In this document: in pieces, positions 1 to 64,000 of the stretch
Numbering within the stretch: position 1 is the first letter of the stretch
Layout of the letters: each line of letters opens with the position of its first letter
NCBI GenBank assembly: GCA_035627955.1
Contig: DASPKU010000001.1
Span: 186,001 to 250,000 of the forward strand
Origin: Phycisphaerales bacterium
GTDB taxonomy: Bacteria > Planctomycetota > Phycisphaerae > Phycisphaerales > UBA1924
DNA: 64,000 nucleotides
Reading direction: 5' to 3'
Made by a program: the position numbers and the translations under genes
Notes under the pieces: model-generated
The model's input: the letters and a program-made list of their open reading frames with translations, nothing else
The model's database searches: none
What the model was told of the DNA's origin: nothing

Positions 1-301
1 CGTGGTACCCCATCGGGTTTGACCCCGACACATACCACTGCGCACCGAACGTCATCCACGTCACCGGCTGATAGTGCCCCAACCAGTACGTCGTCCACAT
101 CCACTTCAGGTTCTCGACCCCCAGCCCGCGCCACCGCTCATTCATCACAAAATTCTGAGCATCGTCCCACGACAGCCACTCCCCAAAGAACGCCGGCCAG
201 AACGCCACCACCGCCAGCACCATCAACCCCGCGCCAATCCCCCACACCCACCCCCGCGGCGTCACTCCCTCCAGCACACGACCTCCCGGCGCATCACTCA
301 T
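1..301 (-). CDS. Partial membrane protein, TPR/O-mannosyltransferase-like N-terminus
   Basis: Reading leftwards from ATG at 301 gives an open frame that leaves the window after about 100 codons. The N-terminus has one hydrophobic segment (GAGLMVLAVVAFWPAFFG) followed by WLSWDDAQNFVMNERWRGLG and then LGHYQPVTWMTFG. This W-DD...N...GHYQP-TWM arrangement is the start of large multi-pass membrane proteins with C-terminal TPR repeats, related to TMTC/PMT-type glycosyltransferases. That assignment rests on recalled family pattern and only the first 100 residues are visible. Catalytic and TPR regions lie outside the window. The 302-396 region upstream would hold its promoter. Confidence 0.7.
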   Translation of the reverse strand, partial: MSDAPGGRVLEGVTPRGWVWGIGAGLMVLAVVAFWPAFFGEWLSWDDAQNFVMNERWRGLGVENLKWMWTTYWLGHYQPVTWMTFGAQWYVSGSNPMGYH

Positions 302-396
302 CACCGCATCCTACCTCGTTCGATTACGCGTGCTCGCCCGGAGAAAGACCACGGCAGCGGTTGCCGACTCACTGGGCCACGTGGGAAGCCGGGTTC

Positions 397-430
397 AAAA
401 AAACAAGGCGTCGTGCCTGCGCACGACGCC
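397..430 (-). terminator. Rho-independent terminator of the 452-1003 gene
   Basis: A perfect 10-bp stem (GGCGTCGTGC, 407-416, with GCACGACGCC, 421-430) closes a 4-base loop. On the minus strand it is followed by a run of seven T (397-403). It lies 22 bp past the stop codon of the minus-strand gene at 452, so it ends that transcript before the next minus-strand gene at 301. Confidence 0.9.
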
Positions 431-451
431 CTCGTTCCGTAGGCCATCGGC

Positions 452-1003
452 CTACTTCGTCAGGTAGGCCAGCAGGTTCGCCTTCTTCTCCGCCAGCCCA
501 CGCGCCCGCTGTGCCTCCAGTGAAGCGAACCCGAGCGGGAAAATCTGAGCCTGCAGCTGCACGTCCAGGAATGCGACCATCGAGCGCTGCGCCATCTCGA
601 TCCAGCCGAGCACGGTGGACTTTCGGTCGGTTTTGCACATAGTGATCGCGTTGTTCATGAAGTAGTGGAAGTCGCTCGTCGTGTCCATCGTGGTGAGTTC
701 GGAGGCCATCGAGCAGAAACGCCCGACCTCGAACTCGATTTCATCGATCGGCCGCTCGGAGGCGACGAGGACTTCGATCGTGTCTCCGCGGACCGGAATC
801 ACCGGGCTCAGCACCTGGATCCGCCGGTCCTGCGCGAACTGCTGGAGGAGCAGCTTGCAGATCGTCTGGCTTCCGACGTGGTCCTCGGTGCGGCCCACCG
901 TGTGGAGATTGAACCGGTACTCCGCGCCCATGAGCGGGTGCTTCCGGCCCGTCTTGGTCACCTTCGAGCTGAACACATCACGATTCGGGGCACTACCAAC
1001 CAT
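452..1003 (-). CDS. Hypothetical protein, 183 aa
   Basis: I do not recognise this protein. ATG at 1003 was chosen because GGGAGG lies about 7 bases upstream; the frame is open further upstream, but without a comparable site. The sequence is soluble, with no signal peptide or membrane segment. It is of mixed composition and has a charged C-terminal helix (LEAQRARGLAEKKANLLAYL). Residues 20-110 look like a compact alpha/beta domain. It is monocistronic, with a strong terminator at 397-430, and its start region faces the divergent HTH gene at 1254. The DNA from 1000 to 1250 is visibly poorer in GC than the surroundings, which suggests an accessory or acquired origin. Function unknown. Confidence 0.6.
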   Translation of the reverse strand: MVGSAPNRDVFSSKVTKTGRKHPLMGAEYRFNLHTVGRTEDHVGSQTICKLLLQQFAQDRRIQVLSPVIPVRGDTIEVLVASERPIDEIEFEVGRFCSMASELTTMDTTSDFHYFMNNAITMCKTDRKSTVLGWIEMAQRSMVAFLDVQLQAQIFPLGFASLEAQRARGLAEKKANLLAYLTK

Positions 1004-1047
1004 GGCTACCTCCCGGAGCTGCCCACGCGTCTGTTCCTCGCGTGGCG

Positions 1048-1063
1048 GGAGCCGAAGCTCCCA
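1048..1063 (-). promoter_or_regulatory. UUCG-loop hairpin in the 5' leader of the 452-1003 gene
   Basis: Read on the minus strand, GGGAGC-TTCG-GCTCCC forms a 6-bp stem closed by a cUUCGg tetraloop, about 45 bases upstream of the ATG at 1003. There is no T run, so it is not a terminator. It may stabilise the leader or affect initiation; that role is inference. Confidence 0.4.
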
Positions 1064-1253
1064 ACTGCTGAAGCACGAAGCACACGCGTGCTCATGTTCC
1101 ACTCATGAACGGAATAGCACGGACGGTCGGAGTGACGCAAGCCTTTATTTGCAGATACTTTGTGCGCATCCAAGTCTTCCTGTTTCTCTGGTTGCCAATG
1201 CGAAATCTTTGACAAGCTGTTACGCTCCCCGCTCATTCAGCAGGGGGCCCCCG

Positions 1254-2134
1254 ATGCCGAAGGCAGACCAGACGTTGATCCAGGAGGTTCATGCGCTCCG
1301 TGAGTACAAGAACCTTCGCACAGAGAGCGCATGCGCACGGTTCTTCGAACTCGACGTGCAGACGCTTGCGAAGGTTCTGCGCGGCGACAATGTTCAACGC
1401 GTCACGATCGACACCGTCGCGCAAAAAATCTCCTCCATCGGGCCCACTTGTGGCCGCACCTCCATGAGCACCGTTGGACCGGAGACGTGCTCGGGCGGAA
1501 CAAGGACGGCAAGCCCATCACTTTCGCGCCTAACTTTTCCGCGTCCAGGTTCAAGCAGGGCCTTCGTGATGCTTTCGAGAAGCACACCACCTTCCTCCCC
1601 GAATCGGCAACTTTTATCTCCAGCACTGGTCAATGGTGCAAGCCCATCCTGAGGAAGGTGCTCCTTCATCCCATCCGCACGATGCTCTATCTGGCCGACC
1701 CGCAGACCGCGGCGGGTGAGCGCGGCCAGCCCCTGAGCACCTACGAGTTCCTGTGGAGCTTGCCGACCGCGCTCGAACTGACTGAGGGCTCGAAGGCTTC
1801 GTTGGAAGTCCGAATCTACTCTCCCGAGCTCCGCCCAGATCGAATCGCGTTCTTCCCCGACTGCCTCGTCGCTAGAAACGTCCCTCTATCTGCTCCAGTC
1901 CCCGTCCATCTCCGCGGCCATCCTGCTTTCGCGGGTCCCGCGCCGGTTTGGCAGGGTCCCCAGACCGTCAACGTCTGGCTCAAGGGAGATGTCGGCTTCA
2001 ACAATGCGACAGAGACCTGCTCGAGAGCCGTCGCCAGGGTCTCTGAAGCTTCAAAACCCTGCCTCTCATGGTCCGCCGCCGACGGCTTCAAGTTCGACCC
2101 GCTCTTCCGATTCAACTTCCGCACATCCGCCTGA
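1254..2134 (+). pseudogene. HTH-domain protein interrupted by a frameshift at an A6 run
   Basis: ATG at 1254 follows an AGGGGG stretch. The first 57 codons read as a helix-turn-helix segment (ACARFFELDVQTLAKVLRGD, then VTIDTVAQK), resembling a Cro/XRE-type fold. At the A6 run (1423-1428) the plausible protein moves to the -1 frame, continuing KNLLHRAHLWPHL and running open to 2134 with normal-looking composition (for example YEFLWSLPTALELTE). One extra A would join the frames. The choices are a true frameshift mutation, a homopolymer sequencing error, or programmed slippage; the sequence alone cannot decide. The C-terminal 230 residues match nothing I know. It is divergent from the hypothetical gene at 452. 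Confidence 0.5.
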
Positions 2135-2278
2135 CGCCCTTTTCAATCCGAGCCTCAGCCGCCTGCCCTGACTGACCGATAGCCTCCCCTGCCTACCATC
2201 ACCAACGCCGCTTTGGGGCTGGGTGGACGGTCTCTGTTCGTACCCGCTCGCCCCCTCCGCGCCGTCACAGGAACCGCC

Positions 2279-5161
2279 ATGAGGCACGGCCAGAACCCCG
2301 CCCAACCCCGCGCTGTCTCCCCCGCCGTCAACGGCTGGAACGCCGAGTTTCTCGATGCCGAGTACGCCCGTTTCAAGGCCGATCCCGGCTCCGTCTCCCC
2401 CGACCTCGCCGCCTTCTTCCAGGGCTTCGACCTGGCACTGGGTGGGTCGGCTCTCCGAGCCGACGTAGGCGGCGTAGCCGCCACCTCTGGCGACACCACC
2501 TTCCAGCGCTCCGTCGACTCCCTCGTTACCGCCTACCGCACCCGCGCCCACCTGGCCGCGAAGCTCGACCCCTTCGACCGCGAGCGCACCCGCCCGCCCG
2601 AGCTCTCCCTCGCCTACCACGGCCTCTCCGACGCCGACCTCGACCGCCCCGCCAACTCCGGCGTCAGCGGCCTCGCCCCCGGAGCGACCCTCCGCCAGAC
2701 CATCGAGTACCTCGAGGCGACCTACTGCTCCACCATTGGCGTGGAGTTCATGCACATCAACAACGCCGAGGAGCGCGCCTGGTTCCGCGAGCGCTTCGAG
2801 CGCGTCAAGGGCCGCACCGAGTTCTCCCGCGAGCACAAGCTCGCGATCCTCAACCACCTCGCCGCGTCGCAGGCCTTCGAGACCTTCGTGGGCATCAAGT
2901 ACGGTCAGGGCATGAAGTGGTTCAGCCTCGAGGGCGGCACCTCGACCATCCCCACGCTCGAGATGGCCATCGAGCACCTCACCGACCTGAACGCCGAGGA
3001 AGTCGTCCTTGGCATGGCCCACCGCGGGCGCGTCAACGTCCTCAACACCGTGATGGGCAAGACCTACGAGCAGCTCTTCACCGAGTTCGAGGACAACTGG
3101 GACCACGGCTACCTCGACGGCGGCGGCGACGTCAAGTACCACCGTGGCTACTCCATCACCCGCAAGCTCGCCAACGGCAAGTCCGTCCGCATGGCGATGG
3201 CCAGCAACCCCAGCCACCTCGAGGCCGTGAACCCCGTGGTCCTCGGCCGCACCCGCGCCAAGCAGCGCCTCCGCAACGACACCCAGCGCACCCGCGTCGT
3301 CCCCATGCTCCTCCACGGCGACGGCGCCGTCATCGGCCAGGGCGTCGTCTGGGAATGCCTCAACATGTCCCAGATCGAGGGCTACACCGTCGGCGGTTGT
3401 ATCCACCTCGTCATCAACAACCTCATCGCCTTCACCACCCTCCCCGAGGACGACCGCTCTACGCCATACCCCACCGACATCACCAAGGGCATCGAGTGCC
3501 CCGTGTTCCACGTCAACGGCGAGGACCCCGAGGCGTGCGCGTTTGTGGCTCGCCTCGCGGCCGCGTACCGCCAGCAGTTCAAGAAGGACGTCTTCATCGA
3601 CCTGTGGTGCTACCGCAAGTACGGCCACAACGAGAGCGACGAGCAGTCCTACACCCAGCCCATCCTCGCCTCGCTCATCAAGGCCAAGACGCCCACGGCC
3701 CAGACCTACGCGGCCAAGCTCATCAAAGAGGGCGTGCTCACCCAGCAGGACTTTGACGCGAAGAACGAGGCGCTCAAGGCCACGCTCGAGAAGGCCCTCG
3801 CCTCCGCCCGCCGCGAGCCCACCGTCCCCGTGATCGACCCCGGCAACGACCGCTGGAAGGGCATCACCGGCGATTACTCGCACACGCCCGCGAAGACCGG
3901 CGTCAGCATGCAGGTGCTCACCGAGGTCTGCAACGCGCTCGGCCGCGTGCCCGAGACCTTCAACCTCAACCCCAAGCTCAAGAAGCTCCTCACCGAGCGC
4001 GCCGAGCTCCCCAAGAACGGCATGGTCAGCCACGCCGACGCCGAGCTGCTCGCCTTCGGCACGCTGCTCCTGGAGGGCACGCCCGTCCGCCTCAGCGGCC
4101 AGGACTGCCGGCGCGGCACGTTCTCGCAGCGGCACGCCGTGTTCCGCGACTTCAGCTCCAGCCAGCCCTACGTCCCGCTCAATAACATGCGCGAGGTCGC
4201 CAACCCCGGCGAGTGGAAGGACGGCAAGCAGGCCCGGTTCTGCGTCTATGACTCGCCGCTCAGCGAGTTCTCCGTGCTCGGCTTCGATTACGGCTACTCG
4301 CTCGCCGACCCCAACATGCTCGTGCTGTGGGAGGCCCAGTTCGGCGACTTTGACAACGGCGCTCAGGTCATCATCGACCAGTTCATCGCCAGCAGTGAGA
4401 TCAAGTGGAACCGCTGGTCGGGGCTGGTCATGCTCCTCCCGCACGGCTACGAGGGCGCGGGCCCCGAGCATTCCTCGGCCCGCATCGAGCGGTTCCTCTC
4501 GCTCTGCGGCGACGACAACATGCAGGTGTGCAACCCGACCACCGCCGCGCAGCACTTCCACATGCTCCGCCGGCAGGTCAAGCGCAACTTCAGGAAGCCC
4601 CTGATCGTCGCCGCGCCCAAGAAGTACCTGCGCACGCCGACGAGCCACATCGACGAGTTCACCACCGGAACGTTCAGGGAGGTGCTTGACGACCCGGCGT
4701 TCGACGCGAAGAACGGCCTGGACCGCTCTCGAGTCACTCGCGTGATTATCTGCTCGGGCAAGGTTTTCCACGAGCTCTCCGAACGCCGCAAGGCGACCGG
4801 CCGCACCGACGTCGCGATCCTCCGCCTCGAGCAGCTCTACCCCTTCCACACGCAGATGGTGAAGGAGACGCTCGCGAAGTACCCCAAGAAGGCCGAGGTC
4901 GTTTACGTGCAGGAAGAGCCGCGGAACGCCGGCGCGTACCTGTTCGTCGCCGACCAGTTCAAGACCGAGCTTGGCATCGACCTGCCCTACATCGGACGCG
5001 ACACCAGCGCGACCCCGGCCGTGGGCAGCAAAAAGGCCGACTACATCCAGCAGGAGGCGGTCATCGCCGCGGCCATCGGCCCGTCCAAGAAGGCCGACGC
5101 CCCTGCCGAGAAGGTCCCTGCACCGGCCAAGCCACAGGTCGCGGAGCCCGCGCGCCGATAA
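2279..5161 (+). CDS. sucA: 2-oxoglutarate dehydrogenase E1 component
   Basis: This is the thiamine-diphosphate-dependent E1 of the TCA-cycle 2-oxoglutarate dehydrogenase complex, which decarboxylates 2-oxoglutarate and passes succinyl to lipoyl-E2. The protein is 960 aa, normal for the family. The N-terminal E2-binding segment (WNAEFLDAEYARFKADP) is followed by the GMAHRGRVNVL motif near residue 245 and by the ThDP-binding and transketolase-like C-terminal domains. ATG at 2279 has AGGA at good spacing; the frame is open to 2213. Residues 55-69 are encoded by a 45-bp palindromic insert (2441-2485), described separately. It sits 30 bp before sucB and forms an operon with it. Codons favour CTC/GCC/ACC, as expected of a highly expressed gene. 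Confidence 0.97.
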   Translation: MRHGQNPAQPRAVSPAVNGWNAEFLDAEYARFKADPGSVSPDLAAFFQGFDLALGGSALRADVGGVAATSGDTTFQRSVDSLVTAYRTRAHLAAKLDPFDRERTRPPELSLAYHGLSDADLDRPANSGVSGLAPGATLRQTIEYLEATYCSTIGVEFMHINNAEERAWFRERFERVKGRTEFSREHKLAILNHLAASQAFETFVGIKYGQGMKWFSLEGGTSTIPTLEMAIEHLTDLNAEEVVLGMAHRGRVNVLNTVMGKTYEQLFTEFEDNWDHGYLDGGGDVKYHRGYSITRKLANGKSVRMAMASNPSHLEAVNPVVLGRTRAKQRLRNDTQRTRVVPMLLHGDGAVIGQGVVWECLNMSQIEGYTVGGCIHLVINNLIAFTTLPEDDRSTPYPTDITKGIECPVFHVNGEDPEACAFVARLAAAYRQQFKKDVFIDLWCYRKYGHNESDEQSYTQPILASLIKAKTPTAQTYAAKLIKEGVLTQQDFDAKNEALKATLEKALASARREPTVPVIDPGNDRWKGITGDYSHTPAKTGVSMQVLTEVCNALGRVPETFNLNPKLKKLLTERAELPKNGMVSHADAELLAFGTLLLEGTPVRLSGQDCRRGTFSQRHAVFRDFSSSQPYVPLNNMREVANPGEWKDGKQARFCVYDSPLSEFSVLGFDYGYSLADPNMLVLWEAQFGDFDNGAQVIIDQFIASSEIKWNRWSGLVMLLPHGYEGAGPEHSSARIERFLSLCGDDNMQVCNPTTAAQHFHMLRRQVKRNFRKPLIVAAPKKYLRTPTSHIDEFTTGTFREVLDDPAFDAKNGLDRSRVTRVIICSGKVFHELSERRKATGRTDVAILRLEQLYPFHTQMVKETLAKYPKKAEVVYVQEEPRNAGAYLFVADQFKTELGIDLPYIGRDTSATPAVGSKKADYIQQEAVIAAAIGPSKKADAPAEKVPAPAKPQVAEPARR
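2441..2485 (+). repeat. In-frame double-hairpin palindrome inside sucA
   Basis: Two adjacent perfect hairpins, GTCGGCTC-TCC-GAGCCGAC (2446-2464) and GGCGGC-GTA-GCCGCC (2468-2482), are bracketed by GGTGG and CCACC. The 45 bp equals 15 codons (GGSALRADVGGVAAT) in the flexible linker after the E2-binding helix of SucA, so the frame is kept. It looks like an inserted palindromic element that became part of the protein. Confidence 0.55.
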
Positions 5162-5191
5162 TCTTGTCAGACACACTCAGGAAGAGAACTC

Positions 5192-6466
5192 ATGGCGGTT
5201 GACATCGTGATCCCGGCCTTTGGCGAGTCCGTCACCAGCGGCGTTGTGCAGCGCTGGGTCAAGAAGGACGGCGACTTCGTCAACACCGACGACATCGTCA
5301 TGGAGCTCGAGACCGACAAGGTCACCGGCGAGGTCCGCGCCCCCGCGTCGGGCACGCTCCAGACGCTTGCGAAGGAAGGCGACACCGTCAACGTTGGCGC
5401 CGTGGTCGCCCGCATTGCCGAGGGCGGCGCACCCGCCGCGGCGAAGTCGGCCCCCGCCGCAGCCGCTGTGAACGCCGAACCAAAGCCCGCCACTAGCGTG
5501 CCCGCCTCGACCGCCACCGCCGTGGCCGAACATGAGGACGTCCGCGCCACGCCGCTCGCCCGCAAACTTGCGGCCGAGCACAATGTGGACCTCTCCAAGA
5601 TCACCGTCCCGCACGGCCAGCGGATCCGCGAGCAGGACGTGCTGAACTACGTCAACGCCGGTAAGAACGGCTCCGCGATCGGCGCGGCCGCGCCGGCCGT
5701 CGCGCCCCGTCCGCAGGCCACTCCCGCGCCGGCCGCGGGCCCGCGCCAGGGCTCGACCCGCGAGCGGATGACGCCGCTCCGCCAGCGGATCGCCGCACGC
5801 CTCGTTCAGGCCCAGCACACGGCCGCCATGCTCACCACCTTCAACGAGGTGGACATGACCGCGGTGATGGAGCTCCGCAAGCAGTACAAAGAAGACTTCG
5901 AGAAGAAGCACGGCATTGGCCTGGGCTTCATGTCCTTCTTCGTCAAGGCCGCCGCCAACGCCCTCAAGGCGTTCCCGATGGTCAACGCGTACATTGTGGA
6001 GGAGGACGGCAACCCGGCGATCGAGAAGCACGACTACTGCGACATCGCGGTTGCCGTGTCCACGCCCAAGGGGCTCGTCGTTCCCGTGCTGCGCAGCTGC
6101 GAGAAGCTCTCGTTTGCCGGCGTTGAGTCGGGCATCAAGGAACTCGCGACCCGCGCCAAGGACGGCAAGCTCGCCCTTGAGGACATGCAGGGCGGCACCT
6201 TCACGATCACCAACGGCGGCATCTTCGGCTCGCTGATGAGCACGCCGATCCTCAACCCGCCGCAGTCGGCCATCCTCGGCATGCACGCGATCAAGAGCCG
6301 CGCCGTCGAGTACCCGGCGGGCAGCGGCCAGGTCGCCATCCGGCCGATGATGTACCTCGCGCTCTCGTACGACCACCGGATCATCGACGGCGCGGAGGCC
6401 GTGCAGTTCCTGGTGCGGATCAAGAACGCCATCGAGGACCCGCAGCGGCTGCTGCTGGAGATCTGA
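5192..6466 (+). CDS. sucB: 2-oxoglutarate dehydrogenase E2, dihydrolipoyl succinyltransferase
   Basis: This enzyme transfers the succinyl group from lipoyl to CoA. The protein is 424 aa. Residues 1-78 form a lipoyl domain with the modified lysine in ETDKVTGE. An Ala/Pro-rich linker leads to a peripheral subunit-binding domain ([20 protein letters not shown]), then a second Ala/Pro linker and the catalytic acyltransferase domain, whose active-site motif SYDHRIIDG lies near the end. It finishes with the typical ...[15 protein letters not shown] stands 7 bases before ATG. It lies 30 bp after sucA, so the two are co-transcribed. The third subunit, lipoamide dehydrogenase (E3), is not in this window. 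Confidence 0.97.
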
Positions 6467-6493
6467 TCGGCTTTCGGGGATGTCAAAGAGCGG

Positions 6494-8422
6494 TCAGTCG
6501 CGTTCGCGGACGATGCCTTCCTGGTAGGCGCGGACGAGGAACTCGAGGTCATCGATGCGGCGCTGTATGTCTCGGCCTTCGTCGGTCTCGGCGACGGTGC
6601 GGGTGCGGCCGAACTCGCGGATGGTGGTGACCTTGGGGACAATGTCGGCGCCCGAGTCGATCACGGCGTCGACGGAGCTGAATGGGCAGTGCTCGGCGAG
6701 CTCGATGCGGTCGGGCTTGAGGACGAGGGTGTAGCCGCGGTCGCCGTAAGCCTCGCTGAAGGCGCCGTCGATGGTGACGGCGTTGCCGCCGCGCTTCACG
6801 GGCTGCTCGCCCTTCTCGATCTTGACGGGGACGTGGCCGTTGACGATGAGGACGTCCTCCCCGCAGCCGAACTCGCGCCCGATGCGCTTCACGAACGCGG
6901 CGTCGTGGATGAGGTCGAAGTAGGGGTTCTTGTGCTCCTTGTGGGTGTCCTTGTCGGCGATGAAGTAGGTCTCGAAGGTGGCGAGCTTGTCCTTGCCGAA
7001 GAGGGGTGAGCGGGGGCCGCCCCAGAGGTACCAGAGCCAATCGCCGTCGTTGTCCTGGCCGTACCAGCGCTTGCGGACCGCGCGCCGGACGACCGAGCCA
7101 AGCGCGTCCATCAGCTCGCGCCCGGCGACTTCGCGCCCGTCGACACGGAGCGAGAGCGGAACGCCCTCGGCGTCAACGGGGACGCAGGCGTGGAAGATGA
7201 GGGCTTCGTCGTAGCGGGCCCACATGCCGCCGTGGCGGACGATCCACTCCATGTGCTCGCGGAGCTTGCGGGAGTTGACGAATGAGGTCTTGATGCGGTT
7301 GAGGCACTCCTGCTCCTCGGGGGAGTAGGCGTAGGGGTCCTCGGGGTTGATGGTGGGGAAGTTCTTGTCGAGAAGCTCGTACTCCTTCGTGCCGAGGGTG
7401 ATGACGCCGCGCTTGAGGTCGATGCGATGGAGCAGGCGGCGGTGGTCGAGGCCCCACTCGGGGTGGCGCTCGAGCATCCTGCCCTCGGCCTTGAACTGCA
7501 TGATGGCGAGGGCCTTCTGCATGCGGGCGACGGTGAGCTCGTCGCGGTGGCCCCAGCCCTTGGGGACGAAGCGCTCGGCGGGGTCGTCGGCGTACTTCGT
7601 GCGCACCAGTTTTTCCAGGGGCGTCGTGAGGATGCCGTAGCCCTCCTCGAGCTGGGCGGCGCGCCGGTAGCGGGCGCTGAAGCGGAGGGTGGTGAGCAGG
7701 CAGGGCTCGTGCCCGAGCATGGCGCCGATCCAGATCATGTCATGGTTGCCCCAGAGCATGCGGGCGCGGGGCTGACGCATGAGGATGTCGATGACCTTGT
7801 CGATGCGCGGGCCGCGGTCGCCCAGGTCGCCGGCGACGAGGAGCTCGGCGACGGAGAGGTTGCGGATGAGGCGCGAGGCGGCGCGCACGGCGCCCCAATC
7901 GCGGTCGTGGCGCGCGAGGCCGGCGATCATCTCTTTGACGTAATCGGGGCGGAGGCCGGAGCCGAGCTCTAAGAAGAGTTCACGCAGCTCGGCGTGGACG
8001 AGCATCTCGTAGACGTTGCGGCGGTAGTTCTGGCGGAGCTTGCGGACAATTTCGAATTGGAGGATGAGCGTCTGCTGGACCCACTCCACGCGCCGGCCGG
8101 ATTCGACGATCTCCTTGGCGAACTTGGCGACGGCCTCGCGCGGGTAGTAGAGGATCGCGAGGAAGCGGGCGCGTTCCTGGTCAGAGAGGCGACCCTTGAG
8201 GGTGTCCTCCACGAGCGTGCGGAGCGCACCAGAGGCGTTGTTGATGACGTGGCGGAGCTTGGCGTCCTCGCCGTGGACGTCGGAGATGACGTGGACGACG
8301 CCCTTGGGGAGGGAGAGGCGGGCTCGGAGACCGGCGGCCTCGGCGATGGCGGAGTCGGCGGTGGGGTGCTGGATGGAGAGGGCGCGGAGGAGGGAGAGAC
8401 GGTCGGGGGTGAGGGTGGACAT
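6494..8422 (-). CDS. fbp: Class III fructose-1,6-bisphosphatase
   Basis: This enzyme hydrolyses fructose-1,6-bisphosphate to fructose-6-phosphate in gluconeogenesis. The 642-aa length is normal for the class III (Firmicutes-type) enzyme, which uses a metallophosphatase fold. Visible metal-site motifs are ISDVHGE near residue 48, GDLGDRGPR near 195 and GNHDMIW near 222; VNGHVPVK lies toward the C-terminus. It is convergent with sucB, separated by 27 bp without a clear terminator. No Shine-Dalgarno stands before ATG 8422. It lies next to TCA-cycle and pyruvate dehydrogenase genes, but no transcriptional link is evident. Confidence 0.93.
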   Translation of the reverse strand: MSTLTPDRLSLLRALSIQHPTADSAIAEAAGLRARLSLPKGVVHVISDVHGEDAKLRHVINNASGALRTLVEDTLKGRLSDQERARFLAILYYPREAVAKFAKEIVESGRRVEWVQQTLILQFEIVRKLRQNYRRNVYEMLVHAELRELFLELGSGLRPDYVKEMIAGLARHDRDWGAVRAASRLIRNLSVAELLVAGDLGDRGPRIDKVIDILMRQPRARMLWGNHDMIWIGAMLGHEPCLLTTLRFSARYRRAAQLEEGYGILTTPLEKLVRTKYADDPAERFVPKGWGHRDELTVARMQKALAIMQFKAEGRMLERHPEWGLDHRRLLHRIDLKRGVITLGTKEYELLDKNFPTINPEDPYAYSPEEQECLNRIKTSFVNSRKLREHMEWIVRHGGMWARYDEALIFHACVPVDAEGVPLSLRVDGREVAGRELMDALGSVVRRAVRKRWYGQDNDGDWLWYLWGGPRSPLFGKDKLATFETYFIADKDTHKEHKNPYFDLIHDAAFVKRIGREFGCGEDVLIVNGHVPVKIEKGEQPVKRGGNAVTIDGAFSEAYGDRGYTLVLKPDRIELAEHCPFSSVDAVIDSGADIVPKVTTIREFGRTRTVAETDEGRDIQRRIDDLEFLVRAYQEGIVRERD

Positions 8423-9138
8423 GGGAGGGGATGGTAGAGCAAGGGGGTCGATGTCGGTTGTGCGATGTCGGATGTCGGAGGTGGGAGTTGCGAGTCGTCT
8501 GGGGACGATTGGCTCGCCCTGTAGGACTCAAAGGAGTCATGGGAGGCAAGGGAGTCATGGGAGACATGGGAATCAGGGGAGGCAGAGGCTGGACTGGGAT
8601 GGGGCGATGAGGTGGCGGGCAGCTTCTGAGCTGGCGGTGGCAGTGCGGACCGTCGCTGGCGCGTCGGGCTCGTCAGGCGGAGGATGGCGTTGGCGGCGCG
8701 GCGGGCTGTTTCTTCGTGCTCGCTGTAGGTGGCGATGCCGAGGAGGCGCGTGAGGGCGGCGTGGGTAGCCTCGGCCGCGAGTGTTTGCGTGCGGAGGTTG
8801 GCGATCCTCATGACGTGGTCGAGGCGCGCGCGGATGTGGGGCTGGGCGGCCCAGGCGGCGAGGCCAAGGACGCTGGTCTTGAGGTTGTGGGCGAGGTGGG
8901 GGAGGCGGGCGTCGTGGTCGAACCAGGCCTCGAAGAGTTCTTTGTCGCGGGGGGAGAGGGGGATGTCGGATGTCGGAGGTCGGATGTCGGAGGGTGGATG
9001 GGGTGCAGGGGAGCCATTGGACGCATGGGAGTCGGCGGGTGGCGCAGGGTGTTGATGCGGGTTCGGGGTGGGGGTTGGGTGGCCCACGCATCCTGATGCG
9101 TGGGCTTTGGTGTGCGTGTGAGGTTGGCTGGTGTTCAT
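7969..9138 (-). CDS. Hypothetical protein; only about 8620-9138 looks genuinely coding
   Basis: ATG at 9138 follows GAGGG on the minus strand. A plausible helical domain (about residues 65-165: DKELFEAWFDHDARLPHLAH, then AAWAAQPHIRARLDHVMR) is rich in Ala/Arg/Leu and of unknown function. It is flanked by repeat-derived low-complexity sequence. The N-terminus includes a GCCCACGCAT hairpin (9082-9105) and a CGGATGT tract. The tail after about residue 185 reads SHVSHDSLASHDS and PPTSDI, from short direct repeats. The frame stays open to 7969, overlapping fbp by 454 bp on the same strand, and that part is Ser/Pro-rich shadow sequence. The true end is probably near 8430-8600 with a frameshift. Confidence 0.4.
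   Translation of the reverse strand: MNTSQPHTHTKAHASGCVGHPTPTPNPHQHPAPPADSHASNGSPAPHPPSDIRPPTSDIPLSPRDKELFEAWFDHDARLPHLAHNLKTSVLGLAAWAAQPHIRARLDHVMRIANLRTQTLAAEATHAALTRLLGIATYSEHEETARRAANAILRLTSPTRQRRSALPPPAQKLPATSSPHPSPASASPDSHVSHDSLASHDSFESYRASQSSPDDSQLPPPTSDIAQPTSTPLLYHPLPCPPSPPTVSPSSAPSPSSTPPPTPPSPRPPVSEPASPSPRASSTSSPTSTARTPSSATSSTTPLVRSARSWRTPSRVASLTRNAPASSRSSTTRARPSPSSPRRSSNPAGAWSGSSRRSSSNSKLSASSARTTAATSTRCSSTPSCVNSS
8452..8495. repeat. CGGATGT-type short repeat tract
   Basis: Contains GATGTCGGTTGTGCGATGTCGGATGTCGGAGG in short units, matching the tract at 8956-8998. It lies just upstream of fbp and within the tail of the overlapping hypothetical frame. Confidence 0.5.
8956..8998. repeat. 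CGGATGT-type short repeat tract
   Basis: Near-tandem iterations of GGATGTCGGATGTCGGAGG. Related tracts occur at 8452-8495, 20693-20729, 23311-23345, 48581-48615 and, as the complement, in pcrA at 61279-61317. Here it encodes SDIRPPTSDI in the minus-strand protein. Confidence 0.6.
9082..9105. repeat. Perfect hairpin GCCCACGCAT/ATGCGTGGGC
   Basis: A perfect 10-bp inverted repeat with loop CCTG. It encodes part of the N-terminus of the minus-strand hypothetical protein (reading KAHASGCVGHP). The flanking bases are GGTG and TTTGG. It resembles the other palindromes that form coding termini in this window, but I see only one copy. Confidence 0.5.
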
Positions 9139-9440
9139 GGTGTGGCCCTCTACTTCAGGGGCCGGTGGTCACGTTTGTGCGCGCTATTCGGGGGTGCGGC
9201 GGGGGGGCCGGAGTGCGTTTGGGGCTGTGATTCCCGGTGTGAGATTGCGCGGGGAATTTCTGAGATTTGATTTGAGCGCGTGCGGAGTTGTGCGCACAAA
9301 CGTCGCCGATGGGGTGGAAGGGGGCGTGCGGCAAGGCGTTGCGCGGCGGGGGGTGTGCGCGAGTTTGCTGACAACGGTTGCGCTGGTTGTTGGAACGGAG
9401 ATCTGGTGGGGTGTGGAAGTGATCGAGATTGGGACGGGGA

Positions 9441-9473
9441 ACCACCGAGATGAAGACATCTCGGTGGCACGGT
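9441..9473. repeat. AAGA-loop hairpin, copy A
   Basis: Stem CCACCGAGATG (9442-9452), loop AAGA, stem CATCTCGGTGG (9457-9467), then tail CACGGT. The same 33 bp recur exactly at 20732-20764. Variants with other stems but the same loop and tail are at 10713-10743 and 52090-52116. It lies 55 bp before the methyltransferase start. The rest of the gene-free stretch 9139-9528 shows no recognisable feature. Confidence 0.8.
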
Positions 9474-9528
9474 GGTCGTGTGCGGAGTTGATGACATCGC
9501 GATCTCAAGCCGCTTGTAGGATGGAGTG

Positions 9529-10731
9529 ATGCGGAAGGAGCAGGCGGGTAGTGCGGTCGGTTTGAGCTGGCCGGGGCGGCGGGAGGCGCGGGTGGTTGCG
9601 TGCCCCGAGATGGTGGTCGAGCGCGAGGTCGGAGACAGCGCCGGTGCGGGGCTGCTGCTGCACTGTGACAACCTGGACGCGATGGCGTGGGTCGCGGCGC
9701 GGCAGCGGGCGGGGGAGATGGCGAAAGCGGCGCTGATTTACATCGATCCGCCGTACGCGATGGAGGCGAAGCACCGGATCGACGTGGAGCGCGACGGGGC
9801 GGTGCAGTCGGAGGTGGCGTACTCGGATTACTGGGGGGAGCCGGCGAAGTACCTGCAGTTCATGTGGGATCGGCTGGTGCCGATGCGGGAGCTGCTGGCG
9901 GAGGATGGGGCGCTGTGCGTGCACTGCGACTGGCGGGCGGACGCGTGGCTGCGGGTGATGCTGGATGAGGTGTTCGGGCGGGAGTGCTTTCGGAATGAGG
10001 TGGTGTGGCGGCGGGCGCCGAACCTGGGGCACCAGGCCGCGGCGCGGCAGCTGGGGCGGACGACGGACACGATTCTGGTGTACACGCGGACGGCGGGGTG
10101 TGAGATGCGCGGCGTGATGCCGGTGCGGTCGGCGGCGGTGGAGCTGACGAAGACGGGCAGGCCGCGGGGGGCGACGTGGGATGCGGAGCGGAAGGCGTGG
10201 TTTACGACGGCGCCCAGGGGTGATTACACGGATGCAAGCATGGCGGCGCTGCGGGAGCAGGGCCGGGTGCACGAGACAGCGAGCGGGAAGCAGTACGTGA
10301 AGTACTTCCTGCGGCAGGGGGAGGATGGGCGGTGGTACAAGGACCAGCCGGTCGACACGCTGTGGGCGGATGAGGAGGTGCGGCCGTTGCGGCACTGCAC
10401 GCGGGAGGAGCTGGATGTGGGGTACCCGACGCAGAAGCCGGAGGGGCTTCTGCGGCGGGTTGTTGAGTGGACGACGCGGCGTGGTGATCTGGTGATGGAC
10501 TTGTTCTGTGGGTCGGGGACGACGCTGGCGGTGGCGGCGAAGCTGGGAAGAGCGTGGGTGGGGTGTGATGTTGGGGAGCACGCGGTGCGGGTGTGTAGGG
10601 AGCGGATGACGCGGGTGTGTGGGGAGGTGGGGGGTGGGGGGAGGGTGATTGGGGTGATTAAGAAAAACGCCCGCGTGGAGGCGGGCGTTGGGGAGGGACA
10701 GAGATCAGAAAGCACGATCACGAAGACGTGA
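9529..10731 (+). CDS. Orphan DNA methyltransferase, N6-adenine/N4-cytosine beta class
   Basis: This is predicted to methylate DNA using S-adenosylmethionine. Motif IV is DPPYAME near residue 73, and the SAM-binding motif DLFCGSGTT is near residue 323. Motif IV comes before motif I, which defines the beta class. A YPTQKPEGLL segment precedes motif I. ATG 9529 and GTG 9526 are both possible starts. No restriction endonuclease or specificity gene is adjacent, so it is either regulatory or a remnant. The last 20 codons run through the pdhB terminator and a repeat hairpin, and its stop codon lies inside the hairpin's right arm, so the native C-terminus has probably been extended. Codon use is strongly G-ending. 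Confidence 0.88.
   Translation: MRKEQAGSAVGLSWPGRREARVVACPEMVVEREVGDSAGAGLLLHCDNLDAMAWVAARQRAGEMAKAALIYIDPPYAMEAKHRIDVERDGAVQSEVAYSDYWGEPAKYLQFMWDRLVPMRELLAEDGALCVHCDWRADAWLRVMLDEVFGRECFRNEVVWRRAPNLGHQAAARQLGRTTDTILVYTRTAGCEMRGVMPVRSAAVELTKTGRPRGATWDAERKAWFTTAPRGDYTDASMAALREQGRVHETASGKQYVKYFLRQGEDGRWYKDQPVDTLWADEEVRPLRHCTREELDVGYPTQKPEGLLRRVVEWTTRRGDLVMDLFCGSGTTLAVAAKLGRAWVGCDVGEHAVRVCRERMTRVCGEVGGGGRVIGVIKKNARVEAGVGEGQRSESTITKT
10660..10688 (-). terminator. Terminator of the pdhAB transcript, inside the methyltransferase 3' end
   Basis: Stem ACGCCCGC (10667-10674) pairs with GCGGGCGT (10681-10688) across a 6-base loop. On the minus strand it is followed by TTTTTCTT. It is oriented to stop pdhB transcription, about 55 bp past the pdhB stop, yet lies within the last codons of the opposite-strand methyltransferase gene. 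Confidence 0.8.
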
Positions 10732-10743
10732 TCGTGGCACGGT
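10713..10743. repeat. AAGA-loop hairpin, copy B (different stem)
   Basis: Stem CACGATCACG (10713-10722), loop AAGA, stem CGTGATCGTG (10727-10736), tail GCACGGT. The loop and the TGGCACGGT tail match copies A and C, but the stem bases differ on both sides with pairing kept. It separates the converging methyltransferase and pdhB genes and contributes the methyltransferase stop codon. Confidence 0.8.
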
Positions 10744-11717
10744 CAGTACGAGAGCGTCTGGGAGACGGCTTCCCCGATCTTCTTGGCGTCGGGGAGGTAG
10801 TCGAGCTCGAGCTTGTAGTAGGGCATGATGGTGTCGAAGCCCGCGACGCGCTGGACCGGGGCCTTGAGGTGCAGGAAGCAGTGCTCCTGGATGAGTGAGG
10901 AGAGCTCGGCGCCCAGGCCGCAGGTCTTGGGGGCTTCGTGTACGATGACGGCGCGGCCGGTCTTCTGCACGCTCTGGACGATCGTGTCGACGTCGATGGG
11001 GTAGAGCGTGCGGAGGTCGATGAGCTCGACGCTCATGTCCTCGGGGAGGCTGTCGAGGGCCTCGAGGCATTGGAAGACCATCGAGCCCCAGGTGATAACG
11101 GTGATGTCGGTGCCCTCGCTGACGACCTTGGCCTTGCCGATCTCGACGGTGTACTCGTCCTCGGGGACTTCCTCGCGGAAGGAGCGGTAGACGCGCTTGG
11201 GCTCGAAGAAGACGACGGGGTCGGGGTCGCGGATGGCGGCGATGAGCAGGCCCTTGGCGTCGTAGGGGGTGGATGGGCAGACGACCTTGAGGCCGGCCTG
11301 GTGGACGTAGATGGTTTCGGGGGAGTCGGAGTGGAGTTCGGGGGCGTGGATGCCGCCGCCCCAGGGAACGCGGACGGTCATGGGGACGGTGATGGCGCCG
11401 CGGCTGCGGGTGCGGTAGCGGGCCGCGTGGTTGCAGAGCTGGTCGTAGGCGGGCCCGAGGAAGCCTTCGAACTGGATCTCGGGGACGGGGCGCATGCCGG
11501 CGATGGCGAGGCCGATGGCGGTGCCCATGATGCCGGACTCGGCGAGGGGCGTGTCGATGACGCGGTCGGGGCCGAACTGCTTCTGGAGGCCCTCGGTGAC
11601 GCGGAAGACGCCGCCGTTGAGGCCGACGTCCTCGCCGAGGCAGACGACGCGTGGGTCCTTGGACATTTCCTGCTGGAGGGCGAGGTTGATGGCTTGGACG
11701 AGGGTGAGGTTGGCCAT
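10743..11717 (-). CDS. pdhB: Pyruvate dehydrogenase E1 beta subunit
   Basis: This is the beta chain of the heterotetrameric E1 (alpha2beta2) that decarboxylates pyruvate (or possibly a branched-chain 2-oxoacid) using ThDP. The protein is 324 aa and starts MANLTLVQAINLALQQEM. Conserved features include GEDVG near residue 29, the DTPLAESG segment near 54, and VPWGGGIHAPELHSDS in mid-protein. ATG 11717 is preferred over the upstream in-frame GTG at 11726. It lies 57 bp after pdhA, separated by a 7-bp T-rich tandem repeat. The substrate (pyruvate versus 2-oxoisovalerate) cannot be told from sequence alone. No E2 specific to this complex is nearby. Confidence 0.93.
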   Translation of the reverse strand: MANLTLVQAINLALQQEMSKDPRVVCLGEDVGLNGGVFRVTEGLQKQFGPDRVIDTPLAESGIMGTAIGLAIAGMRPVPEIQFEGFLGPAYDQLCNHAARYRTRSRGAITVPMTVRVPWGGGIHAPELHSDSPETIYVHQAGLKVVCPSTPYDAKGLLIAAIRDPDPVVFFEPKRVYRSFREEVPEDEYTVEIGKAKVVSEGTDITVITWGSMVFQCLEALDSLPEDMSVELIDLRTLYPIDVDTIVQSVQKTGRAVIVHEAPKTCGLGAELSSLIQEHCFLHLKAPVQRVAGFDTIMPYYKLELDYLPDAKKIGEAVSQTLSY

Positions 11718-11729
11718 GGGTCTCACAAA

Positions 11730-11757
11730 GCGAAAAGGGAAAAGTGAAAAGCGAAAA
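11730..11757 (-). repeat. Four 7-bp T-rich tandem repeats between pdhA and pdhB
   Basis: On the minus strand the 57-bp spacer contains TTTTCGC, TTTTCAC, TTTTCCC and TTTTCGC in a row, directly upstream of the pdhB start region. The pyrimidine-rich tract could act on the pdhB translation start or as a slippery, length-variable spacer; that role is inference. Confidence 0.7.
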
Positions 11758-11774
11758 TCAGACTGCGGCGAGCA

Positions 11775-12914
11775 TCACACGCGTTCGGGCTGAGCGCTGA
11801 GTCCGACCTGCTCGGGGTCTTGGCCGAGGCTGTGGGTGCGGAGGGTGCGCTTCTGCTTTTCGAGCTCGGCGGGGAGGGTGGCGTAGGTGTGGTCGAAGAT
11901 GTCATCGACGCTGGGGGCGGGGATGCCCTCGGCGGCGGCGACGACCTCGGCGACCATGGGCTTGGCGGCTTCCTCGGCCTCGGTCTGCTTGGCATCGCTC
12001 CAGAGGTTTTTGGCGGTGAGGTACTTGCGGAGGCGGATCATGGGGTCCTTGCCCTGCCAGGCCTCGACCTCCTTGGCGTCGCGGTAGCGGCGGGCGTCGT
12101 CGGCGGTCGTGTGGTCGGCGAGGCGGTAGGTCACGGCCTCGATGAAGCTAGGGCCGCCGCCCTGGCGGGCGCGGTCCACGGCTTCCTTGCTGGCCTTGTA
12201 GACGGCGAAGAGGTCGTTGCCGTCGACCTGGATGGTGGGCATGTCGTAGGCGAAGGCCTTCTGCGCGACGGTCGCGGAGTTCATCTGCTGCTCGCGCGGG
12301 ACGGAGATGGCCCACTGGTTGTTCTGGCAGAAGAAGACCACGGGGACCTGGAAGGTGGAGGCGAAGTTCATGGCCTCGTGGAAGTCGCCCTCGGAGGTGG
12401 CGCCGTCGCCGAAGTAGGTCACGGCGACCTTGGCTTCCTTGCGCATCTTGAAGGCCCAGGCGATGCCGGTGGCGTGGAGCATCTGGGTGCCGATGGGGAT
12501 GGAGAGGGGGGTCATGTTGACGCCCTCTGGGATCTGGTTGCCGCGCTCGTCGCCCATCCAGTGGAGGAGGACGTAGTGCATGGGGAGGCCGTGCATGAAG
12601 AGGGCGGCGTTCTCGCGGTAGCAGGGGACGAGCCAGTCGGTGCCGCGGATGGCGGCGTAGCCGGAGCCGATCGCGGCGGCCTCCTGGCCCTTGTTCTGGG
12701 GGTAGGTGCCCATGCGGCCGGAGCGCTGGAGCTTGAAGGCGACCTCATCGAGGGCGCGGCACTTGATCATGTACTGGTAGAGCTCGAGCACCTCCTCGTC
12801 GGTGAGGACGGGCTTGCCGTCGGGCCACTTGGCGAGCTTTTCGTCGAGCTTGCCCTGCTCGTCGAGGATCTGGAGGTACTCGATGTTGGCGGAATAGACG
12901 GTGCGGGTGGGCAT
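11775..12914 (-). CDS. pdhA: Pyruvate dehydrogenase E1 alpha subunit
   Basis: This is the alpha chain of the 2-oxoacid dehydrogenase E1, carrying the ThDP diphosphate and Mg site. The protein is 379 aa. The ThDP motif GDGATSEGDFHEAMNFAS lies near residue 170, followed by NNQWAIS. The phosphorylation-loop-like YRLADHTTADDARRYR lies near residue 270. GGGAG at 8 bases supports ATG 12914. It is the first gene of a pdhA-pdhB unit ending at the terminator at 10660. The unit is placed near sucAB, but the E2 and E3 of the pyruvate complex are not in view. Confidence 0.94.
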   Translation of the reverse strand: MPTRTVYSANIEYLQILDEQGKLDEKLAKWPDGKPVLTDEEVLELYQYMIKCRALDEVAFKLQRSGRMGTYPQNKGQEAAAIGSGYAAIRGTDWLVPCYRENAALFMHGLPMHYVLLHWMGDERGNQIPEGVNMTPLSIPIGTQMLHATGIAWAFKMRKEAKVAVTYFGDGATSEGDFHEAMNFASTFQVPVVFFCQNNQWAISVPREQQMNSATVAQKAFAYDMPTIQVDGNDLFAVYKASKEAVDRARQGGGPSFIEAVTYRLADHTTADDARRYRDAKEVEAWQGKDPMIRLRKYLTAKNLWSDAKQTEAEEAAKPMVAEVVAAAEGIPAPSVDDIFDHTYATLPAELEKQKRTLRTHSLGQDPEQVGLSAQPERV

Positions 12915-13061
12915 TGAGGACTCCCGAGGTGGGCCGGAAAGAGGGCCCCGCTAGGGTAGCCGAAGTGCGGGTTTTCGTCAGCCGGGGCGGCGCGGCGGCA
13001 CGCGGTTTCTCGGGCGGCGCGATTGTGGGCGCCGGGCGCGCGGTTTGAACCATACTGGGGT

Positions 13062-13571
13062 ATGACGAAGGCGATCCTTTTTGCGGTGCTCGCGGGGCTG
13101 TGCTGGGGGGTGGGGGAGATCGGGACGAAGGCGGCGCTGAATACGCGGCAGGTGGGGCCGATGACGGCGGTGTTCGTGCGGGCGCTGGTGACGGTGCTGC
13201 CGACCCTGATCGCGTACCTCGTGGCGACGCAGGTGTGGAAGAGCGAGCCCGCGCGCTGGTATGAGGACGCGAGCGGGCGGACGTGGGCGTACCTGATTGT
13301 CGGGTCGGGGCTGCTGGCGGGGTTCGCGGGTGTGTTCTTCTTCTACATGGGGCTCGGGAGCAAGGGCGGGGATATCTCGCTGCTGCGGCCGATCGCGTTT
13401 GGGATCGCGCCGGCGACGGCGGTGTTCCTGGGGTGGTGGTGGCTGGGCGAGGCGCTGACGGTAAAGAAACTGATCGCGGTGGTGCTGATCGTGACGGGGA
13501 TCGTGCTGCTGGCTGGGGGGAGCCATGGGAGTGCTCCGGCTCAGCCCGGCTCGGGCGAGCGGGCGGGGTGA
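13062..13571 (+). CDS. Half-size EamA/DMT family transporter
   Basis: A 169-aa membrane protein with one EamA-type domain of about 140 residues: four to five hydrophobic helices (ILFAVLAGLCWGVGEIG, then AYLIVGSGLLAGFAGVFFFY, VVLIVTGIVLLAGG). Full DMT transporters have two such domains; this one would need to dimerise. GLCWG at the first helix and the LLRPIAFGIAPATAVFLGW block before the last helix are typical. The substrate is unknown. It is divergent from pdhA, and ATG 13062 follows a GGGG tract. Confidence 0.85.
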   Translation: MTKAILFAVLAGLCWGVGEIGTKAALNTRQVGPMTAVFVRALVTVLPTLIAYLVATQVWKSEPARWYEDASGRTWAYLIVGSGLLAGFAGVFFFYMGLGSKGGDISLLRPIAFGIAPATAVFLGWWWLGEALTVKKLIAVVLIVTGIVLLAGGSHGSAPAQPGSGERAG

Positions 13572-13720
13572 TCAGCTGGGCTGGTTGAGTGTGAGGGGCG
13601 AAATGCCGAACACGGTGCACGCGCTGGATCACCCGGTCTTCACCGGGCGTTACGGGCTGGCCCGCACAGTTCGGGCAAGAGAACCCCGTTCGTCAAAGGG
13701 GGCATTGAAAGGAGTCGACC

Positions 13721-14038
13721 ATGAACAGCACGATGCTGAGAACTCTGTGCGTGGCGGGCCTGATGGCCGCCGCGGGCGCCTTCGTCGGTTGTGAGCGGAG
13801 CCCCACCCAGAAGGAGCTCGAGATCCGCAAGGATCGGACGCAGGAGCACATCGACGCGGAGAAGGACAAGGTGGAGGCGGACGCGAAGGCTGAGAAGCGT
13901 CGCCTGGAGAACCAGAAGGAAGCGCAGGAGGACGCGGTCGAGCGGCAGAAGGACATGAAGCAGGAAGAACTCGACCGTCAGAAGGACCAGGTCGATGATC
14001 AGACGGACCGGCAGAAGGATCAGGTGGATCCCCGGTAA
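13721..14038 (+). CDS. Small coiled-coil lipoprotein
   Basis: A 105-aa protein. A signal peptide ends in a lipobox-like AFVGC (Cys24), so the mature protein is probably lipid-anchored. The remainder is almost entirely charged heptad-like sequence of alternating Lys/Glu/Asp with repeated RQKDQVDDQ and RQKDQVDPR, predicted as one continuous helix. It has AAAGGAG at ideal spacing before ATG and a strong terminator 40 bp after the stop, so it is a well-expressed single gene. It may resemble Lpp-type spacer lipoproteins linking membrane to envelope polymer, but no C-terminal lysine motif supports peptidoglycan attachment. Confidence 0.85.
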   Translation: MNSTMLRTLCVAGLMAAAGAFVGCERSPTQKELEIRKDRTQEHIDAEKDKVEADAKAEKRRLENQKEAQEDAVERQKDMKQEELDRQKDQVDDQTDRQKDQVDPR

Positions 14039-14077
14039 TTAAGATGACCTGACGGGCACGGAAGCCAGTCTCAAAGC

Positions 14078-14115
14078 AGAACCCCGGCGCTGGGAGCCGG
14101 GGTTCTGTTGTTTTT
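14078..14115 (+). terminator. Strong terminator after the coiled-coil lipoprotein gene
   Basis: AGAACCCCGGC (14078-14088) pairs perfectly with GCCGGGGTTCT (14096-14106) over a 7-base loop, followed by GTTGTTTTT. It ends at the stop codon of the convergent gene at 14115 and may work in one direction only, as the other side lacks a long T run. Confidence 0.93.
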
Positions 14116-14822
14116 CAGGAGACGTAGTAGCCGCTGACGCGGACGGTGCCGAGGTTCACGCGTCGGAAGGGGAGGCCGAGGGCCTGGGCAATCTGGCGGC
14201 CGACGTGCTCGGGGTTGGCGAATCGGGTCGGAAACTCGTAGAAGCGCTTGGGAGCGGCGGGGCCGAGGTCGAGGACGAGGCGGGAGAGGCCGCCGTATCG
14301 CTTGCGCCGGCCGGGCGAGCTGCTCTCGAGGGTGTAGGTGACGAACTCGACATCCTGGATGCCGTCGATGGGGAGGGGGTCGCGGTAGCGGAGGTCCAAG
14401 GTGCGGGCGGCGTGGTCGATGGTCATTAGCGGGGGCTGGCGGCTCTGCCAGAACTGCGCGGCGATGATGCCAAGCAGCATGAGGGTGGCGAAGCCTGCGA
14501 AGGCCCAGCCGAAGAGGACAGCGCCGCGGTCGGGGATGAAGGCCGCGCAGAGAAAGCCGACGGCGGCGAAGGCGGCGGTGAAGAGCGTGAAGGGGAGCAG
14601 GGTGCGGAGGGAGTGGAAGGGTGGGGCGACAAGCTCGCTGAGGTGGTTGCGGGTGCGGATGTGGAACTCGATGCTGCCGCGGCCGGTGTGGTAACTGTTG
14701 TCGGAGGGGCGGTAGTGCTGGTCGTCTGAGGTTGGGCGGGGGAGCGGGGCGGGGGCGCCGCACTCGGGGCAGCGTTCGAGGGTGGCGAGGTCGTAGGTGC
14801 AGATGGCGCAGGGGCGCGGCAC
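14115..14822 (-). CDS. Zinc-ribbon membrane protein
   Basis: About 235 aa from GTG 14822; the frame is open to 14900 and the start is uncertain. The N-terminus has a four-cysteine ribbon (CAICTYDLATLERCPECG), followed by a spacer and two hydrophobic helices (PFTLFTAAFAAVGFLCAAFI, then LFGWAFAGFATLMLLGIIAA). A soluble C-terminal beta-rich domain follows (LDLRYRDPLPIDGIQDVEFV). It belongs to the same architectural group as the proteins at 42104, 62183 and 62752. The role is unknown; a membrane-tethered sensor or adaptor is a guess. Confidence 0.75.
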   Translation of the reverse strand: MPRPCAICTYDLATLERCPECGAPAPLPRPTSDDQHYRPSDNSYHTGRGSIEFHIRTRNHLSELVAPPFHSLRTLLPFTLFTAAFAAVGFLCAAFIPDRGAVLFGWAFAGFATLMLLGIIAAQFWQSRQPPLMTIDHAARTLDLRYRDPLPIDGIQDVEFVTYTLESSSPGRRKRYGGLSRLVLDLGPAAPKRFYEFPTRFANPEHVGRQIAQALGLPFRRVNLGTVRVSGYYVS

Positions 14823-14861
14823 GGGGGGGATGGTAACAGGGGGGTTTAGGTGAGGTTCCTT

Positions 14862-14960
14862 CGCCCCTTCGGGGCTCTGTGGATGGGGCCCCCCAACCAC
14901 CAGTTGCGCTCGCGGACTCGCTTCACTGGTGGCAACACTCCTGGGCCCCGTTGGGGCCGG
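14862..14960. repeat. Composite palindromic element
   Basis: Three palindromes in a row: GCCCC-TTCG-GGGC (about 14863-14875), CCACCAGT with ACTGGTGG separated by 21 bases (about 14897-14933), and GGCCCC-GTT-GGGGCC (about 14944-14958). It lies between the zinc-ribbon gene start and the end of the MoxR-like gene. No second copy was seen. Confidence 0.5.
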
Positions 14961-15039
14961 GAGGGCGTTCGCGAAACCTGTGTCGCTGCCAACCCGGGAC
15001 TTCGCTCAGAGCAGCTCAGTCCCGGCGTCGTAAAGAGGG

Positions 15040-16542
15040 TCAGAGTTCGTAGTGGAGCCGGCCGTGGCGTTCGGCGCGGGAGATGGTGTCGGTGGCCCAG
15101 AGGCCGGCGAGGATGAACTCGGCGCAGCTGGCGCGGACGGCGGGGTCGCTGCTGGCATTGACCTCAAAGGCCTTGTCCCAGACCTTGGGGACACGCTTGA
15201 TGAGCTTCTCGTAGTGGCTGCTGGGGAGCATGTCGCCGACCTCGATCTTGACGCCCTTGCTGAAGACCTCGCCGATCTCGGAAAGGCCGAGCTTGTCGAT
15301 GTACTCCTCAAAGACAACCTTGACGGCCTCGGCGAGGATGGCGTCCAAAGTCTGCTTCTCACTCATCTGGTGGCTGCCCATGAGGTCGAGCTCGAGCTTG
15401 CCGATGGCACTGGCTTGGAAGTGGGCGAGGTCGCTGATGCGCGGCACGGCGGGCTTCTCGCCCAGGCGGATGCTGCGCTGGCGGGCGCTGGCGATCATCG
15501 TGCGGTAGTTGGCGATGGAGAAGCGGGCGGAGACGCCGGAGGCCTGGTCGATGTACTTGCTTTTGCGGGCGACGATCGCCATCTGCTCGACGACTTCCTT
15601 CATGAAGTGCGGGACGATGACGGGGAACTCGCCGCCGGTGTCGACGGATGCCTCTTGCTCCATGATCTCGATGCCCAGGTCGCGGCTGCGGGGGTAGTGG
15701 GTCTGGATGGTGGCGCCGATGCGGTCCTTGAGCTGCGGGATGACCTTGCCGGAGCGGTTGTAGGTGGAGGGGTTGGCGGAGAAGAGGACCAGGACGTCGA
15801 TGTCGAACTTGATGGGATGGCCGCGGATCTGGACGTCGCGCTCTTCGAGGATGTCGAAGAGGCCAACCTGGACGAGGTCGTCGAGGTCGGGGAGCTCGTT
15901 CATGGCGAAGATCCCGCGGTGCATGCGGGGGATGAGGCCGAAGTGGAGGGACTCCTCGGCCGACATGCTGGCGCCGGAGAGGAGCTTGGCGGGGTCGATC
16001 TCGCCGATGATGTCGGCGAACTTGGTGCCCGGGGCGAGGCGCTCGGCGTAGCGGTCTTGGCGGGGCCACCAGGAGATGCGGGCGTCGTCGCCCATCTCGG
16101 CGAGGTAGCGCTTGCCGGCGGCGGTGATGGGGTGGTAGGGGTCTTCGTGGACGGGGGAGGGGACCACCGCGGAGTTGGCGGAGTGTGCGGAGGGCGCGGA
16201 GTCGGAGGGGGTGGTGGCGCGGATGTCGAGGTAAGGGATGGCGTCGTCGAGGAAGCGGACGAGGGAGCGCATGAGGCGGCTTTTGGCTTGGCCCTTCTCG
16301 CCTAGGAAGAGGATGTCGTGGCAGGCGAGGATGGCGTTGATGAGCTCGGGGATGACGGTATCGTCGTAGCCGACGATGCCGGGGAAGAGGTCCTCGGCGG
16401 AGCCGCCGCGTTTGAGGGCGGCGATGAGGTTGTCGCGGAGCTCTTCTTTGACTGACCTGGACTGCCAGCCGCTGGCGCGGAGGGCGCGGAGGGTGGTTGG
16501 GCGGGCGGCGGGCGTGGTGGGGGTGGCGGATGGCTGCGGCAT
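15040..16542 (-). CDS. MoxR/magnesium-chelatase-like AAA+ ATPase
   Basis: A 500-aa ATPase of the MoxR/ChlI branch. Walker A is GEKGQAKSR near residue 81, the Walker B-like stretch is [11 protein letters not shown] near 215, and [22 protein letters not shown] contains sensor and arginine-finger elements. The C-terminal third is helical. Such ATPases act as chaperones in metal or cofactor insertion, often with VWA-domain partners; no VWA gene is adjacent here. It is divergent from the secreted hydrolase at 16651. No clear ribosome site precedes the ATG. Confidence 0.85.
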
Positions 16543-16650
16543 GCGCGTGTGGGTTCGTTCGTGCCGGGTGGGTGGATGAGGGCTTGAGGATGCTAAGGGG
16601 TAGGTGGGGGCGGGCGGCGGGTGGAACCGGGAGCGGGTGAGGACGTTTCA

Positions 16651-18078
16651 ATGAGCATGATGACGAGCCGGTTGGTGCGTGTGGTAAGCGTGCTGGTGCT
16701 GCTGGTGGTGACGGTGCAGGCAGTGGTGGCGGGGCCGTTCGATGTGGGCGGGAAGCCGGCCAAGGCGGCGCTGGTGACCTCGGCGGAGGTAAAGCCGGAG
16801 GTGGAGACGCCGAGCTCGCCGATGCTGGACCAGCTGCGGGGTGTGTGGGCAAGGCTGGACGCGAAGGGGTGCCTGGAACTGAGGGCGACGAGCGGCGGGC
16901 CCGTGGTGCCGCTGCCCGGCGCTTGCGAGCGGGTGTACGTGCTGCACCTGGAGGGGGAGCGGAAGGGCGGGCAGGTTGAGCAGGGGACCATCGAGGTGCT
17001 GCGCGATGTGAGGGGCATCTACTACGCGCGGGACCTGTACGAGCAGTCGGCGGGAGGGAAGGCGAAAGGCACGCGGCTGAACGGGCCGAAGTTCTCGCGG
17101 TTGGCGATGAGTTGGGCGAAGTACCGCGGCGAGTACACGAGTGACATCGAGGTAGGGCGGTGGCTCGAGGTGGTTGGGGTGCCGCGGGAGTCCGTGTTTG
17201 CGTTTGATCGCGAGCTGATTTCGGAGCGGATGAACGGCGGGCGGGGGAGCACGCTGGAGCCGAGCCAGCGAAAGGTCGAGGATCAGACGTTCGTGATGCG
17301 GCTGCCGAAGAGGTATGACCCGAAGAGCGCAGCGGGGCTGCTGGTGTTCATCAAGTTCCCGCCGGGGCTGGACCTCACGTTCATGGAGAGGGCCGCGGAT
17401 GAGCTGGGGTTGATCGTGGTGGCGCCGCCCAAGTTCGGGGGGAACACGGTATCGGTTGTGGAGCGGTGGCAGGTGGCGATGGACGCGCTGGAGACCGCGT
17501 GCGAGCGACACCTGGTGGACCCGCGGCGGGTGTACGTGACGGGGTTCTCTGGGGGCGGGCAGGTGGCGACGCACCTGTGGCTGTGCTTCCCGGATGTCTT
17601 CAGCGGGGCGGTGGCGACCGGGGGCATGGCGACGTACGAGGCGATTCCGATTGGGAATGGCACGGCGTGGGCGGCGAGCTTTGGGAGGCCAAAGGCGGAG
17701 TACCTGAAGCTCGCGAAGCAGCAGCGGTGCGTGGCCATCACGGGGAAACATGACTTCAACCAGCGGCCGGTGCGGATGATCGCGGAGTTCTACGAGCGCG
17801 AGGGGCTGAACGTGCGGGTGGATGAGTACGCGGACATGGGGCATACCGAGCCGCTGCCGGAGCGTTTCGCGGATGCGCTGCGGTGGGTCGATGGGCCGTA
17901 TCGGACGAAGCGTGAGGCGGAAGTGGTGGAGGCGCAGCTGCGGCTGGATCAAACGCGGGGGATGGTCGATGAGGCGGCGCGGCGGGCGGCACTGGTTGAG
18001 GTGACACGGGTGGGGGCGTGGTCGCCGGCGGCGTGGGGAGTGGCGGCGGAGCTGGGGGTTGTGCCTGCGGGCAAGTGA
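16651..18078 (+). CDS. Secreted alpha/beta hydrolase (esterase/depolymerase-like)
   Basis: 475 aa from ATG 16651, with GAGG upstream. The Sec signal peptide (SRLVRVVSVLVLLVVTVQAVVAG) indicates export. The nucleophile elbow is GFSGGG near residue 299 in VYVTGFSGGGQVATHLWL, and the likely catalytic His is in DMGHTEPLP near 395. The arrangement resembles PHB-depolymerase or esterase-type secreted hydrolases. The N-terminal 180 residues are unassigned and the C-terminal tail is helical. The substrate is unknown. Confidence 0.82.
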   Translation: MSMMTSRLVRVVSVLVLLVVTVQAVVAGPFDVGGKPAKAALVTSAEVKPEVETPSSPMLDQLRGVWARLDAKGCLELRATSGGPVVPLPGACERVYVLHLEGERKGGQVEQGTIEVLRDVRGIYYARDLYEQSAGGKAKGTRLNGPKFSRLAMSWAKYRGEYTSDIEVGRWLEVVGVPRESVFAFDRELISERMNGGRGSTLEPSQRKVEDQTFVMRLPKRYDPKSAAGLLVFIKFPPGLDLTFMERAADELGLIVVAPPKFGGNTVSVVERWQVAMDALETACERHLVDPRRVYVTGFSGGGQVATHLWLCFPDVFSGAVATGGMATYEAIPIGNGTAWAASFGRPKAEYLKLAKQQRCVAITGKHDFNQRPVRMIAEFYEREGLNVRVDEYADMGHTEPLPERFADALRWVDGPYRTKREAEVVEAQLRLDQTRGMVDEAARRAALVEVTRVGAWSPAAWGVAAELGVVPAGK

Positions 18079-18085
18079 AGGCGGA

Positions 18086-18105
18086 ACACAGAGGGGACGG
18101 AGGGA
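18086..18105. repeat. Solo CACGGAGG-type arm
   Basis: AACACAGAGGGGACGGAGGG downstream of the hydrolase stop, resembling one arm of the inverted-repeat elements at 24381, 37819, 38982 and 45286. No complementary arm is visible nearby; further GCGGAG iterations follow to about 18150. Confidence 0.5.
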
Positions 18106-18197
18106 GGCGCTACCGCGGAGTGACGCGGAGGGGGCGGAGTTTCGCGGAGTGAAAGGCGGGGGGGGAAGGTCGCGGGGCGTGCGGCGTATAAAGCTGG

Positions 18198-20693
18198 GTG
18201 AGTGGTGCGCGCGCGAAAGGCAAGAATGGCAAGCCCCGTGATGGGGGTTCGGACGTTGTGCGCGCGGGTGGGCGGGAGGTCATTGAGGGTTGGCTGGCGT
18301 CGCGGGGGTGGCGGGCGTGGCCGTTTCAGCAGGAGGCGTGGGAGGCGTACGCGGCAGGGCGGAGCGGGCTGATCCAAGTGGCGACGGGGGCGGGGAAGAC
18401 GTACGGGGCGTACCTGGGGCCGCTAGCGGAGCTGATCGATGAGGGGGGCGGGAAGAAGGTTGAGGGGCTGCGGATTCTGTACGTGACGCCGCTGCGGGCG
18501 GTGTCGCGGGATATCGAGCTGGCCCTGAAGGCGCCGGTGCTGGAGCTCTCGCTCAAGATCACCATCGAGTCGCGGACGGGGGACACCTCGGCGTCGGTGC
18601 GGGCGCGGCAGCGCGCGCGGCTGCCCAATGTCCTGATCACGACGCCGGAGTCGCTGTCGCTGCTGCTGACGCGGGAGAACGCGCGGGAGCAGTTGGGCGG
18701 CGTGCGGGCGGTAATCGTCGATGAGTGGCACGAGCTGATGACGGGCAAGCGGGGCACGCAGACGGAGCTGTGCCTGGCGCGGTTGCGGGAGTTTGCGCCC
18801 GACGTGCGGACGTGGGCGATGTCCGCGACGCTGGGGAACATCGAGGAGGCGGCGCGGGCGGTTGTGGGCGTTGGCGTGGAGCCGGCGATCGTGCGGGGGA
18901 AGATGGACCGGCCGGTGATCGTGGACACGGTGCTGCCGAAAAACCTGAGGACGCTGCCGTGGGCGGGGCACCTGGGGCTGGTGATGCTGCCGGAGGTAGT
19001 GGAGGCGCTTGACCCTGAGGTGCCGACGCTGCTGTTCACGAACACGCGGTCGCAGGCGGAGCGGTGGTTCCACGCGATCCACTACGCGAAGCCGGAGTGG
19101 GGGCCCATTATGGCCCTGCACCACGGGTCGATCGATCGCGAGGAGCGAGAGCGGGTGGAATATGGGCTCAAGCACGGGCTGATCCGCATCTGCGTGGCGA
19201 CTTCGTCGCTGGATCTGGGTGTGGACTTTTCGCCGGTGGAGCGGGTGTTCCAGATCGGGTCGCCCAAGGGGATCGCGCGGGTGGCGCAGCGGGCGGGGCG
19301 GAGCAGCCACCGGCCGTTTACGCCCTGCCGGATCACGTGCGTGCCGACGCACGCGCTGGAGCTGTTCGAGGTGGCGGCGGCGCGGCGGGCGCTGGATGCG
19401 GGGGAGATTGAGCCGCGCATGCCGATGAGCAAGCCGCTGGATGTGCTGTCGCAGCACCTGGTGACGTGCGCGCTGGGGGGCGGGTTTGCGGCGGAGGAAA
19501 TGTACGAGGAAGTGCGGCGGGCGTGGTCGTACCGGGAGCTGACGCGGCAGGAGTTTGAGTGGGCGCTGGCGCTGGTGCGGGATGGGGGCGGGACGCTGAG
19601 CGCGTACCCCGATTACCACCGCGTGCAGCTGGGGGAGGATGGGAAGTACCACGTCACCAAGCCGAAGGTCGCAACGCTGCACCGGTTGAATGTCGGGACG
19701 ATCACCGGCGACACGTCGATGGACATCCGGATGGTGCGGGGGCGGAGCCTGGGGCGGATCGAGGAGAACTTCATCGCGCAGCTGCGGGAGGGGCAGCAGT
19801 TCGTGTTCGCGGGGAAGGTGCTGAAGTTCGCGTTCATCAAGGACCTGACGGCGTACGTGCGGCCGGGGAAGGGGAAGGTGACGTATACGCCGATGTGGGG
19901 CGGGACGAAGCTGCCCATCAGCGAGAGCCTGGCGGAGGCCATCCGGCGGGAGCTGGAGCGGGCCGCGAAGGGGGAGTTTGACTGCATCGAGCTGGAGGCG
20001 GCGCGCCCGCTGGCGGAGGTGCAGCAGCGGTGGTCGCACGTGCCGGCGCACGATGAGGTGCTGGTGGAGATCGTGCGGACGCGGGAGGGGACGCACCTGT
20101 TCGTGTTCCCCTTTGAGGGGAGGCAGGTGAGCGGGGGGCTCGCGGCGGTGCTGGCGTTGCGGCTGTCGAGGCTGAAGAAGGCGTCGTTCTCGCTGGCGGC
20201 GAACGACTACGGGTTTGAGATCCTGTGCGCGGAGGAGTTCCCGTTCGCGGAGCTGCTGACGCGGGAGTTGTTCACGCGCGAGCGGCTCGTGGAAGACACG
20301 CTGGAGAGCGTGAACATCACGCAGCTGGCGCGCCAGCAGTTCCGGGACATCGCGCGGGTGGCGGGGCTGGTCTTCCAGAGCTACCCGGGGTCCAGGAAGA
20401 GCGGGCGGCAGTTCCAGGCGGGGGCGGGGCTGCTGTTTGATGTGCTCAACGACTTTGACCCGGGGAACCTGCTGCTCCACCAGGCCAGGCGGGAGGTGAT
20501 GGACAAGCACTTTGAGCAGAGCCGGCTCGCGCGTACGCTGGACCGCATCGCGGCGTCGAGGCTCGTGGTGGTGGAGCCGGAGCGGCTGACGCCGCTGTCG
20601 TTCCCGCTGCTGCTGGAGCGGCAGGCGGCGACGCTGACGAGCGAGAGCCTGGCGGAGCGGGTGGAGAAGATGAAGAGGGTGTGGGAGGTGTGA
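18198..20693 (+). CDS. Lhr-like DEXH helicase of the ligase-associated DNA-damage set
   Basis: An 831-aa superfamily 2 helicase. Walker A is ATGAGKTYGAYL near residue 62, motif II is DEWH (VDEWHELM) near 175, motif III is SATLGN, and QRAGRSSHRP is motif VI. A long C-terminal region follows. Length and the directly following PdeM-like gene (stop and start share a base, TGATG) identify the helicase found beside ATP-dependent ligase, exonuclease and PdeM in many bacteria. The ligase and exonuclease genes are absent here. GTG 18198 is the only early start; no clear ribosome site is visible. Confidence 0.9.
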   Translation: MSGARAKGKNGKPRDGGSDVVRAGGREVIEGWLASRGWRAWPFQQEAWEAYAAGRSGLIQVATGAGKTYGAYLGPLAELIDEGGGKKVEGLRILYVTPLRAVSRDIELALKAPVLELSLKITIESRTGDTSASVRARQRARLPNVLITTPESLSLLLTRENAREQLGGVRAVIVDEWHELMTGKRGTQTELCLARLREFAPDVRTWAMSATLGNIEEAARAVVGVGVEPAIVRGKMDRPVIVDTVLPKNLRTLPWAGHLGLVMLPEVVEALDPEVPTLLFTNTRSQAERWFHAIHYAKPEWGPIMALHHGSIDREERERVEYGLKHGLIRICVATSSLDLGVDFSPVERVFQIGSPKGIARVAQRAGRSSHRPFTPCRITCVPTHALELFEVAAARRALDAGEIEPRMPMSKPLDVLSQHLVTCALGGGFAAEEMYEEVRRAWSYRELTRQEFEWALALVRDGGGTLSAYPDYHRVQLGEDGKYHVTKPKVATLHRLNVGTITGDTSMDIRMVRGRSLGRIEENFIAQLREGQQFVFAGKVLKFAFIKDLTAYVRPGKGKVTYTPMWGGTKLPISESLAEAIRRELERAAKGEFDCIELEAARPLAEVQQRWSHVPAHDEVLVEIVRTREGTHLFVFPFEGRQVSGGLAAVLALRLSRLKKASFSLAANDYGFEILCAEEFPFAELLTRELFTRERLVEDTLESVNITQLARQQFRDIARVAGLVFQSYPGSRKSGRQFQAGAGLLFDVLNDFDPGNLLLHQARREVMDKHFEQSRLARTLDRIAASRLVVVEPERLTPLSFPLLLERQAATLTSESLAERVEKMKRVWEV

Positions 20694-20729
20694 TGTCGGA
20701 TGTGGGATATCGAATGTCGGATGTGGGGG
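20693..20729. repeat. CGGATGT-type short repeat tract at the pdeM start
   Basis: Iterations of ATGTCGGATGTGGGATAT and AATGTCGGATGTGGGG. It supplies the ATG codons that now open pdeM. Confidence 0.65.
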
Positions 20730-21400
20730 AGACCACCGAGATGAAGACATCTCGGTGGCACGGTGCGCTGCAGGTAGAGGTGGCTGGCGAAGAGGTGTGG
20801 CTGCTGCCGCACCGGGCGGCGTACTGGGCGCGGGCACGGACGCTGCTCATAGCGGATGTGCACTTGGACAAGTGCGAGGCGATGCGGGTGAACGGGATGC
20901 CGGTGCCGCGGGTGATGGATGAGGTGATCGCGCGGCTGGAGGATGCGGTGCGGGTGACGGGGGCGGCGCGGGTGATGGTGCTCGGGGACCTGCTGCACGC
21001 GCCGGCGGGGTTGACCGGGGCCATGATCGAGTGCTTCGCCGCTTGGCGGGCTTCGAGCAGCGTGGAGCTGGCGCTGGTGCCAGGGAACCACGACCGCGGG
21101 CTGCGCCACGTGCAGGACGCGTGGCGGATGACGGTGCTGCCGGAGGTGTACGAGGAAGGGCCGTTCACGTTCACGCACGTGCCGGCGCCGATGGCGGGGC
21201 GGTTCGTGTGGGGCGGGCACCTGCACCCTGCGGTGACGCTGCGGAGCAGCGCGGACTCTATCAAAATGGCGTGCTTCCACGTGGGGGCGGGGGTGGGCGT
21301 GCTGCCGGCGTTCTCCAGGTTCACGGCGGGGGGGCCGCTCTCGCGCGGGCGTGGAGACGGGGTGTTCGCGGTGGCGGGTGACCGGGTCGTGCCGGTGTAG
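20693..21400 (+). CDS. pdeM: PdeM-type metallophosphoesterase, ligase-associated
   Basis: A 235-aa calcineurin-like phosphoesterase coupled to the helicase gene by TGATG. Metal-site motifs are ADVHLDK near residue 61, GDLLH near 100, GNHDR near 125 and GGHLHP near 173. Family members normally begin just before a segment like LQVEVAGEEVWLLPHRA. Here about 24 extra codons precede it, made of a CGGATGT tract (20693-20729) and hairpin copy C (20732-20764). ATG 20741 inside the hairpin is an alternative start. The proposed role is nuclease or phosphodiesterase in double-strand break repair. Confidence 0.88.
   Translation: MSDVGYRMSDVGETTEMKTSRWHGALQVEVAGEEVWLLPHRAAYWARARTLLIADVHLDKCEAMRVNGMPVPRVMDEVIARLEDAVRVTGAARVMVLGDLLHAPAGLTGAMIECFAAWRASSSVELALVPGNHDRGLRHVQDAWRMTVLPEVYEEGPFTFTHVPAPMAGRFVWGGHLHPAVTLRSSADSIKMACFHVGAGVGVLPAFSRFTAGGPLSRGRGDGVFAVAGDRVVPV
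20732..20764. repeat. AAGA-loop hairpin, copy C (identical to copy A)
   Basis: The same 33 bp as 9441-9473: stem 20733-20743, loop AAGA 20744-20747, stem 20748-20758, tail CACGGT. It lies in frame within the first codons of pdeM, directly after a CGGATGT-type tract. Confidence 0.85.
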
Positions 21401-21503
21401 TGGCGGGAAACTTGGTGTTCAGTTGGGTTGATGAGCCCTTGTGGCGCAGTGCTCTCGCGGGGGCTCGTTGACGCGCCCGGAAATCGGGTCTCTGATATCC
21501 GTT

Positions 21504-23282
21504 ATGGATCCGATGGAGCAGCCGGGGGGGCGTGAGGCGGCGGCCGGGACGCGCGGGGCTTTCGCGCGGTTCGACGGCGGGCCTTCCGAGCCCAGGTCGA
21601 AGGGGCCGGAATCGCCTCCGCAGCCGGCGGTGGCGAGTGTGGCTGAGGCGGCACTCAAAAGTGCTGAGCACCTTGTCGCCGAGAATGTGCAAGTAAGGGC
21701 GGAGCGGGACCAGGCGCGGGCGGCGCTGGAGGCGGTGGCGCGGACGCTGCCTGTGGCGATCTGGCTGGCGCACGACGTGGGCTGCGAGGTCGTCACGGGG
21801 AACGCGGAGGCGCACCGGCAGTACCGGATGGTGCATGAGAGCAAAGGGCCGATGTCGCAGGTGGGCGCGGCGGTGTCGCTCAACTTTGCACCGAGCGGGA
21901 GCGCATGCCTGGGGTGGGCGACGTTCCTGCACGATGGGGTGGAGGTGAAGCCGGAGGAGTTTCCGATCGCGATCGCTGCGCGGGAGGCGCGGGAGGTGCG
22001 GGGGTACGAGATGGACATCGTGTTCAGGGACGGCGAGAGCCGGACGCTGTGCATTGACGCCGCACCGATTCTGGACGAGCACGGACGCTCGACCGGGGCG
22101 GTGGCGGCGTCGCTGGACATCACGCAGATCCGGGAACGGGAGAAGCGGCTGCAGCGGAGCGAGGCGCGGTTCCAGACGCTGCTCAAGTCGGTGAACGCGC
22201 TGCTGTGCATCACCGACGGGGAGCTGCGGATGACCGAGCCGCTGCCGGCGTGGGAGCGGTTCACGCAGCAGCCGTTCGAGCAGGCGCAAGGGTTCGGGTG
22301 GGAGAACGCGATCCATCCTGCGGACCGCGAGCAGGTGCGGGCAGCGGTGGCGGAGGCGGTGAAGAGCGGCGCCGCGTTCAAGGCGCGTTACCGGTTGTGG
22401 CAGGGGGCGCCGGGGCGGCCGTTCACGCCGGGGGTGGAGGGTACGGGCGAGTGGCGGCACATCGACGACACCTCAGGGCCGGTGTTCAATGCCAAGGGCG
22501 AGCTGTGCGAGTGGGCGGGGATGATGGTGGACCGGACGGAGCAGCACTTCGCCGAGGAGGCGGCCGCGGCTCACGCGCGGGCGCTGGCGAGGAGCAATCA
22601 GGACCTGGAGGAGTTCGCGCACGTGGCGGCGCATGACCTGAAGGAGCCGCTGCGGGGGCTGCGGCTATTGGCCAAGTTCCTCGAGGATGACCTGGAAGAC
22701 CGGCTGCAGGACAAGGACCGCGAGCGGCTGAAGGGGATCCAGGCGCTGTGCGGGCGGATGCAGTCGCTGATGGACTCGCTGCTGGAGTCGGCGCGGGTGA
22801 ACAGCGAGGTGCTGAAGCTGGAGCCGACGACGCTGGCGCGTCCGCTAAAGGAAGCGGTGTCGATGCTGGCGGGGCGGATCGCCGAGAGCGGCGCGGAGGT
22901 GACGGCGGATGGGGGCCTTGGGGAAATCGGCGTGCGCTGCGACGTGGCGCGGACGGCGCAGGTGCTGTCGAACCTGATCGCCAATGGGCTCAAGTACAAC
23001 GAGAGCGCGGTGAAGCAGGTGCGGATCAGCGCGTCGGTGGACGCGAAGGGGTGGGTGACCGTGCGGGTCGCGGACAACGGGATCGGAATCCCGCCCGAGC
23101 AGTTCGAGGCGATCTTCCGGATGTTCCGGCGGTTGCACGGGAGAGAGGGTTACGGCGGGGGGACGGGGGCTGGGCTGGCGATTGCCCGAAAAATCGTGGA
23201 GCGGCACGGGGGGAAGATGTGGGCCGAGTCGCGGGGGCGGGGCGAGGGGAGTACGTTCGCGTTCACTTTGCCGGGCGCGTAG
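21504..23282 (+). CDS. PAS-domain sensor histidine kinase
   Basis: 592 aa from ATG 21504; the frame is open to 21441 and the start is uncertain. After a short coiled coil come two PAS-like domains (about residues 75-220 and 225-360). Next is a HisKA region with the phosphoacceptor in FAHVAAHDLKEPLRG near residue 373, and a HATPase domain with N box NLIANGLKYN, G1 DNGIGIP and G2 GTGAGLAI. There is no membrane segment, so it is a cytoplasmic sensor. The H-box form (HDLKEPLR) is the phytochrome/light-regulated subtype. No response regulator is adjacent, so it is an orphan kinase. Confidence 0.92.
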   Translation: MDPMEQPGGREAAAGTRGAFARFDGGPSEPRSKGPESPPQPAVASVAEAALKSAEHLVAENVQVRAERDQARAALEAVARTLPVAIWLAHDVGCEVVTGNAEAHRQYRMVHESKGPMSQVGAAVSLNFAPSGSACLGWATFLHDGVEVKPEEFPIAIAAREAREVRGYEMDIVFRDGESRTLCIDAAPILDEHGRSTGAVAASLDITQIREREKRLQRSEARFQTLLKSVNALLCITDGELRMTEPLPAWERFTQQPFEQAQGFGWENAIHPADREQVRAAVAEAVKSGAAFKARYRLWQGAPGRPFTPGVEGTGEWRHIDDTSGPVFNAKGELCEWAGMMVDRTEQHFAEEAAAAHARALARSNQDLEEFAHVAAHDLKEPLRGLRLLAKFLEDDLEDRLQDKDRERLKGIQALCGRMQSLMDSLLESARVNSEVLKLEPTTLARPLKEAVSMLAGRIAESGAEVTADGGLGEIGVRCDVARTAQVLSNLIANGLKYNESAVKQVRISASVDAKGWVTVRVADNGIGIPPEQFEAIFRMFRRLHGREGYGGGTGAGLAIARKIVERHGGKMWAESRGRGEGSTFAFTLPGA

Positions 23283-23310
23283 GGCGGGCGCGGGCGGGGC
23301 CGAACATATT

Positions 23311-23345
23311 CTCGGATGTGCGGTTTGGGATGTGGGATGCGGGGC
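23311..23345. repeat. CGGATGT-type short repeat tract
   Basis: CTCGGATGTGCGG, TTTGGGATGTGGGATGCGG: a degenerate tract between the converging kinase and atpC genes. Confidence 0.45.
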
Positions 23346-23366
23346 GAAGCGAGCGGTCGGCGCGAA

Positions 23367-23810
23367 TCAGATTGCGCCGCGCGTCTTGACCAGGTGCATC
23401 TTGGCACGGGCGCGCTGGCGGTCCTTGTTGCGCTTCTCGAGTTCGGTGGCGCGGGCGTCGGGGGACGAGGCCGTCGGGGCCGCCTGGGCGGCGCGGAGCT
23501 CGGCCTCGGCGTCGGCCATGGTGAGGTTCTCGGCGGGGACAGCCCTTTCGGCGAGGATGGTCAGCTCGTCGCCGGCCATCTTCACGAAACCGTCCTCAAC
23601 CAGGAACGCGCGGCTGCCGCCCTGGCCCTTGTCGCTGTCGGCGAAGTCGATGCGGAGCTCGCCCAGGCCCAGGCGGGCGAGGATGGGGGCGCGCCCGGGC
23701 AGGATGCCCATGAGGCCGTCCCACGCCGGAATGGAGACGTACTTGACCTGATCGTCCACCAGGGCGGCGGTGGGGGTCACGAGCTTGCAGCGGAAGGACT
23801 TCTTGGCCAA
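23367..23810 (-). CDS. atpC: ATP synthase F1 epsilon subunit, solitary
   Basis: A 147-aa protein with the epsilon beta-sandwich domain (FRCKLVTPTAALVDDQVKYV, then WDGLMGILPGRAPILARLG) and a charged C-terminal helix (ATELEKRNKDRQRARAKMHL). It starts at TTG 23810, supported by AGGAG 10 bases upstream. Epsilon normally follows atpD in the atp operon. Here its upstream neighbour is divergent and the downstream one is convergent, so it must have its own promoter and be separated from the rest of the synthase genes. Confidence 0.92.
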   Translation of the reverse strand: MAKKSFRCKLVTPTAALVDDQVKYVSIPAWDGLMGILPGRAPILARLGLGELRIDFADSDKGQGGSRAFLVEDGFVKMAGDELTILAERAVPAENLTMADAEAELRAAQAAPTASSPDARATELEKRNKDRQRARAKMHLVKTRGAI

Positions 23811-23926
23811 GGCGGTGAACTCCTGGTGGGGGCCAATAGTACGCGCGTGGGGAGGCCTTGGGAACCCTCCGCGGGGGATCCCGCGAGGTGCGAAACGGGC
23901 GAGTGCCCAATCCGTATGAGGGTTGT

Positions 23927-24373
23927 ATGACAGCGTCGCAGGTCAACATGGCGGTACTGGTCGGCCTGATGATCGGCCTGTCCCTCGGGTCGGTGTGGCT
24001 GGTCATGTGGGCGATGGGGTTCGTCACAGGGTGGCGGAAGCTTGCAGCCCAGTTCCCGGCGCGGGAGCCCCTCGCAAACGCGGCCAGCGCGTTCGGGAGC
24101 ATCGGGTTTCATTCGCTCGGAAACTACAACAACTGCGTGCGGTTCCGCATGGACGAGGAGTGCCTGCACGTGCGGATGATCCCGCTCTTCGAGAAGTCGC
24201 ACCCGCCGATGTCGGTGCCGTGGGAGGCGGTGGAGGTGGTGGACGAGAAGGCGGGGTGGGGCGGGTTCTGCCGCGTGAAGATCGCGGGGGTGCCGGTGCG
24301 GGTGCCGCGGAAGGTGATCGCGCGGGAGTTGGAGTTGCGGCGGGAGCTGGAGGGGCTGCGTGCTCCTGCGTGA
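23927..24373 (+). CDS. Small membrane-anchored hypothetical protein
   Basis: 148 aa from ATG 23927 with GAGGG upstream. One N-terminal membrane helix (MAVLVGLMIGLSLGSVWLVM) leads into a soluble domain beginning after residue 45. In it, the SIGFHSLGNYNNCVRFRMDE and VPWEAVEVVDEKAGWGGF segments suggest a PH-like beta barrel with a C-terminal amphipathic helix. It is divergent from atpC. Function unknown. Confidence 0.75.
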   Translation: MTASQVNMAVLVGLMIGLSLGSVWLVMWAMGFVTGWRKLAAQFPAREPLANAASAFGSIGFHSLGNYNNCVRFRMDEECLHVRMIPLFEKSHPPMSVPWEAVEVVDEKAGWGGFCRVKIAGVPVRVPRKVIARELELRRELEGLRAPA

Positions 24374-24380
24374 AGCACGT

Positions 24381-24530
24381 AACCACGGAGACACAGAGGC
24401 ACGGAGGGTACACAGAGGAAGGCGAGAAGAAGGACGGGAAGGCGGGAGGGAAGGTGGATCGGAGAGAGCGTGTGAGGAGTGGAATGGATCCAATCCGTCG
24501 CCTTTCTCTGTGCCTCTGTTGCTCTGTGGT
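24381..24530. repeat. CACGGAGG-type inverted-repeat element, copy a
   Basis: The left arm (24381-24407, ACCACGGAGACACAGAGGCA...) and right arm (24505-24530) are imperfect inverted repeats of about 26 bp, enclosing a purine-rich interior. It fills the space between two converging genes. Similar elements are at 37819, 38982, 45286 and 47198. Confidence 0.75.
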
Positions 24531-24538
24531 GAATGTCT

Positions 24539-24877
24539 TTAGATGGCCGCGCGGAGTTCCTGGTCGATGCGGGGGAGCCAGCGGCGGGCTTTGGCGGCGT
24601 CGAACTTGAGGGGGAGGGGGGCGGGGGCGTCGTTGCGGAGGACGTACTCGATGACGGCCTGGACGACGCGGGAGGGGGCGCTTGCGCCGCCGCACCAGTA
24701 GTCGTGGTCACGCCAGGAGAGGGTGACGGTGTGCTCCTGGGCGCCTTCGGTGCGGTGGATGATGACGAGGTAGGACCAGCCGCCGGGGCGTTCCTCCTCG
24801 GTCTGCACTTCCACGCGGGGGATGTCGTGGGCCTTGGGGAGCATGGGAGAACGGATCGTTGCCTCCGCGTGGACCAT
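24539..24877 (-). CDS. Hypothetical protein of about 112 aa
   Basis: A soluble protein. Central features are RVEVQTEEERPGGWSYLVII, then VTLSWRDHDYWCGGASAPSR and a C-terminal helix (KARRWLPRIDQELRAAI). The pattern of a beta-hairpin domain with SW-DHDYW-GG-PSR suggests a conserved planctomycete family of unknown function. ATG 24844 (MLPKAHDIPR) is an alternative start; neither has a convincing ribosome site. Divergent from scpB. Confidence 0.7.
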   Translation of the reverse strand: MVHAEATIRSPMLPKAHDIPRVEVQTEEERPGGWSYLVIIHRTEGAQEHTVTLSWRDHDYWCGGASAPSRVVQAVIEYVLRNDAPAPLPLKFDAAKARRWLPRIDQELRAAI

Positions 24878-25069
24878 ACACGATGTGGATGAGTCCACAA
24901 TCACCTATCGGCGAAGGTGGGACCAAGGTTGGGGAGAACCATCGGAAATGCGGGGGATGGCTGGCGGGTGCGCTGCTGGGAACACCGGGGCGGGGCCGGG
25001 TTGGTACACTTGCGCGGCAGGGGTCGGAGACCCCGCAACGAGCAGCGCAAGCCCGGAGGATCCGGTCGC

Positions 25070-25843
25070 ATGGATGGTGAGACGAACGTCGCGGAAGTGA
25101 AGCCGGAAACCGGAGACCGGAAGCCGGAGTCAGAGATCGCGGACACGCCCTCGGAAGTCGCTGAACGCGCGCCGCTCGATCCGGTGCCAGAAGTAAAGCC
25201 TGAGAAGGGGAAGCGGCGGCGGGCAAAAGAGAGCGCCGCGGCGGTGGTGATCGACCTTGGCGTGAAGGCGGAGGACATCGCCCCGGTGCTGGAGGCGGTG
25301 CTGCTGTCGATCGATCGCCCGTCACCCGGCGAGCGGCTGGCGGAGGGGCTGGGGATAGTAAAGCCGAAGGGCTCGGGCGATGAGGCCGCGTGCGATCCGG
25401 CGGAGCTGGGGGCGGGCGCGGCGGTGATCGCGGAAGCGGTCAAGCTGCTCAACGCGCAGTACGTAGAGACGCACCGGTCGTTCCGCGTGGAGTCGGTCGC
25501 GGGCGGGTACCGCTTGATGACGCTGCCGGCGTTTGCGGACAAGATCGCGGAGTACCACAAGACGCGGGTGAGCGGGAAGCTGTCGCGGGCGGCCGTGGAG
25601 ACGCTGGCGATCATCGCGTACAAGCAGCCGCTGACGAAGGCGGCGCTGGAGGCGATCCGCGGGGTGTCATGCGGCGAGGTGCTGAAGACGCTGATGGAGC
25701 GGCGGCTGGTCACGATCAAGGGGCGGGCGGAGGAGCTGGGGCGCCCGATGCTGTACGGGACGACCAAGCAGTTCCTGGACCAGTTCGGGCTGGCGTCGAT
25801 CAAGGACCTGCCGAGCCCGGCGGAGTTCAAGGCGGGGGCGTGA
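25070..25843 (+). CDS. scpB: Segregation and condensation protein B
   Basis: A 257-aa winged-helix subunit of the SMC-ScpA-ScpB condensin that compacts and segregates the chromosome. After a charged, disordered N-terminus of about 60 residues comes the first winged helix (VLEAVLLSIDRPSPGERLAE). Then come the family hallmark KLSRAAVETLAIIAYKQPLT and the final GRPMLYGTTKQFLDQFGL. GGAGGA 9 bases before ATG 25070 fixes the start. scpA is not adjacent here. Confidence 0.95.
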   Translation: MDGETNVAEVKPETGDRKPESEIADTPSEVAERAPLDPVPEVKPEKGKRRRAKESAAAVVIDLGVKAEDIAPVLEAVLLSIDRPSPGERLAEGLGIVKPKGSGDEAACDPAELGAGAAVIAEAVKLLNAQYVETHRSFRVESVAGGYRLMTLPAFADKIAEYHKTRVSGKLSRAAVETLAIIAYKQPLTKAALEAIRGVSCGEVLKTLMERRLVTIKGRAEELGRPMLYGTTKQFLDQFGLASIKDLPSPAEFKAGA

Positions 25844-26008
25844 GGGGTTGAACGCGAAGGTCGCGAAGGGGAGCGAAGGCGCGAAGAGAAGAACGGGAAC
25901 CGATAGCCGGGAGCAGATCGAGGTGAGCGGACGGTGGTTGTGGGCTGGGTGAACCCATTACTGCAATGGACGCGTAGGGTGGGGTGAGGAGGTCGCGTCC
26001 TGTCTTCC

Positions 26009-27271
26009 ATGCCCGCAAGTGCACGAGTTGCCAAGCCGATGAGCCTGCCGGGGAAGATGGCCCGGGTGGTGGGGCGGCGGTACCACTTCAATGGGGGTGG
26101 GCTGGCGTATGTGCTGACCACGATGGTGCTGGTGGTGGGCGCGGTGAACAGCCAGAACAACATGCTGTTCTGGCTGTTTGGGCTGGGGGTCGCGGGGCTG
26201 CTGATCTCGGGTTTTCTGAGCGGCGGCACGCTGATGCAGATCGGCGTGGAGCGCGAGGTCGCGCCGGTGGGGCAGGTGGGTGATGAGGTCGTGATCCGGT
26301 ATCGGCTGCACAACCGCAGCCGCGTGTTCCCGGCGTACGCGATCACGGTGGAGGAGTTGGCGAGGCACCGGCGGACGGTGGTGAGCTGGCCGGGGCGGCT
26401 GCGGATGCGACCGGCGTTCGCGGCGTACATCCCGCCGCGTGGGTCGGTGGTGGTGGAGACACGGGCGCTGGCGTGCCGGCGGGGGATCGCGGAGTTCGGC
26501 CCGGTGCAAGTGTGGTCGACGTTCCCCTTCGGGCTGACGCGCAAGAGCGTGACGTATGTGCAGGAGGGGCGGGTGGCGGTGAGGCCCTGGACGGCGCCGG
26601 TGCGGGAGGGGCTGCTGCGGGCGAGGGCGGGGGCGGGTGGGAATGGGCAGACAGTGCGGCGGAGCCGGACGGGGGACGAGTTTTACTCCTTGCGGGAGTT
26701 TGCGCACGGGGACAGTTTGCGGTCGATCGCGTGGCGGAGCACGGCGCGCCTAGGCCACGCGGTGGTGCGGGAGATGGCGTCGCGCCCGTCGCGCCGCGTG
26801 TGGGTCGTGCTCTGCTTTGAGCTGGATGTGGGTGACGGGACCGTGAGCAGCGGGGGAGTCAACAATGAGCAGGTGATCAGCGTTGGCGCGGGGCTGCTGG
26901 CGCAGGCCGTGCGGAATGGCTTGGAGCCGGGACTGGCGCTGGCGGATGGGCGGGTGCTGGAGCACCCGCGGGCGTCGGCGAAGCTGGACCGGATGATGGA
27001 CGCACTGGCGACGCTGAACCCGGTCGGGGGCGGCGGCGGCGGGGCAGGCAAGGGGCTGGCGTTCGCCGGGCCGCAGGACGGCGTGGTGCTGGTGTGCTCG
27101 GCTGGGGCGGGCCCGGAGGGGATCGCGGGCGAGCGGGTGCTGATCGAGGACTCGGGCAACTACTCGGAGGGGCTGCCCGCGGGCTGGCATCCGAGGTTTG
27201 AGGAGACTGACAGGAAACGCACGAGCCGCTGGTGGAAGCTGGTAGAGGCGTGGACGGGGGGTGACGAGTGA
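26009..27271 (+). CDS. DUF58 domain protein
   Basis: 420 aa. Two N-terminal membrane helices (LAYVLTTMVLVVGAVN, then FWLFGLGVAGLLISGFL) are followed by a beta-rich region and the DUF58 core. The core signature is TGDEFYSLREFAHGDSLRSI followed by WRSTARLGHAVVREM. DUF58 proteins are typically encoded with a MoxR ATPase and a TgpA-type transglutaminase. Only the latter is present here, overlapping by 4 bp (the GTGA of 27268-27271). ATG 26039 is an alternative start. Confidence 0.88.
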   Translation: MPASARVAKPMSLPGKMARVVGRRYHFNGGGLAYVLTTMVLVVGAVNSQNNMLFWLFGLGVAGLLISGFLSGGTLMQIGVEREVAPVGQVGDEVVIRYRLHNRSRVFPAYAITVEELARHRRTVVSWPGRLRMRPAFAAYIPPRGSVVVETRALACRRGIAEFGPVQVWSTFPFGLTRKSVTYVQEGRVAVRPWTAPVREGLLRARAGAGGNGQTVRRSRTGDEFYSLREFAHGDSLRSIAWRSTARLGHAVVREMASRPSRRVWVVLCFELDVGDGTVSSGGVNNEQVISVGAGLLAQAVRNGLEPGLALADGRVLEHPRASAKLDRMMDALATLNPVGGGGGGAGKGLAFAGPQDGVVLVCSAGAGPEGIAGERVLIEDSGNYSEGLPAGWHPRFEETDRKRTSRWWKLVEAWTGGDE

Positions 27272-29460
27272 ACCCCCTCGTGCATGCCGGCACCGGTGCC
27301 GGTGGGATGAACCTTGACCAGCGGTTCCGGCTGGTGCTGATCCTGAACGTGGTCGTGAGCATGTTCGGCTTCGGCATCGCGAACAGCATGATGTTCCTGG
27401 TGCCGCCGGTGCTGGCGATAGCGCTGACGGGGTGGTGGGTGACGGAGTACCGGGCGCAGCGGAAGGGGTGGCGCGGGCTGCCGCGCTGGCTGTCCAACTC
27501 GATCCTGCTGGTGATGCTGGTGGTGGCGGTGCTGCGGGCGTTCGCGACGACGGACCTGGTGATGTCGTTCACGGAGTTCCTGATCGCGATCCTGATCATC
27601 AAACTGTGGGAGCGCCGGAAGATCAGGGACTACGGGCAGCTGCTGACGCTCTCGATGTTCATGTCCGTAGGGTCGACGCTGGGGAGTTCGTCGCTGCTGA
27701 TGGGGCTGGTGTGGGCCGTGCACCTGCCGCTGCTCATCGCGGGCGTGATGATGTTCCAGGTGTTCGCGGGGCGGGCGCGGGCGGTGGGCGTGTGGACGCC
27801 GGCGGCGGCGGGGGTGCCGTCGACGGGGCTGGTGGTGCGGCGGGGGGCGTTCTTCAGACTGTGGGCGACGGTGCTGCTGGTGGGGCTGGTAGTTTCCGGC
27901 GGGATCTTTGTGGTGGTGCCGCGGGGGATGGGGACTGATGAGTTCGGGATCTCGATCCGCAGCCCGATGCAGCAGGTGGGGTTCACCGAAGAAGTCGATC
28001 CGGGCGAGGGCTCGCTGATCTCGAGCTCGTACGCGACGGTAATGGAGGTGAGGTTCACGAAGGCCGGCGTGCCGCTGGGCGGGTTCGGCGAGCCGTTCTA
28101 CCTGCGCGGCGCGGTGCTGGACCAGTACGGGATCGGGGGCTCGACGACCTGGCAGGCGAGGCGGGCGGGTGCTTTTGAGTACGAGGCAAACCACGGGAGG
28201 TGGGTGACGCTGGCCCGGCGAAGCGGCGAGGTCATCGAGCAGCAGGTGACGGTGCTGAGCGGCGGCGGGCGTGAGACGCCGATGTTCGCACTGTACCGGC
28301 CGCAGGAGGTCAAGCTGGATCCAAGTCTGCAGCAGCAGACGCTGCGGTACGAGCGACCGACGGGGCGGATTTCGCGCGCTGGCGACGGAGGGCGGGTGAA
28401 CTACTGGGTGCGGAGCGTGGTGCCGCCGCGGGATGAGAGCGTGGTGGTGCGGCATGACGCGGCCCCGTACCCATCGGAGAAAGTGAAGGCCTACGCGTGG
28501 GACGTGCTGCGGCGCGCGGACATCGAACCGGACTCTGCCAAACGCGCGTTGGTGGATGACGAGCGGGCGGCGCGGGTTTTCGAGAATCACCTGCGACAGA
28601 ACTTCGAATACGCGACTGACCAGCTGAAGTCGCCGGTAGGGGTGGACCCGACGGAGTGGTTCCTGCACGACGGGCGGCGGGGGCACTGCGAGTACTTCGC
28701 CTCGGCGCTCGCGGCCATGTGCCGCTCGGTGGGCATCAACGCGCGGGTGGTGGCGGGGTATCTTGCGGCGGAGTTCGATGAGGCTCGCGGCGTGTACGTC
28801 GTGCGCGAGTCGGATGCGCACGCGTGGGCGGAGGTGGACACGGGACCCGGCGGGTGGGTGACGATGGACGCGACGCCGGAGGCCACCGGGCAGGTGGTGC
28901 GCGAGGCGGGGGTGATCGACACGCTCTCGAAGATGTACGCGTCGCTGTCGGACTTCTGGAACATCAATGTCGCGACATTCGGGGCCCAGGACCAGGAGCG
29001 GCTGCTGGGGCAGTTCGGGTTCTCCAGGCTGATGGAGAAGTCGTCGGAGTGGTACCGCCGGAGCGCGAAGGCGGTGCACCGTGTGTGGTGGTGGGTGGGG
29101 ACGCCCGGCGCGGCCGCGTGGGTGATTGGCGGCGCGATCGCGGTGGGTGGGCTGGTATGGGCGACGGCGCGGGAGTGGAAGCGGCGCGGGAGGCGGGCGG
29201 AGGCGTTCGGGTGGGCGATGGATGGTCCCGAGCGGCGGGTGTATCGCGAGCTGCTGCGGGTGCTGGCGGGGCACGGGTACGAGAAGCCGGCGTGGTCGCC
29301 GCCGCTGGCGCATCTACGGGCGATCGAGGCAAGAAACCCACGACTGGCGCGCCGGGCCGCAGCGATCTTTGAGCACGTGTACGCGGCGCGATTCGGGCAC
29401 GAGGCAGGGCGGCTGAGCGCGGCTCAAGCTGAACTGACGGCGCTGCGCGAGGGCCGTTGA
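27268..29460 (+). CDS. TgpA-like membrane transglutaminase
   Basis: A 730-aa protein. Several N-terminal membrane helices (DUF3488-like region, about residues 20-235) precede an extracytoplasmic transglutaminase-like core with Cys in RRGHCEYFASALAAM, His in SDAHAWAEV and Asp in VTMDATPEA, the expected catalytic triad. One further helix (AAWVIGGAIAVGGLVW) and a cytoplasmic C-terminal DUF4129-like helical part follow. It starts with GTG 27268, overlapping the DUF58 stop, so it is translationally coupled. It may crosslink or cleave envelope proteins; the substrate is unknown. Confidence 0.92.
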   Translation: MNPLVHAGTGAGGMNLDQRFRLVLILNVVVSMFGFGIANSMMFLVPPVLAIALTGWWVTEYRAQRKGWRGLPRWLSNSILLVMLVVAVLRAFATTDLVMSFTEFLIAILIIKLWERRKIRDYGQLLTLSMFMSVGSTLGSSSLLMGLVWAVHLPLLIAGVMMFQVFAGRARAVGVWTPAAAGVPSTGLVVRRGAFFRLWATVLLVGLVVSGGIFVVVPRGMGTDEFGISIRSPMQQVGFTEEVDPGEGSLISSSYATVMEVRFTKAGVPLGGFGEPFYLRGAVLDQYGIGGSTTWQARRAGAFEYEANHGRWVTLARRSGEVIEQQVTVLSGGGRETPMFALYRPQEVKLDPSLQQQTLRYERPTGRISRAGDGGRVNYWVRSVVPPRDESVVVRHDAAPYPSEKVKAYAWDVLRRADIEPDSAKRALVDDERAARVFENHLRQNFEYATDQLKSPVGVDPTEWFLHDGRRGHCEYFASALAAMCRSVGINARVVAGYLAAEFDEARGVYVVRESDAHAWAEVDTGPGGWVTMDATPEATGQVVREAGVIDTLSKMYASLSDFWNINVATFGAQDQERLLGQFGFSRLMEKSSEWYRRSAKAVHRVWWWVGTPGAAAWVIGGAIAVGGLVWATAREWKRRGRRAEAFGWAMDGPERRVYRELLRVLAGHGYEKPAWSPPLAHLRAIEARNPRLARRAAAIFEHVYAARFGHEAGRLSAAQAELTALREGR

Positions 29461-29586
29461 GTCCGGTAACGATCGGGCCCGGCATTGTCGGCGCGAACAG
29501 GCCCCCGAGCAGCGCAGGAATGTGAACTCAGGGGCAAGTCTCTCCGATTTGCGGGAGAGGCGCAAACGCCCATTGGAGTTCCAGAG

Positions 29587-30432
29587 ATGCCCGCGAACCG
29601 TTCAAGGACTGACCGTTGGCGAGACCTCCTGCTGCAGATCGCGGCTCGCGGCGGCGGGCTGGAGTATTCGGTGGCCAAGCCCGAGGGCGACACGGACTCG
29701 CCGGACCTGGTGTGGCGGTCGCGGCTGCTGGCCGTGGGCAATCGCGAGCTGGTGCTCGAGCACCCGGTGGCGATGAACCAGCCGGTGAAGTTCGAGGAGG
29801 GCACGCGGCTGGTGGGGGTGATGGCCGTGGGCCAGAACCGGTGGATGTTCCACACGCGGGTGGTGGGCGCAAGTGCGCCGGAGTTCTCACGGGTGCAGGG
29901 GCTGCGGATCGAGGCTCCCGAGACGGTGGAGCGGTGTGCGCGGCGCGACTTCCTGCGCATCTCGACGGCGGCGCTGTGCCTGCCGGAGGTGGAGTGCTGG
30001 CCGCTGCTGGACCCGACGACGGTGACGCCGGCTGAGATCGCGAACCGGGCGGCGATTTTGGAGATGCAGCAGGGCGGGGACGTGGGCTTGCAGACGCCCG
30101 ACTCGATCCTGCTTCCGGAGGTCGGGCCGCCGTTCAGTGCGAGGTTGATGAACATCGGCGGCGGCGGCGTGGGCCTGATGATCGGGAAGAATGAGGCGGT
30201 GGCGGCGGAGCGGTCACGCCTGATCTGGATGCGGGTGAAGCTGATGCCGCACATCCCCGCGCCGCTGGCGCTGACGGGGCGCGTGGTGCACACGCACCTG
30301 GACAGCGCGCAGAACCTCTACGCGGGCGTGGCGTTCGAGTTTGCGTTCAATCCTGCGCACAAGGACTTCGTGGTGTCGCAGGTGGCGCGGTACGTCAATC
30401 ACGTGCAAGCCAGCGCGCGCCGGGCAGCGTGA
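29587..30432 (+). CDS. PilZ-like c-di-GMP receptor protein (YcgR-type)
   Basis: 281 aa from ATG 29587, with GGAG upstream; the frame is open further upstream. The N-terminal half is a YcgR-N-like beta domain (LVLEHPVAMNQPVKFEEGTR). The RRDFLRIST segment near residue 120 corresponds to the RxxxR of PilZ domains, and MNIGGGGVGLMI corresponds to the (D/N)xSxxG element. The binding motifs are divergent, so c-di-GMP binding is probable rather than certain. Its last 38 bp overlap the end of the convergent lipoprotein gene. Confidence 0.7.
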   Translation: MPANRSRTDRWRDLLLQIAARGGGLEYSVAKPEGDTDSPDLVWRSRLLAVGNRELVLEHPVAMNQPVKFEEGTRLVGVMAVGQNRWMFHTRVVGASAPEFSRVQGLRIEAPETVERCARRDFLRISTAALCLPEVECWPLLDPTTVTPAEIANRAAILEMQQGGDVGLQTPDSILLPEVGPPFSARLMNIGGGGVGLMIGKNEAVAAERSRLIWMRVKLMPHIPAPLALTGRVVHTHLDSAQNLYAGVAFEFAFNPAHKDFVVSQVARYVNHVQASARRAA

Positions 30433-31189
30433 GCGGGTCCTCGAGGCCGACGCGGACGAAGACGTCGCCACGCTCGACGTCGATGCGCTGATCGCTGGCG
30501 CCGGCGTTGATGGTGCCGGACCATTCGGACTTGCTGAGCTTGACGTTGCCGACCTTGGCGCGACCGCCGTCGAACTGGACGAGGCCGCGCTGGGTGGTGG
30601 CGTTGAGGTTGCCCGCGCTGCCGCGGCCCATGAGCAGGTGCACGCTGCCGCGCTCGGCGCGGAGCAGGATGGGGTCGGTCAGCGGCTCCATGGTCTCGAT
30701 GTCAATGGCGCGTCCGTCGTTGGCGCCCAGGCCCGTGTGGACCTCAATAGCGCCGGCGACGTTGCGGAGGGTGACGGGGCCGCCGTCGTTACGGACGCGG
30801 ACGCCGCCGCACTCGGGGACTGTGATGGTGATGTTGACGGGGGCGTCAGGGGCGCCGGTCTCCTCGGGGCTGGAGAGGACCCGGAGGACGGGGCGGCCGT
30901 TGTCCTCCTGGAGGGCGGCGGCGGTCCAGCGGATGGTGGCGTCAACCGGGCCAGAGACGTGGGGGAGGGCGGAGACGGAGGGGCCAGGGGCGGCCGGGTC
31001 AACGATGATGGTGACCGAGCCGCGGTGGTTCTGGACGTCGATGGCGGGGGGGAGGCCCTGGGCGGCGGTCTCGACGCCCTCGATGGGGACGACGCCCACG
31101 GTCGGCACGGCGTCGCGGAGCTGGTCCTGGCAGCCGGTGAGGAGGGCGGCGGCGGCAACGAGCAGGAGAGCGGTTCGCATCCTGTTCAT
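30395..31189 (-). CDS. Lipoprotein with DUF4097-like beta-strand repeats
   Basis: 264 aa from ATG 31189 (GGGAG upstream). The lipoprotein signal ends LLTGC (Cys20). The mature part is a series of short beta strands with recurring G-x-V-x-(I/V/L) steps (VQNHRGSVTI, VRNDGGPVTLRNVAG, AERGSVHLLM), typical of a right-handed beta-solenoid of the DUF4097 adhesin-like type. Location is probably outer or inner membrane surface. Function unknown. Confidence 0.75.
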   Translation of the reverse strand: MNRMRTALLLVAAAALLTGCQDQLRDAVPTVGVVPIEGVETAAQGLPPAIDVQNHRGSVTIIVDPAAPGPSVSALPHVSGPVDATIRWTAAALQEDNGRPVLRVLSSPEETGAPDAPVNITITVPECGGVRVRNDGGPVTLRNVAGAIEVHTGLGANDGRAIDIETMEPLTDPILLRAERGSVHLLMGRGSAGNLNATTQRGLVQFDGGRAKVGNVKLSKSEWSGTINAGASDQRIDVERGDVFVRVGLEDPLTLPGARWLARD

Positions 31190-31672
31190 GGGTCTCCCGG
31201 GTATGGATCGAAGTGAAATTGCGCCGTGGGCCGGAAACACCGGGTCGGCGCGGTTGCTAGCATACCCCAGCCCGCGGGGGTGTGCCGGAGTTGCTCATTG
31301 TCCAGCTCACCGGCGCGGGCTGAAAGTCGGACACGGCTTTGCAAAGCTTGGTCGGGGCACATCCATGATTCATCACGCGTTTATCCGCCCTGAACGAGCC
31401 TGAACAGCACTCAGAACGCCCGCGGCCTCGGGTTGGGCCGCAGGGTCTGCACGGCTCTGCAACCCGGAGAAGACGACGGCGCAAGGAGTTGAAGGTTGAA
31501 GAGGTCGGCGCGAGAACCCGGCAGCCGGTTGCGGCGGGGGGTGGTGCGCGCGCGATCCATTGCGTGGCGTCGTAGCGGGGCTGGGCTGGTCTGAGTGGCT
31601 GAGTTGCGAAGCTGAGTGTCCGTCGCTTCATGCCGGCAGTGCCGGCGCGTGGAATGGGCGAAGGACGCAGGC
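31190..31672. other. Gene-free stretch upstream of rny
   Basis: 483 bp between the divergent lipoprotein and rny starts. I see no plausible protein, tRNA or strong terminator. It must contain both promoters and perhaps a long rny leader. Short GAGTGGCTGAG iterations occur near 31590-31610, echoing the 8-bp repeats after rny. Confidence 0.4.
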
Positions 31673-33262
31673 GTGGTGAATCAACTGTTGCTGGCAGAGA
31701 TCGGGACCGGTGCGCTGGCCGGGATTGCGGTGGCCGCGCTGCTGGTGGGTGCTGGCCTGGGCGTGGTGATCGCGCGGACGGTGGGGGCCAAGAACCTGGC
31801 GAACGCGAAGGCGGAGGCGGACGCGACGCTTGCAAAGGCGGAGGCGGAGGCCAAGACCAACGCGGAAAAGATCCGGCTCGCGGCCGAGAAGGAGCTGCTG
31901 GAGCGGCGGGCCAAGGCCGAGGAGGAGCTGGAGAAAGGGCGGGCGGAGCTGCGGGAGACCGAGCGGCGGCTCACCAAGCGGGAGGACCTGTTTGACCGCA
32001 AGGAAGAGCAGCTGGCGAGCAAGGAGCAGCAGGTGTCCCGTCAGGCGGACCAGCTGCGAAGCCGGGAGGAGCGGCTGAACGCGCGGGAGGAGGAGATCGA
32101 GGGGGTCTACCGCGAGCAGAAGGAGCTGCTGCAGCGGGTGGCGGGGATGTCGGCCGACCAGGCGCAGAACCTTCTGCTGCAGCGCGTGGAGGAAGAGTCG
32201 CGGCACGAGGTGGCGAAGGTCGTCCGCAAGACGCTGGAGGACGCCGAGTCGAGCGCGAAGGACAAGGCCCGTGAGATCACGCTGATGGCGATCCAGCGGT
32301 ACGCCAGCGAGCACACCAGCGAGAGCACGGTGCGGTCGGTGGCGATTCCCAGCGACGACATGAAGGGCCGGATCATCGGGCGCGAGGGGCGGAACATTCG
32401 CGCCATCGAGAAGGCCACGGGCGTGGACATCATCGTGGACGACACGCCCGGCGTGATCGTGGTGTCGTGCTTCGACAAGGTGCGGCAGGCGATCGCGGTG
32501 GAGAGCCTGGAGCGGCTGATCAAGGACGGGCGCATGCACCCTTCTCGGATCGAGGAGGTGGTGGAGAAGGTGCGGAGCGAGGTGCAGGAGCAGATCAACC
32601 GGCACGGCAAGGAGGCGTCGCTGGAGGTGAACCTCCGCGGGCTGCACCCCAAGGTGCTGGAGGCGATGGGCAAGCTGCACTTCCGCACCAGCTATGGGCA
32701 GAACGTGCTGCGGCACTCGATCGAGGTGGCGTTCCTGTCGCAGATCATCGCGGACCAGCTCGGGCTGGACGGGACGATCGCGCGCCGGGCGGGGTTCCTG
32801 CACGACATTGGCAAGGCGATGGATCACGAGATGGAGGGCGGGCACCCCAAGATCGGCATGGACTTCGCCCGCCAGTACGGCGAGAAGGAGCCGATCCTGA
32901 ACGTGATCGGCGGGCACCACGGTGATATTCCGTCCACCAGTTTCTACACGCCGATCATCATGGCGGCGGACGCGGTGTCGTCGGCACGGCCCGGCGCGCG
33001 GCGCGAGAGCATGGAGAAGTACATCCAGCGGCTCAACGAGCTGCAGGACATCGCCCTCAGCTACAAGGGCGTGAACGAGGCGTACGCCATCCAGGCCGGG
33101 CGCGAGGTGCGGGTAATGGTGGACGCCGCGAAGGTGGGGGACGACGAGGCGTACCTGATCGCGCATCAGATCGCGAAGAAGGTGAGCGAGGAGATGACGT
33201 TCCCGGGCGAGATCAAGGTGACGGTGCTGCGGGAGACGCGGGCGATCGAGTACGCCCGGTGA
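31673..33262 (+). CDS. rny: Ribonuclease Y
   Basis: A 529-aa membrane-anchored endoribonuclease that starts mRNA decay. It has an N-terminal membrane helix (GALAGIAVAALLVGAGLGVVIA), a long coiled coil (about residues 40-190), a KH domain with the GRIIGREGRNIRAIE motif near residue 235, and an HD domain with HDIGKAMDHEMEGGHP and HHGD. It ends in the conserved VTVLRETRAIEYAR. GTG 31673 has AAGGA 7 bases upstream. Length is normal for the family. Confidence 0.97.
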   Translation: MVNQLLLAEIGTGALAGIAVAALLVGAGLGVVIARTVGAKNLANAKAEADATLAKAEAEAKTNAEKIRLAAEKELLERRAKAEEELEKGRAELRETERRLTKREDLFDRKEEQLASKEQQVSRQADQLRSREERLNAREEEIEGVYREQKELLQRVAGMSADQAQNLLLQRVEEESRHEVAKVVRKTLEDAESSAKDKAREITLMAIQRYASEHTSESTVRSVAIPSDDMKGRIIGREGRNIRAIEKATGVDIIVDDTPGVIVVSCFDKVRQAIAVESLERLIKDGRMHPSRIEEVVEKVRSEVQEQINRHGKEASLEVNLRGLHPKVLEAMGKLHFRTSYGQNVLRHSIEVAFLSQIIADQLGLDGTIARRAGFLHDIGKAMDHEMEGGHPKIGMDFARQYGEKEPILNVIGGHHGDIPSTSFYTPIIMAADAVSSARPGARRESMEKYIQRLNELQDIALSYKGVNEAYAIQAGREVRVMVDAAKVGDDEAYLIAHQIAKKVSEEMTFPGEIKVTVLRETRAIEYAR

Positions 33263-33265
33263 TCG

Positions 33266-33305
33266 AAGTGGCAAAGTGGCAGAGTGGCGAAGTGGCAGAG
33301 TGGGG
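33266..33305 (+). repeat. 8-bp tandem repeat after rny
   Basis: Five near-perfect copies of AAGTGGCA (variants GAGTGGCG and GAGTGGGG) between the rny stop and the following small gene. Confidence 0.75.
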
Positions 33306-33318
33306 AAGCGAGGAGAGG

Positions 33319-33558
33319 ATGCGAGCAATGCAGCAAGTACGGATTTTCATCGGCAAGGAAGATGAGGTTTCGCGGCTGACCAAGGAGGTCAACGACTTCC
33401 TGGCGAACACGGGCGCGAAGGTCGTGAACGTGTTCGGGAACCTGTCGCCGCAGACGCCGGGCGCGAGCGGCGGGAGCGAGGGGATGCGGGCGCCCGAGGG
33501 GATGAACCGGCGGTTCGCGCCCAGCGACATCATGCTGGTGGTGGTGTACCAGCAGTAA
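33319..33558 (+). CDS. Small hypothetical protein, 79 aa, downstream of rny
   Basis: ATG 33319 has AGGAG just upstream; ATG 33328 is an alternative. The sequence MQQVRIFIGKEDEVSRLTKE suggests a beta strand and helix, then NDFLANTGAKVVNVFGN, a Gly/Pro loop and a closing strand IMLVVVYQQ. This is a small alpha/beta fold with no signal peptide. It is probably co-transcribed with rny (57 bp apart). Function unknown. Confidence 0.65.
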   Translation: MRAMQQVRIFIGKEDEVSRLTKEVNDFLANTGAKVVNVFGNLSPQTPGASGGSEGMRAPEGMNRRFAPSDIMLVVVYQQ

Positions 33559-33592
33559 CGCGCCCCGCGCGTGAACGAGGTTGTGAGCGGCG

Positions 33593-34207
33593 TCAGCGGC
33601 CGTCGCGGTTGATGAGCGGCTGGCGCGGGATCTCGTGCAGCTCGCGCCCGGGCTTGGGGTACGTCGGTCGTCCGGCCATGAGCTTGCGGCCGGCGTCGAA
33701 AAGGCTGACCACGCCGATGAGCGTGAGGGCGGCGGCGATGATGCTGCCGATGTAGAGGCCGCGCTGGTTGCGGGCGTCAAGCGAAGGGACGGGGATGTAG
33801 TTGCGGGCAGGGTCCGCGGCCTCGAAGGCGATGGTCGCCGGCGAGCCCGCGGTCAGCGTGCGCTGGAGCTGCTCCATCTCGGAGCGGCGGAGGCGGCTGG
33901 AGAGGCGGGTGTGGTGGCGGCCGACGGTTTCGCCGCGGTACTCCACGCCCTGGTGCTCGAAGCGGTAGGCGACGGGAAGGATGTAGGACGAGCGGCGGCG
34001 GCCGGACTTCTTGATCGGCGCGCCGACGGACTCGATGACGCCCTGGACGGTCGTCGGCGCGGGGGCGTTGGCGGTGCGGGCGAGCTCGGCCCAGGTGCCG
34101 CCAAAGAGGCCGAGGCCCAGCCCGATGGTGAGAAAGACGACAGCGATGATGAGTGAGCCGACAAACTTCACGGGTGATTGTTCGCTCTCGGCGTGGTGAG
34201 GTTTCAC
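33593..34207 (-). CDS. DUF3592-type membrane protein
   Basis: 204 aa from GTG 34207, which lies 20 bp after the stop of the upstream PpiC-like gene; the frame is open further but is Ser/Pro-rich shadow. An N-terminal helix (VGSLIIAVVFLTIGLGLGLFGG), a beta-rich extracytoplasmic DUF3592 domain (TTVQGVIESVGAPIKKSGRR, then YRFEHQGVEYRGETVG) and a second helix (GLYIGSIIAAALTLIGVVSL) follow. Function unknown. Likely in an operon with the lipoprotein gene. Confidence 0.75.
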   Translation of the reverse strand: MKPHHAESEQSPVKFVGSLIIAVVFLTIGLGLGLFGGTWAELARTANAPAPTTVQGVIESVGAPIKKSGRRRSSYILPVAYRFEHQGVEYRGETVGRHHTRLSSRLRRSEMEQLQRTLTAGSPATIAFEAADPARNYIPVPSLDARNQRGLYIGSIIAAALTLIGVVSLFDAGRKLMAGRPTYPKPGRELHEIPRQPLINRDGR

Positions 34208-34226
34208 GCGTGGGCTTGCGTGCTTC

Positions 34227-35318
34227 TCAACGGGCGGCCGCGACGTCCTGCGGGCGTGACTCCCAGCTCCACCGCAGGTGGGGATCGAGGACGGTGATGT
34301 TGGCTGTGGCGAGGAGCTCGCGGGCGAGGCGGTCCATTGCGAGGCGCTCGGCGCGGGCGGTAAGGCGGGCGCGGGTGCGGTCGCGGTCGGCTGCGGTGGG
34401 TGCGCCGCTGCGGGTGATGGGGCGCTCAACCAGCACGAGCCACGCGCCGTCGCGTGTGACGTACACGGGGCTGATCTCGCCGGGCTTGAGCGTGCTGAGC
34501 GACTGCCGCACGGCGGATGGGAGGTTCTCATCGGCCGGGCTGAGCTCTGTGAAGAGGCCGCCCTGCGGGGCGGTTTCGTGGGTGGAGACCTTGACCGCCC
34601 ACTGCGCGAAGTAGGCGGCGATGAGGTCGATCCGCTCGGCGCTCATGGGCTTGGGCTGCTGCTCGGCGAGCTGCTCGAGGGCGCGGCTCAAGTCGGGGGC
34701 CTCGCGGAAGGTGTGGGTCATGGCGGCGCGGGCCTGCGCGGCCTCGCGCTCGGTCTGGGTGCGGATGACGCGGGCGCGGTAAGCGGGCCCGAACTCGATC
34801 GCGAGGGCGCGGTCAACGTCCGCGCCGGTGATCTCAACGTCGGGGCGGACGAGGGCGCGGAGCTGGGCGTTGCGGGCGAGGAGGGCGTCGAAGCGGGCGG
34901 GTCCGAGGCCGCGGGAGCGGCGGAGGGATTCGAGCATGGCCTGGGCCTGCGCGGCGTCGAGTCGTGCGTCCTCCTGGAGCGAGCGGAGGAGCAGAGTCTG
35001 CTCGGCGTCGACATCGCGCCGGGTGACGGTGACGTTGTGCCTGGTGATGAGGTCGGCGAGGGCGCGGTCGAGGATGACCTCCTCGAGCACGACACTGCCC
35101 GCGGCCTCGGCGAGGCGCTGATCGATCTCGGTGGCGGGGACGCCGACCTTGTTCAGGATGACGGGCGGGCGGTCGGCGCTGGACTGGGTGGAGGATTTGG
35201 TGGTTTGCTCGGCGCGCTCGACCCCGGCGAGCGTGCGTTCGCGGGTGGGCTCGGATGAGGCGCAGCCGGCGAGCGTGACCGCGGCGAGGAGCAGGAGGGG
35301 TTTTTGGGGCTTGGGCAT
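34227..35318 (-). CDS. PpiC/SurA-like peptidyl-prolyl isomerase lipoprotein
   Basis: 363 aa from ATG 35318. The lipoprotein signal LLLLAAVTLAGC gives Cys19. The N-terminal part resembles the SurA chaperone region (VGVPATEIDQRLAEAAGSVV). A parvulin-like segment follows near residues 190-310, with ETAPQGGLFTELSPADENLP, then SLSTLKPGEISPVYVTRDGA and WLVLVERPI. The QGG-L and L-x-x-G-x-(I/V)-S-x-V pattern is parvulin-like. It probably assists folding of exported proteins. Confidence 0.8.
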   Translation of the reverse strand: MPKPQKPLLLLAAVTLAGCASSEPTRERTLAGVERAEQTTKSSTQSSADRPPVILNKVGVPATEIDQRLAEAAGSVVLEEVILDRALADLITRHNVTVTRRDVDAEQTLLLRSLQEDARLDAAQAQAMLESLRRSRGLGPARFDALLARNAQLRALVRPDVEITGADVDRALAIEFGPAYRARVIRTQTEREAAQARAAMTHTFREAPDLSRALEQLAEQQPKPMSAERIDLIAAYFAQWAVKVSTHETAPQGGLFTELSPADENLPSAVRQSLSTLKPGEISPVYVTRDGAWLVLVERPITRSGAPTAADRDRTRARLTARAERLAMDRLARELLATANITVLDPHLRWSWESRPQDVAAAR

Positions 35319-35363
35319 GTGTGTATCCCACAGTGGTTGAGGCCCGGTGTCAAATCGGATTGA

Positions 35364-35398
35364 ACCACACAGCACACAGAGGGCACAGAGGAGGGCAG
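35364..35398. repeat. Solo CACAGAGG-type arm
   Basis: AACCACACAGCACACAGAGG followed by GCACAGAGGAGGG, matching one arm of the inverted-repeat elements elsewhere. No opposite arm is visible before serA. Confidence 0.5.
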
Positions 35399-35526
35399 GG
35401 GGAATGGGGCGGATTCGGAATGGAGATGCGGATGTGGGCAGCGGGTTACGCGGGTGTTTCCGCGGCGTGGTGTTTCGTTGAGGTGTTTTCTCATGGGCTA
35501 ACCTTCACTCCCATAGGAGACTTGCG

Positions 35527-36495
35527 ATGAAGGTGCTGGTTGCAGACAAGTTCGAGCAGGTTGGGATCGATGGACTGAAGGCGCTGGGGTGCGAGGTCAT
35601 TTACGACGCCGCGGCGGGGCCGAAGATGGGCGAGGTGGTCGGGGCGGTTGATCCCGACATCCTGGTGGTGCGGTCGAGCAAGGTGCCGGGGGCGGCGCTG
35701 GAGAAGGCGTCGCGGCTGAAGGTCATCATCCGCGCGGGGGCGGGGGTGGACAACATCGACGTGCCCGCGGCCACGAGCCGGCGGATCCAGGTGTGCAACT
35801 GCCCGGGCATGAACGCGGTTGCGGTGGCGGAGCTGGCGATGGGGCTCTTGATCTGCTGCGACCGGCGGATCCCGGACCAGTGCGTCGAGCTCAAGAACGG
35901 CAAGTGGAACAAGAAGGCGTTCGCGAAGGGCAAGGGCCTGAAGGGGATGACGCTGGGCGTGATCGGTGTGGGCGCGATCGGGCAGGAGGTCATCAAGCGG
36001 GCGGTGGCGTTCGGCATGGACGTTGTGGTGTGGTCGCGGTCGATCACGGCGCAGCACGCGCAGGCGCTCAACGCTCGGCTGGGCGGGAACACGACACCGG
36101 ACCTGATCGAACTCGCGAAGACGTGCGACGCGATCACGGTGCACCTGCCGGCGGCGCCGAGCACGAACAAGCTGTTCGGCAAGCAGTTCTTCGATGCGAT
36201 GAAGCCGGGGGCGTACTTCATCAACACGAGCCGCGGCAGCCTGGTGGACGAGGCGGCGCTGCGCGAGGCGGTGCAGAACAAGGGCACCCGCGCGGGGCTG
36301 GATGTTTATGAGAACCAGCCCGCGGAGACGGAAGCGCCGATGGACAACGCCACGGCGAAGCTCGCTGGTGTTTACACCACGCACCACGTGGGGGCGTCGA
36401 CTGACCAGGCGCAGCTGGCGGTGGCGCAGGAAGTGGTGCGGATCGTGCAGGTGTACAAGGAGAAGGGGAAGGTGGACAACTCGGTGAATCCCTGA
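35527..36495 (+). CDS. serA: D-3-phosphoglycerate dehydrogenase
   Basis: This enzyme oxidises 3-phosphoglycerate to 3-phosphohydroxypyruvate with NAD, the first step of serine biosynthesis. The 322-aa length marks the short form without a C-terminal ACT domain, so feedback inhibition by serine through ACT is not expected. It has the Rossmann motif GVIGVGAIGQEV near residue 142, the catalytic Arg in NTSRGSLVDE, and the catalytic His in the TTHHVGASTDQAQ segment. serC follows 143 bp later on the same strand, giving two consecutive serine-pathway steps. Confidence 0.94.
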   Translation: MKVLVADKFEQVGIDGLKALGCEVIYDAAAGPKMGEVVGAVDPDILVVRSSKVPGAALEKASRLKVIIRAGAGVDNIDVPAATSRRIQVCNCPGMNAVAVAELAMGLLICCDRRIPDQCVELKNGKWNKKAFAKGKGLKGMTLGVIGVGAIGQEVIKRAVAFGMDVVVWSRSITAQHAQALNARLGGNTTPDLIELAKTCDAITVHLPAAPSTNKLFGKQFFDAMKPGAYFINTSRGSLVDEAALREAVQNKGTRAGLDVYENQPAETEAPMDNATAKLAGVYTTHHVGASTDQAQLAVAQEVVRIVQVYKEKGKVDNSVNP

Positions 36496-36638
36496 GGTGC
36501 CGGTGGCTTCGTCACGGGCTGCCTGTGAATGTGAGTCATGCGTGGGGTTGCGGACGGGGCGTTTGTGAGTGAATATGCAGGCTCCCACCGCCTGAGCGTG
36601 GCCCTACAGTTCAGGACTTTTCTTGAGGAGCGAAAACG

Positions 36639-37808
36639 ATGAGCGCTGTCGCCGCGAAGCCGAGCCCTGTGTCGAACGCCAACAGCTTCAATGACCCGAG
36701 CAGCCGGTGCTTCAACTTCTCGGCGGGGCCTGGGTGTCTGCCGGAGGAGGTGATCCAGCAGGCGCAGCAGGACCTGTGGAACATCGCGGGCTCGGGCGTG
36801 GGCATCTGCGAGCACAGCCACCGCGCGAAGGTGTACGACAAAATCCTGGCGGAGGCGGAGGCGGACTGCCGCAAGATCGGCAACATCCCGGCGAACTACA
36901 AGGTGCTGTTCCTGACCGGCGGGGCGACGAGCCAGAACTTCATGGTGCCGGCGAACCTGCTGGCGCAGAACGAGACGGCCGACTACCTGACCACCGGCTA
37001 CTGGGCGGAGAAGAGCGCGGAGCAGGCGAAGCTGTACGGCACGATCAACGAGGCGTGGGACGGGCGGGGCAGCAAGCACACGTACATCCCGACCGACGCG
37101 GAGATCAAGTACTCGGCGAAGCCCAGCTACGTGCACATGTGCAGCAACAACACAATCTACGGCACCGAGTGGCGGGCCAGCGAGACGGACGCGTCGTGGC
37201 GGCTGCCCAAGGTGCCCGCGGGCGTGCCGCTGGTGTGCGACATGTCCAGCGACCTGTTCTGCCGGCCGACGGACTTCACGAAGTTCGGGCTGGTGTACGC
37301 GGGGGCGCAGAAGAACATCGGCATCGCGGGGACGACGCTGGTGGTGATCCATGAGGACCTGCTGAAGCGCAACCCGCGCGAGCTGCCGCTGATGCTGCAG
37401 TACCGCGTGCACGCCAAGGACGAGAGCCGCCACAACACCCCGCCGGTGTTCGCGATCTACTTCAGCGGGCTGGTGTTCAAGTGGATCCTCAAGCAGGGCG
37501 GGCTCGAGGCGCTGTTCAAGCGGAACGTGGAGAAGGCGCAGCTGATCTACGACGTGCTGGACTCGAGCAGCTTCTACAAGGCCCACGCCCGCAAGGACAG
37601 CCGCTCGCTGATGAACATCACCTTCCGCTGCCCCACGGCCGAGCTGGACGACAAGTTCATCGCCGAGGCGAAGGCCCAGGGGATGGACCAGCTCAAGGGC
37701 CACCGGGCGACGGGCGGCATGCGCGCGAGCACGTATAACGCGTTCCCGCGGGCGGGGTGCGAGGCTTTGGCGCAGTTCATGCGGGAGTTCGAGCGGAAGA
37801 ACGGGTAA
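36639..37808 (+). CDS. serC: Phosphoserine aminotransferase
   Basis: A PLP-dependent transamination of 3-phosphohydroxypyruvate with glutamate, the second serine step. 389 aa. The start of the fold is CFNFSAGPGCLPEEV. The phosphate-site segment FLTGGATSQNFMVPANLL lies near residue 90, and the PLP lysine is in YAGAQKNIGIAGTTLVVI. GAGGAGCG precedes ATG by 8 bases. Codon use is C-rich, as in sucAB. It is downstream of serA and likely co-regulated. The inverted-repeat element b begins right after the stop. Confidence 0.96.
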   Translation: MSAVAAKPSPVSNANSFNDPSSRCFNFSAGPGCLPEEVIQQAQQDLWNIAGSGVGICEHSHRAKVYDKILAEAEADCRKIGNIPANYKVLFLTGGATSQNFMVPANLLAQNETADYLTTGYWAEKSAEQAKLYGTINEAWDGRGSKHTYIPTDAEIKYSAKPSYVHMCSNNTIYGTEWRASETDASWRLPKVPAGVPLVCDMSSDLFCRPTDFTKFGLVYAGAQKNIGIAGTTLVVIHEDLLKRNPRELPLMLQYRVHAKDESRHNTPPVFAIYFSGLVFKWILKQGGLEALFKRNVEKAQLIYDVLDSSSFYKAHARKDSRSLMNITFRCPTAELDDKFIAEAKAQGMDQLKGHRATGGMRASTYNAFPRAGCEALAQFMREFERKNG

Positions 37809-37818
37809 GGCGAAAGGC

Positions 37819-37926
37819 CGAACACCGAGAACACTGAGCGGAAAACAGAGGGCACGGAGCGGAATCATGGTTCAAACCTGATCCGCGCTCTGTGCCCTCT
37901 GTCACTTCTTTGTGACCTCTGTGTTC
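37819..37926. repeat. CACGGAGG-type inverted-repeat element, copy b
   Basis: The left arm (37819-37862) and right arm (37883-37926) are about 44 bp each and largely complementary, around a short interior. It lies between serC and the convergent glycosyltransferase gene. The latter's stop (37902) and last codons lie inside the right arm. Confidence 0.8.
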
Positions 37927-38960
37927 TGCGTTTGGAGACGCTGCTCGCACGCGGCGATGACCTCTTCGACGGTGATGCGGTGCATGTAGGCCACGGCACG
38001 GGCGGTGTCGCGGTGGCGGACGTGCTCGTGGGGCTGTCGGTGCGTGATCACATCCTGCGGGCGGCGGTGGGGGCCGGCGTGACCGACGTCGGTGGGGCCA
38101 AAGAGGGCGACGAGTGGGCGGTCGAAGCCCACGGCCATGTGCATGGCGGCGGAGTCGTTGCAGACGACGAGCGCGGCGTCGGCGATCAGCTGCATCAACG
38201 AGGGGATGGTGGTGTGGCCGACACGGTCGGTGAGGCCGTGGACGGCGAGGAGCGGGGCGCACTGCGAGCGCTCGCTGGCGAGGCCGACGGCGACCACGGC
38301 GTCGATGTAGAGGCGGGCGCGGTGCTCGAGCAGGTGGCGGGCGAGGGCGGCGTAGCGGTCCATGGGCCAGGCGCGGCCGAGGCCCTTGGTGGTGGGGGAG
38401 AGCAGGACGTAGCGCTTGCCCGCGAGTTGGGGGTCATGTGGGAGCGGGGCACCGGGTGGTGCGGGGTAGAGGCGGGGGGCGAAGGTGGGCCCGACGCCGA
38501 GGGCGCGGATGAGGGCAGCGTTGCGGTCGATGTGCGGGGCTGCGCGTCCGCCGGGGACGTGAACCTTGTGCGTGTAGAAGAGCGTGGCGCCCTCGCGGGC
38601 GTCGGCGAAGCCCACGCGCGTGGGGGCGCGGGTGGCGAAGGTGAGCAGGCCGCTCTTGAGCAGGCCCTGGAAGTCGATCGAGATGTCGTAGCGGCGGGAC
38701 GCGAGTTCGCGGTCGGCCCATTGCAGGACGTCGCTGAAGTGTCCGCGCCGGAGGGCGGCCTTGATTGTGCTCTGCGGGAACGGGACCACGCGCGAGAGGT
38801 CGGGGTGGAACTGGACGGCGGGGACGAAGGTGTCGGCGACCAACCAATCGATCTGTGCGCGCGGGTAGGCGCGGCGGAGGCTGACCAGGGCGGGAAAGGC
38901 ACGAACGACGTCGCCCAAGGCGCTGGTGCGGATGATCAGGATGCGCTCGGCTGCGTGCAC
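37902..38960 (-). CDS. Glycosyltransferase family 9 (heptosyltransferase-like)
   Basis: 352 aa from GTG 38960. The N-terminus ILIIRTSALGDVVRAFPALV is the hallmark of ADP-heptose:LPS heptosyltransferases (WaaC/WaaF). The nucleotide-sugar site segment VCNDSAAMHMAVGFDRPLVALFGPTD appears near residue 260. This predicts addition of heptose or a similar sugar to the lipopolysaccharide core. The C-terminal 8-10 residues (QTQNTEVTKK) are encoded by repeat element b. It lies in a minus-strand envelope gene run with the GlmU-like and mre genes. Confidence 0.88.
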   Translation of the reverse strand: MHAAERILIIRTSALGDVVRAFPALVSLRRAYPRAQIDWLVADTFVPAVQFHPDLSRVVPFPQSTIKAALRRGHFSDVLQWADRELASRRYDISIDFQGLLKSGLLTFATRAPTRVGFADAREGATLFYTHKVHVPGGRAAPHIDRNAALIRALGVGPTFAPRLYPAPPGAPLPHDPQLAGKRYVLLSPTTKGLGRAWPMDRYAALARHLLEHRARLYIDAVVAVGLASERSQCAPLLAVHGLTDRVGHTTIPSLMQLIADAALVVCNDSAAMHMAVGFDRPLVALFGPTDVGHAGPHRRPQDVITHRQPHEHVRHRDTARAVAYMHRITVEEVIAACEQRLQTQNTEVTKK

Positions 38961-38981
38961 TCTTGAACTCTCGACGGACAG

Positions 38982-39151
38982 AAAGGCAGAACACGGAGGG
39001 TACAGAGAGGGGGGCGGAGGTGCACGGAGAGGGATTGTGGAGAGAAGACATCCGTCGCAGCGTGCCTGTATCTCGCTTTTCATTCTCCCAAGTCTTCTTC
39101 TTTCCCTCTGCCCTCTCCCTCAACCCTCCGTGCCCTCTGTGTTCGGCCTTT
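38982..39151. repeat. CACGGAGG-type inverted-repeat element, copy c
   Basis: The left arm (38982-39010) and right arm (39124-39151) match as inverted repeats with few mismatches. The interior includes a pyrimidine-rich strand (TTCTTCTTTCCCTC). The C-terminus of the CDF transporter (ERPNTEGTEG) is read from the right arm. Confidence 0.8.
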
Positions 39152-40037
39152 CCGCCGCGGGTTCGACGTGGATGAGGACGTCGCTGATGCGGGGGTTGGC
39201 CTCGCGGATCGCATCCTTCACGGCGTGGGCGAGGGTGTGGGCGTCGCGGACAGTCATGGCGGGGTCGACCCACACGTGCATGTCGAGCCAGTACTGCGTG
39301 CCGCTTTTGCGGGCGAAGACCTTGTGCACGGTGACCACGCCCGGAACGCGGGCGGCGATCGCTGACGCGGTCTCAACCTCCTCGGGGCTGGTCACGTCGA
39401 GCAGCTCGCGGACGGGGCCGCCGATGAGGAGCGAGGCGTTGATGAAAATCATGGCTGCGGCGAAGAGGGCGGCCCAGTCGTCGGCCTGCTCGTAGCCGCG
39501 CCCGCCGATGAGGGCGATGGCGATGCCGATGAAGGCCGCGGCGGAGGTGATGGCGTCGGCGCGGTGGTGCCAGGCGTCGGTCTCCACGGCGGCGCTGGTG
39601 GTGTCCTTCGCCGCGCGGCGGACGGCGCGGAAGAGCGACTCTTTGACGATGACCGTGCCGGCGAGCACGAGCAGCGTCCACCACGCGGGGGCGTGGTGCG
39701 GCGTGCGGATCTCGCGGATCGCCTCAATGCAGATGCCGATGCCCGCGCCGAACATCAGTAGGGCGACGATGAGGGCGGCGAGCGACTCGGCCTTGCCGTA
39801 GCCGTAGGGGTGGCGCTCGCTGCGGGGACGGGCTGCGACGCGGAGGCCGACCCAGATCACGGCGGAGCCGAAGATGTCGGCGAGCGACTCGATGGCGTCG
39901 GCGATGAGGGCGTAGGAGTTGCCGACGATGCCCGCGCCGAGCTTGAGCGCGGCCAGCGTCACGTTAGTCGCGAGCCCGGCGAATACCAGCGTCCGGGCGC
40001 GGCGATTGCTGGCTTGCACGGAGGGCGCGGGGGCCAT
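39120..40037 (-). CDS. Cation diffusion facilitator transporter
   Basis: 305 aa from ATG 40037. Six hydrophobic helices; the first metal site is SYALIADAIESLADIFGSA and the second is DAWHHRADAITSAAAFIG (HxxxD), both signatures of CDF zinc/iron/manganese exporters. The cytoplasmic C-terminal domain includes VHKVFARKSGTQYWLDMHVW. The first site has DxxxS rather than an obvious HxxxD, which may suggest non-zinc specificity. The last ten residues derive from repeat element c. It starts 19 bp after the GlmU-like gene stop, so they form one transcription unit. Confidence 0.9.
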   Translation of the reverse strand: MAPAPSVQASNRRARTLVFAGLATNVTLAALKLGAGIVGNSYALIADAIESLADIFGSAVIWVGLRVAARPRSERHPYGYGKAESLAALIVALLMFGAGIGICIEAIREIRTPHHAPAWWTLLVLAGTVIVKESLFRAVRRAAKDTTSAAVETDAWHHRADAITSAAAFIGIAIALIGGRGYEQADDWAALFAAAMIFINASLLIGGPVRELLDVTSPEEVETASAIAARVPGVVTVHKVFARKSGTQYWLDMHVWVDPAMTVRDAHTLAHAVKDAIREANPRISDVLIHVEPAAERPNTEGTEG

Positions 40038-40056
40038 TGATGCGAGTGTACTGGCG

Positions 40057-41307
40057 TCAGGCGGGGGTTGAGGCCCCGGCGTGGAGGGCTGCAAGCACGG
40101 CCCTGTAGTGCTCGGAGAGCTCGACCTTGCGGCGGCCCATGGCGGCCTGCGCGACCTCGAGGAACTTGTCGAGGCGGTAGGTGCGTTTGCCCTCGTCGGT
40201 GGCCCAGGTGAAGGCGGGGACGCAGCCGGATACGGGGGCAGTGGTGGCGAACATGCTGCCGGTGTGCAGGATTGAGCCGGTCATGATGCGGGTGCAGATG
40301 GCGGTCTTGACGTGATCGCCGATGACGGGGCCGAGGAAGGTCTCGCCGGTGCGCTCGTTGCTGCTGCGGGGCGTGGCGCGGGTGATGACCTCACCGTAGG
40401 TGTTGAGCAGGTTGGAGACGGTGGTGCCGGCGCCGAGGTTGACCCACTCGCCCACGTAGGCGTCGCCGAGGTAGCCGTCGTGGGCCTTGTTCGCGTACCC
40501 CTGGAAGACGGTGCCGCCGACCTCACCGTTGACCTTGCACCAGGGGCCGATCGCGGTGCCCTGGCGGATGGTGGCGCGCTCGAGCACGGTGCAGTGCGGG
40601 CCGACGTAGCAGGGGCCGATGAGGATGGCGCCGGGGCGGATGGTGGCGTGGTCGGCGATGTGGATGGGGCCGTGCTCGCTGTCGAGGACGACGCCGGGGT
40701 AGACCTTCGCCGTGGGCGCGATGACGACGTTGCCACCCAGGTGCAGCGTGCCGGGCGCGGGGTCGTAGCGGCGGCCCTGCGCGGGCTGCTCGGTGCTGGT
40801 GAGGGCGTGCGGCTGATCCTCGGCGAGGAGCTCGAGGTCCATCGCGAGCGCGGCGTCGCGGAAGGTGCGGACGTGCCAGGGGCGGGCGAGGAGCGTGGGC
40901 GTGTCGATCGAGGTTTGCCGCAGTGGTGGGGCGACGCGGTCAGTGATGAAGTGCTGGGCCGCGGCGGGGTCGAGGCAGGCGGCGATGAGGTCGCCGGAAC
41001 GTGATTCAACCAGCGACTCGCCGCACTGGAGCTCGAGCATCCGCGGCGCGGGCACCACGGCGCGACCGTTGATAAGCAGGACGGGGCTGGTGCCGGTGAT
41101 CGGGGTGTTGACGGGGATCGAGTGGCGCTTGGCGATGAGCGGCGCAAGGCGGGCGGGGACCTGGAGCGAACTGATTCGGAGGCTTAGGACGCGGCTCAGG
41201 CGCTCGAGGTTGGTCAGGGCGCCCGTCCGGACGTCAAAGCTGGGGCGCAGGTCGGTGAGCGGGGCAAGGAGCGGGAGGCCATCGTCGAAGACGTGGGCGG
41301 AGGTCAT
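40057..41307 (-). CDS. GlmU-like sugar nucleotidyltransferase/left-handed beta-helix protein
   Basis: 416 aa. The N-terminal half (about 1-190) resembles the degenerate nucleotidyltransferase-like domain of GlmU-family proteins found in Bacteroidetes and planctomycetes. The C-terminal half is a left-handed beta-helix of hexapeptide turns (VVIAPTAKVYPGVVL, then IADHATIRPGAILIGP, then CTVLERATIRQGTAIG) and YVGEWVNLGAGTTVSNL. The GAGT-x-x-SN motif is acetyltransferase-like. Catalytic capacity is uncertain. Its position beside the glycosyltransferase suggests envelope sugar metabolism. Confidence 0.85.
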   Translation of the reverse strand: MTSAHVFDDGLPLLAPLTDLRPSFDVRTGALTNLERLSRVLSLRISSLQVPARLAPLIAKRHSIPVNTPITGTSPVLLINGRAVVPAPRMLELQCGESLVESRSGDLIAACLDPAAAQHFITDRVAPPLRQTSIDTPTLLARPWHVRTFRDAALAMDLELLAEDQPHALTSTEQPAQGRRYDPAPGTLHLGGNVVIAPTAKVYPGVVLDSEHGPIHIADHATIRPGAILIGPCYVGPHCTVLERATIRQGTAIGPWCKVNGEVGGTVFQGYANKAHDGYLGDAYVGEWVNLGAGTTVSNLLNTYGEVITRATPRSSNERTGETFLGPVIGDHVKTAICTRIMTGSILHTGSMFATTAPVSGCVPAFTWATDEGKRTYRLDKFLEVAQAAMGRRKVELSEHYRAVLAALHAGASTPA

Positions 41308-41323
41308 GGGGGGAGTGTACGGG

Positions 41324-41370
41324 GAGGAGTCTCTCGCGGGGTCGGCGGAAGAGGAGTCTCTCGCGGAGGA
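41324..41370. repeat. Direct repeat GAGGAGTCTCTCGCGG
   Basis: Two copies of GAGGAGTCTCTCGCGG separated by 12 bp in the spacer between the HAD and GlmU-like genes. No function evident. Confidence 0.5.
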
Positions 41371-41425
41371 CGCGGGGGCGCGGAGGAAGACAATGCGGGG
41401 AAGGAGCAGGCTCGGACGGGATCCA

Positions 41426-42094
41426 CTAGAGGAGCTGCAAGAGTTGCGAGAGCGTGAGGTCTGCGGTGGAGTTCACGATGAGGTCGGCTTCGCTCAGCCG
41501 CTCGGCGGGGAGTGAGTGGCAGACGCCGACCACCCTGACGCCCGCGGCCTTGGCGCTGGCGATGCCCTTGGGGGTGTCCTCGATGGTGACGCACTCGCGG
41601 GGCGGGATCCCCAGGCGGTCGCAAGTGAGCCGGTACGGAGCGGGGTGGGGCTTGCTGCGCGGCGTGTCGTCGGCGGTGGTGATGACGCGGGGGAGATGGG
41701 CGACGCCGAGTTGCTCCAGGATCGCGCAGATCTCGTGGCGGAGGGCGCCGGAGCAGATGGCGGTGGGGAGGGATTGGCTCGCTTCACGGAGGAGGTTGAT
41801 GGTGGCGTCGTAGGGCTTCACAGCGCCGGCGGCGATGGCGCGCTGGGCGTGAGTCCACTTGCGGCGGGCGAGGTCGGCATGGTCATCGCTGGTGAGCGTG
41901 CGGCCCTGCATCGCTGCGACGGCGTTGAAGCAGTCGAAGTCGCCAAAGCCCATGAGCTTCGCGAGGTACTGCTCGTGCGTGAAGGTCATGCCGACCTCGT
42001 TGAGCGCGGCCAGCAGGGCAGCCTCGTGCATGGGCTCGCTGTCAACGAGGACGCCGTCGAAGTCGAAGAGGAGGGCGGGCATGCGGGGCGGCAT
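41426..42094 (-). CDS. HAD-superfamily phosphatase (beta-phosphoglucomutase-like)
   Basis: 222 aa. HAD motif I is LLFDFDGVLVDSEP, motif II is around ICSGALRHE, the motif III lysine is in RSKPHPAPY, and motif IV is VTIEDTPKGIASAKAAGVRV. The cap is helical (subclass I). The substrate is probably a small phosphorylated sugar, not determinable from sequence. ATG 42082 is an alternative start. It lies 9 bp after the zinc-ribbon gene and is the last member of the mre run. Confidence 0.88.
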   Translation of the reverse strand: MPPRMPALLFDFDGVLVDSEPMHEAALLAALNEVGMTFTHEQYLAKLMGFGDFDCFNAVAAMQGRTLTSDDHADLARRKWTHAQRAIAAGAVKPYDATINLLREASQSLPTAICSGALRHEICAILEQLGVAHLPRVITTADDTPRSKPHPAPYRLTCDRLGIPPRECVTIEDTPKGIASAKAAGVRVVGVCHSLPAERLSEADLIVNSTADLTLSQLLQLL

Positions 42095-42103
42095 CGTAAC
42101 GGA

Positions 42104-42430
42104 TCAACGCCGCGGGCCGGCGCCGCAGCCGCACTCGGGGCACGCGGCGTTGCGCTTGAGGCCGCGGAGGTCGTAGCCGCAGCTGGGGCAGAGGTCGCGA
42201 CGGCGGATGCACTGGCCCTCGGCACGGTCGAGGATGGCGTTGCATGTGAAGCGGCAGATGACGCACGCGATGAACAAGCCCATACCCCAGGCGATGCACA
42301 GGGGCGAAGTGCGATGGCTCCATGCAATGGCCGCGAACAGGAAGCCGCCGACCAGCGACACGACCGCGCCGTAAGAAAGGAAGAGCGCGGTGGCCTCGAG
42401 CATCTCGCGGATGGCGGGGGAGAGCCGCAT
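42104..42430 (-). CDS. Small membrane protein with C-terminal zinc ribbon
   Basis: 108 aa. Two membrane helices (LFLSYGAVVSLVGGFLFAAIA, then CIAWGMGLFIACVICRF) come first, followed by a C-terminal zinc ribbon (CPSCGYDLRGLKRNAACPEC). It begins 3 bp after mreD stops, so it is the fourth gene of the mreBCD operon. The ribbon matches those at 14115, 62183 and 62752 but is at the opposite end of the protein. Function unknown. Confidence 0.75.
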   Translation of the reverse strand: MRLSPAIREMLEATALFLSYGAVVSLVGGFLFAAIAWSHRTSPLCIAWGMGLFIACVICRFTCNAILDRAEGQCIRRRDLCPSCGYDLRGLKRNAACPECGCGAGPRR

Positions 42431-42433
42431 GCA

Positions 42434-43003
42434 TCACCGGCGCTGGCCGCCCCAGCGGGACTTGTGGTCGGGGAAGCCCAGGGCTCCCGTGAGCGGCAGC
42501 AGCACGAACGCGAGGACGAGGGCGAGCACGCCGGTGTAGAGGGCCGAGCCCATGGCGGCGACGAGCTGGCGCTTGGGCTGCCACTCGATCGGCGCGCCCG
42601 CGGCGTCGCGGATGGTGTAGATGCCGTTGAGGATGATGAGGGCGAGCAGGGCGCCGACGAACGCGAGGAAGCCGAGCGTCAGCGGGTTGCGCCGCATCAT
42701 GAGGGCACGCATCGAGAGGATGAGCTGCGCGGCCAGGGCATACGCGATGGCGTGCGGGCCCACGATCGTGACCATGCCGGTGCTCTGGGGCATGGGCAGG
42801 CGGAAGAGCAGGTCGAGGCACACGCCCAGGGCCGCGGCGGTCCAGAAGACCGTGGTGCGCGGGGCGGACATCGCGACGAAGGCCATGAGCACGAAGGCGA
42901 AGCTGGGGGCGAAGCCCAGGGCGCCGAGGGCGAAGGCGTCGCGGAGGCCCTGCTCGAGGCCCAGGAACAGCCAGGCGATGACGACGAACAGGAGCCAGTT
43001 CAT
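42434..43003 (-). CDS. mreD: Rod-shape-determining protein MreD
   Basis: 189 aa, an integral membrane protein with about five helices (WLLFVVIAWLFLGLEQ, AALGVCLDLLFRLP, LGFLAFVGALLALIILNGIY, VLALVLAFVLLPLTG). The LGVCLDLLF segment in helix 3 is typical of MreD (G-x-x-x-D). It overlaps mreC by 4 bp (ATGA). With MreB and MreC it forms the elongasome scaffold that organises cell-wall growth. Confidence 0.88.
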   Translation of the reverse strand: MNWLLFVVIAWLFLGLEQGLRDAFALGALGFAPSFAFVLMAFVAMSAPRTTVFWTAAALGVCLDLLFRLPMPQSTGMVTIVGPHAIAYALAAQLILSMRALMMRRNPLTLGFLAFVGALLALIILNGIYTIRDAAGAPIEWQPKRQLVAAMGSALYTGVLALVLAFVLLPLTGALGFPDHKSRWGGQRR

Positions 43004-43908
43004 CGCTTGGCCCCCGCGTGTGTTCCCGCCGGCGCGGGGGCGTCGCTCTCAGGCACGATGCGGAGGTACACCTCGCTTACACGCTCCAGGTTCGGGATGG
43101 TGGGCCGAACGGTGACCACCTTGCGGAGCGGCTGCTTGGGGCTGGGCTCGACGGACTCGACGCGACCGACGAGCAGCATCTGGGCCGAGCGCGGCCAGTG
43201 GTTGGGGTCGCGGAGGCGGACTTCGGCGCCGACCTTGGGCTCGATGGGCTGGTTGGTGGCGGTGTCGTAGCGGTCCTCGACGTCGCCGTGGAGCGTGCCG
43301 TCGCCTCGGGCGAGGAGGGTGCAGGCGAGGCCGCTGGCGGAGCTCTCGTCGAGCAGGATCACGGCCGAAAGCCCGCCGCTGGACTTGCTGGTGATCGGCG
43401 CGACGGTGGCGGTGCGGTCGCCGGCATCGACGACGCGCCCGACGAGCTGCAGGCCGTGGGCGGTGGCAATGGTGTTGCGGTCAACCCCCTGCTTGCGGCC
43501 CGCGCGGACGGTGAGCATCGGGTCGGCCATGTCGCCGGCGGAGCCGATGACCGGCACGGTGATCTGCAGCACGCGGAGGTCGGGGTCCAGGGCCATGCCG
43601 CGCTGGAGCTCCTTGACCATGGCGCGGAGGCGGTCGTTCTCGGAGAGGGCCTGATAGAGCTGGACCTTGGTCTCTTCGATGGTGTCCTCGAGGGCCCGCA
43701 CGGCCTCGGGGTCGGGCGGGCCGCGGTCCGCGGGGCTGAGCCAGCGAGAAAGACCCGCGAGCGGGTGCGACACGGGCGCTACCAGCGTCTGCATGAGCTG
43801 GCTGAAGCTCGACAGCCACGAGACCCAGCGGACGGGCGTGAAGGCGAGCAGCACCAGGATGACGAAGGTGAGGGGAAGGAGCTGGCGCGTTTTCGCGTTC
43901 TGCAGCAC
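43000..43908 (-). CDS. mreC: Rod-shape-determining protein MreC
   Basis: 302 aa from GTG 43908, 3 bp after mreB. An N-terminal membrane helix (LPLTFVILVLLAFTPVRWV), a coiled coil (EAVRALEDTIEETKVQLYQ) and a beta-barrel periplasmic domain (GAEVRLRDPNHWPRSAQMLL, then VGRVESVEPS) follow. The short start-stop spacing means translation coupling with mreB. Confidence 0.92.
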   Translation of the reverse strand: MLQNAKTRQLLPLTFVILVLLAFTPVRWVSWLSSFSQLMQTLVAPVSHPLAGLSRWLSPADRGPPDPEAVRALEDTIEETKVQLYQALSENDRLRAMVKELQRGMALDPDLRVLQITVPVIGSAGDMADPMLTVRAGRKQGVDRNTIATAHGLQLVGRVVDAGDRTATVAPITSKSSGGLSAVILLDESSASGLACTLLARGDGTLHGDVEDRYDTATNQPIEPKVGAEVRLRDPNHWPRSAQMLLVGRVESVEPSPKQPLRKVVTVRPTIPNLERVSEVYLRIVPESDAPAPAGTHAGAKR

Positions 43909-43911
43909 GGC

Positions 43912-44988
<1,077 letters not shown>

Positions 44989-45285
44989 GGCCACCTCCGG
45001 CGGCGTCTGTCAGACTCTGGCGCGGGGCGGCGGGGCAGGGGGTGGGGGTCGGATCCGTCGACCTTTGGCCGATTGAGAAACCCTGCCCTGGCGCAGCACC
45101 TGCGCATCCCGATCGATCCCAGCGGATGAAGCGGGCCTCAGATTATCGGCCAGCGGGGCTGGAGGCCAATCGCGGAAAGGCGGGAATACAAACACGGAGG
45201 CAGGGAGGCCACGGAGGGCGCAGTTAACAGGGAGGAAGCTGTCGGTAGAGCACCCCTGTAGGGCATGGGGGCGGAAGGCGGGGGT

Positions 45286-45701
45286 ACCAAACTCGGAGGC
45301 ACGGAGAGCACGGAGGCGGGGACGGGAGGAGCACCGTTCGCCGCGGGAGGCGTTTTCGTGGGCACGGTTGCAGCTTCCATGCCAGAGAAAACAGTCTTCG
45401 TTCGAGCGATTGGAGCTTCCGTGTCTGGGAAAGCAGTTTTCGTTGGCACGATTGGAGCTCCCGTGCCAGGGGTGACGGTTTTCGTTGGCACGATTGGAGC
45501 TCCCGCGGGCCCCGGACGCGCAGAAACCGCCGTGGCAAGGGATATTGCGCCCGCGTCTTCGCCACTCTCTCCACCCCGCGCTCACTGTCATCCGTCCCCT
45601 GGGAGGTGTCCCCGCTCCTCACTTTCCCGAGTCGTTTTCTCCTCTACGCCTCACCCGCCTCCGTGCGTTCCCTCCGTGCTCTCCGTGCCTCCGTGTTTGG
45701 T
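45286..45701. mobile_element. 416-bp inverted-repeat element (copy d) enclosing a 42-bp tandem array
   Basis: Terminal inverted repeats of 31 bp (45286-45316 and 45671-45701) differ at a single base. The arms belong to the CACGGAGG family. The interior contains the 42-bp tandem repeats (45352-45511) and no convincing protein. The element occupies most of the gene-free stretch 44989-45819 between mreB and the FG-GAP gene. A further CACGGAGG-like arm lies at 45189-45224. Confidence 0.7.
45352..45511 (+). repeat. 42-bp tandem repeat, about 3.8 copies
   Basis: Units begin at 45352, 45394, 45436 and 45478 with GTTTTCGTTGGCACGATTGG or close variants. Copies 3 and 4 are nearly identical; copies 1 and 2 are more diverged. 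The period is a multiple of three and all frames stay open on both strands, but no start or ribosome site supports translation. There are no spacers, so it is not a CRISPR. Confidence 0.85.
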
Positions 45702-45819
45702 TTTCTTTCCGGCCTTTCTTCCTGGCAGGGAACCCGGGAGTTCTCCGCATGCAGTTCGCCGCCCCATGTGTCGGGGCGGGATGAAGCGAACCCCCCTGCA
45801 AAAGACTGGAGAACGACCG

Positions 45820-47115
45820 ATGAAGACCACCCGCAGCTGCACGACCCTCGCCCTGCTCGCACCCCTGGCCCTGGCGGCCGCTGCCGGGGCCGGGATCAAC
45901 TTCCAGGCCCCGGTGAACTTCACCATGACCTACCGGCCCGAGGGCGTGATCATCGCGGACCTGTTCGGCGGGCCGGAGAACGAGATGGCGATCGCCCTGG
46001 ACAGCCCGCAGCGGGTGATCGTGTTCAGCAGCACGCTCAACGAGGTGGGGTCGTACTCGATCGGCGGCTCGGGGGTGCGGGACATGGCCGCGAGCGATGT
46101 GGACGGCGACGGCGACCTCGACGTCGCCCTCATCATGCACAACAACAACGCGGTGCGGTTCATGCTCAACAACGGGGAGCGGCTGGTGGCGGGGCCGTCG
46201 GCGCCGGTGGGCAGCAACGCCCGCGGCATGACCACGGCGGACTTTGACGGCGACGGCGACACCGACTTTGCCCTGGCCAACCGCGACAACAACACCTTCA
46301 GCGTGGTGACCGACACGGGCGCTGCGACCTTCGCGTCGGCGGCCTTCCCCAGCGGCGACGAGCCGCGGCAGGTGGCGGCGGGGCTGTTCGACGGCGACGC
46401 CTTCCCCGACCTGGTGTGCGCCAACCACGACAGCGACACGCTGACCATCCACCGCAACAACGGCGCGGGCGGGTTCGTGCTCGCGGCGACGCTCAACGAG
46501 TTCAGCGACAGCCCCGAGGGCGTGGCCACCGGCGACGTTGACGACGACGGCGACGTGGACTTCGTGGTGGCGACCGACCGCGTGGTGGTCTACAAGAACG
46601 ACGGCACCGGCGCCTTCACTCGGTCGGGCTCGTTCGTGACCGGCGGGATCGACCCTTCGCACATGGTGATGGGCGACCTCGATGGCGACGGCGACCTGGA
46701 TGTGGCGGTCGCGAACGAGACAAGCGGCACGGTGTCGCTGCTGGAGAACACGGGGACGGGCTCGTTCCTGGCGCCGGTGGTGATCGCGACAGGCCTGCAC
46801 CCCGACGGGGTTGCGATCGGTGACCTCAACGGCGACGGGGCCGCGGACCTGGCGGTCACCAACCGCGACAGCGACAGCGTGAGCGTGCTGCTGAACAACA
46901 ACGCCCCGGTGCCGCCGCTGCCGGTGCGGTTCTGCCCCAGCGACTTCAACCGCGACGGGGACAACGCAACGGACCAGGACATCGAGGCGTTCTTCGCGTG
47001 CATCGGCGGGCACTGCTGCGAGACGTGCCCCACGCCCGACGTGAACATGGACGGCGACACCGCGACGGACCAGGACATCGAAGCGTTCTTCCGCATGATC
47101 GGCGGGCACTGCTGA
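45820..47115 (+). CDS. Secreted FG-GAP/VCBS repeat protein with twin dockerin-like C-terminus
   Basis: 431 aa from ATG 45820 (GGAG upstream). Signal peptide (TLALLAPLALAAAAGA). Six to seven beta-propeller-like FG-GAP blades follow, with calcium-binding loops such as DVDGDGDLDVAL, DFDGDGDTDFAL and DLDGDGDLDVAV. The C-terminus has two tandem copies of D-x-N-x-DGD-ATDQDIEAFF ending in GGHC, the EF-hand-like dockerin-type signature common in Phycisphaerales secreted proteins. Extracellular or surface location is inferred. Partner and function unknown. Confidence 0.88.
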   Translation: MKTTRSCTTLALLAPLALAAAAGAGINFQAPVNFTMTYRPEGVIIADLFGGPENEMAIALDSPQRVIVFSSTLNEVGSYSIGGSGVRDMAASDVDGDGDLDVALIMHNNNAVRFMLNNGERLVAGPSAPVGSNARGMTTADFDGDGDTDFALANRDNNTFSVVTDTGAATFASAAFPSGDEPRQVAAGLFDGDAFPDLVCANHDSDTLTIHRNNGAGGFVLAATLNEFSDSPEGVATGDVDDDGDVDFVVATDRVVVYKNDGTGAFTRSGSFVTGGIDPSHMVMGDLDGDGDLDVAVANETSGTVSLLENTGTGSFLAPVVIATGLHPDGVAIGDLNGDGAADLAVTNRDSDSVSVLLNNNAPVPPLPVRFCPSDFNRDGDNATDQDIEAFFACIGGHCCETCPTPDVNMDGDTATDQDIEAFFRMIGGHC

Positions 47116-47142
47116 GGCCAGGACGGAGCTGAGCAGATCAAC

Positions 47143-47174
47143 GGGCCCCGGGGCGTGTGCTCCGGGGCCTTTTC
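47143..47174 (+). terminator. Terminator of the FG-GAP gene
   Basis: GGCCCCGG (47144-47151) pairs with CCGGGGCC (47162-47169) over a 10-base loop, then TTTT. It lies 28 bp after the stop. Confidence 0.85.
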
Positions 47175-47197
47175 CATTGCGGCAAACTCGAAGAATT

Positions 47198-47266
47198 CTC
47201 ACGCAGAGGCGCAAAGGCGCGGAGGAGAGGGGTTTTGACTCTGCGGGCTTTGCGCCTCTGCGTGAG
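47198..47266. repeat. CACGCAGAGG-type inverted-repeat element, copy e
   Basis: 24-bp arms (47198-47221 and 47243-47266) with CTCACGCAGAGGCGCAAAG at the outside and a 21-bp interior. A short relative of elements a-d, between two converging genes. Confidence 0.75.
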
Positions 47267-47273
47267 GCAGAAT

Positions 47274-47311
47274 TGAAAAGGCCGCCGGGTCCTTGCGGAG
47301 TACCGGCGGCC
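47274..47311 (-). terminator. Probable terminator of the 47423-48460 gene
   Basis: GGCCGCCGG (47280-47288) pairs with CCGGCGGCC (47303-47311) across 14 bases, followed on the minus strand by TTTTCAATT. It is 112 bp past the stop. Another small hairpin, GTCCGGA/TCCGGAC, is at about 47370-47390. Confidence 0.65.
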
Positions 47312-47422
47312 GTAGCGGGATGGGGTCGGGTAGATATTCCGCCTTCGCCCGTTCGGGGTTCCATCGAGTCCGGAAAATTCTCCGGACTTTCACGGGCCCC
47401 GGCCGGGGCGTTCCGCAGGGGC

Positions 47423-48460
47423 TTAGCGCCGCAAGGCGACCGAGTCGCCGGAAGTCCCGGCGGCGGGGGCGCTTGCGGTGGGCTTGCCCGTCACTGCGCC
47501 GGCGGGGGGCTGCGTGGAGGTCGGGGGGTTCTTGCGGATGTCGGCCGGGGTGATCTCGATGACCTTGGCCGGGGCCTTGCTCTTGAGGGTCTCGAGCTCG
47601 GCGGGCTTCTTGCTGTCGAGGTCGTACTTGGCCCGGTCCTCGTAGTTGGTGGTGCTGGTGGCGGTGCCCAGGGCCTCGAGCTTGGCCTCCTGGCGGGCGC
47701 GGATGTCGGCGAAGCGGCTGCTGAGCTGCTCGAGGCTCGCGGCCTTGTAACGGCCCTGCTCGTCGAGGGTGCGCTGACGCTTCTCCATCATGTCGATGAG
47801 GCGGTCGTTGCGGGCGATGGAGTCGACCTGGCGGTCCATGGCCCAGACCTGCGACTGGAACTCGGCGTACTCGGACTCGAGCTGCGCGAGGAGCTCCTTG
47901 AGGCGGGTCTCCTGGGTGTCGAGGTAGCCGAGGTCGCGCTCAATGTCGTTGGCGCGGCTGGTGTAGGCCGTGTGCACTTGCTGGATGCGGGTGGCCTTGG
48001 TGTAGGCGTCCTTGAGCGGGATGCTCTGGCCGTTGAAGCTGATCTTGACGACCTGCGGCTCGGCGTCGGGGTCGGCAGGGTCGTAGGAGGCGAGGGCGAT
48101 CTGGCTGGCCTCCTCGGCGCGCTGGATCATCGCCTGAAGGGTGCTCATGTCGTCGACGGCGAGCTCGACCACGCGGGCCGAGACCTCGCGCTCGCGGACG
48201 AGCTGGGCCCGCTGGGACTGGAGCTCGGCGAGGTCGGAGCGGACGTCGGCCAGGCGCTCGGGGTACTCGCCCTCGAGCTTGCGCATCTGGGCGCGGAGGG
48301 CGACAGGGTCGGTGATGGCCTTGTCGACCTGCTTGTTGATCGAGTTCTGGGTCTGGTCGAAGAGGGCGCCCATGCGGTCGGGCCCGATGATGATGGCCGC
48401 GGTGCCGCCCACAAGGCCGGCGATCACGGCGAAACGGACGAGAGACTTGGTGAATGCCAT
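47423..48460 (-). CDS. Coiled-coil membrane-anchored hypothetical protein
   Basis: 345 aa. One N-terminal membrane helix (FAVIAGLVGGTAAIII) is followed by a long alpha-helical coiled coil (about residues 50-260; for example RKLEGEYPERLADVRSDLAE, then LESEYAEFQSQVWAMDRQVD) and a Pro/Thr/Ala-rich tail. It probably scaffolds something at the membrane; no catalytic motif is present. Monocistronic, with a probable terminator at 47274. Confidence 0.78.
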   Translation of the reverse strand: MAFTKSLVRFAVIAGLVGGTAAIIIGPDRMGALFDQTQNSINKQVDKAITDPVALRAQMRKLEGEYPERLADVRSDLAELQSQRAQLVREREVSARVVELAVDDMSTLQAMIQRAEEASQIALASYDPADPDAEPQVVKISFNGQSIPLKDAYTKATRIQQVHTAYTSRANDIERDLGYLDTQETRLKELLAQLESEYAEFQSQVWAMDRQVDSIARNDRLIDMMEKRQRTLDEQGRYKAASLEQLSSRFADIRARQEAKLEALGTATSTTNYEDRAKYDLDSKKPAELETLKSKAPAKVIEITPADIRKNPPTSTQPPAGAVTGKPTASAPAAGTSGDSVALRR

Positions 48461-48580
48461 GGCAGTGACTCCAGCGGCTCCGCCACTCCCCGCCCGGGGA
48501 CGCCCCAGATGGGGAGTGGAATAGGGTCGTGGAGGCTTGTTGGGAAGAGGCGGGGGGCGGTTTCAGGGGGGCCGGAGGGG

Positions 48581-48615
48581 GAAATGTCGGATGTCGGATT
48601 TCGGATGTCGAATGT
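48581..48615. repeat. CGGATGT-type short repeat tract
   Basis: AATGTCGGATGTCGGATTTC, GGATGTCGAATGTG, next to the terminator hairpin between two minus-strand genes. Confidence 0.6.
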
Positions 48616-48653
48616 GAAAAAGGCCCGTGCTGGGGGGCAGCACGGGCCTTTGG
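48616..48653 (-). terminator. Terminator of the 48729-50060 gene
   Basis: AAGGCCCGTGCT and AGCACGGGCCTT form a 12-bp stem over a 7-base loop, with TTTTTC after it on the minus strand. It lies about 80 bp past the stop. Confidence 0.88.
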
Positions 48654-48728
48654 CGTTAGGCGAGATCGTCGTGGGCTCGGCCAACCCCTCCTAGCCCTCC
48701 CCCCGCGGGGGAGGGGACAGGAGGAGCG

Positions 48729-50060
48729 TTACTTGGCCTTGCGGAGCTCGTTGAAGCGGTCCTCGGTCTCGACGACCTCGACATGGCCGTCGGCGAAGGC
48801 GGTGACCACGCCGGACTTGGGCCAGGTCTTGAACTCCTCGTGCATGACGATGGCGGTGGCGGGGTTCTCGATCTGGCTGAGCTTGTCAGCGGGCTTGGTA
48901 TAGACCCACTCCTTGCCGGCGGGGTGCGAGAGGTCCGCGTCGCCGATGAAGGGCTTGAGGTCGTCGAGGGTCTCGGGGAACTTGTCCTGGTTGTCGGCGC
49001 TGTAGGCGTGCACGGCGACGAGGTACTGGCGGGCAGTGGACATCGCCTTCACACGCCGCGCGGCCTCCCGGGCCTTGACCAGCGGGAGGACGAGCCCCTC
49101 GGTGATGCGCTTGGTCGTAGAAGAGGTGATGGTGAGCTCGGCGCGGTCCTCGTTGGCGATGAACTTGAGCTCGCGGAGGATCTCTACGAGAGCGCCGGGC
49201 GGAGCCTGCTCGGAGGCTTGCTTGAGGAGACCGTTCGCAAGCGCGGCCACCTGCTGCGCGGGTAGCGTGCCGGTCGTCTGGACGATCGCCTTCGCCTCGG
49301 GGTTGGGCAGGCTGGAGAGGGCGATGCCGGCCCACTGGAGCTTGGTGTTGAGGTCCTGGGCGATCTGCACGTTGGCGTGCTGGGCGATCCGCGGCAGCAC
49401 TGCGGACATGACCAGGCGGTGGGCGTCGGTGGGGATCAGCGCGGCCTTGGCGACGGGTTTGCCGTCGTTGAGAGCGGCGACCGACGCGAACGCGGCGTCC
49501 AACTGCTTGCTGCGGTCGGGGTCGGCTTCGGCACGGGGCAGGCCGCGGAGGGTGCTGCCGGCGAAGAGGACGCCGCTGCGCTGGATGATGCGTGAGTCCT
49601 TGTCGGCGAGCTCGGCGGTGCGGAGGAGGTCCTTGAGGCGGGCGGCGTCGGCTCCATCGGAGAGCGGGATGCAGAAGGCGGGCTCGGGGCTGAGGAGGAT
49701 CCAGATCTCCTTCGCCCCCGCGGCGCGGATGTCGGTCAGCCACTGCTCGGCCACGACCTTCGCGTCGAGGAACTCTTTTTTGAGCCGCTCGAAGTCCTCT
49801 TTGTCCATGCCGCCGCCGGACTCGATCCGGCCTGCTGAGTTGGCCACCTGCTCCATCACGGCGCCGATGTCGGCGTTGGCGATGTCCACGATGATGACGC
49901 CGAACATGCGGTCATCGATCCAGCGATGGATGTCGTGGACGGCCGCGTGCTTCTCGGGCGCGGCGGCGGCTACCTTCTGGCCTTCAACCTGCGCGAGGGC
50001 GGCAGGTGACAGGAGCAGCACGGGCGAGAGGGCTGCGGCGAGCAGACGGCGGTGGCGCAT
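48729..50060 (-). CDS. Exported hypothetical protein with DUF1559-like C-terminal segment
   Basis: 443 aa from ATG 50060 (AAGGA upstream). Signal peptide LAAALSPVLLLSPAALA. The central part is helical and unassigned. The end (EFKTWPKSGVVTAFADGHVE) has the F-A-D-G-H-V motif found in planctomycete DUF1559-type and type II pseudopilin-like proteins, but the N-terminal pilin methylation helix is missing. Function unknown. Likely periplasmic. Confidence 0.7.
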   Translation of the reverse strand: MRHRRLLAAALSPVLLLSPAALAQVEGQKVAAAAPEKHAAVHDIHRWIDDRMFGVIIVDIANADIGAVMEQVANSAGRIESGGGMDKEDFERLKKEFLDAKVVAEQWLTDIRAAGAKEIWILLSPEPAFCIPLSDGADAARLKDLLRTAELADKDSRIIQRSGVLFAGSTLRGLPRAEADPDRSKQLDAAFASVAALNDGKPVAKAALIPTDAHRLVMSAVLPRIAQHANVQIAQDLNTKLQWAGIALSSLPNPEAKAIVQTTGTLPAQQVAALANGLLKQASEQAPPGALVEILRELKFIANEDRAELTITSSTTKRITEGLVLPLVKAREAARRVKAMSTARQYLVAVHAYSADNQDKFPETLDDLKPFIGDADLSHPAGKEWVYTKPADKLSQIENPATAIVMHEEFKTWPKSGVVTAFADGHVEVVETEDRFNELRKAK

Positions 50061-50105
50061 GTGGGGTCCTTGGTCGAGAGTGGGGAGGGAAGGTGCGGAG
50101 TTCGG

Positions 50106-50142
50106 AAAAACAGACACCGCACGGGACTGGCCGTGCGGTGCT
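50106..50142 (-). terminator. Terminator of the M28 peptidase gene
   Basis: CACCGCACGG (50115-50124) and CCGTGCGGTG (50131-50140) form a perfect 10-bp stem; on the minus strand TCTGTTTTTCC follows. It is 24 bp past the stop. Confidence 0.9.
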
Positions 50143-50165
50143 GGGTGGTTCGGGAAAACGGACGC

Positions 50166-52007
50166 TCAGTTCTGCGTGGGGGCGGCGGGCTTTGCTTCCT
50201 CGGTCTTGGGCGCGGGCTGGTCATTGCGCTCGGCTTCGGTGCGGGCCCGGGCCGCGTTGGGGGACTCGCCGACGGTGACCTCGGCCCGCGGGACCAGCGT
50301 CGGTGCGCACGCGAGGCGGTACGCGACCACGGCGGTGTTCGTGGCCGACTGCTCGAGGTAGGTCGGGATCGCGAGGTTTAGCTTGTCGTGCTGCGTGTGC
50401 CAGCCGTACTGGTAATCAGCGCGGCCAACCTCGGCCCAGTAGAAGCCGGGCACGCCCTTGGCGTTGAACGCGGCGTGGTCGCTGCTGCCGTGGCTGACGA
50501 TCGTCTTGCCCGTGTCCTTCACGTCGCAGTTGAGGAACTTGCCGTCGGTGGTGTCATAGAAGACGTTGTTGATGGGCGCGGTGGCAGCGGCCATGAGCTC
50601 GACCTGGTTGGTCGCCACGCCGACGCCGCCCTGGTAGTTGGTGCCGCCGTCATCAACGAAGCAGCAGGAGATCTTGTCGAGGCTCTCGGCGTTCTTCTTG
50701 ACGTACTCGCGGCTGCCGAGCAGGCCCTGCTCCTCGCCGGTCCAGTGAATGAAGCGGATCGTGCGGTGGGGCTTGGCCTTCGCGGCCATCAGGATGCGGG
50801 CGGCCTCGAGGGTGACGGCGCTGCCCGTGCCGTTATCCGTCACACCCCTGCTGCCGGGGCCGTTCCAGGAGTCGAGGTGCGCGGAGACGATGATGACTTC
50901 GTCGGGGTAAACGCTGCCCTTGATCTCGGCGACGGTGTTGTAGACAGGGACGGGGCCGTCGAAGAACTCGTGCTTGAGGTCGAACTCGCACTGCACGGGC
51001 TCGCCGTCGGCAAGGCGCGAGTTGATGGCGTCGTAGTCGCTGCCGCGGACGACGACGTGGACGTCCTTGGAGATGGTGTCGAGCTTCTTCTCGCGCCAGC
51101 CGGGGACGGCGCCGGTCCACACCCGCTCGTCACGGCTGGTGGAGATGTAGCCGGCGACGTCGATGAGCGCGACCTTCTCGGCCACGCTGAGCTTGATGTC
51201 CTCATCACCGTCCTTGGTCTCGCCCTTCTCGAGCTTCGCGGCCTTCTCGCGCGCGCGGTCGCGCATCTGGTAGCGGGCGCCGACGCCGTCACGGATGCCG
51301 CGCTGGCCGCTGGCGGGCGGGGCCTCGATGAGGACCCACGCGCCCTTGAGCTTGTCCTGCACCTTCTCGAGCTCTTCCTCGGTCTTGGGCATCTTGACGA
51401 CCGGTGCGCGGACGGGGCCCTCGGTGCCCTTGGTCCAGGCCAGGGTGGTCAGCTCGAAGTCGCGGATGGTGATAACTTCCTTCTGCGCCGGGCGGTTCTC
51501 GGCGGCGGGCGTGCTCTCCGCGTCGCGACGTCGGCGGCGGGGCTCGACACGGGTGCGCTCGACGAGGAGCTTGCCGGCCGATGGGCCGCGGTCGAAGCCC
51601 ACGCCGACGGTGCCCCACTGGTCGAGGTGGATGTTGGAGAGGCCCCAGGACTCGTACTGCCGCATGCACCACTTGTTGGCCTCGAACACTGCGGAGGAGC
51701 CGGTGAGGCGCGGGCCGATGTTCTCGGCGAGGTAGGTGAGGTGGTTCATCACCTGGTTGCGGTTCTTGCCCTCATCGAGGATGCGGCGGACGGTGGCGTC
51801 ATCGCCCATCGGGATGTTGGGGCAGGGCACTTCCTTGCCGTCGATGATCGCGACCCAGCCGGTCTGCTGCGGGGCGGCGGCGGCGGTGGCCGGGGCCGTG
51901 GTGCCGAGCGCGGCCGGGGAGGCGGTGGTGCTGGCCTGCTTGCTCGCGCAGCCGGCGAGGAGGGCGAGGAGGAGGGCGGCGGAGAGGGTGGTGCGGTACG
52001 GACGCAT
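50166..52007 (-). CDS. M28-family zinc aminopeptidase, lipoprotein
   Basis: 613 aa from ATG 52007 (GGAG upstream). The lipoprotein signal LLLALLAGC gives Cys20, placing it on a membrane. A protease-associated region precedes the M28 core: zinc ligands in SAHLDSWNGPGS near residue 376, TDNGTGS, the catalytic GEEQGLLGS, VDDGG, and the last His in YGWHTQHDKLN. It hydrolyses N-terminal residues of peptides, probably in nutrient uptake. A highly basic run (VEPRRRRRDAE) is an unusual loop. Confidence 0.9.
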   Translation of the reverse strand: MRPYRTTLSAALLLALLAGCASKQASTTASPAALGTTAPATAAAAPQQTGWVAIIDGKEVPCPNIPMGDDATVRRILDEGKNRNQVMNHLTYLAENIGPRLTGSSAVFEANKWCMRQYESWGLSNIHLDQWGTVGVGFDRGPSAGKLLVERTRVEPRRRRRDAESTPAAENRPAQKEVITIRDFELTTLAWTKGTEGPVRAPVVKMPKTEEELEKVQDKLKGAWVLIEAPPASGQRGIRDGVGARYQMRDRAREKAAKLEKGETKDGDEDIKLSVAEKVALIDVAGYISTSRDERVWTGAVPGWREKKLDTISKDVHVVVRGSDYDAINSRLADGEPVQCEFDLKHEFFDGPVPVYNTVAEIKGSVYPDEVIIVSAHLDSWNGPGSRGVTDNGTGSAVTLEAARILMAAKAKPHRTIRFIHWTGEEQGLLGSREYVKKNAESLDKISCCFVDDGGTNYQGGVGVATNQVELMAAATAPINNVFYDTTDGKFLNCDVKDTGKTIVSHGSSDHAAFNAKGVPGFYWAEVGRADYQYGWHTQHDKLNLAIPTYLEQSATNTAVVAYRLACAPTLVPRAEVTVGESPNAARARTEAERNDQPAPKTEEAKPAAPTQN

Positions 52008-52089
52008 GAGGTGCTCCGATAAGAGTGGTTGGGGGGAGTCTACAGAGGTTTGGGGTTGGTTGTGCTCCCGTCTTATTGGGATGGGAGAC

Positions 52090-52160
52090 ATAGCGACGAA
52101 GACGTCGCCATGGCACGCGGGAGTCGCCATGGCACGCAGGAGCTGCCATGGCACGCATGG
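52090..52160. repeat. AAGA-loop hairpin copy D with 19-bp tandem extension
   Basis: Stem ATAGCGACG (one mismatch), loop AAGA (52099-52102), stem CGTCGCCAT, tail TGGCACG. The right arm and tail are then repeated: CGCCATGGCACGCGGGAGT, CGCCATGGCACGCAGGAGC, TGCCATGGCACGCATGGGG. It lies upstream of tig. Confidence 0.75.
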
Positions 52161-52291
52161 GGCAGTCCCGGTGGCCGGCGGGCGGCTATCCTTCCCCCCC
52201 GGTCGCCGGAGACCGGGCGTTTTCCCGTTGACAATGACCAGGACCCGCGCCACCACGAGTGGGCGGACAGGAAGGATCGCCGGAGACAGCC

Positions 52292-53671
52292 ATGGCCACC
52301 GCTACCCAGGAACGTCAGAACGTCGTGAAGCTCGCGGACGCGGGCCCCAGCTGCAAGAAACTGTCCATCGAGATCCCGGCGGAGACCGTGAGCGAGAAGC
52401 TCAAGGAGTCGCTGGACACGCTGGCGGTGGAGGCCGAGCTCCCCGGGTTCCGCAAGGGCCGGGTGCCGCGCTGGCTGATCGAGAAGCGTTTCCTGCCCAC
52501 CCTCCGCAAGGAGGCCAAGAGCGAGCTGGTGACCAGCGCGGTCGGTCGGGCGATCGACGACCTCAAGCTCAAGCTGGTGGGCAACCCGGGCGGGGGGAAC
52601 CTGGACAAGGTGGAGATCGAGGACGGCAAGCCCTTCGCCTTCGAGGTGGAGGTTGAGGTGCTGCCCGAGTTCGACCTGCCCAGCCTCGAGGGGATCGCGG
52701 TCAAGAAGCCGATCATCGAGATCACCGATGAGATGGTGACCGAGGAGCTCAAGAAGTTCCAGATCAACGAGGGCAGCCTCGAGAGCCGGGACTCGGCCGA
52801 GCCGGGCGACTACGTCACTGGTCACGCCGTGATGACGGGCACCGACGGCACCGAGTTCTACAACCTCAAGGGCGCCGTGATCCAGGTGCCACCGCCGGAG
52901 AAGAACGGCAAGGGCATGATCCTGGGGATCATGGTCGACAACTTCAGCAAGCAGCTGGGGGCGCTCAAGCCCGGCGCCACGGCGACCATCAAGGCGAAGG
53001 GCCCCGAGCAGCACGAGGTCGAAAAGATCCGCAACGCGGACCTGACCATCACCTTCACGGCCGACCGCGTGGACCGGATCATCCCGGCCAGCATGGAGCA
53101 CATCATCAACGGCTTCGGCGTGGCGGACGAGGCCGCGCTGCGTGAGTTCATCAAGAGCCGGATGGGCATGCGGGTGCAGGTGCAGCAGCAGGGCGCGATG
53201 CACAGCCAGATCGCCAAGCACCTGATCGACAACGTGAAGATCGACCTGCCCCAGCGGATGACCGCCCAGCAGGCCGGCCGCACGCTGGAGCGCCGCCGCC
53301 TGGAGCTCATGTACCGCGGCGTCGACTCGAGCAAGATCGAGGAGCACATGGCGGAGCTACGGACCGCGAGCAACCAGGCCGCGGCCCGCGACCTGGCCCT
53401 GTTCTTCATCCTGCACAAGGCTGGCGAGGAGCTGAAGATCCGCGTGGACGACGCCGAGATCAATGCCCGCATCGCGCAGATGGCGTTCCAGCGGAACGTG
53501 CGTCCGGAGCAGCTTCGTCAGGAGCTGATCAAGACCAACCAGGTCGGCGGCGTGTACCAGCAGATCCGCGATCACAAGACCCTCGACGCCATCCTGGCCA
53601 AGGCCACGGTGACGGAGATGCCGGCCGAGGAGTACAACAAGTCGGTGAAGGAGGCGGAGGCGAAGGTCTGA
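52292..53671 (+). CDS. tig: Trigger factor
   Basis: This ribosome-associated chaperone and peptidyl-prolyl isomerase has 459 aa. The ribosome-binding signature FRKGRVPRWLIEKRF (usually GFRxGKxP) is near residue 52. An FKBP-like PPIase domain follows (DYVTGHAVMTGTDGTEF, GMILGIMVDNFSKQLGAL), then the helical arm domain, which includes LFFILHKAGEELKIRVDDAE. GGAGA precedes ATG 52292. Often followed by clpP; here it is followed by a terminator and a repeat element. Confidence 0.93.
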   Translation: MATATQERQNVVKLADAGPSCKKLSIEIPAETVSEKLKESLDTLAVEAELPGFRKGRVPRWLIEKRFLPTLRKEAKSELVTSAVGRAIDDLKLKLVGNPGGGNLDKVEIEDGKPFAFEVEVEVLPEFDLPSLEGIAVKKPIIEITDEMVTEELKKFQINEGSLESRDSAEPGDYVTGHAVMTGTDGTEFYNLKGAVIQVPPPEKNGKGMILGIMVDNFSKQLGALKPGATATIKAKGPEQHEVEKIRNADLTITFTADRVDRIIPASMEHIINGFGVADEAALREFIKSRMGMRVQVQQQGAMHSQIAKHLIDNVKIDLPQRMTAQQAGRTLERRRLELMYRGVDSSKIEEHMAELRTASNQAAARDLALFFILHKAGEELKIRVDDAEINARIAQMAFQRNVRPEQLRQELIKTNQVGGVYQQIRDHKTLDAILAKATVTEMPAEEYNKSVKEAEAKV

Positions 53672-53705
53672 GTCAGGGAGACGGTGAATAGCGAAACAGC
53701 CAGCA

Positions 53706-53737
53706 GGGGCGGCCGATGGGCCGCCCTTGTTCATTTC
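53706..53737 (+). terminator. Terminator of tig
   Basis: GGGCGGCC and GGCCGCCC form an 8-bp stem around GATG, followed by TTGTTCATTT, 36 bp after the stop. Confidence 0.75.
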
Positions 53738-53746
53738 GGGCGCGGT

Positions 53747-53845
53747 GACGTTGGGACGAGCCCGGAACGAAGTGACGAGTCTTCGGTGAGACATGCGCAG
53801 GTGAAGACTCGGCCCGCTCACTGCGTTCGGGGCTCGTAACGAACG
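53747..53845. repeat. 99-bp inverted-repeat element, copy 1
   Basis: The outer arms contain ACGAGCCCGGAACGAAGTGA on the left and CTCACTGCGTTCGGGGCTCG on the right, with inner complementary GAGTCTTC and GAAGACTC. The element ends 2 bp before the asnB stop. Copy 2 is at 57341-57439. Confidence 0.8.
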
Positions 53846-53847
53846 GT

Positions 53848-55788
53848 TCAGGCGCTCTTGAGCGACCTTGACCAAATCGAGAGCACCAGCAGCATGTAGA
53901 GCCGCTGGCTGTGATCACGCTTGTGGTTCATGTGCTCATTGATCATCTGCGCGACGAACGTGCGGTTGAGCTCGAGGCCGATGTTGGGCCACGGGTCCGC
54001 GGCGTTGAGGTGGTCGAGCAGGAGCTGCTTCATCTGGCCGTAGTCGGTGCGGAACCAGTCGCCGATGGGGATGGCAAAGCCCTGCTTGGGCCGGTCGACG
54101 ATCTCAGGGGGGAGGTACTTGCGGGCGATGGCGCGGAGGAGGCCTTTGCGCTGGCCGCCTGGCATGAGAGATCCAAAGGAGGCGTGGATGCCCAGCTCCG
54201 CGACTTCGCGGGCGAGGATCGGTGCGCGGACCTCCAGGCCGACCGACATGCTGGCGGTGTCGGACTTGCGCATGAGGTCGTAGGGGAGGTAGAACATGAG
54301 GTCGAATCGGCGGGCCCAGCCATAGTCGCTGGACCACTTACCGTTCATCGGCGTGATGCCGTAATGGATGCCGTCGACGCCCCACTGGACACCGAGCTGC
54401 GCGTCGAACGGGGGTGGGTAGATGGCGACAAGCTCGCGGTAGCCTCCGCCGGTCGCGGCGTTGAGCAGGCGCGAGAGGCGCGTGCGGCGGGACTTGGGAT
54501 CGTCATCGGGGGTGATGCGCTTCGCCGCCGCGGCGCGGAATGCTTGAGGGATGCGGCCCATGCGCGTGAAAGCAGGCAGTACGCGGTGGCGGTCGTAGCC
54601 AAGGAAGAGCTCGTCGCCGCCATCGCCAGAGAGCGCGACCTTGACGTGCTGGCGGGCGGCCCGGCTGACCCAGATCGACGGCAGGAGCGAGCTGTCGCCG
54701 AATGGGAGGCCGAGCTGGATGATCGCGTGGACGAGGTCTTCGGCCGGCTTGGGTGCACACTCGAGGAGCTGATGGCGGATGTTAAGTGCGCGCGCGGTCG
54801 TGGCGGCAGCCTCCGACTCGTCGAACGACGGGTGCGGCATGCGCACGGTGAACGCGGTGAGGTCGGGCTTTGCCTCGCGGGCGTACGCGCACACGAGGGC
54901 CGAGTCGATTCCTCCGCTGAGGAAGACGCCGAGCGGCGCGTCGGCTTCGAGGCGCGAGTGGACGGCACGCCGGAGCACCGCGTCGGCATCATCGACGGAC
55001 ACATCGCGGGTGACGGCGTTCTCGATGTAGCCCCAGTAGCCGGGTGAGAAGGCATCGAGAGGGTAGCTGTCGAGCGCGGTCAGCTGCGTGCCTTGCGAGA
55101 ACTCCCGGATGATGGTGGATGGTGGGAGCTGGTTCCATCCGAACTTGATCCAGGGCGCGACCGAGGAGGTGGTGTTCGGAATGCCTGCTGCACTGAGTGC
55201 GGCGCTGACTGCGGTGTACGTGCTCGCGAACGCGAAGAAGCCGGCGCGATCGGCGGTGTGATAGAGCGGCTTTTCGCCGAAGGGGTCGCGGGCGAGGGTG
55301 AGCGTGCCGGCAGAGCGGTCCCAGATTGCGGCGGCGAACATGCCGTCGCTGCGCTGGAAGACCCCAACGCCCCACTCGCGCCAGCCGTGGATCAGCACCT
55401 CGGTGTCGCTGTGGTCGGTCGTGAACCGGTGCCCCTTGGACTCCAGCTCGCGCCGCAGCTCGCGGTGGTTGTAGATGCAGCCGTTGAACACCACGGCCAC
55501 GAGGCCCTCAGCGGGTCCCTGCAGATTGGGGCGGCCGCGTTCGCTGACCATCGGTTGCTGGCCGCAGGCAGGGTCGATGATGGCCAGGCGGCGGTGGACG
55601 AGGGCGACGTCGACGGTGCTGCCGTCGGGGCGGGTGGCGCGGTCGCGGAAGCGGCCTTGGCCGTCGGGGCCGCGGTGCTTGATGCGCTCGTCGATGGTGT
55701 CGAGCCAGGCCTCGGGGATGGATTTGTGCGGGGGCGGAGGGGTGTTGCCCGCGGGCCAGACTCGGAGAATGCCGCCGATGCCGCACAT
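53848..55788 (-). CDS. asnB: Asparagine synthetase, glutamine-hydrolysing
   Basis: 646 aa. The start MCGIGG places the catalytic Cys2 of the class II glutamine amidotransferase domain, followed by HRGPDGQG, RRLAIID and FNGCIYNHRELR. The synthetase domain has the PP-motif GVFLSGGIDSALV near residue 289 and GDGGDELFLGYDRHR. It converts aspartate and glutamine to asparagine and glutamate with ATP, or forms amide bonds on an envelope substrate as related paralogues do. Length is at the long end for AsnB. Confidence 0.93.
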   Translation of the reverse strand: MCGIGGILRVWPAGNTPPPPHKSIPEAWLDTIDERIKHRGPDGQGRFRDRATRPDGSTVDVALVHRRLAIIDPACGQQPMVSERGRPNLQGPAEGLVAVVFNGCIYNHRELRRELESKGHRFTTDHSDTEVLIHGWREWGVGVFQRSDGMFAAAIWDRSAGTLTLARDPFGEKPLYHTADRAGFFAFASTYTAVSAALSAAGIPNTTSSVAPWIKFGWNQLPPSTIIREFSQGTQLTALDSYPLDAFSPGYWGYIENAVTRDVSVDDADAVLRRAVHSRLEADAPLGVFLSGGIDSALVCAYAREAKPDLTAFTVRMPHPSFDESEAAATTARALNIRHQLLECAPKPAEDLVHAIIQLGLPFGDSSLLPSIWVSRAARQHVKVALSGDGGDELFLGYDRHRVLPAFTRMGRIPQAFRAAAAKRITPDDDPKSRRTRLSRLLNAATGGGYRELVAIYPPPFDAQLGVQWGVDGIHYGITPMNGKWSSDYGWARRFDLMFYLPYDLMRKSDTASMSVGLEVRAPILAREVAELGIHASFGSLMPGGQRKGLLRAIARKYLPPEIVDRPKQGFAIPIGDWFRTDYGQMKQLLLDHLNAADPWPNIGLELNRTFVAQMINEHMNHKRDHSQRLYMLLVLSIWSRSLKSA

Positions 55789-55810
55789 CGGTGGGGAGGT
55801 TAGCGATTTC

Positions 55811-56467
55811 CTACACCCTTCGCGCCGGCTCAGGTGCCCGCGGCTTGGGCTCGGGCATCTCCGCGGGGGCGGGCTGAGGCGGGGGCGGCGGCGTGGTGGC
55901 TGCCGAAGTGCGGAGACGCTGGAGGGCTTTGCGTTCCTGGCGGAGCATCCAGAGGGTGTGCACGAGGCGGCTGGTGAAGATGCCCAGGACAAACCCCGCG
56001 GCCGTGGCCTTTTCGATGCTCACCCCCTTGTGCATCAGGGTGTTCTGAAGCCCGAGGGCTACCAGGTAGAGCAGCGGCGAGATGATGGCGCGCTCAAACT
56101 GCACGAGCGAAGCGTCGCGCATGAAGGAGAGGTCGGCGTAGGCGACGGTGGTCTGGGGGCGGCACTTCTGGGCCGGCATGTGGTTGGCAAGCCAGTGCAG
56201 GCCGTAGTAGACCAGCACGTCGGCGAGCAGGTCGACCACGAAGGTGAGGCCCGAGATGACGAACTTGTGGCCTTCCAGCTCGAAGCGACGGCCGAGGAGG
56301 TCGAAGCCGAAGTCGGGGGCGATGCCCTGGAGGCGAGCGATGAGGCCCCAGCGGTCGGCCAGGTGCATGACGCCGATGGTGATGGCGAGCGCAATTAAGC
56401 CGGCCGCGACAACGTTGACGTTGACGTTCACGATGCGGCGGCTGTAGAAGGCTCTCAACCAGGTCAT
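55811..56467 (-). CDS. Membrane protein of unknown function
   Basis: 218 aa from ATG 56467. Three to four membrane helices (VVAAGLIALAITIGVMHLA, VISGLTFVVDLLADVLVYYG, AIISPLLYLVALGLQNTLM, ATAAGFVLGIFTSRLVHTLW) are joined by short loops; the C-terminus is Pro-rich. It starts 10 bp after the methyltransferase stop, so they are probably co-transcribed. No recognised domain. Confidence 0.75.
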   Translation of the reverse strand: MTWLRAFYSRRIVNVNVNVVAAGLIALAITIGVMHLADRWGLIARLQGIAPDFGFDLLGRRFELEGHKFVISGLTFVVDLLADVLVYYGLHWLANHMPAQKCRPQTTVAYADLSFMRDASLVQFERAIISPLLYLVALGLQNTLMHKGVSIEKATAAGFVLGIFTSRLVHTLWMLRQERKALQRLRTSAATTPPPPPQPAPAEMPEPKPRAPEPARRV

Positions 56468-56477
56468 TCGCGTCGGG

Positions 56478-57323
56478 TCATTCGGGGGCAGGAATGCTAG
56501 CGTCGTGACGGGGGTTTGCCCGGTTGCGGGGGTGGGGTGTCCGCCCCGGTTCCACTTGGGAGGTCGCGGGGGAGATCGTGGCAAGACGGGTCCGGGTGAC
56601 CTCCACGGCCTGCGGGTTGATGTCGAAGCCAATGGCGGTCCGGCCGGTGGCGAGCGCGGCCGCGAGGGTCGTGCCGCTGCCGCTGCAGGGGTCGAGCACG
56701 GTGCCGCCGGGGGGGCAGCAGGCCTCGATCAGGAGCTGGAGGAGCGCGAGGGGTTTCTGCGTTGGGTAGCCGACGCGCTCCGCGGCCATGTTGTTGATGT
56801 TGGGGATGTCGAGCAGCTCGTCGGCGGCGGGGGGCGGGATGCGCAGAACGTCGGTGGACTTTTTGAGCTGGCCGTGCATGCGGCGGCTGGTGGCGGGGAT
56901 CATGGGGGCTTGGAAGAAGTACCGCTCGGGATCAAGGCAGTAGAAGAGGATGTCGTCGTGCTTGCGGGCGAAGCGGCGGGGCGAGGAGCCGCCGAGGCCG
57001 TAGTGCCAGATGAGGTGGTTGACGAAGCGGTCCTCGCCGAGGAGGTCATCGAGCAGCAGTCGGGCGTGGTGGCAGACGCGGAAGTCGATGTGGAGGAGGA
57101 TGCAGGCGGTGGGCTTGAGGGCCGGGAGTGTGGCGGCGAGGCGGGCGCGGAGCCAGGCGACGTAGTCGCGGGTCGTGGGCCAGGCGTCCTCGTAGTGGCC
57201 GGCGCGGTCGCGCTGAGTCTGGCCGGTGTTGAAGGGTGGGTCGGCGTAGAGGAGGTCGATGGAGTGGTGCGCGAGGGTGGGGGCGGCGGCGAGCCAGTCG
57301 GAGTTGAAGATGGTGGCGGGCAT
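56478..57323 (-). CDS. Orphan DNA methyltransferase, beta class, second copy
   Basis: 281 aa from ATG 57323. Motif IV is LLYADPPFNTG near residue 28, and motif I is LDPCSGSGTTLAAAL near 208, preceded by GYPTQKPLALLQLLIEACCP. The motif order IV before I defines the beta class (N6-adenine or N4-cytosine). No restriction enzyme is adjacent. It differs from the 9529 methyltransferase in length and in DPPF versus DPPY, so they are separate families. The frame upstream of ATG 57323 runs into the 99-bp repeat. Confidence 0.88.
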   Translation of the reverse strand: MPATIFNSDWLAAAPTLAHHSIDLLYADPPFNTGQTQRDRAGHYEDAWPTTRDYVAWLRARLAATLPALKPTACILLHIDFRVCHHARLLLDDLLGEDRFVNHLIWHYGLGGSSPRRFARKHDDILFYCLDPERYFFQAPMIPATSRRMHGQLKKSTDVLRIPPPAADELLDIPNINNMAAERVGYPTQKPLALLQLLIEACCPPGGTVLDPCSGSGTTLAAALATGRTAIGFDINPQAVEVTRTRLATISPATSQVEPGRTPHPRNRANPRHDASIPAPE

Positions 57324-57340
57324 CGCTTTGGTGTTGCGGT

Positions 57341-57439
57341 CGTTCAGACGAGCTCGGAACGCAGTGGCGGGTCTTGGTTGACGCGGATGGCTTGCGGGTC
57401 TCAGCCCACTCACTTCGTTCGGGGCTCGTTCCGAACGTT
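57341..57439. repeat. 99-bp inverted-repeat element, copy 2
   Basis: Arms ACGAGCTCGGAACGCAGTGG and CCACTCACTTCGTTCGGGGC (then TCG), with an interior resembling copy 1 at 53747. It sits between the methyltransferase start and the end of the HD gene. Read on the minus strand both copies encode similar peptides (TSPERSEWAE / TSPERSERAE), reflecting sequence conservation rather than a gene. Confidence 0.8.
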
Positions 57440-57445
57440 ATCTGA

Positions 57446-58003
57446 TCACTTGATCGGCACCTCTCGGATCGCCTCGATGCAGTTCTGGATGTGCTGCTCG
57501 TCGGTGACGTTCGCGAGAGGGCCGAGTTCGGAGACGCCAAGGGCGATATCTTCGCGGGACACTGCAGCTGCGAAGGCCTTGTCCTTGAGCTTCTTCTTGA
57601 CGGACTTGGGCTCAAGGGTCGCGAGACCGTCGGGGCGGACCTTGGCGCAGGCGACAATGAACCCCGCGAGCTCGTCGCAGGCGAAGAGGGCCTTGTCCAT
57701 GGGCGTGGCGCGGATGTAGCCGGTGCGTTCGGAGGCGTGCCCACGGATTGCGTTCATGATGGACTCGTCAACGCCGAGGGTGGCGAGGTGGGCGACACCG
57801 ACCTTGGGGTGCTCCTCGGCGGTGGGATGGCGCTCGTAGTCAAAGTCGTGCAGAAGGCCGGCGATCCGCCACTGCTCTTCGTAAGCGGGTTCGAGCTGCT
57901 TGGCGTAGCGGCCCATGCAGGCGGCGACAGTTTCCATGTGGATGCGGAGGGCGGGGCTTTGCACCCATTCGTGCATGAGGGTGCGGGCTTGGTCGAGGTT
58001 CAT
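57446..58003 (-). CDS. HD-domain phosphohydrolase
   Basis: 185 aa from ATG 58003. The metal-binding HD signature is in HMETVAACMGRY followed by IAGLLHDFDYERHP, then a conserved HPKVGVAHLATLGV and IRGHASERTG. It resembles small predicted HDIG hydrolases acting on nucleotides. The C-terminus is Lys-rich (LEPKSVKKKLKDKAF). The start lacks a ribosome site. A MITE-like palindrome begins 22 bp upstream. Confidence 0.85.
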   Translation of the reverse strand: MNLDQARTLMHEWVQSPALRIHMETVAACMGRYAKQLEPAYEEQWRIAGLLHDFDYERHPTAEEHPKVGVAHLATLGVDESIMNAIRGHASERTGYIRATPMDKALFACDELAGFIVACAKVRPDGLATLEPKSVKKKLKDKAFAAAVSREDIALGVSELGPLANVTDEQHIQNCIEAIREVPIK

Positions 58004-58024
58004 GGGCGGGAGTGTAATGGCTTT

Positions 58025-58130
58025 GGGTGGCCAGCCGCTCCGCGGCGGCTGCTTCAAGTGGCCGAGGCTCTTCAGCGATTGTGAGTGGGGTGAGCCGAAC
58101 GAAGCGCCGCCGCGGAGCGGCGGGGTACCC
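58025..58130. mobile_element. GC-palindrome MITE-like element, copy 1
   Basis: Left terminus GGGTGGCCAGCCGCTCCGCG (58025-) and right terminus ending GCGGAGCGGCGGGGTACCC are imperfect inverted repeats of about 31 bp, each containing GCCGCTCCGCGGCGGC. Total 106 bp between the HD and MBL genes. Confidence 0.75.
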
Positions 58131-58134
58131 AACG

Positions 58135-59169
58135 TCAGACGTCGCGAGCGGTGCCGTCGGGGCTGACCTGGATCGTGTGGTCGGGTGTCCACAGCTGCCC
58201 CATTTCACGCCCGACGACGCGGTGCTGCTGGCCATCCGCGGCCTGGAGCATCCGACGCATCGGCTCGTCGAGCGGCTCGTCGCTCAGCTTGAACGTGGAG
58301 TGGTGGATCGGGAGCAGGAAGTTGCCACCGGCCTGCTGGTGCATATCCCAGACCTGCTCGGGGCAGGCGTGGGCCTGGATCCACGGGTTGTACGCGCCGA
58401 TGCCGAAGATGGTGAGGTCGGCGCCTTGTCGCCCCAGTGTGGAGTAGCCCTCGGTGTGGGCCGTGTCGCCGGCGAAGAGCACTCGGTTCTTGTCGGACTC
58501 CAGGACGTAGCTGTTGAAGCCACGGTGGCGGTCCCAGGCGGTGCGGGCGCCCCAGTGGTTGGGTTTCAAGGCGCGGAGGCGGAGGCCGTTGACGCGGAGC
58601 TCCTTGTCCCACTCGAGCTCCTGCACGCTGGCGAAGCCCTTGGGGATGAGCCGCTTGGTGTTGAGGGCGGTGACGACGTGCGTGTTCTCACTGACCAGCT
58701 TCTTCATGCTGGGCAGATCGAGGTGGTCAAAGTGGGCGTGGCTAATGAGGATCAGATCCAGCGGCGGCAGCAGCGCCGGGTCGAAGGCGGGGCAGAGCCG
58801 GCCAACACCGAACGTCAGCGGCCCCAGCTTCACGCCGATCCGGTGGGAGAACACCGGGTCGGTGAGGATCCACTTGTCGCCCAGGCGGAGCAGGATGGTC
58901 GCGTGCCCCAGCCACGCTGCCACCAGCGGGCCGTCGTGGGCCGCGTGGTCCAGCTCACTCTGCCAGACCTCGCCCTGCTTCGTGTTGTTGCGGAAGCCGT
59001 CCAGGAACTCCTTGGAGTAGCGGCGCACGCTGGACCGGGCGACCCCGGTGAGCTCCTTGAGCTTGGTGACGTCCTCATCGGCCAGACGGAATGACTTCGG
59101 CGCTGGGGTCGCGCTCAAGTCGGTCTCTCCTGTTGGGTCGGTGAGGTCGCGCACGGCAGTGTTCACCAT
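58135..59169 (-). CDS. MBL-fold metal-dependent hydrolase (NAPE-PLD/UlaG-like)
   Basis: 344 aa. Metal ligands lie in SHAHFDHLD (HxHxDH), FAGDTAHTEG and LPIHHSTFKLSDEPLDEP. The N-terminus before residue 70 resembles the N-acyl phosphatidylethanolamine phospholipase D branch (WLGHATILLRLGDKWILTDP, then VFSHRIG). Cytoplasmic or peripheral; substrate unknown. It ends 5 bp from the MITE-like copy 1. Confidence 0.88.
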   Translation of the reverse strand: MVNTAVRDLTDPTGETDLSATPAPKSFRLADEDVTKLKELTGVARSSVRRYSKEFLDGFRNNTKQGEVWQSELDHAAHDGPLVAAWLGHATILLRLGDKWILTDPVFSHRIGVKLGPLTFGVGRLCPAFDPALLPPLDLILISHAHFDHLDLPSMKKLVSENTHVVTALNTKRLIPKGFASVQELEWDKELRVNGLRLRALKPNHWGARTAWDRHRGFNSYVLESDKNRVLFAGDTAHTEGYSTLGRQGADLTIFGIGAYNPWIQAHACPEQVWDMHQQAGGNFLLPIHHSTFKLSDEPLDEPMRRMLQAADGQQHRVVGREMGQLWTPDHTIQVSPDGTARDV

Positions 59170-59251
59170 AGGTGGGTGGTACGCGGCTCAAAAGGGCGTG
59201 TGCGGGTTCTTAGATGGTGATTGGGGTTTTGTGCTGAGAGATTCAGATGTT

Positions 59252-59360
59252 GGGTGGCAACCGCTGCGCGGCGGCACTCCGAAACGCGACTCGCGTGAAA
59301 AAGCTGACAGATGGAAGGAGTCTCCTGAGGGAAGAGCCGCCACGGAGCGGCTGGCCATCC
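59252..59360. mobile_element. GC-palindrome MITE-like element, copy 2
   Basis: GGGTGGCAACCGCTGCGCGG at the left and GCCACGGAGCGGCTGGCCAT at the right are imperfect inverted repeats; 109 bp in total. It lies 12 bp upstream of the pcrA start and is more diverged than copy 1. Confidence 0.7.
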
Positions 59361-59372
59361 AAACCATAAACT

Positions 59373-62003
59373 GTGGGCGTGACCCAGTTCTCCGACTCGT
59401 TCCTCTCCCGCCTGCACGGCCAGCATTCACCCGGTGACCAGCACGATGGTGGGCACGGTGAAGCCCCGCCCCCGCTCACGGCCGAGTCGCTGACGAAGGA
59501 CCTGACGCCGCCGCAGAAGGAGGCGGTGCTGGCGACGGAGGGGCCGCTGCTGGTGCTGGCCGCGGCGGGGTCGGGGAAAACCCGGGTGATTACGCGTCGG
59601 ATCGCGTACCTGATCTCGCTAGGGGTGCCGGCCTGGCAGATCATGGCCTTGACGTTCACGAACAAGGCCGCGGGCGAGATGCGGGAGCGCGTGCACACGC
59701 TGCTGGGGGATGGACAGCGTGCAAAGGGGCTGACGATTACGACGTTCCACTCGCTGTGCGCGCGGCTGCTGCGGCGGTACGCGGAGGCGGCGGGGCTGAA
59801 GCCGGACTACTCGATTTACGATTCGGGAGACCAGTCGGCGCTTTGCAAGAAGGTGATCGAGGCGCTGCAGTTGAGCACGAGCAATTTCCCGCCGCGGAGC
59901 GTGCTGAGCGCGATCAGCAACGCCAAGAACGACCTCAAGGACGCGGAGGCGTACGCGGCGGAGGCGTTCGACTTCTCGAGCAAGATGATTGCCAAGATCT
60001 ACGCGGGGTACACCAAGGCGTTGCGGGGCGCGAATGCGGTGGACTTCGACGACCTGCTGCTGCTGACGGCGAAGGTCCTGAAGAACGACCAGATGGCGCG
60101 GGAGGAGTGCCAGCGGCGGTGGCAGTACCTGCTCGTTGACGAGTACCAGGACACGAACCACGCGCAGTTCCTGATTGCGTCGCAGATCGCCGGCAAGGGC
60201 AGCGGGCCGGGGGGGCCGAACTTCTGCGTCGTCGGCGACCCGGACCAGGCGATTTACGGCTGGCGCGGCGCCGACATCAGCAACATCCTGGAGTTCGAGC
60301 AGCACTACCCCAAGGCGCGGACGATCACACTGGGCGAGAACTTCCGCTCGACGGCGCCCATCCTGAAGGTCGCCGACACGCTCATCCGCAACAACAAGCG
60401 GCGCAAGCACAAGGACCTCTTCACGAGCAAGGCGGGGGGCGAGAAGGTCGAGGCAGTGCTGACGCGTGATGAGCGGCACGAGGCCGACATCGTGGTCGAT
60501 TGGCTGAAGGCGCGTCATGAGGGCGTGACGTCCCGAGGGGAGAAGGGTGACAAGCCCGTTGCCTGGCGCGACATGGCGATTTTCTACCGAACCAACTCGC
60601 TGTCACGCGTGATGGAGGAGGCGCTTCGGGCGGCGGGGGTGCCGTACTCGATCGCGAAAGGCACGGCCTTCTACGAGCGCGAGGAAGTCAAGAACGTCCT
60701 CGCGTACCTGCGTGTGGTGGCGAACGCCGACGACTCGATCTCTCTGTCGCGGATCATCAACACGCCCGCGCGAGGTATCAGCAAGGCGACGCAGGACGCG
60801 GCCGAGCAGTTCGCGGCCATGCAGGGCATCAGCCTGCTCGATGCGTTCCGGCATGCCGATCAGCTGGATGGAATTACGCCGAAGGCGGTGACGAGCATCC
60901 AGAAGTTTCTGGAGATGTACGACGGGTGGACCGGCGGGGGCACGTTCCTCTACAAGGGCTCGGACCTCGGCCTCACCCTGCACGAGCTGGTTGATCGCGT
61001 GATCAAGGAGTCGGGCCTGGAGAAGATGTACAAGGAGCAGGCCGCGAAGAGCCAGACGGAGACGGACGCGGAGCGGCTGGACAACCTCGCGGAGATCGTG
61101 AGCGCGGCGCGGGAGTTTGAGCTGGAGTTCGACCCGGCGGCCGACCCTGCGGCCGATGTCATGGGTGGCCAGCCGCTCCGCGGCGGCCCTTCCGCTTCCG
61201 CCGCGGGCAAGACCCCCCCGAGCGTCGAGTGTGACCCCCTGGACGACTCACCGTTTGCACCGGACGCTGCATCGCTTCCAACTTCCGACTTCCCACCTCC
61301 GACTTCCACCGCCCCGAAGATGTTGTCAATGCTCCGTGCTTACCTCGAGTCCGTCGCCCTCGTCGCGGACGCCGACGCCGTGGACCCGGCGCAGGGCTCG
61401 GTGACGCTGATGACGCTGCACGCCGCGAAAGGGCTGGAGTTCCCGGCGGTCGCGATGATCGGCATGGAGGAGGGGCTGCTGCCGCACACGCGGGCTCTGA
61501 CCAGCGAGGCGGATATGGAGGAGGAGCGGCGGCTGGCGTTCGTGGGCGTCACGCGGGCGATGCGGCGGCTGCTGATGACGGCCGCGAAGTACCGGACGAT
61601 CCGCGGGCTTCAGGAGCGCACGATCCCAAGCCGCTTCCTGGGCGAGATGCCGCCGAGCGAGATGATCACGGTGGACATGAGTGATGTGTCCAGCGGCCTG
61701 GGCGAGGACTGGGGCGAGGAGCTCGACAGCGGCAGCGACCGGGTCGAGGCGCGCATCAGCCGCATGAACAGCGAGCGCCGCGGCGGGTCTACCTCGGGCG
61801 GCCCCGGCTTCTCACGCACGACGCCCGCGCCCGGGCTCGCGGGCGAGTTTCCGGTCGGCTGCCAGGTGCGCCACCCGCAGTTCGGGCTTGGCACGATCAG
61901 GAGCGTGCAGGGCGGGGCGAACGCGCGCGCGACGATCCAGTTCCGCGATGTAGGGGTGAAGACGATGGTGCTGGAGTATGCGCGTTTGACGCGGGTGAGT
62001 TAG
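59373..62003 (+). CDS. pcrA: UvrD/PcrA-family ATP-dependent DNA helicase with in-frame repeat inserts
   Basis: 876 aa, a 3'-5' superfamily 1 helicase for replication and repair. Walker A is AAAGSGKTRVITRRI near residue 68, motif II DEYQDTNHAQF, GDPDQAIYGWRGAD, TLHAAKGLEF and VGVTRAMRRL. The C-terminal Tudor-like segment is FPVGCQVRHPQFGLGTIRSV. Between about residues 594 and 650 there is an insert not normally present: a GC-palindrome arm (61163-61190) and a CGGATGT-complement tract (61279-61317). GTG 59373 or 59379 is the start. Pathway: mismatch and nucleotide excision repair, replisome rescue. Confidence 0.93.
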   Translation: MGVTQFSDSFLSRLHGQHSPGDQHDGGHGEAPPPLTAESLTKDLTPPQKEAVLATEGPLLVLAAAGSGKTRVITRRIAYLISLGVPAWQIMALTFTNKAAGEMRERVHTLLGDGQRAKGLTITTFHSLCARLLRRYAEAAGLKPDYSIYDSGDQSALCKKVIEALQLSTSNFPPRSVLSAISNAKNDLKDAEAYAAEAFDFSSKMIAKIYAGYTKALRGANAVDFDDLLLLTAKVLKNDQMAREECQRRWQYLLVDEYQDTNHAQFLIASQIAGKGSGPGGPNFCVVGDPDQAIYGWRGADISNILEFEQHYPKARTITLGENFRSTAPILKVADTLIRNNKRRKHKDLFTSKAGGEKVEAVLTRDERHEADIVVDWLKARHEGVTSRGEKGDKPVAWRDMAIFYRTNSLSRVMEEALRAAGVPYSIAKGTAFYEREEVKNVLAYLRVVANADDSISLSRIINTPARGISKATQDAAEQFAAMQGISLLDAFRHADQLDGITPKAVTSIQKFLEMYDGWTGGGTFLYKGSDLGLTLHELVDRVIKESGLEKMYKEQAAKSQTETDAERLDNLAEIVSAAREFELEFDPAADPAADVMGGQPLRGGPSASAAGKTPPSVECDPLDDSPFAPDAASLPTSDFPPPTSTAPKMLSMLRAYLESVALVADADAVDPAQGSVTLMTLHAAKGLEFPAVAMIGMEEGLLPHTRALTSEADMEEERRLAFVGVTRAMRRLLMTAAKYRTIRGLQERTIPSRFLGEMPPSEMITVDMSDVSSGLGEDWGEELDSGSDRVEARISRMNSERRGGSTSGGPGFSRTTPAPGLAGEFPVGCQVRHPQFGLGTIRSVQGGANARATIQFRDVGVKTMVLEYARLTRVS
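61163..61190. repeat. GC-palindrome arm inside pcrA
   Basis: Single copy of GGGTGGCCAGCCGCTCCGCG followed by GCGGCCC, identical to the left terminus of the 58025 element over its first 26 bases, encoding MGGQPLRGGP in frame. The right terminus is missing. Confidence 0.75.
61279..61317. repeat. CGGATGT-type tract (complement) inside pcrA
   Basis: TTCCAACTTCCGACTTCCCA, CCTCCGACTTCCACC: the reverse complement of the tract family, in frame as LPTSDFPPPTST. Confidence 0.6.
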
Positions 62004-62011
62004 CTGCGTCT

Positions 62012-62178
62012 GGGTACCCCGCCGCTCCGCGGCGGTCTCACTGCGGCGTGGGCCAGCTCGGAGCGACGGATCGAACGTTGGCACGAGTGGATCTTGCTCG
62101 GCGAGCGTCGCACGTTTCTTTGACGTTCGACTTGACCGTGACCAACGGAAAGAGCCGCCGCGGAGCGGCGGGGTACCC
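62012..62178. mobile_element. GC-palindrome MITE-like element, copy 3
   Basis: GGGTACCCCGCCGCTCCGCG at the left and GCGGAGCGGCGGGGTACCCG at the right, perfectly complementary over about 26 bp; 167 bp in total with a unique interior. It is immediately downstream of pcrA. Confidence 0.8.
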
Positions 62179-62182
62179 GCTG

Positions 62183-62680
62183 CTACGTCACCATCCACAG
62201 CCACGCCAGAGTCACGACGAACATCAGCACGTGCACGCCCCAGATACCCGCGGCGAAGGCGGCCTGCATGCGCGTGGTCCATGCCATGATGCGGTGGCGG
62301 CGGCGGTACATGAGGACGACCGACGCGACGCTGAGCCAGCCGAAGGCGGTGGCGGCGTACCCGGGCGGGGGCATGCGGTCGCCGGGCGGGAGCTGGTGCC
62401 AGTGTGTGATGATGATGGGGACCATCATGAACACGGCCGCGACGCCGCTGAAGCAGCCCGGGGCCATCGCGACGATCAGCCACGCGAAGTGGGGGCGTGC
62501 GGAGGCAATCTTCAGGACCAGCTCGTCACCGCACTCCGGGCAGGTCGCAGTCTGAATATCGCGCAGGTCGTAGCCGCAGCGTGGGCATGGGACGGAGCGG
62601 TTGTGGAGGTAGGCGATGACTTCAGCATGTGGGTCGGGCGCTTGGAAAGTTGCGTGGCTGTCAGCGGGGTGAGGGATCAT
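62183..62680 (-). CDS. Zinc-ribbon membrane protein
   Basis: 165 aa from ATG 62680. A short N-terminal segment leads to CPRCGYDLRDIQTATCPECG, then four membrane helices (FAWLIVAMAPGCFSGVAAVF, YAATAFGWLSVASVVLMY, AAFAAGIWGVHVLMFVVTLA). The same ribbon appears in the next gene and at 14115 and 42104. Function unknown. Confidence 0.78.
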   Translation of the reverse strand: MIPHPADSHATFQAPDPHAEVIAYLHNRSVPCPRCGYDLRDIQTATCPECGDELVLKIASARPHFAWLIVAMAPGCFSGVAAVFMMVPIIITHWHQLPPGDRMPPPGYAATAFGWLSVASVVLMYRRRHRIMAWTTRMQAAFAAGIWGVHVLMFVVTLAWLWMVT

Positions 62681-62751
62681 GGCGTGATACTCAGAACGCA
62701 CGACAACGCCGCACGGTTCGAACCGGGTACGACGACGATTGCATCGGCAAG

Positions 62752-63186
62752 TCACCGCCCGCTGATCGCCATCAACACAGCCCCGCCCAGCATGAGCGAC
62801 AGAACCGTCCACAGCCAGGCAAGGAGTGCGGTGACGGGCATGAGGGCGATGATCGTGCCGACCATCGTCGGGACATTCAGCCGCTCCCAGCGGACCAGCG
62901 TGACCACCATGCCCGTGAGGCAGGTCCAGCTGCCCAGGAGGACGAATGGCGCTATGAAGTCACCGTCGCGACCGACCCGCAGGAATGCCGCTACCACGTA
63001 AGTGGCCGGGGCGGCAAGCAGCGGCATCAGCCATGCGCGCAGCCGCGGGCCGCCGTTGAGCAGGCGGTGCAGTTCCCCACGGGACCAGCGGCGGCCACAC
63101 TCCGGGCAGGTGACCTCGGCCTCGTGCACAAGGCCGCGGAAGTCGTAGCGGCAGGCGGGACACTCGGCCTGGTTGCGGTCGGGCAT
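62752..63186 (-). CDS. Zinc-ribbon membrane protein
   Basis: 144 aa. An N-terminal ribbon CPACRYDFRGLVHEAEVTCP (then ECG) precedes three to four hydrophobic helices (WLMPLLAAPATYVVAAFL, FVLLGSWTCLTGMVVTLV, LLAWLWTVLSLMLGGAVLMA). Tandem with the gene at 62183 and with the truncated peptidase upstream. Confidence 0.75.
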   Translation of the reverse strand: MPDRNQAECPACRYDFRGLVHEAEVTCPECGRRWSRGELHRLLNGGPRLRAWLMPLLAAPATYVVAAFLRVGRDGDFIAPFVLLGSWTCLTGMVVTLVRWERLNVPTMVGTIIALMPVTALLAWLWTVLSLMLGGAVLMAISGR

Positions 63187-63236
63187 GAGTTCGCTCTCTC
63201 GCGCGGCGATCGATGGCTGTCGTTCTCTCTATCGCC

Positions 63237-64000
63237 TTAGGCGCCGTGCGGCTCCAGGTTGGGCAGCTTCGGCTTTTCGGGCTTGACATAGCGGTCGAGC
63301 CAGTCGCGGATCGCGTTGTCGTAGGTTTCCTTGTGGTCCCCAAAGAGGCCGTGATCGCCGCCCTCGAGCATGAGGAGGCGGTAGGGGCGCTTGGCCTCCT
63401 GGAGCTTCACGGCTATGTCGAGGGCGTCTCGGGGGTCGACACGCCAGTCGGAGGTGCCGTGCACGATCAGGACAGGGACATCCGTCGGGAGTTTGTCGGC
63501 CCAAAGCACAGCGGAGCGGGCGTGGATCGCGTCATCGCGCTGCGTCTTCCAGTTAGGGATGCACTCGTTGAAAACATTCTCCTCCATCTCAGGCCGGAGC
63601 TTGGCGCACCGTGCCATGTCTGACAGTCCGGCGCCCACGATGGCGGCACGTACGCGCTTCGTCCTGGTGAGCGCCAGGTAGGTCATCATGCCGCCGCGCG
63701 AGTGGCCCCACATGCCAATCCGCGACGTATCGGCGAATGGAAGGGCGTCAAGGACCCCGAGCCCGTTGATGATGTCGTTAACGTCCGCACCGCCGAACTC
63801 GTCCTGTCCTTCGCTTCCCGTGCTGCCCCTCAGGTTGGAGGTGAAGAAGACGTAGCCCCACTCCGCGGCTTTCCCACCGAGCATCTGGGCCCATCGATCG
63901 TCGGTCTCCCCGAAGGACCGGTTGCCCCCGCGATTGAACACCAGGCACGGCAGCTTGGACTTATTGCCAAGGGCGTCGGCGGGATATGCGATGTAGCCGA
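63237..64000 (-). CDS. Partial S9-type prolyl oligopeptidase family hydrolase
   Basis: The C-terminal 254 residues of an alpha/beta hydrolase; the N-terminus lies beyond the window. The nucleophile is in MWGHSRGGMMTYLAL, the acid in HGTSDWRVDP and the His in EGGDHGLFGDH, in the order and spacing of the S9 catalytic domain. NLRGSTGSEGQDEFGGADVND is the typical preceding segment. The missing N-terminal part would show whether a beta-propeller or a short exported form is present. Confidence 0.88.
   Translation of the reverse strand, partial: GYIAYPADALGNKSKLPCLVFNRGGNRSFGETDDRWAQMLGGKAAEWGYVFFTSNLRGSTGSEGQDEFGGADVNDIINGLGVLDALPFADTSRIGMWGHSRGGMMTYLALTRTKRVRAAIVGAGLSDMARCAKLRPEMEENVFNECIPNWKTQRDDAIHARSAVLWADKLPTDVPVLIVHGTSDWRVDPRDALDIAVKLQEAKRPYRLLMLEGGDHGLFGDHKETYDNAIRDWLDRYVKPEKPKLPNLEPHGA

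Follow-up and report, generated by a model that had tools for sequence, protein, structure and literature searches.

The pcrA locus

The analyzed window, a 64,000-nt stretch of a 4.26 Mb draft genome (23 contigs, completeness of 95.67%), includes a gene for a helicase of the PcrA/UvrD type and several copies of two interspersed repeats, hereinafter A and B (Table 1). The helicase sequence matches the PF00580 and PF13361 profiles (281 and 208 bits, respectively), its best match in the PDB is PcrA (1pjr, E 8.7e-154), and it is 58-66% identical to its counterparts in the closest named relatives, most of which are MAGs of Phycisphaerales; the uncultured host therefore probably belongs to Phycisphaerales (Planctomycetota). 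There are three PcrA matches in the genome itself, and those listed are the gene at 59373-62003 and one partial match at 32%.

Table 1. Repeats and the helicase gene in the window
Feature	Coordinates	Strand	Comment
Repeat B heptamer array	8460..8486	+	array scan
Repeat B heptamer array	8958..8998	+	array scan
Repeat B heptamer array	48586..48612	+	neither side with coding signal
Repeat A inverted pair, REPIN-like, 108 bp	58024..58131	.	stop codon of the adjacent minus-strand gene 3 nt away
Degenerate repeat A pair	59251..59361	.	between a divergent gene and pcrA; hairpin cores at 59261 and 59337
pcrA/uvrD-type helicase gene	59373..62003	+	876 aa, GTG start; ORF
Repeat A solo copy, in frame	61162..61192	+	encodes MGGQPLRGGPS, residues 597-607
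Linker core of native appearance, flanked by the repeats, KTPPSVECDPLDDSPFAPDAA	61209..61271	+	residues 613-633; LDDSPF match
Repeat B heptamer array (GTCGGAN units)	61276..61307	-	reads LPTSDFPPPTS in PcrA, ~residues 635-646
Repeat A inverted pair	62011..62179	.	begins 7 nt past the pcrA stop

The linker between AAREF and LRAYLESVALVADAD, ahead of the TLHAAKGLEF motif, consists of 71 residues. In 36 relatives (41 loci were compared, 5 of which had no usable ORF), the same linker spans 17-70 residues, with a median of 33.5; the linker studied here is about 37 residues above this median, and the longest linkers of the relatives (70 residues) are equally long and repeat-free. Repeats A and B are absent by motif from the linker in all 36 alignable relatives, so the claim that PcrA carries two repeats withstands this comparison.

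The PcrA copy of repeat A matches the 31-nt family consensus, TGGGTACCCCGCCGCTCCGCGGCGGCTCTTC, which has a GGGTACC outer end, at 27 of 31 positions and is identical to the copy at 58024 over 26 of 26 nt; described in the initial annotation as a perfect copy, it is one with respect to this neighbor but not with respect to the consensus. The PcrA copy of repeat B, a tandem array of the heptamer GTCGGAN, shows a single mismatch to GTCGGANGTCGGANGTCGGA across the best 20 nt. The CGGATGT tract by which this repeat was originally described does represent a T variant of the heptamer, whereas the PcrA copy consists mainly of the A/G variant. At the DNA level, the A copy forms a hairpin (-10.8 kcal/mol, z -2.44); the B copy is a single array that does not fold as a hairpin. 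By codon usage, B is in frame on both sides; the A copy was classed as having coding signal on one side because the flank window runs into B, and its in-frame status is based on the ORF and the alignments.

The segment between the two repeats contains LDDSPF, which is also present in the repeat-free linker of a relative (genome G023, locus L012), and accordingly, the repeats in PcrA appear to lie on either side of a linker core that predates them. Thus, the ORF and the low-complexity stretch of ~55 residues initially reported are both in place, but residues 613-633 within that stretch look native.

An AlphaFold2 model of PcrA built with 23 sequences (mean pLDDT of 78.9) locates the linker between two helices (residues 563-585 and 650-664). 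Residues 597-614 and 616-645 have pLDDT values below 50, residues 598-649 are predicted to lack secondary structure, and the alignment with the PcrA structure 1pjr breaks in the same place, no query residue between 586 and 654 being aligned. On the question whether the insert is a surface loop, the model places it in a disordered linker. The PcrA insert sits, as far as can be judged from this prediction, in a naturally hypervariable, disordered linker, and for this reason, the tolerance of the helicase to two insertions, both of which are indeed in frame, is less surprising than originally claimed.

The pcrA gene is surrounded by copies of repeat A, namely, the pairs at 58024-58131 and 62011-62179 and the degenerate pair at 59251-59361. 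The first of these pairs folds as a single hairpin (z -6.47), and the pair downstream of pcrA has 24-nt inverted arms that are 100% complementary. The outer ends of the degenerate pair were read from the sequence, the right arm alone having passed the repeat A filter. In the region 57900-62300, no RNA family was detected at the gathering threshold.

Two families of interspersed palindromic repeats

Both repeats are far more abundant in the genome than in controls, in support of the claim that two different repeat families are present in frame in PcrA. For the repeat A 31-mer, with up to 3 mismatches, there are 42 matches in the genome and none for the reversed control; for its 14-mer core, with up to 1 mismatch, the respective numbers are 117 and 31. 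Repeat A folds as a 7-bp hairpin. Paired changes in the stem, counted over 103 copies, occupy 10 cells compared to a mean of 1.35 and a maximum of 4 in shuffles; 8 of these 10 cells, however, represent the same A-T change in copies from other genera, so that most of the paired changes possibly go back to one event.

To characterize the arrangement of the repeats, we analyzed 469,588 bases of the genome sampled around the 69 exact matches to the repeat A core, all of which were placed, the listed matches to repeat B, and the transposase genes. In this DNA, repeat A forms 20 inverted pairs, 18 of which span 83-122 bp, and occurs 40 times as a single copy, 2 of these single copies being chance-like. 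The pairing procedure joined sense-then-antisense arms only; the 40 unpaired copies include one close direct pair (L246) but not a single antisense-then-sense pair within 150 bp. Intergenic copies of repeat A tend to lie near stop codons, with 25 of 36 stop-side distances being 15 nt or less compared to 8 of 34 start-side distances.

Repeat B yields 141 matches with up to 2 mismatches, compared to 1 in the control; placement was analyzed for the 100 listed of these 141. Arrays of 20 nt or more number 57 in the analyzed DNA, and 40 of these have three to four units. In 6 cases, two arrays lie within 150 bp of each other, and 5 of these pairs are inverted, spanning 72-114 bp. Two inverted pairs, in an aldehyde dehydrogenase gene (L081, 84 bp, z -10.45) and in polA (L259, 72 bp, z -4.62), form strong hairpins within the reading frame. 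Repeats A and B both form REPIN-like inverted pairs.

We also considered the possibility that repeat A is a MITE that is copied whole, which the data do not support. The interiors of the 20 pairs show no BLAST match among them and no clear similarity otherwise (mean alignment score of 7.39, with 7.10-7.36 in eight shuffles); such dissimilar spacers count against copying of the whole unit, unless the copies are old. No target site duplication is evident by eye in the 12-nt flanks of the listed pairs.

Placement of the repeats with respect to genes and reading frames

Repeats of both families are under-represented in genes, as predicted by selection against disruptive copies: 23 of 58 copies of A and 21 of 57 copies of B (the other 36 arrays being intergenic) are located in called genes, whereas 82.8% of the sampled DNA is coding. 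To assign reading frames, we trained a codon-usage model on the sampled DNA of the same genome and applied it independently to the left and right flanks of every repeat. Over 59 sites of repeat A, 13 are in phase on both sides without a stop codon, and none is flanked by differing frames of one strand; among the rest, 27 have one coding side, 16 have none, and 2 are located between opposite genes. For repeat B, 49 sites were examined (selected by a stricter array criterion than the 57 arrays above): phase is maintained at 11 and broken at 2; 23 have one coding side and 13 have none. Under random phase, the probabilities of the in-phase counts are 6e-7 for A and 2e-4 for B. An in-frame match to A in L292 was left out as it is without the outer arm, and two copies with 9 mismatches each (L111:5461 and L248:858) were left out of the later repeat A counts. 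The PolA copy of B was classed among those with one coding side, its flank extending past the PolA stop, and is assigned to the frame from the ORF and the alignments.

The initial annotation proposed that the repeats are frame-neutral elements; a special neutrality of this kind is not supported by the data. None of the six frames of A or B contains a stop codon, but the same applies to 37% of the 31-mers in the window, 70% of shuffled A sequences and 47-70% of permuted heptamers; six-frame openness is common at this GC content, and we reject it as a special property of the repeats. Moreover, 22 of the 29 repeat A arms in called genes use two of the six possible frames, which encode GTPPLRGGS (sense) and EEPPRSGGVP (antisense) or close variants thereof. 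For single genic copies, the fraction in the two favored frames is 13 of 17 (P 0.005, corrected for choosing the best two); 3 of these 17 are less than 20 codons from the called start (L234:4315, L245:2393 and, in TruD, L253:10247) and may belong to leader sequences. The frame bias of repeat A probably reflects selection for neutral, flexible peptides. Two copies of repeat B are likewise doubtful and possibly leader, one near the start of a fumarase-type ORF (L268) and the other before the MutS start (L265:4491).

Repeat-containing proteins

The proteins that contain repeats include components of the repair and replication machinery, namely, PcrA, MutS, PolA, LigA, a DinG/YoaA-type helicase and a DnaE-type error-prone polymerase, as well as CysS, MiaA, MiaB, NadE, PurM, MetH, kynureninase, methylmalonate-semialdehyde dehydrogenase and an MqnC-type radical SAM enzyme. 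This list is not exhaustive; the identities come from NCBIfam, Pfam or PDB matches, and several of these score under the curated threshold of the model in question, which is not surprising for proteins that are interrupted or distant. Host ORFs in L249 and L285 and one of the two in L255 have no family match, and that in L245 has a match in NCBIfam only. MutS encompasses three repeat arrays across two loops, and the MetH host is represented at two contig ends, perhaps of one gene.

The repair-related hosts, together with the P/G-rich peptides encoded in the favored frames of repeat A, could be taken to indicate that repeats in proteins are themselves selected, either as ready-made flexible linkers or as a means of tuning DNA repair enzymes, for example, through a mutator effect. 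An earlier study that observed genes of the same kind has speculated on a mutator role (Di Nocera 2013, PMC3733652). We consider such positive selection unlikely given that the frame preference is expected equally under purifying selection, that long genes present more targets, and that many hosts, such as kynureninase, PurM, MetH and the MqnC-type enzyme, are unrelated to DNA.

Alignments with homologs of solved structure contain gaps over the repeat in PolA, LigA and loop 2 of MutS, and unaligned stretches at the repeat in loop 1 of MutS and in CysS. Of the two repeats in NadE, one coincides with a gap of 7 residues and the other with a linker that is left unaligned. In MiaA, the gap at the repeat is only 4 residues, suggesting that there, the repeat replaced a loop rather than lengthened it. 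Loop lengths were compared with those of 29 relatives in each case: loop 1 of MutS has 45 residues (median of 22, range of 18-38), loop 2 of MutS has 39 (median of 28, range of 21-53) and the PolA loop has 49 (median of 40, range of 30-54), so that for PolA and loop 2 of MutS, loops of equal or greater length exist in some relatives. The genome itself contains one match to MutS and one full-length match to PolA. The repeats occupy loops that are already variable among relatives.

This variability, and in particular the 70-residue PcrA linkers of relatives that lack repeats and the alignment of the repeat-encoded residues of MiaA with a loop of near-equal length, would also fit an explanation by convergence, under which the PcrA linker is a hypervariable low-complexity sequence that came to resemble the repeats without any insertion. 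The identity of 26 nt to an intergenic copy, the DNA-level controls of 0 and 1 for A and B, respectively, and the recurrence of these sequences in numerous unrelated genes as well as in intergenic regions strongly disfavor this explanation, which we regard as highly improbable.

Distribution in other genomes

Repeat A was identified in 4 of the 150 genomes of the same family, including the genome studied here, which was also the only one with the repeat among 392 genomes drawn from the phylum (1 of 392); the possibility that repeat A is widespread in the phylum was accordingly rejected. Two genomes of other genera also contain in-frame copies of repeat A, one (G092) in PheT, TyrS and an NtrC-like regulator and the other (G114) in 6-phosphogluconate dehydrogenase. 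These in-frame copies encode GTPPLRGGSS or a one-residue variant. Altogether, 5 of the 12 repeat A sites in other genera were counted as in frame, with the one in L134 being doubtful given that the element is located at the end of the ORF. Exact matches to repeat B were found in 8 of the 150 genomes, again including the genome studied here, and none of the 8 sites examined in other genomes is in frame inside a gene.

The recurrence of the pattern also bears on the concern that repeat copies were falsely joined into genes during assembly or binning. The genome is an incomplete draft in multiple contigs, and repeats can produce false joins. Nevertheless, the repeats are short, the flanks remain in phase, both flanks match a single protein, the pcrA ORF is intact, and the same pattern recurs at numerous loci as well as in other genera. 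An assembly error, which the initial annotation named as a potential objection, is therefore extremely unlikely.

Origin of the in-frame repeats and relationships with known elements

Taken together, the membership of the repeats in families, their copy numbers, dispersal and palindromic arrangement, their in-frame position in loops and their absence from relatives, all directly observed, lead us to conclude, with a probability of roughly 0.8, that the PcrA insert consists of two solo copies, one from each of two palindromic families interspersed through the genome. Because the PcrA identity to even the closest relatives does not exceed 70%, an exact empty site cannot be demonstrated. The history behind this arrangement would involve mobility of the elements, near-neutrality of their effect on the proteins and purifying selection acting as a filter. 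Repeats A and B would move or be copied and land widely; the copies observed lie mostly between genes. Copies landing in genes would persist only in loops or disordered linkers, and only if they keep the frame without introducing a stop codon. The surviving genic repeats would then simply be translated as extra peptides.

More tentatively, and with considerable doubt, repeat B might constitute an undescribed class of coding repeats, a palindrome with arms made of tandem heptamers that entered enzymes of replication, repair and tRNA modification in frame alongside a REP-like family, with the unit length of 7 being prime to 3, so that the arrays traverse all frames without a stop. If so, two independent repeat families would be supplying the same set of core proteins with new peptide loops.

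REPINs and the REPs mobilized by RAYTs are characterized by inverted pairs, hairpin arms and genome-wide dispersal. Repeat A resembles these elements in being a hairpin repeat of the 20-40 nt class, present in many copies and in inverted pairs at constant spacing. Unlike the RAYT-mobilized REPs, it lacks the GTAG/CGTC tag at the foot of the hairpin and has no RAYT gene beside it in this genome despite the presence of 9 Y1_Tnp genes. Given the missing tag, and with no transposase tied to it among the Y1_Tnp loci covered, we classify repeat A as REP-like rather than as a RAYT-type REP. Repeat A also differs from MITEs in that the interior between the inverted ends is not conserved.

In-frame intragenic palindromic repeats are a known phenomenon. 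REPs with the GTAG/CGTC tag are reported to occur inside genes, including those for a UvrD-type helicase, Pol I and ligase, and such REPs have been reported from the PVC group as well (Di Nocera 2013, PMC3733652). The repeats described here differ from those REPs in that repeat A has a GGGTACC end, with neither GTAG nor CGTC on either strand, repeat B has heptamer-array arms, and the two unrelated families share one protein linker in a Phycisphaerales-like host. The palindromic elements of Rickettsia are described in a review as being ~150 bp long and as occurring in frame in many unrelated genes at positions compatible with the protein fold (PMC10969869). The likeness to these elements noted in the initial annotation is borne out in that A and B are palindromic and are found in frame in many other conserved, unrelated genes, at fold-compatible places; the sizes differ, A being 31 nt (with 18 of 20 pairs spanning 83-122 bp) and B pairs 72-114 bp. 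The analogy thus holds in the sense of a similar mode of action.

The heptameric G-rich repeats of Xanthomonas and Nostoc form interspersed arrays of few units that are over-represented outside genes (PMC4692102). Repeat B shares both features, but its unit is GTCGGAN rather than GGGAATC or GGGGA(T/C)T, its inverted arrays form hairpins, and it is translated in frame in housekeeping proteins. As far as our searches of the open literature show, the new aspects are the lineage, repeat A with its GGGTACC end, the heptamer-armed repeat B, and the meeting of the two in one protein. Of these aspects, the occurrence of a heptamer-armed palindrome within proteins is the most novel: no published report of heptamer arms in proteins was found in the open literature searched.

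These findings suggest that the translation of repeats inside core proteins extends to a planctomycete with a genome of 4.3 Mb, in which two unrelated families are involved at once. The hosts resemble those listed for other phyla, including a UvrD-type helicase, Pol I, ligase and tRNA enzymes, and these well-known proteins offer material for addressing the old question whether such inserts are merely tolerated or change the enzymes. Furthermore, annotators and users of sequence profiles should be aware of repeat-derived insertions.

Transposases in the vicinity of the repeats

No transposase could be tied to A or B among the Y1_Tnp loci of this genome (a 95.67% complete draft) and of three relatives. 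At the 9 Y1_Tnp loci of the genome itself, there is no copy of A within ~2.5 kb, with the nearest located at 3.3 kb (L112), and only a weak 17-mer resemblance to A near one of the Y1_Tnp genes (L108). The best candidate among the 24 Y1_Tnp loci of the three relatives is one copy of A, with 25 of 31 matching positions, ~0.7 kb from the gene (L298 in G067), a weak lead to a potential mobilizer. Mobilization of repeat A by a resident RAYT is thus unsupported. Because of this single transposase lead and the small gap in MiaA, our confidence in the reading of the PcrA insert as insertions from two families is slightly reduced. All five Y1_Tnp genes that were examined for repeats are flanked by inverted repeats other than A, and one such Y1_Tnp-flanking REP family is located in genes in 0 of 17 cases, compared to 29 of 76 arms for repeat A (Fisher P 0.001-0.002).

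Additional repeat families

A hairpin repeat family separate from repeats A (the 31-nt REP-like hairpin) and B (the tandem heptamer array), CACCGAGATG..CATCTCGGTGGCAC, is represented by 14 copies in the analysed DNA, that is, the own-genome loci around repeat A core matches, the listed repeat B matches and the transposase genes. Three of the 14 lie within called ORFs, and two of these three encode the peptide ATEMSSSRC; the family is possibly a third one that is carried in frame. The REPs of another family, AACGAGCCCCGAACGAAGTGAGCGGG, resemble the repeats that adjoin the Y1_Tnp transposase gene at locus L114 of the same genome, and none of the 17 copies of this family lies within a called gene.

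Repeats identified in the window
Feature	Positions
Hairpin repeat CACCGAGATG..CATCTCGGTGGCAC	9436-9474, 20727-20765, 52082-52120
REP AACGAGCCCCGAACGAAGTGAGCGGG	53808-53864, 57400-57456
31-nt inverted repeat, 97% complementary, 354 nt between arms	45286-45701
42-nt tandem repeat (x3), enclosed by these inverted arms	45352-45477

Repeats in other loci and in relatives

At L234, a single ORF (938-3370) encodes two beta-ketoacyl synthase-like domains, with two repeat A arms flanking the start of the second; this ORF may be a gene fusion across the repeat A copies. MetH is found in two parts, each with one repeat A copy, near the ends of contigs C20 (L254) and C22 (L257), perhaps a single gene divided by a contig gap.

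Among the relatives, G067 has a Y1_Tnp gene that is followed, approximately 0.7 kb downstream, by an A-like copy (25/31 match; L298:2589-2619). MutS of G011 (L337) has a different repetitive peptide, TLRSDEVTKGRSDEVKG, perhaps the product of another repeat family, in the loop where the own-genome MutS contains repeat B.
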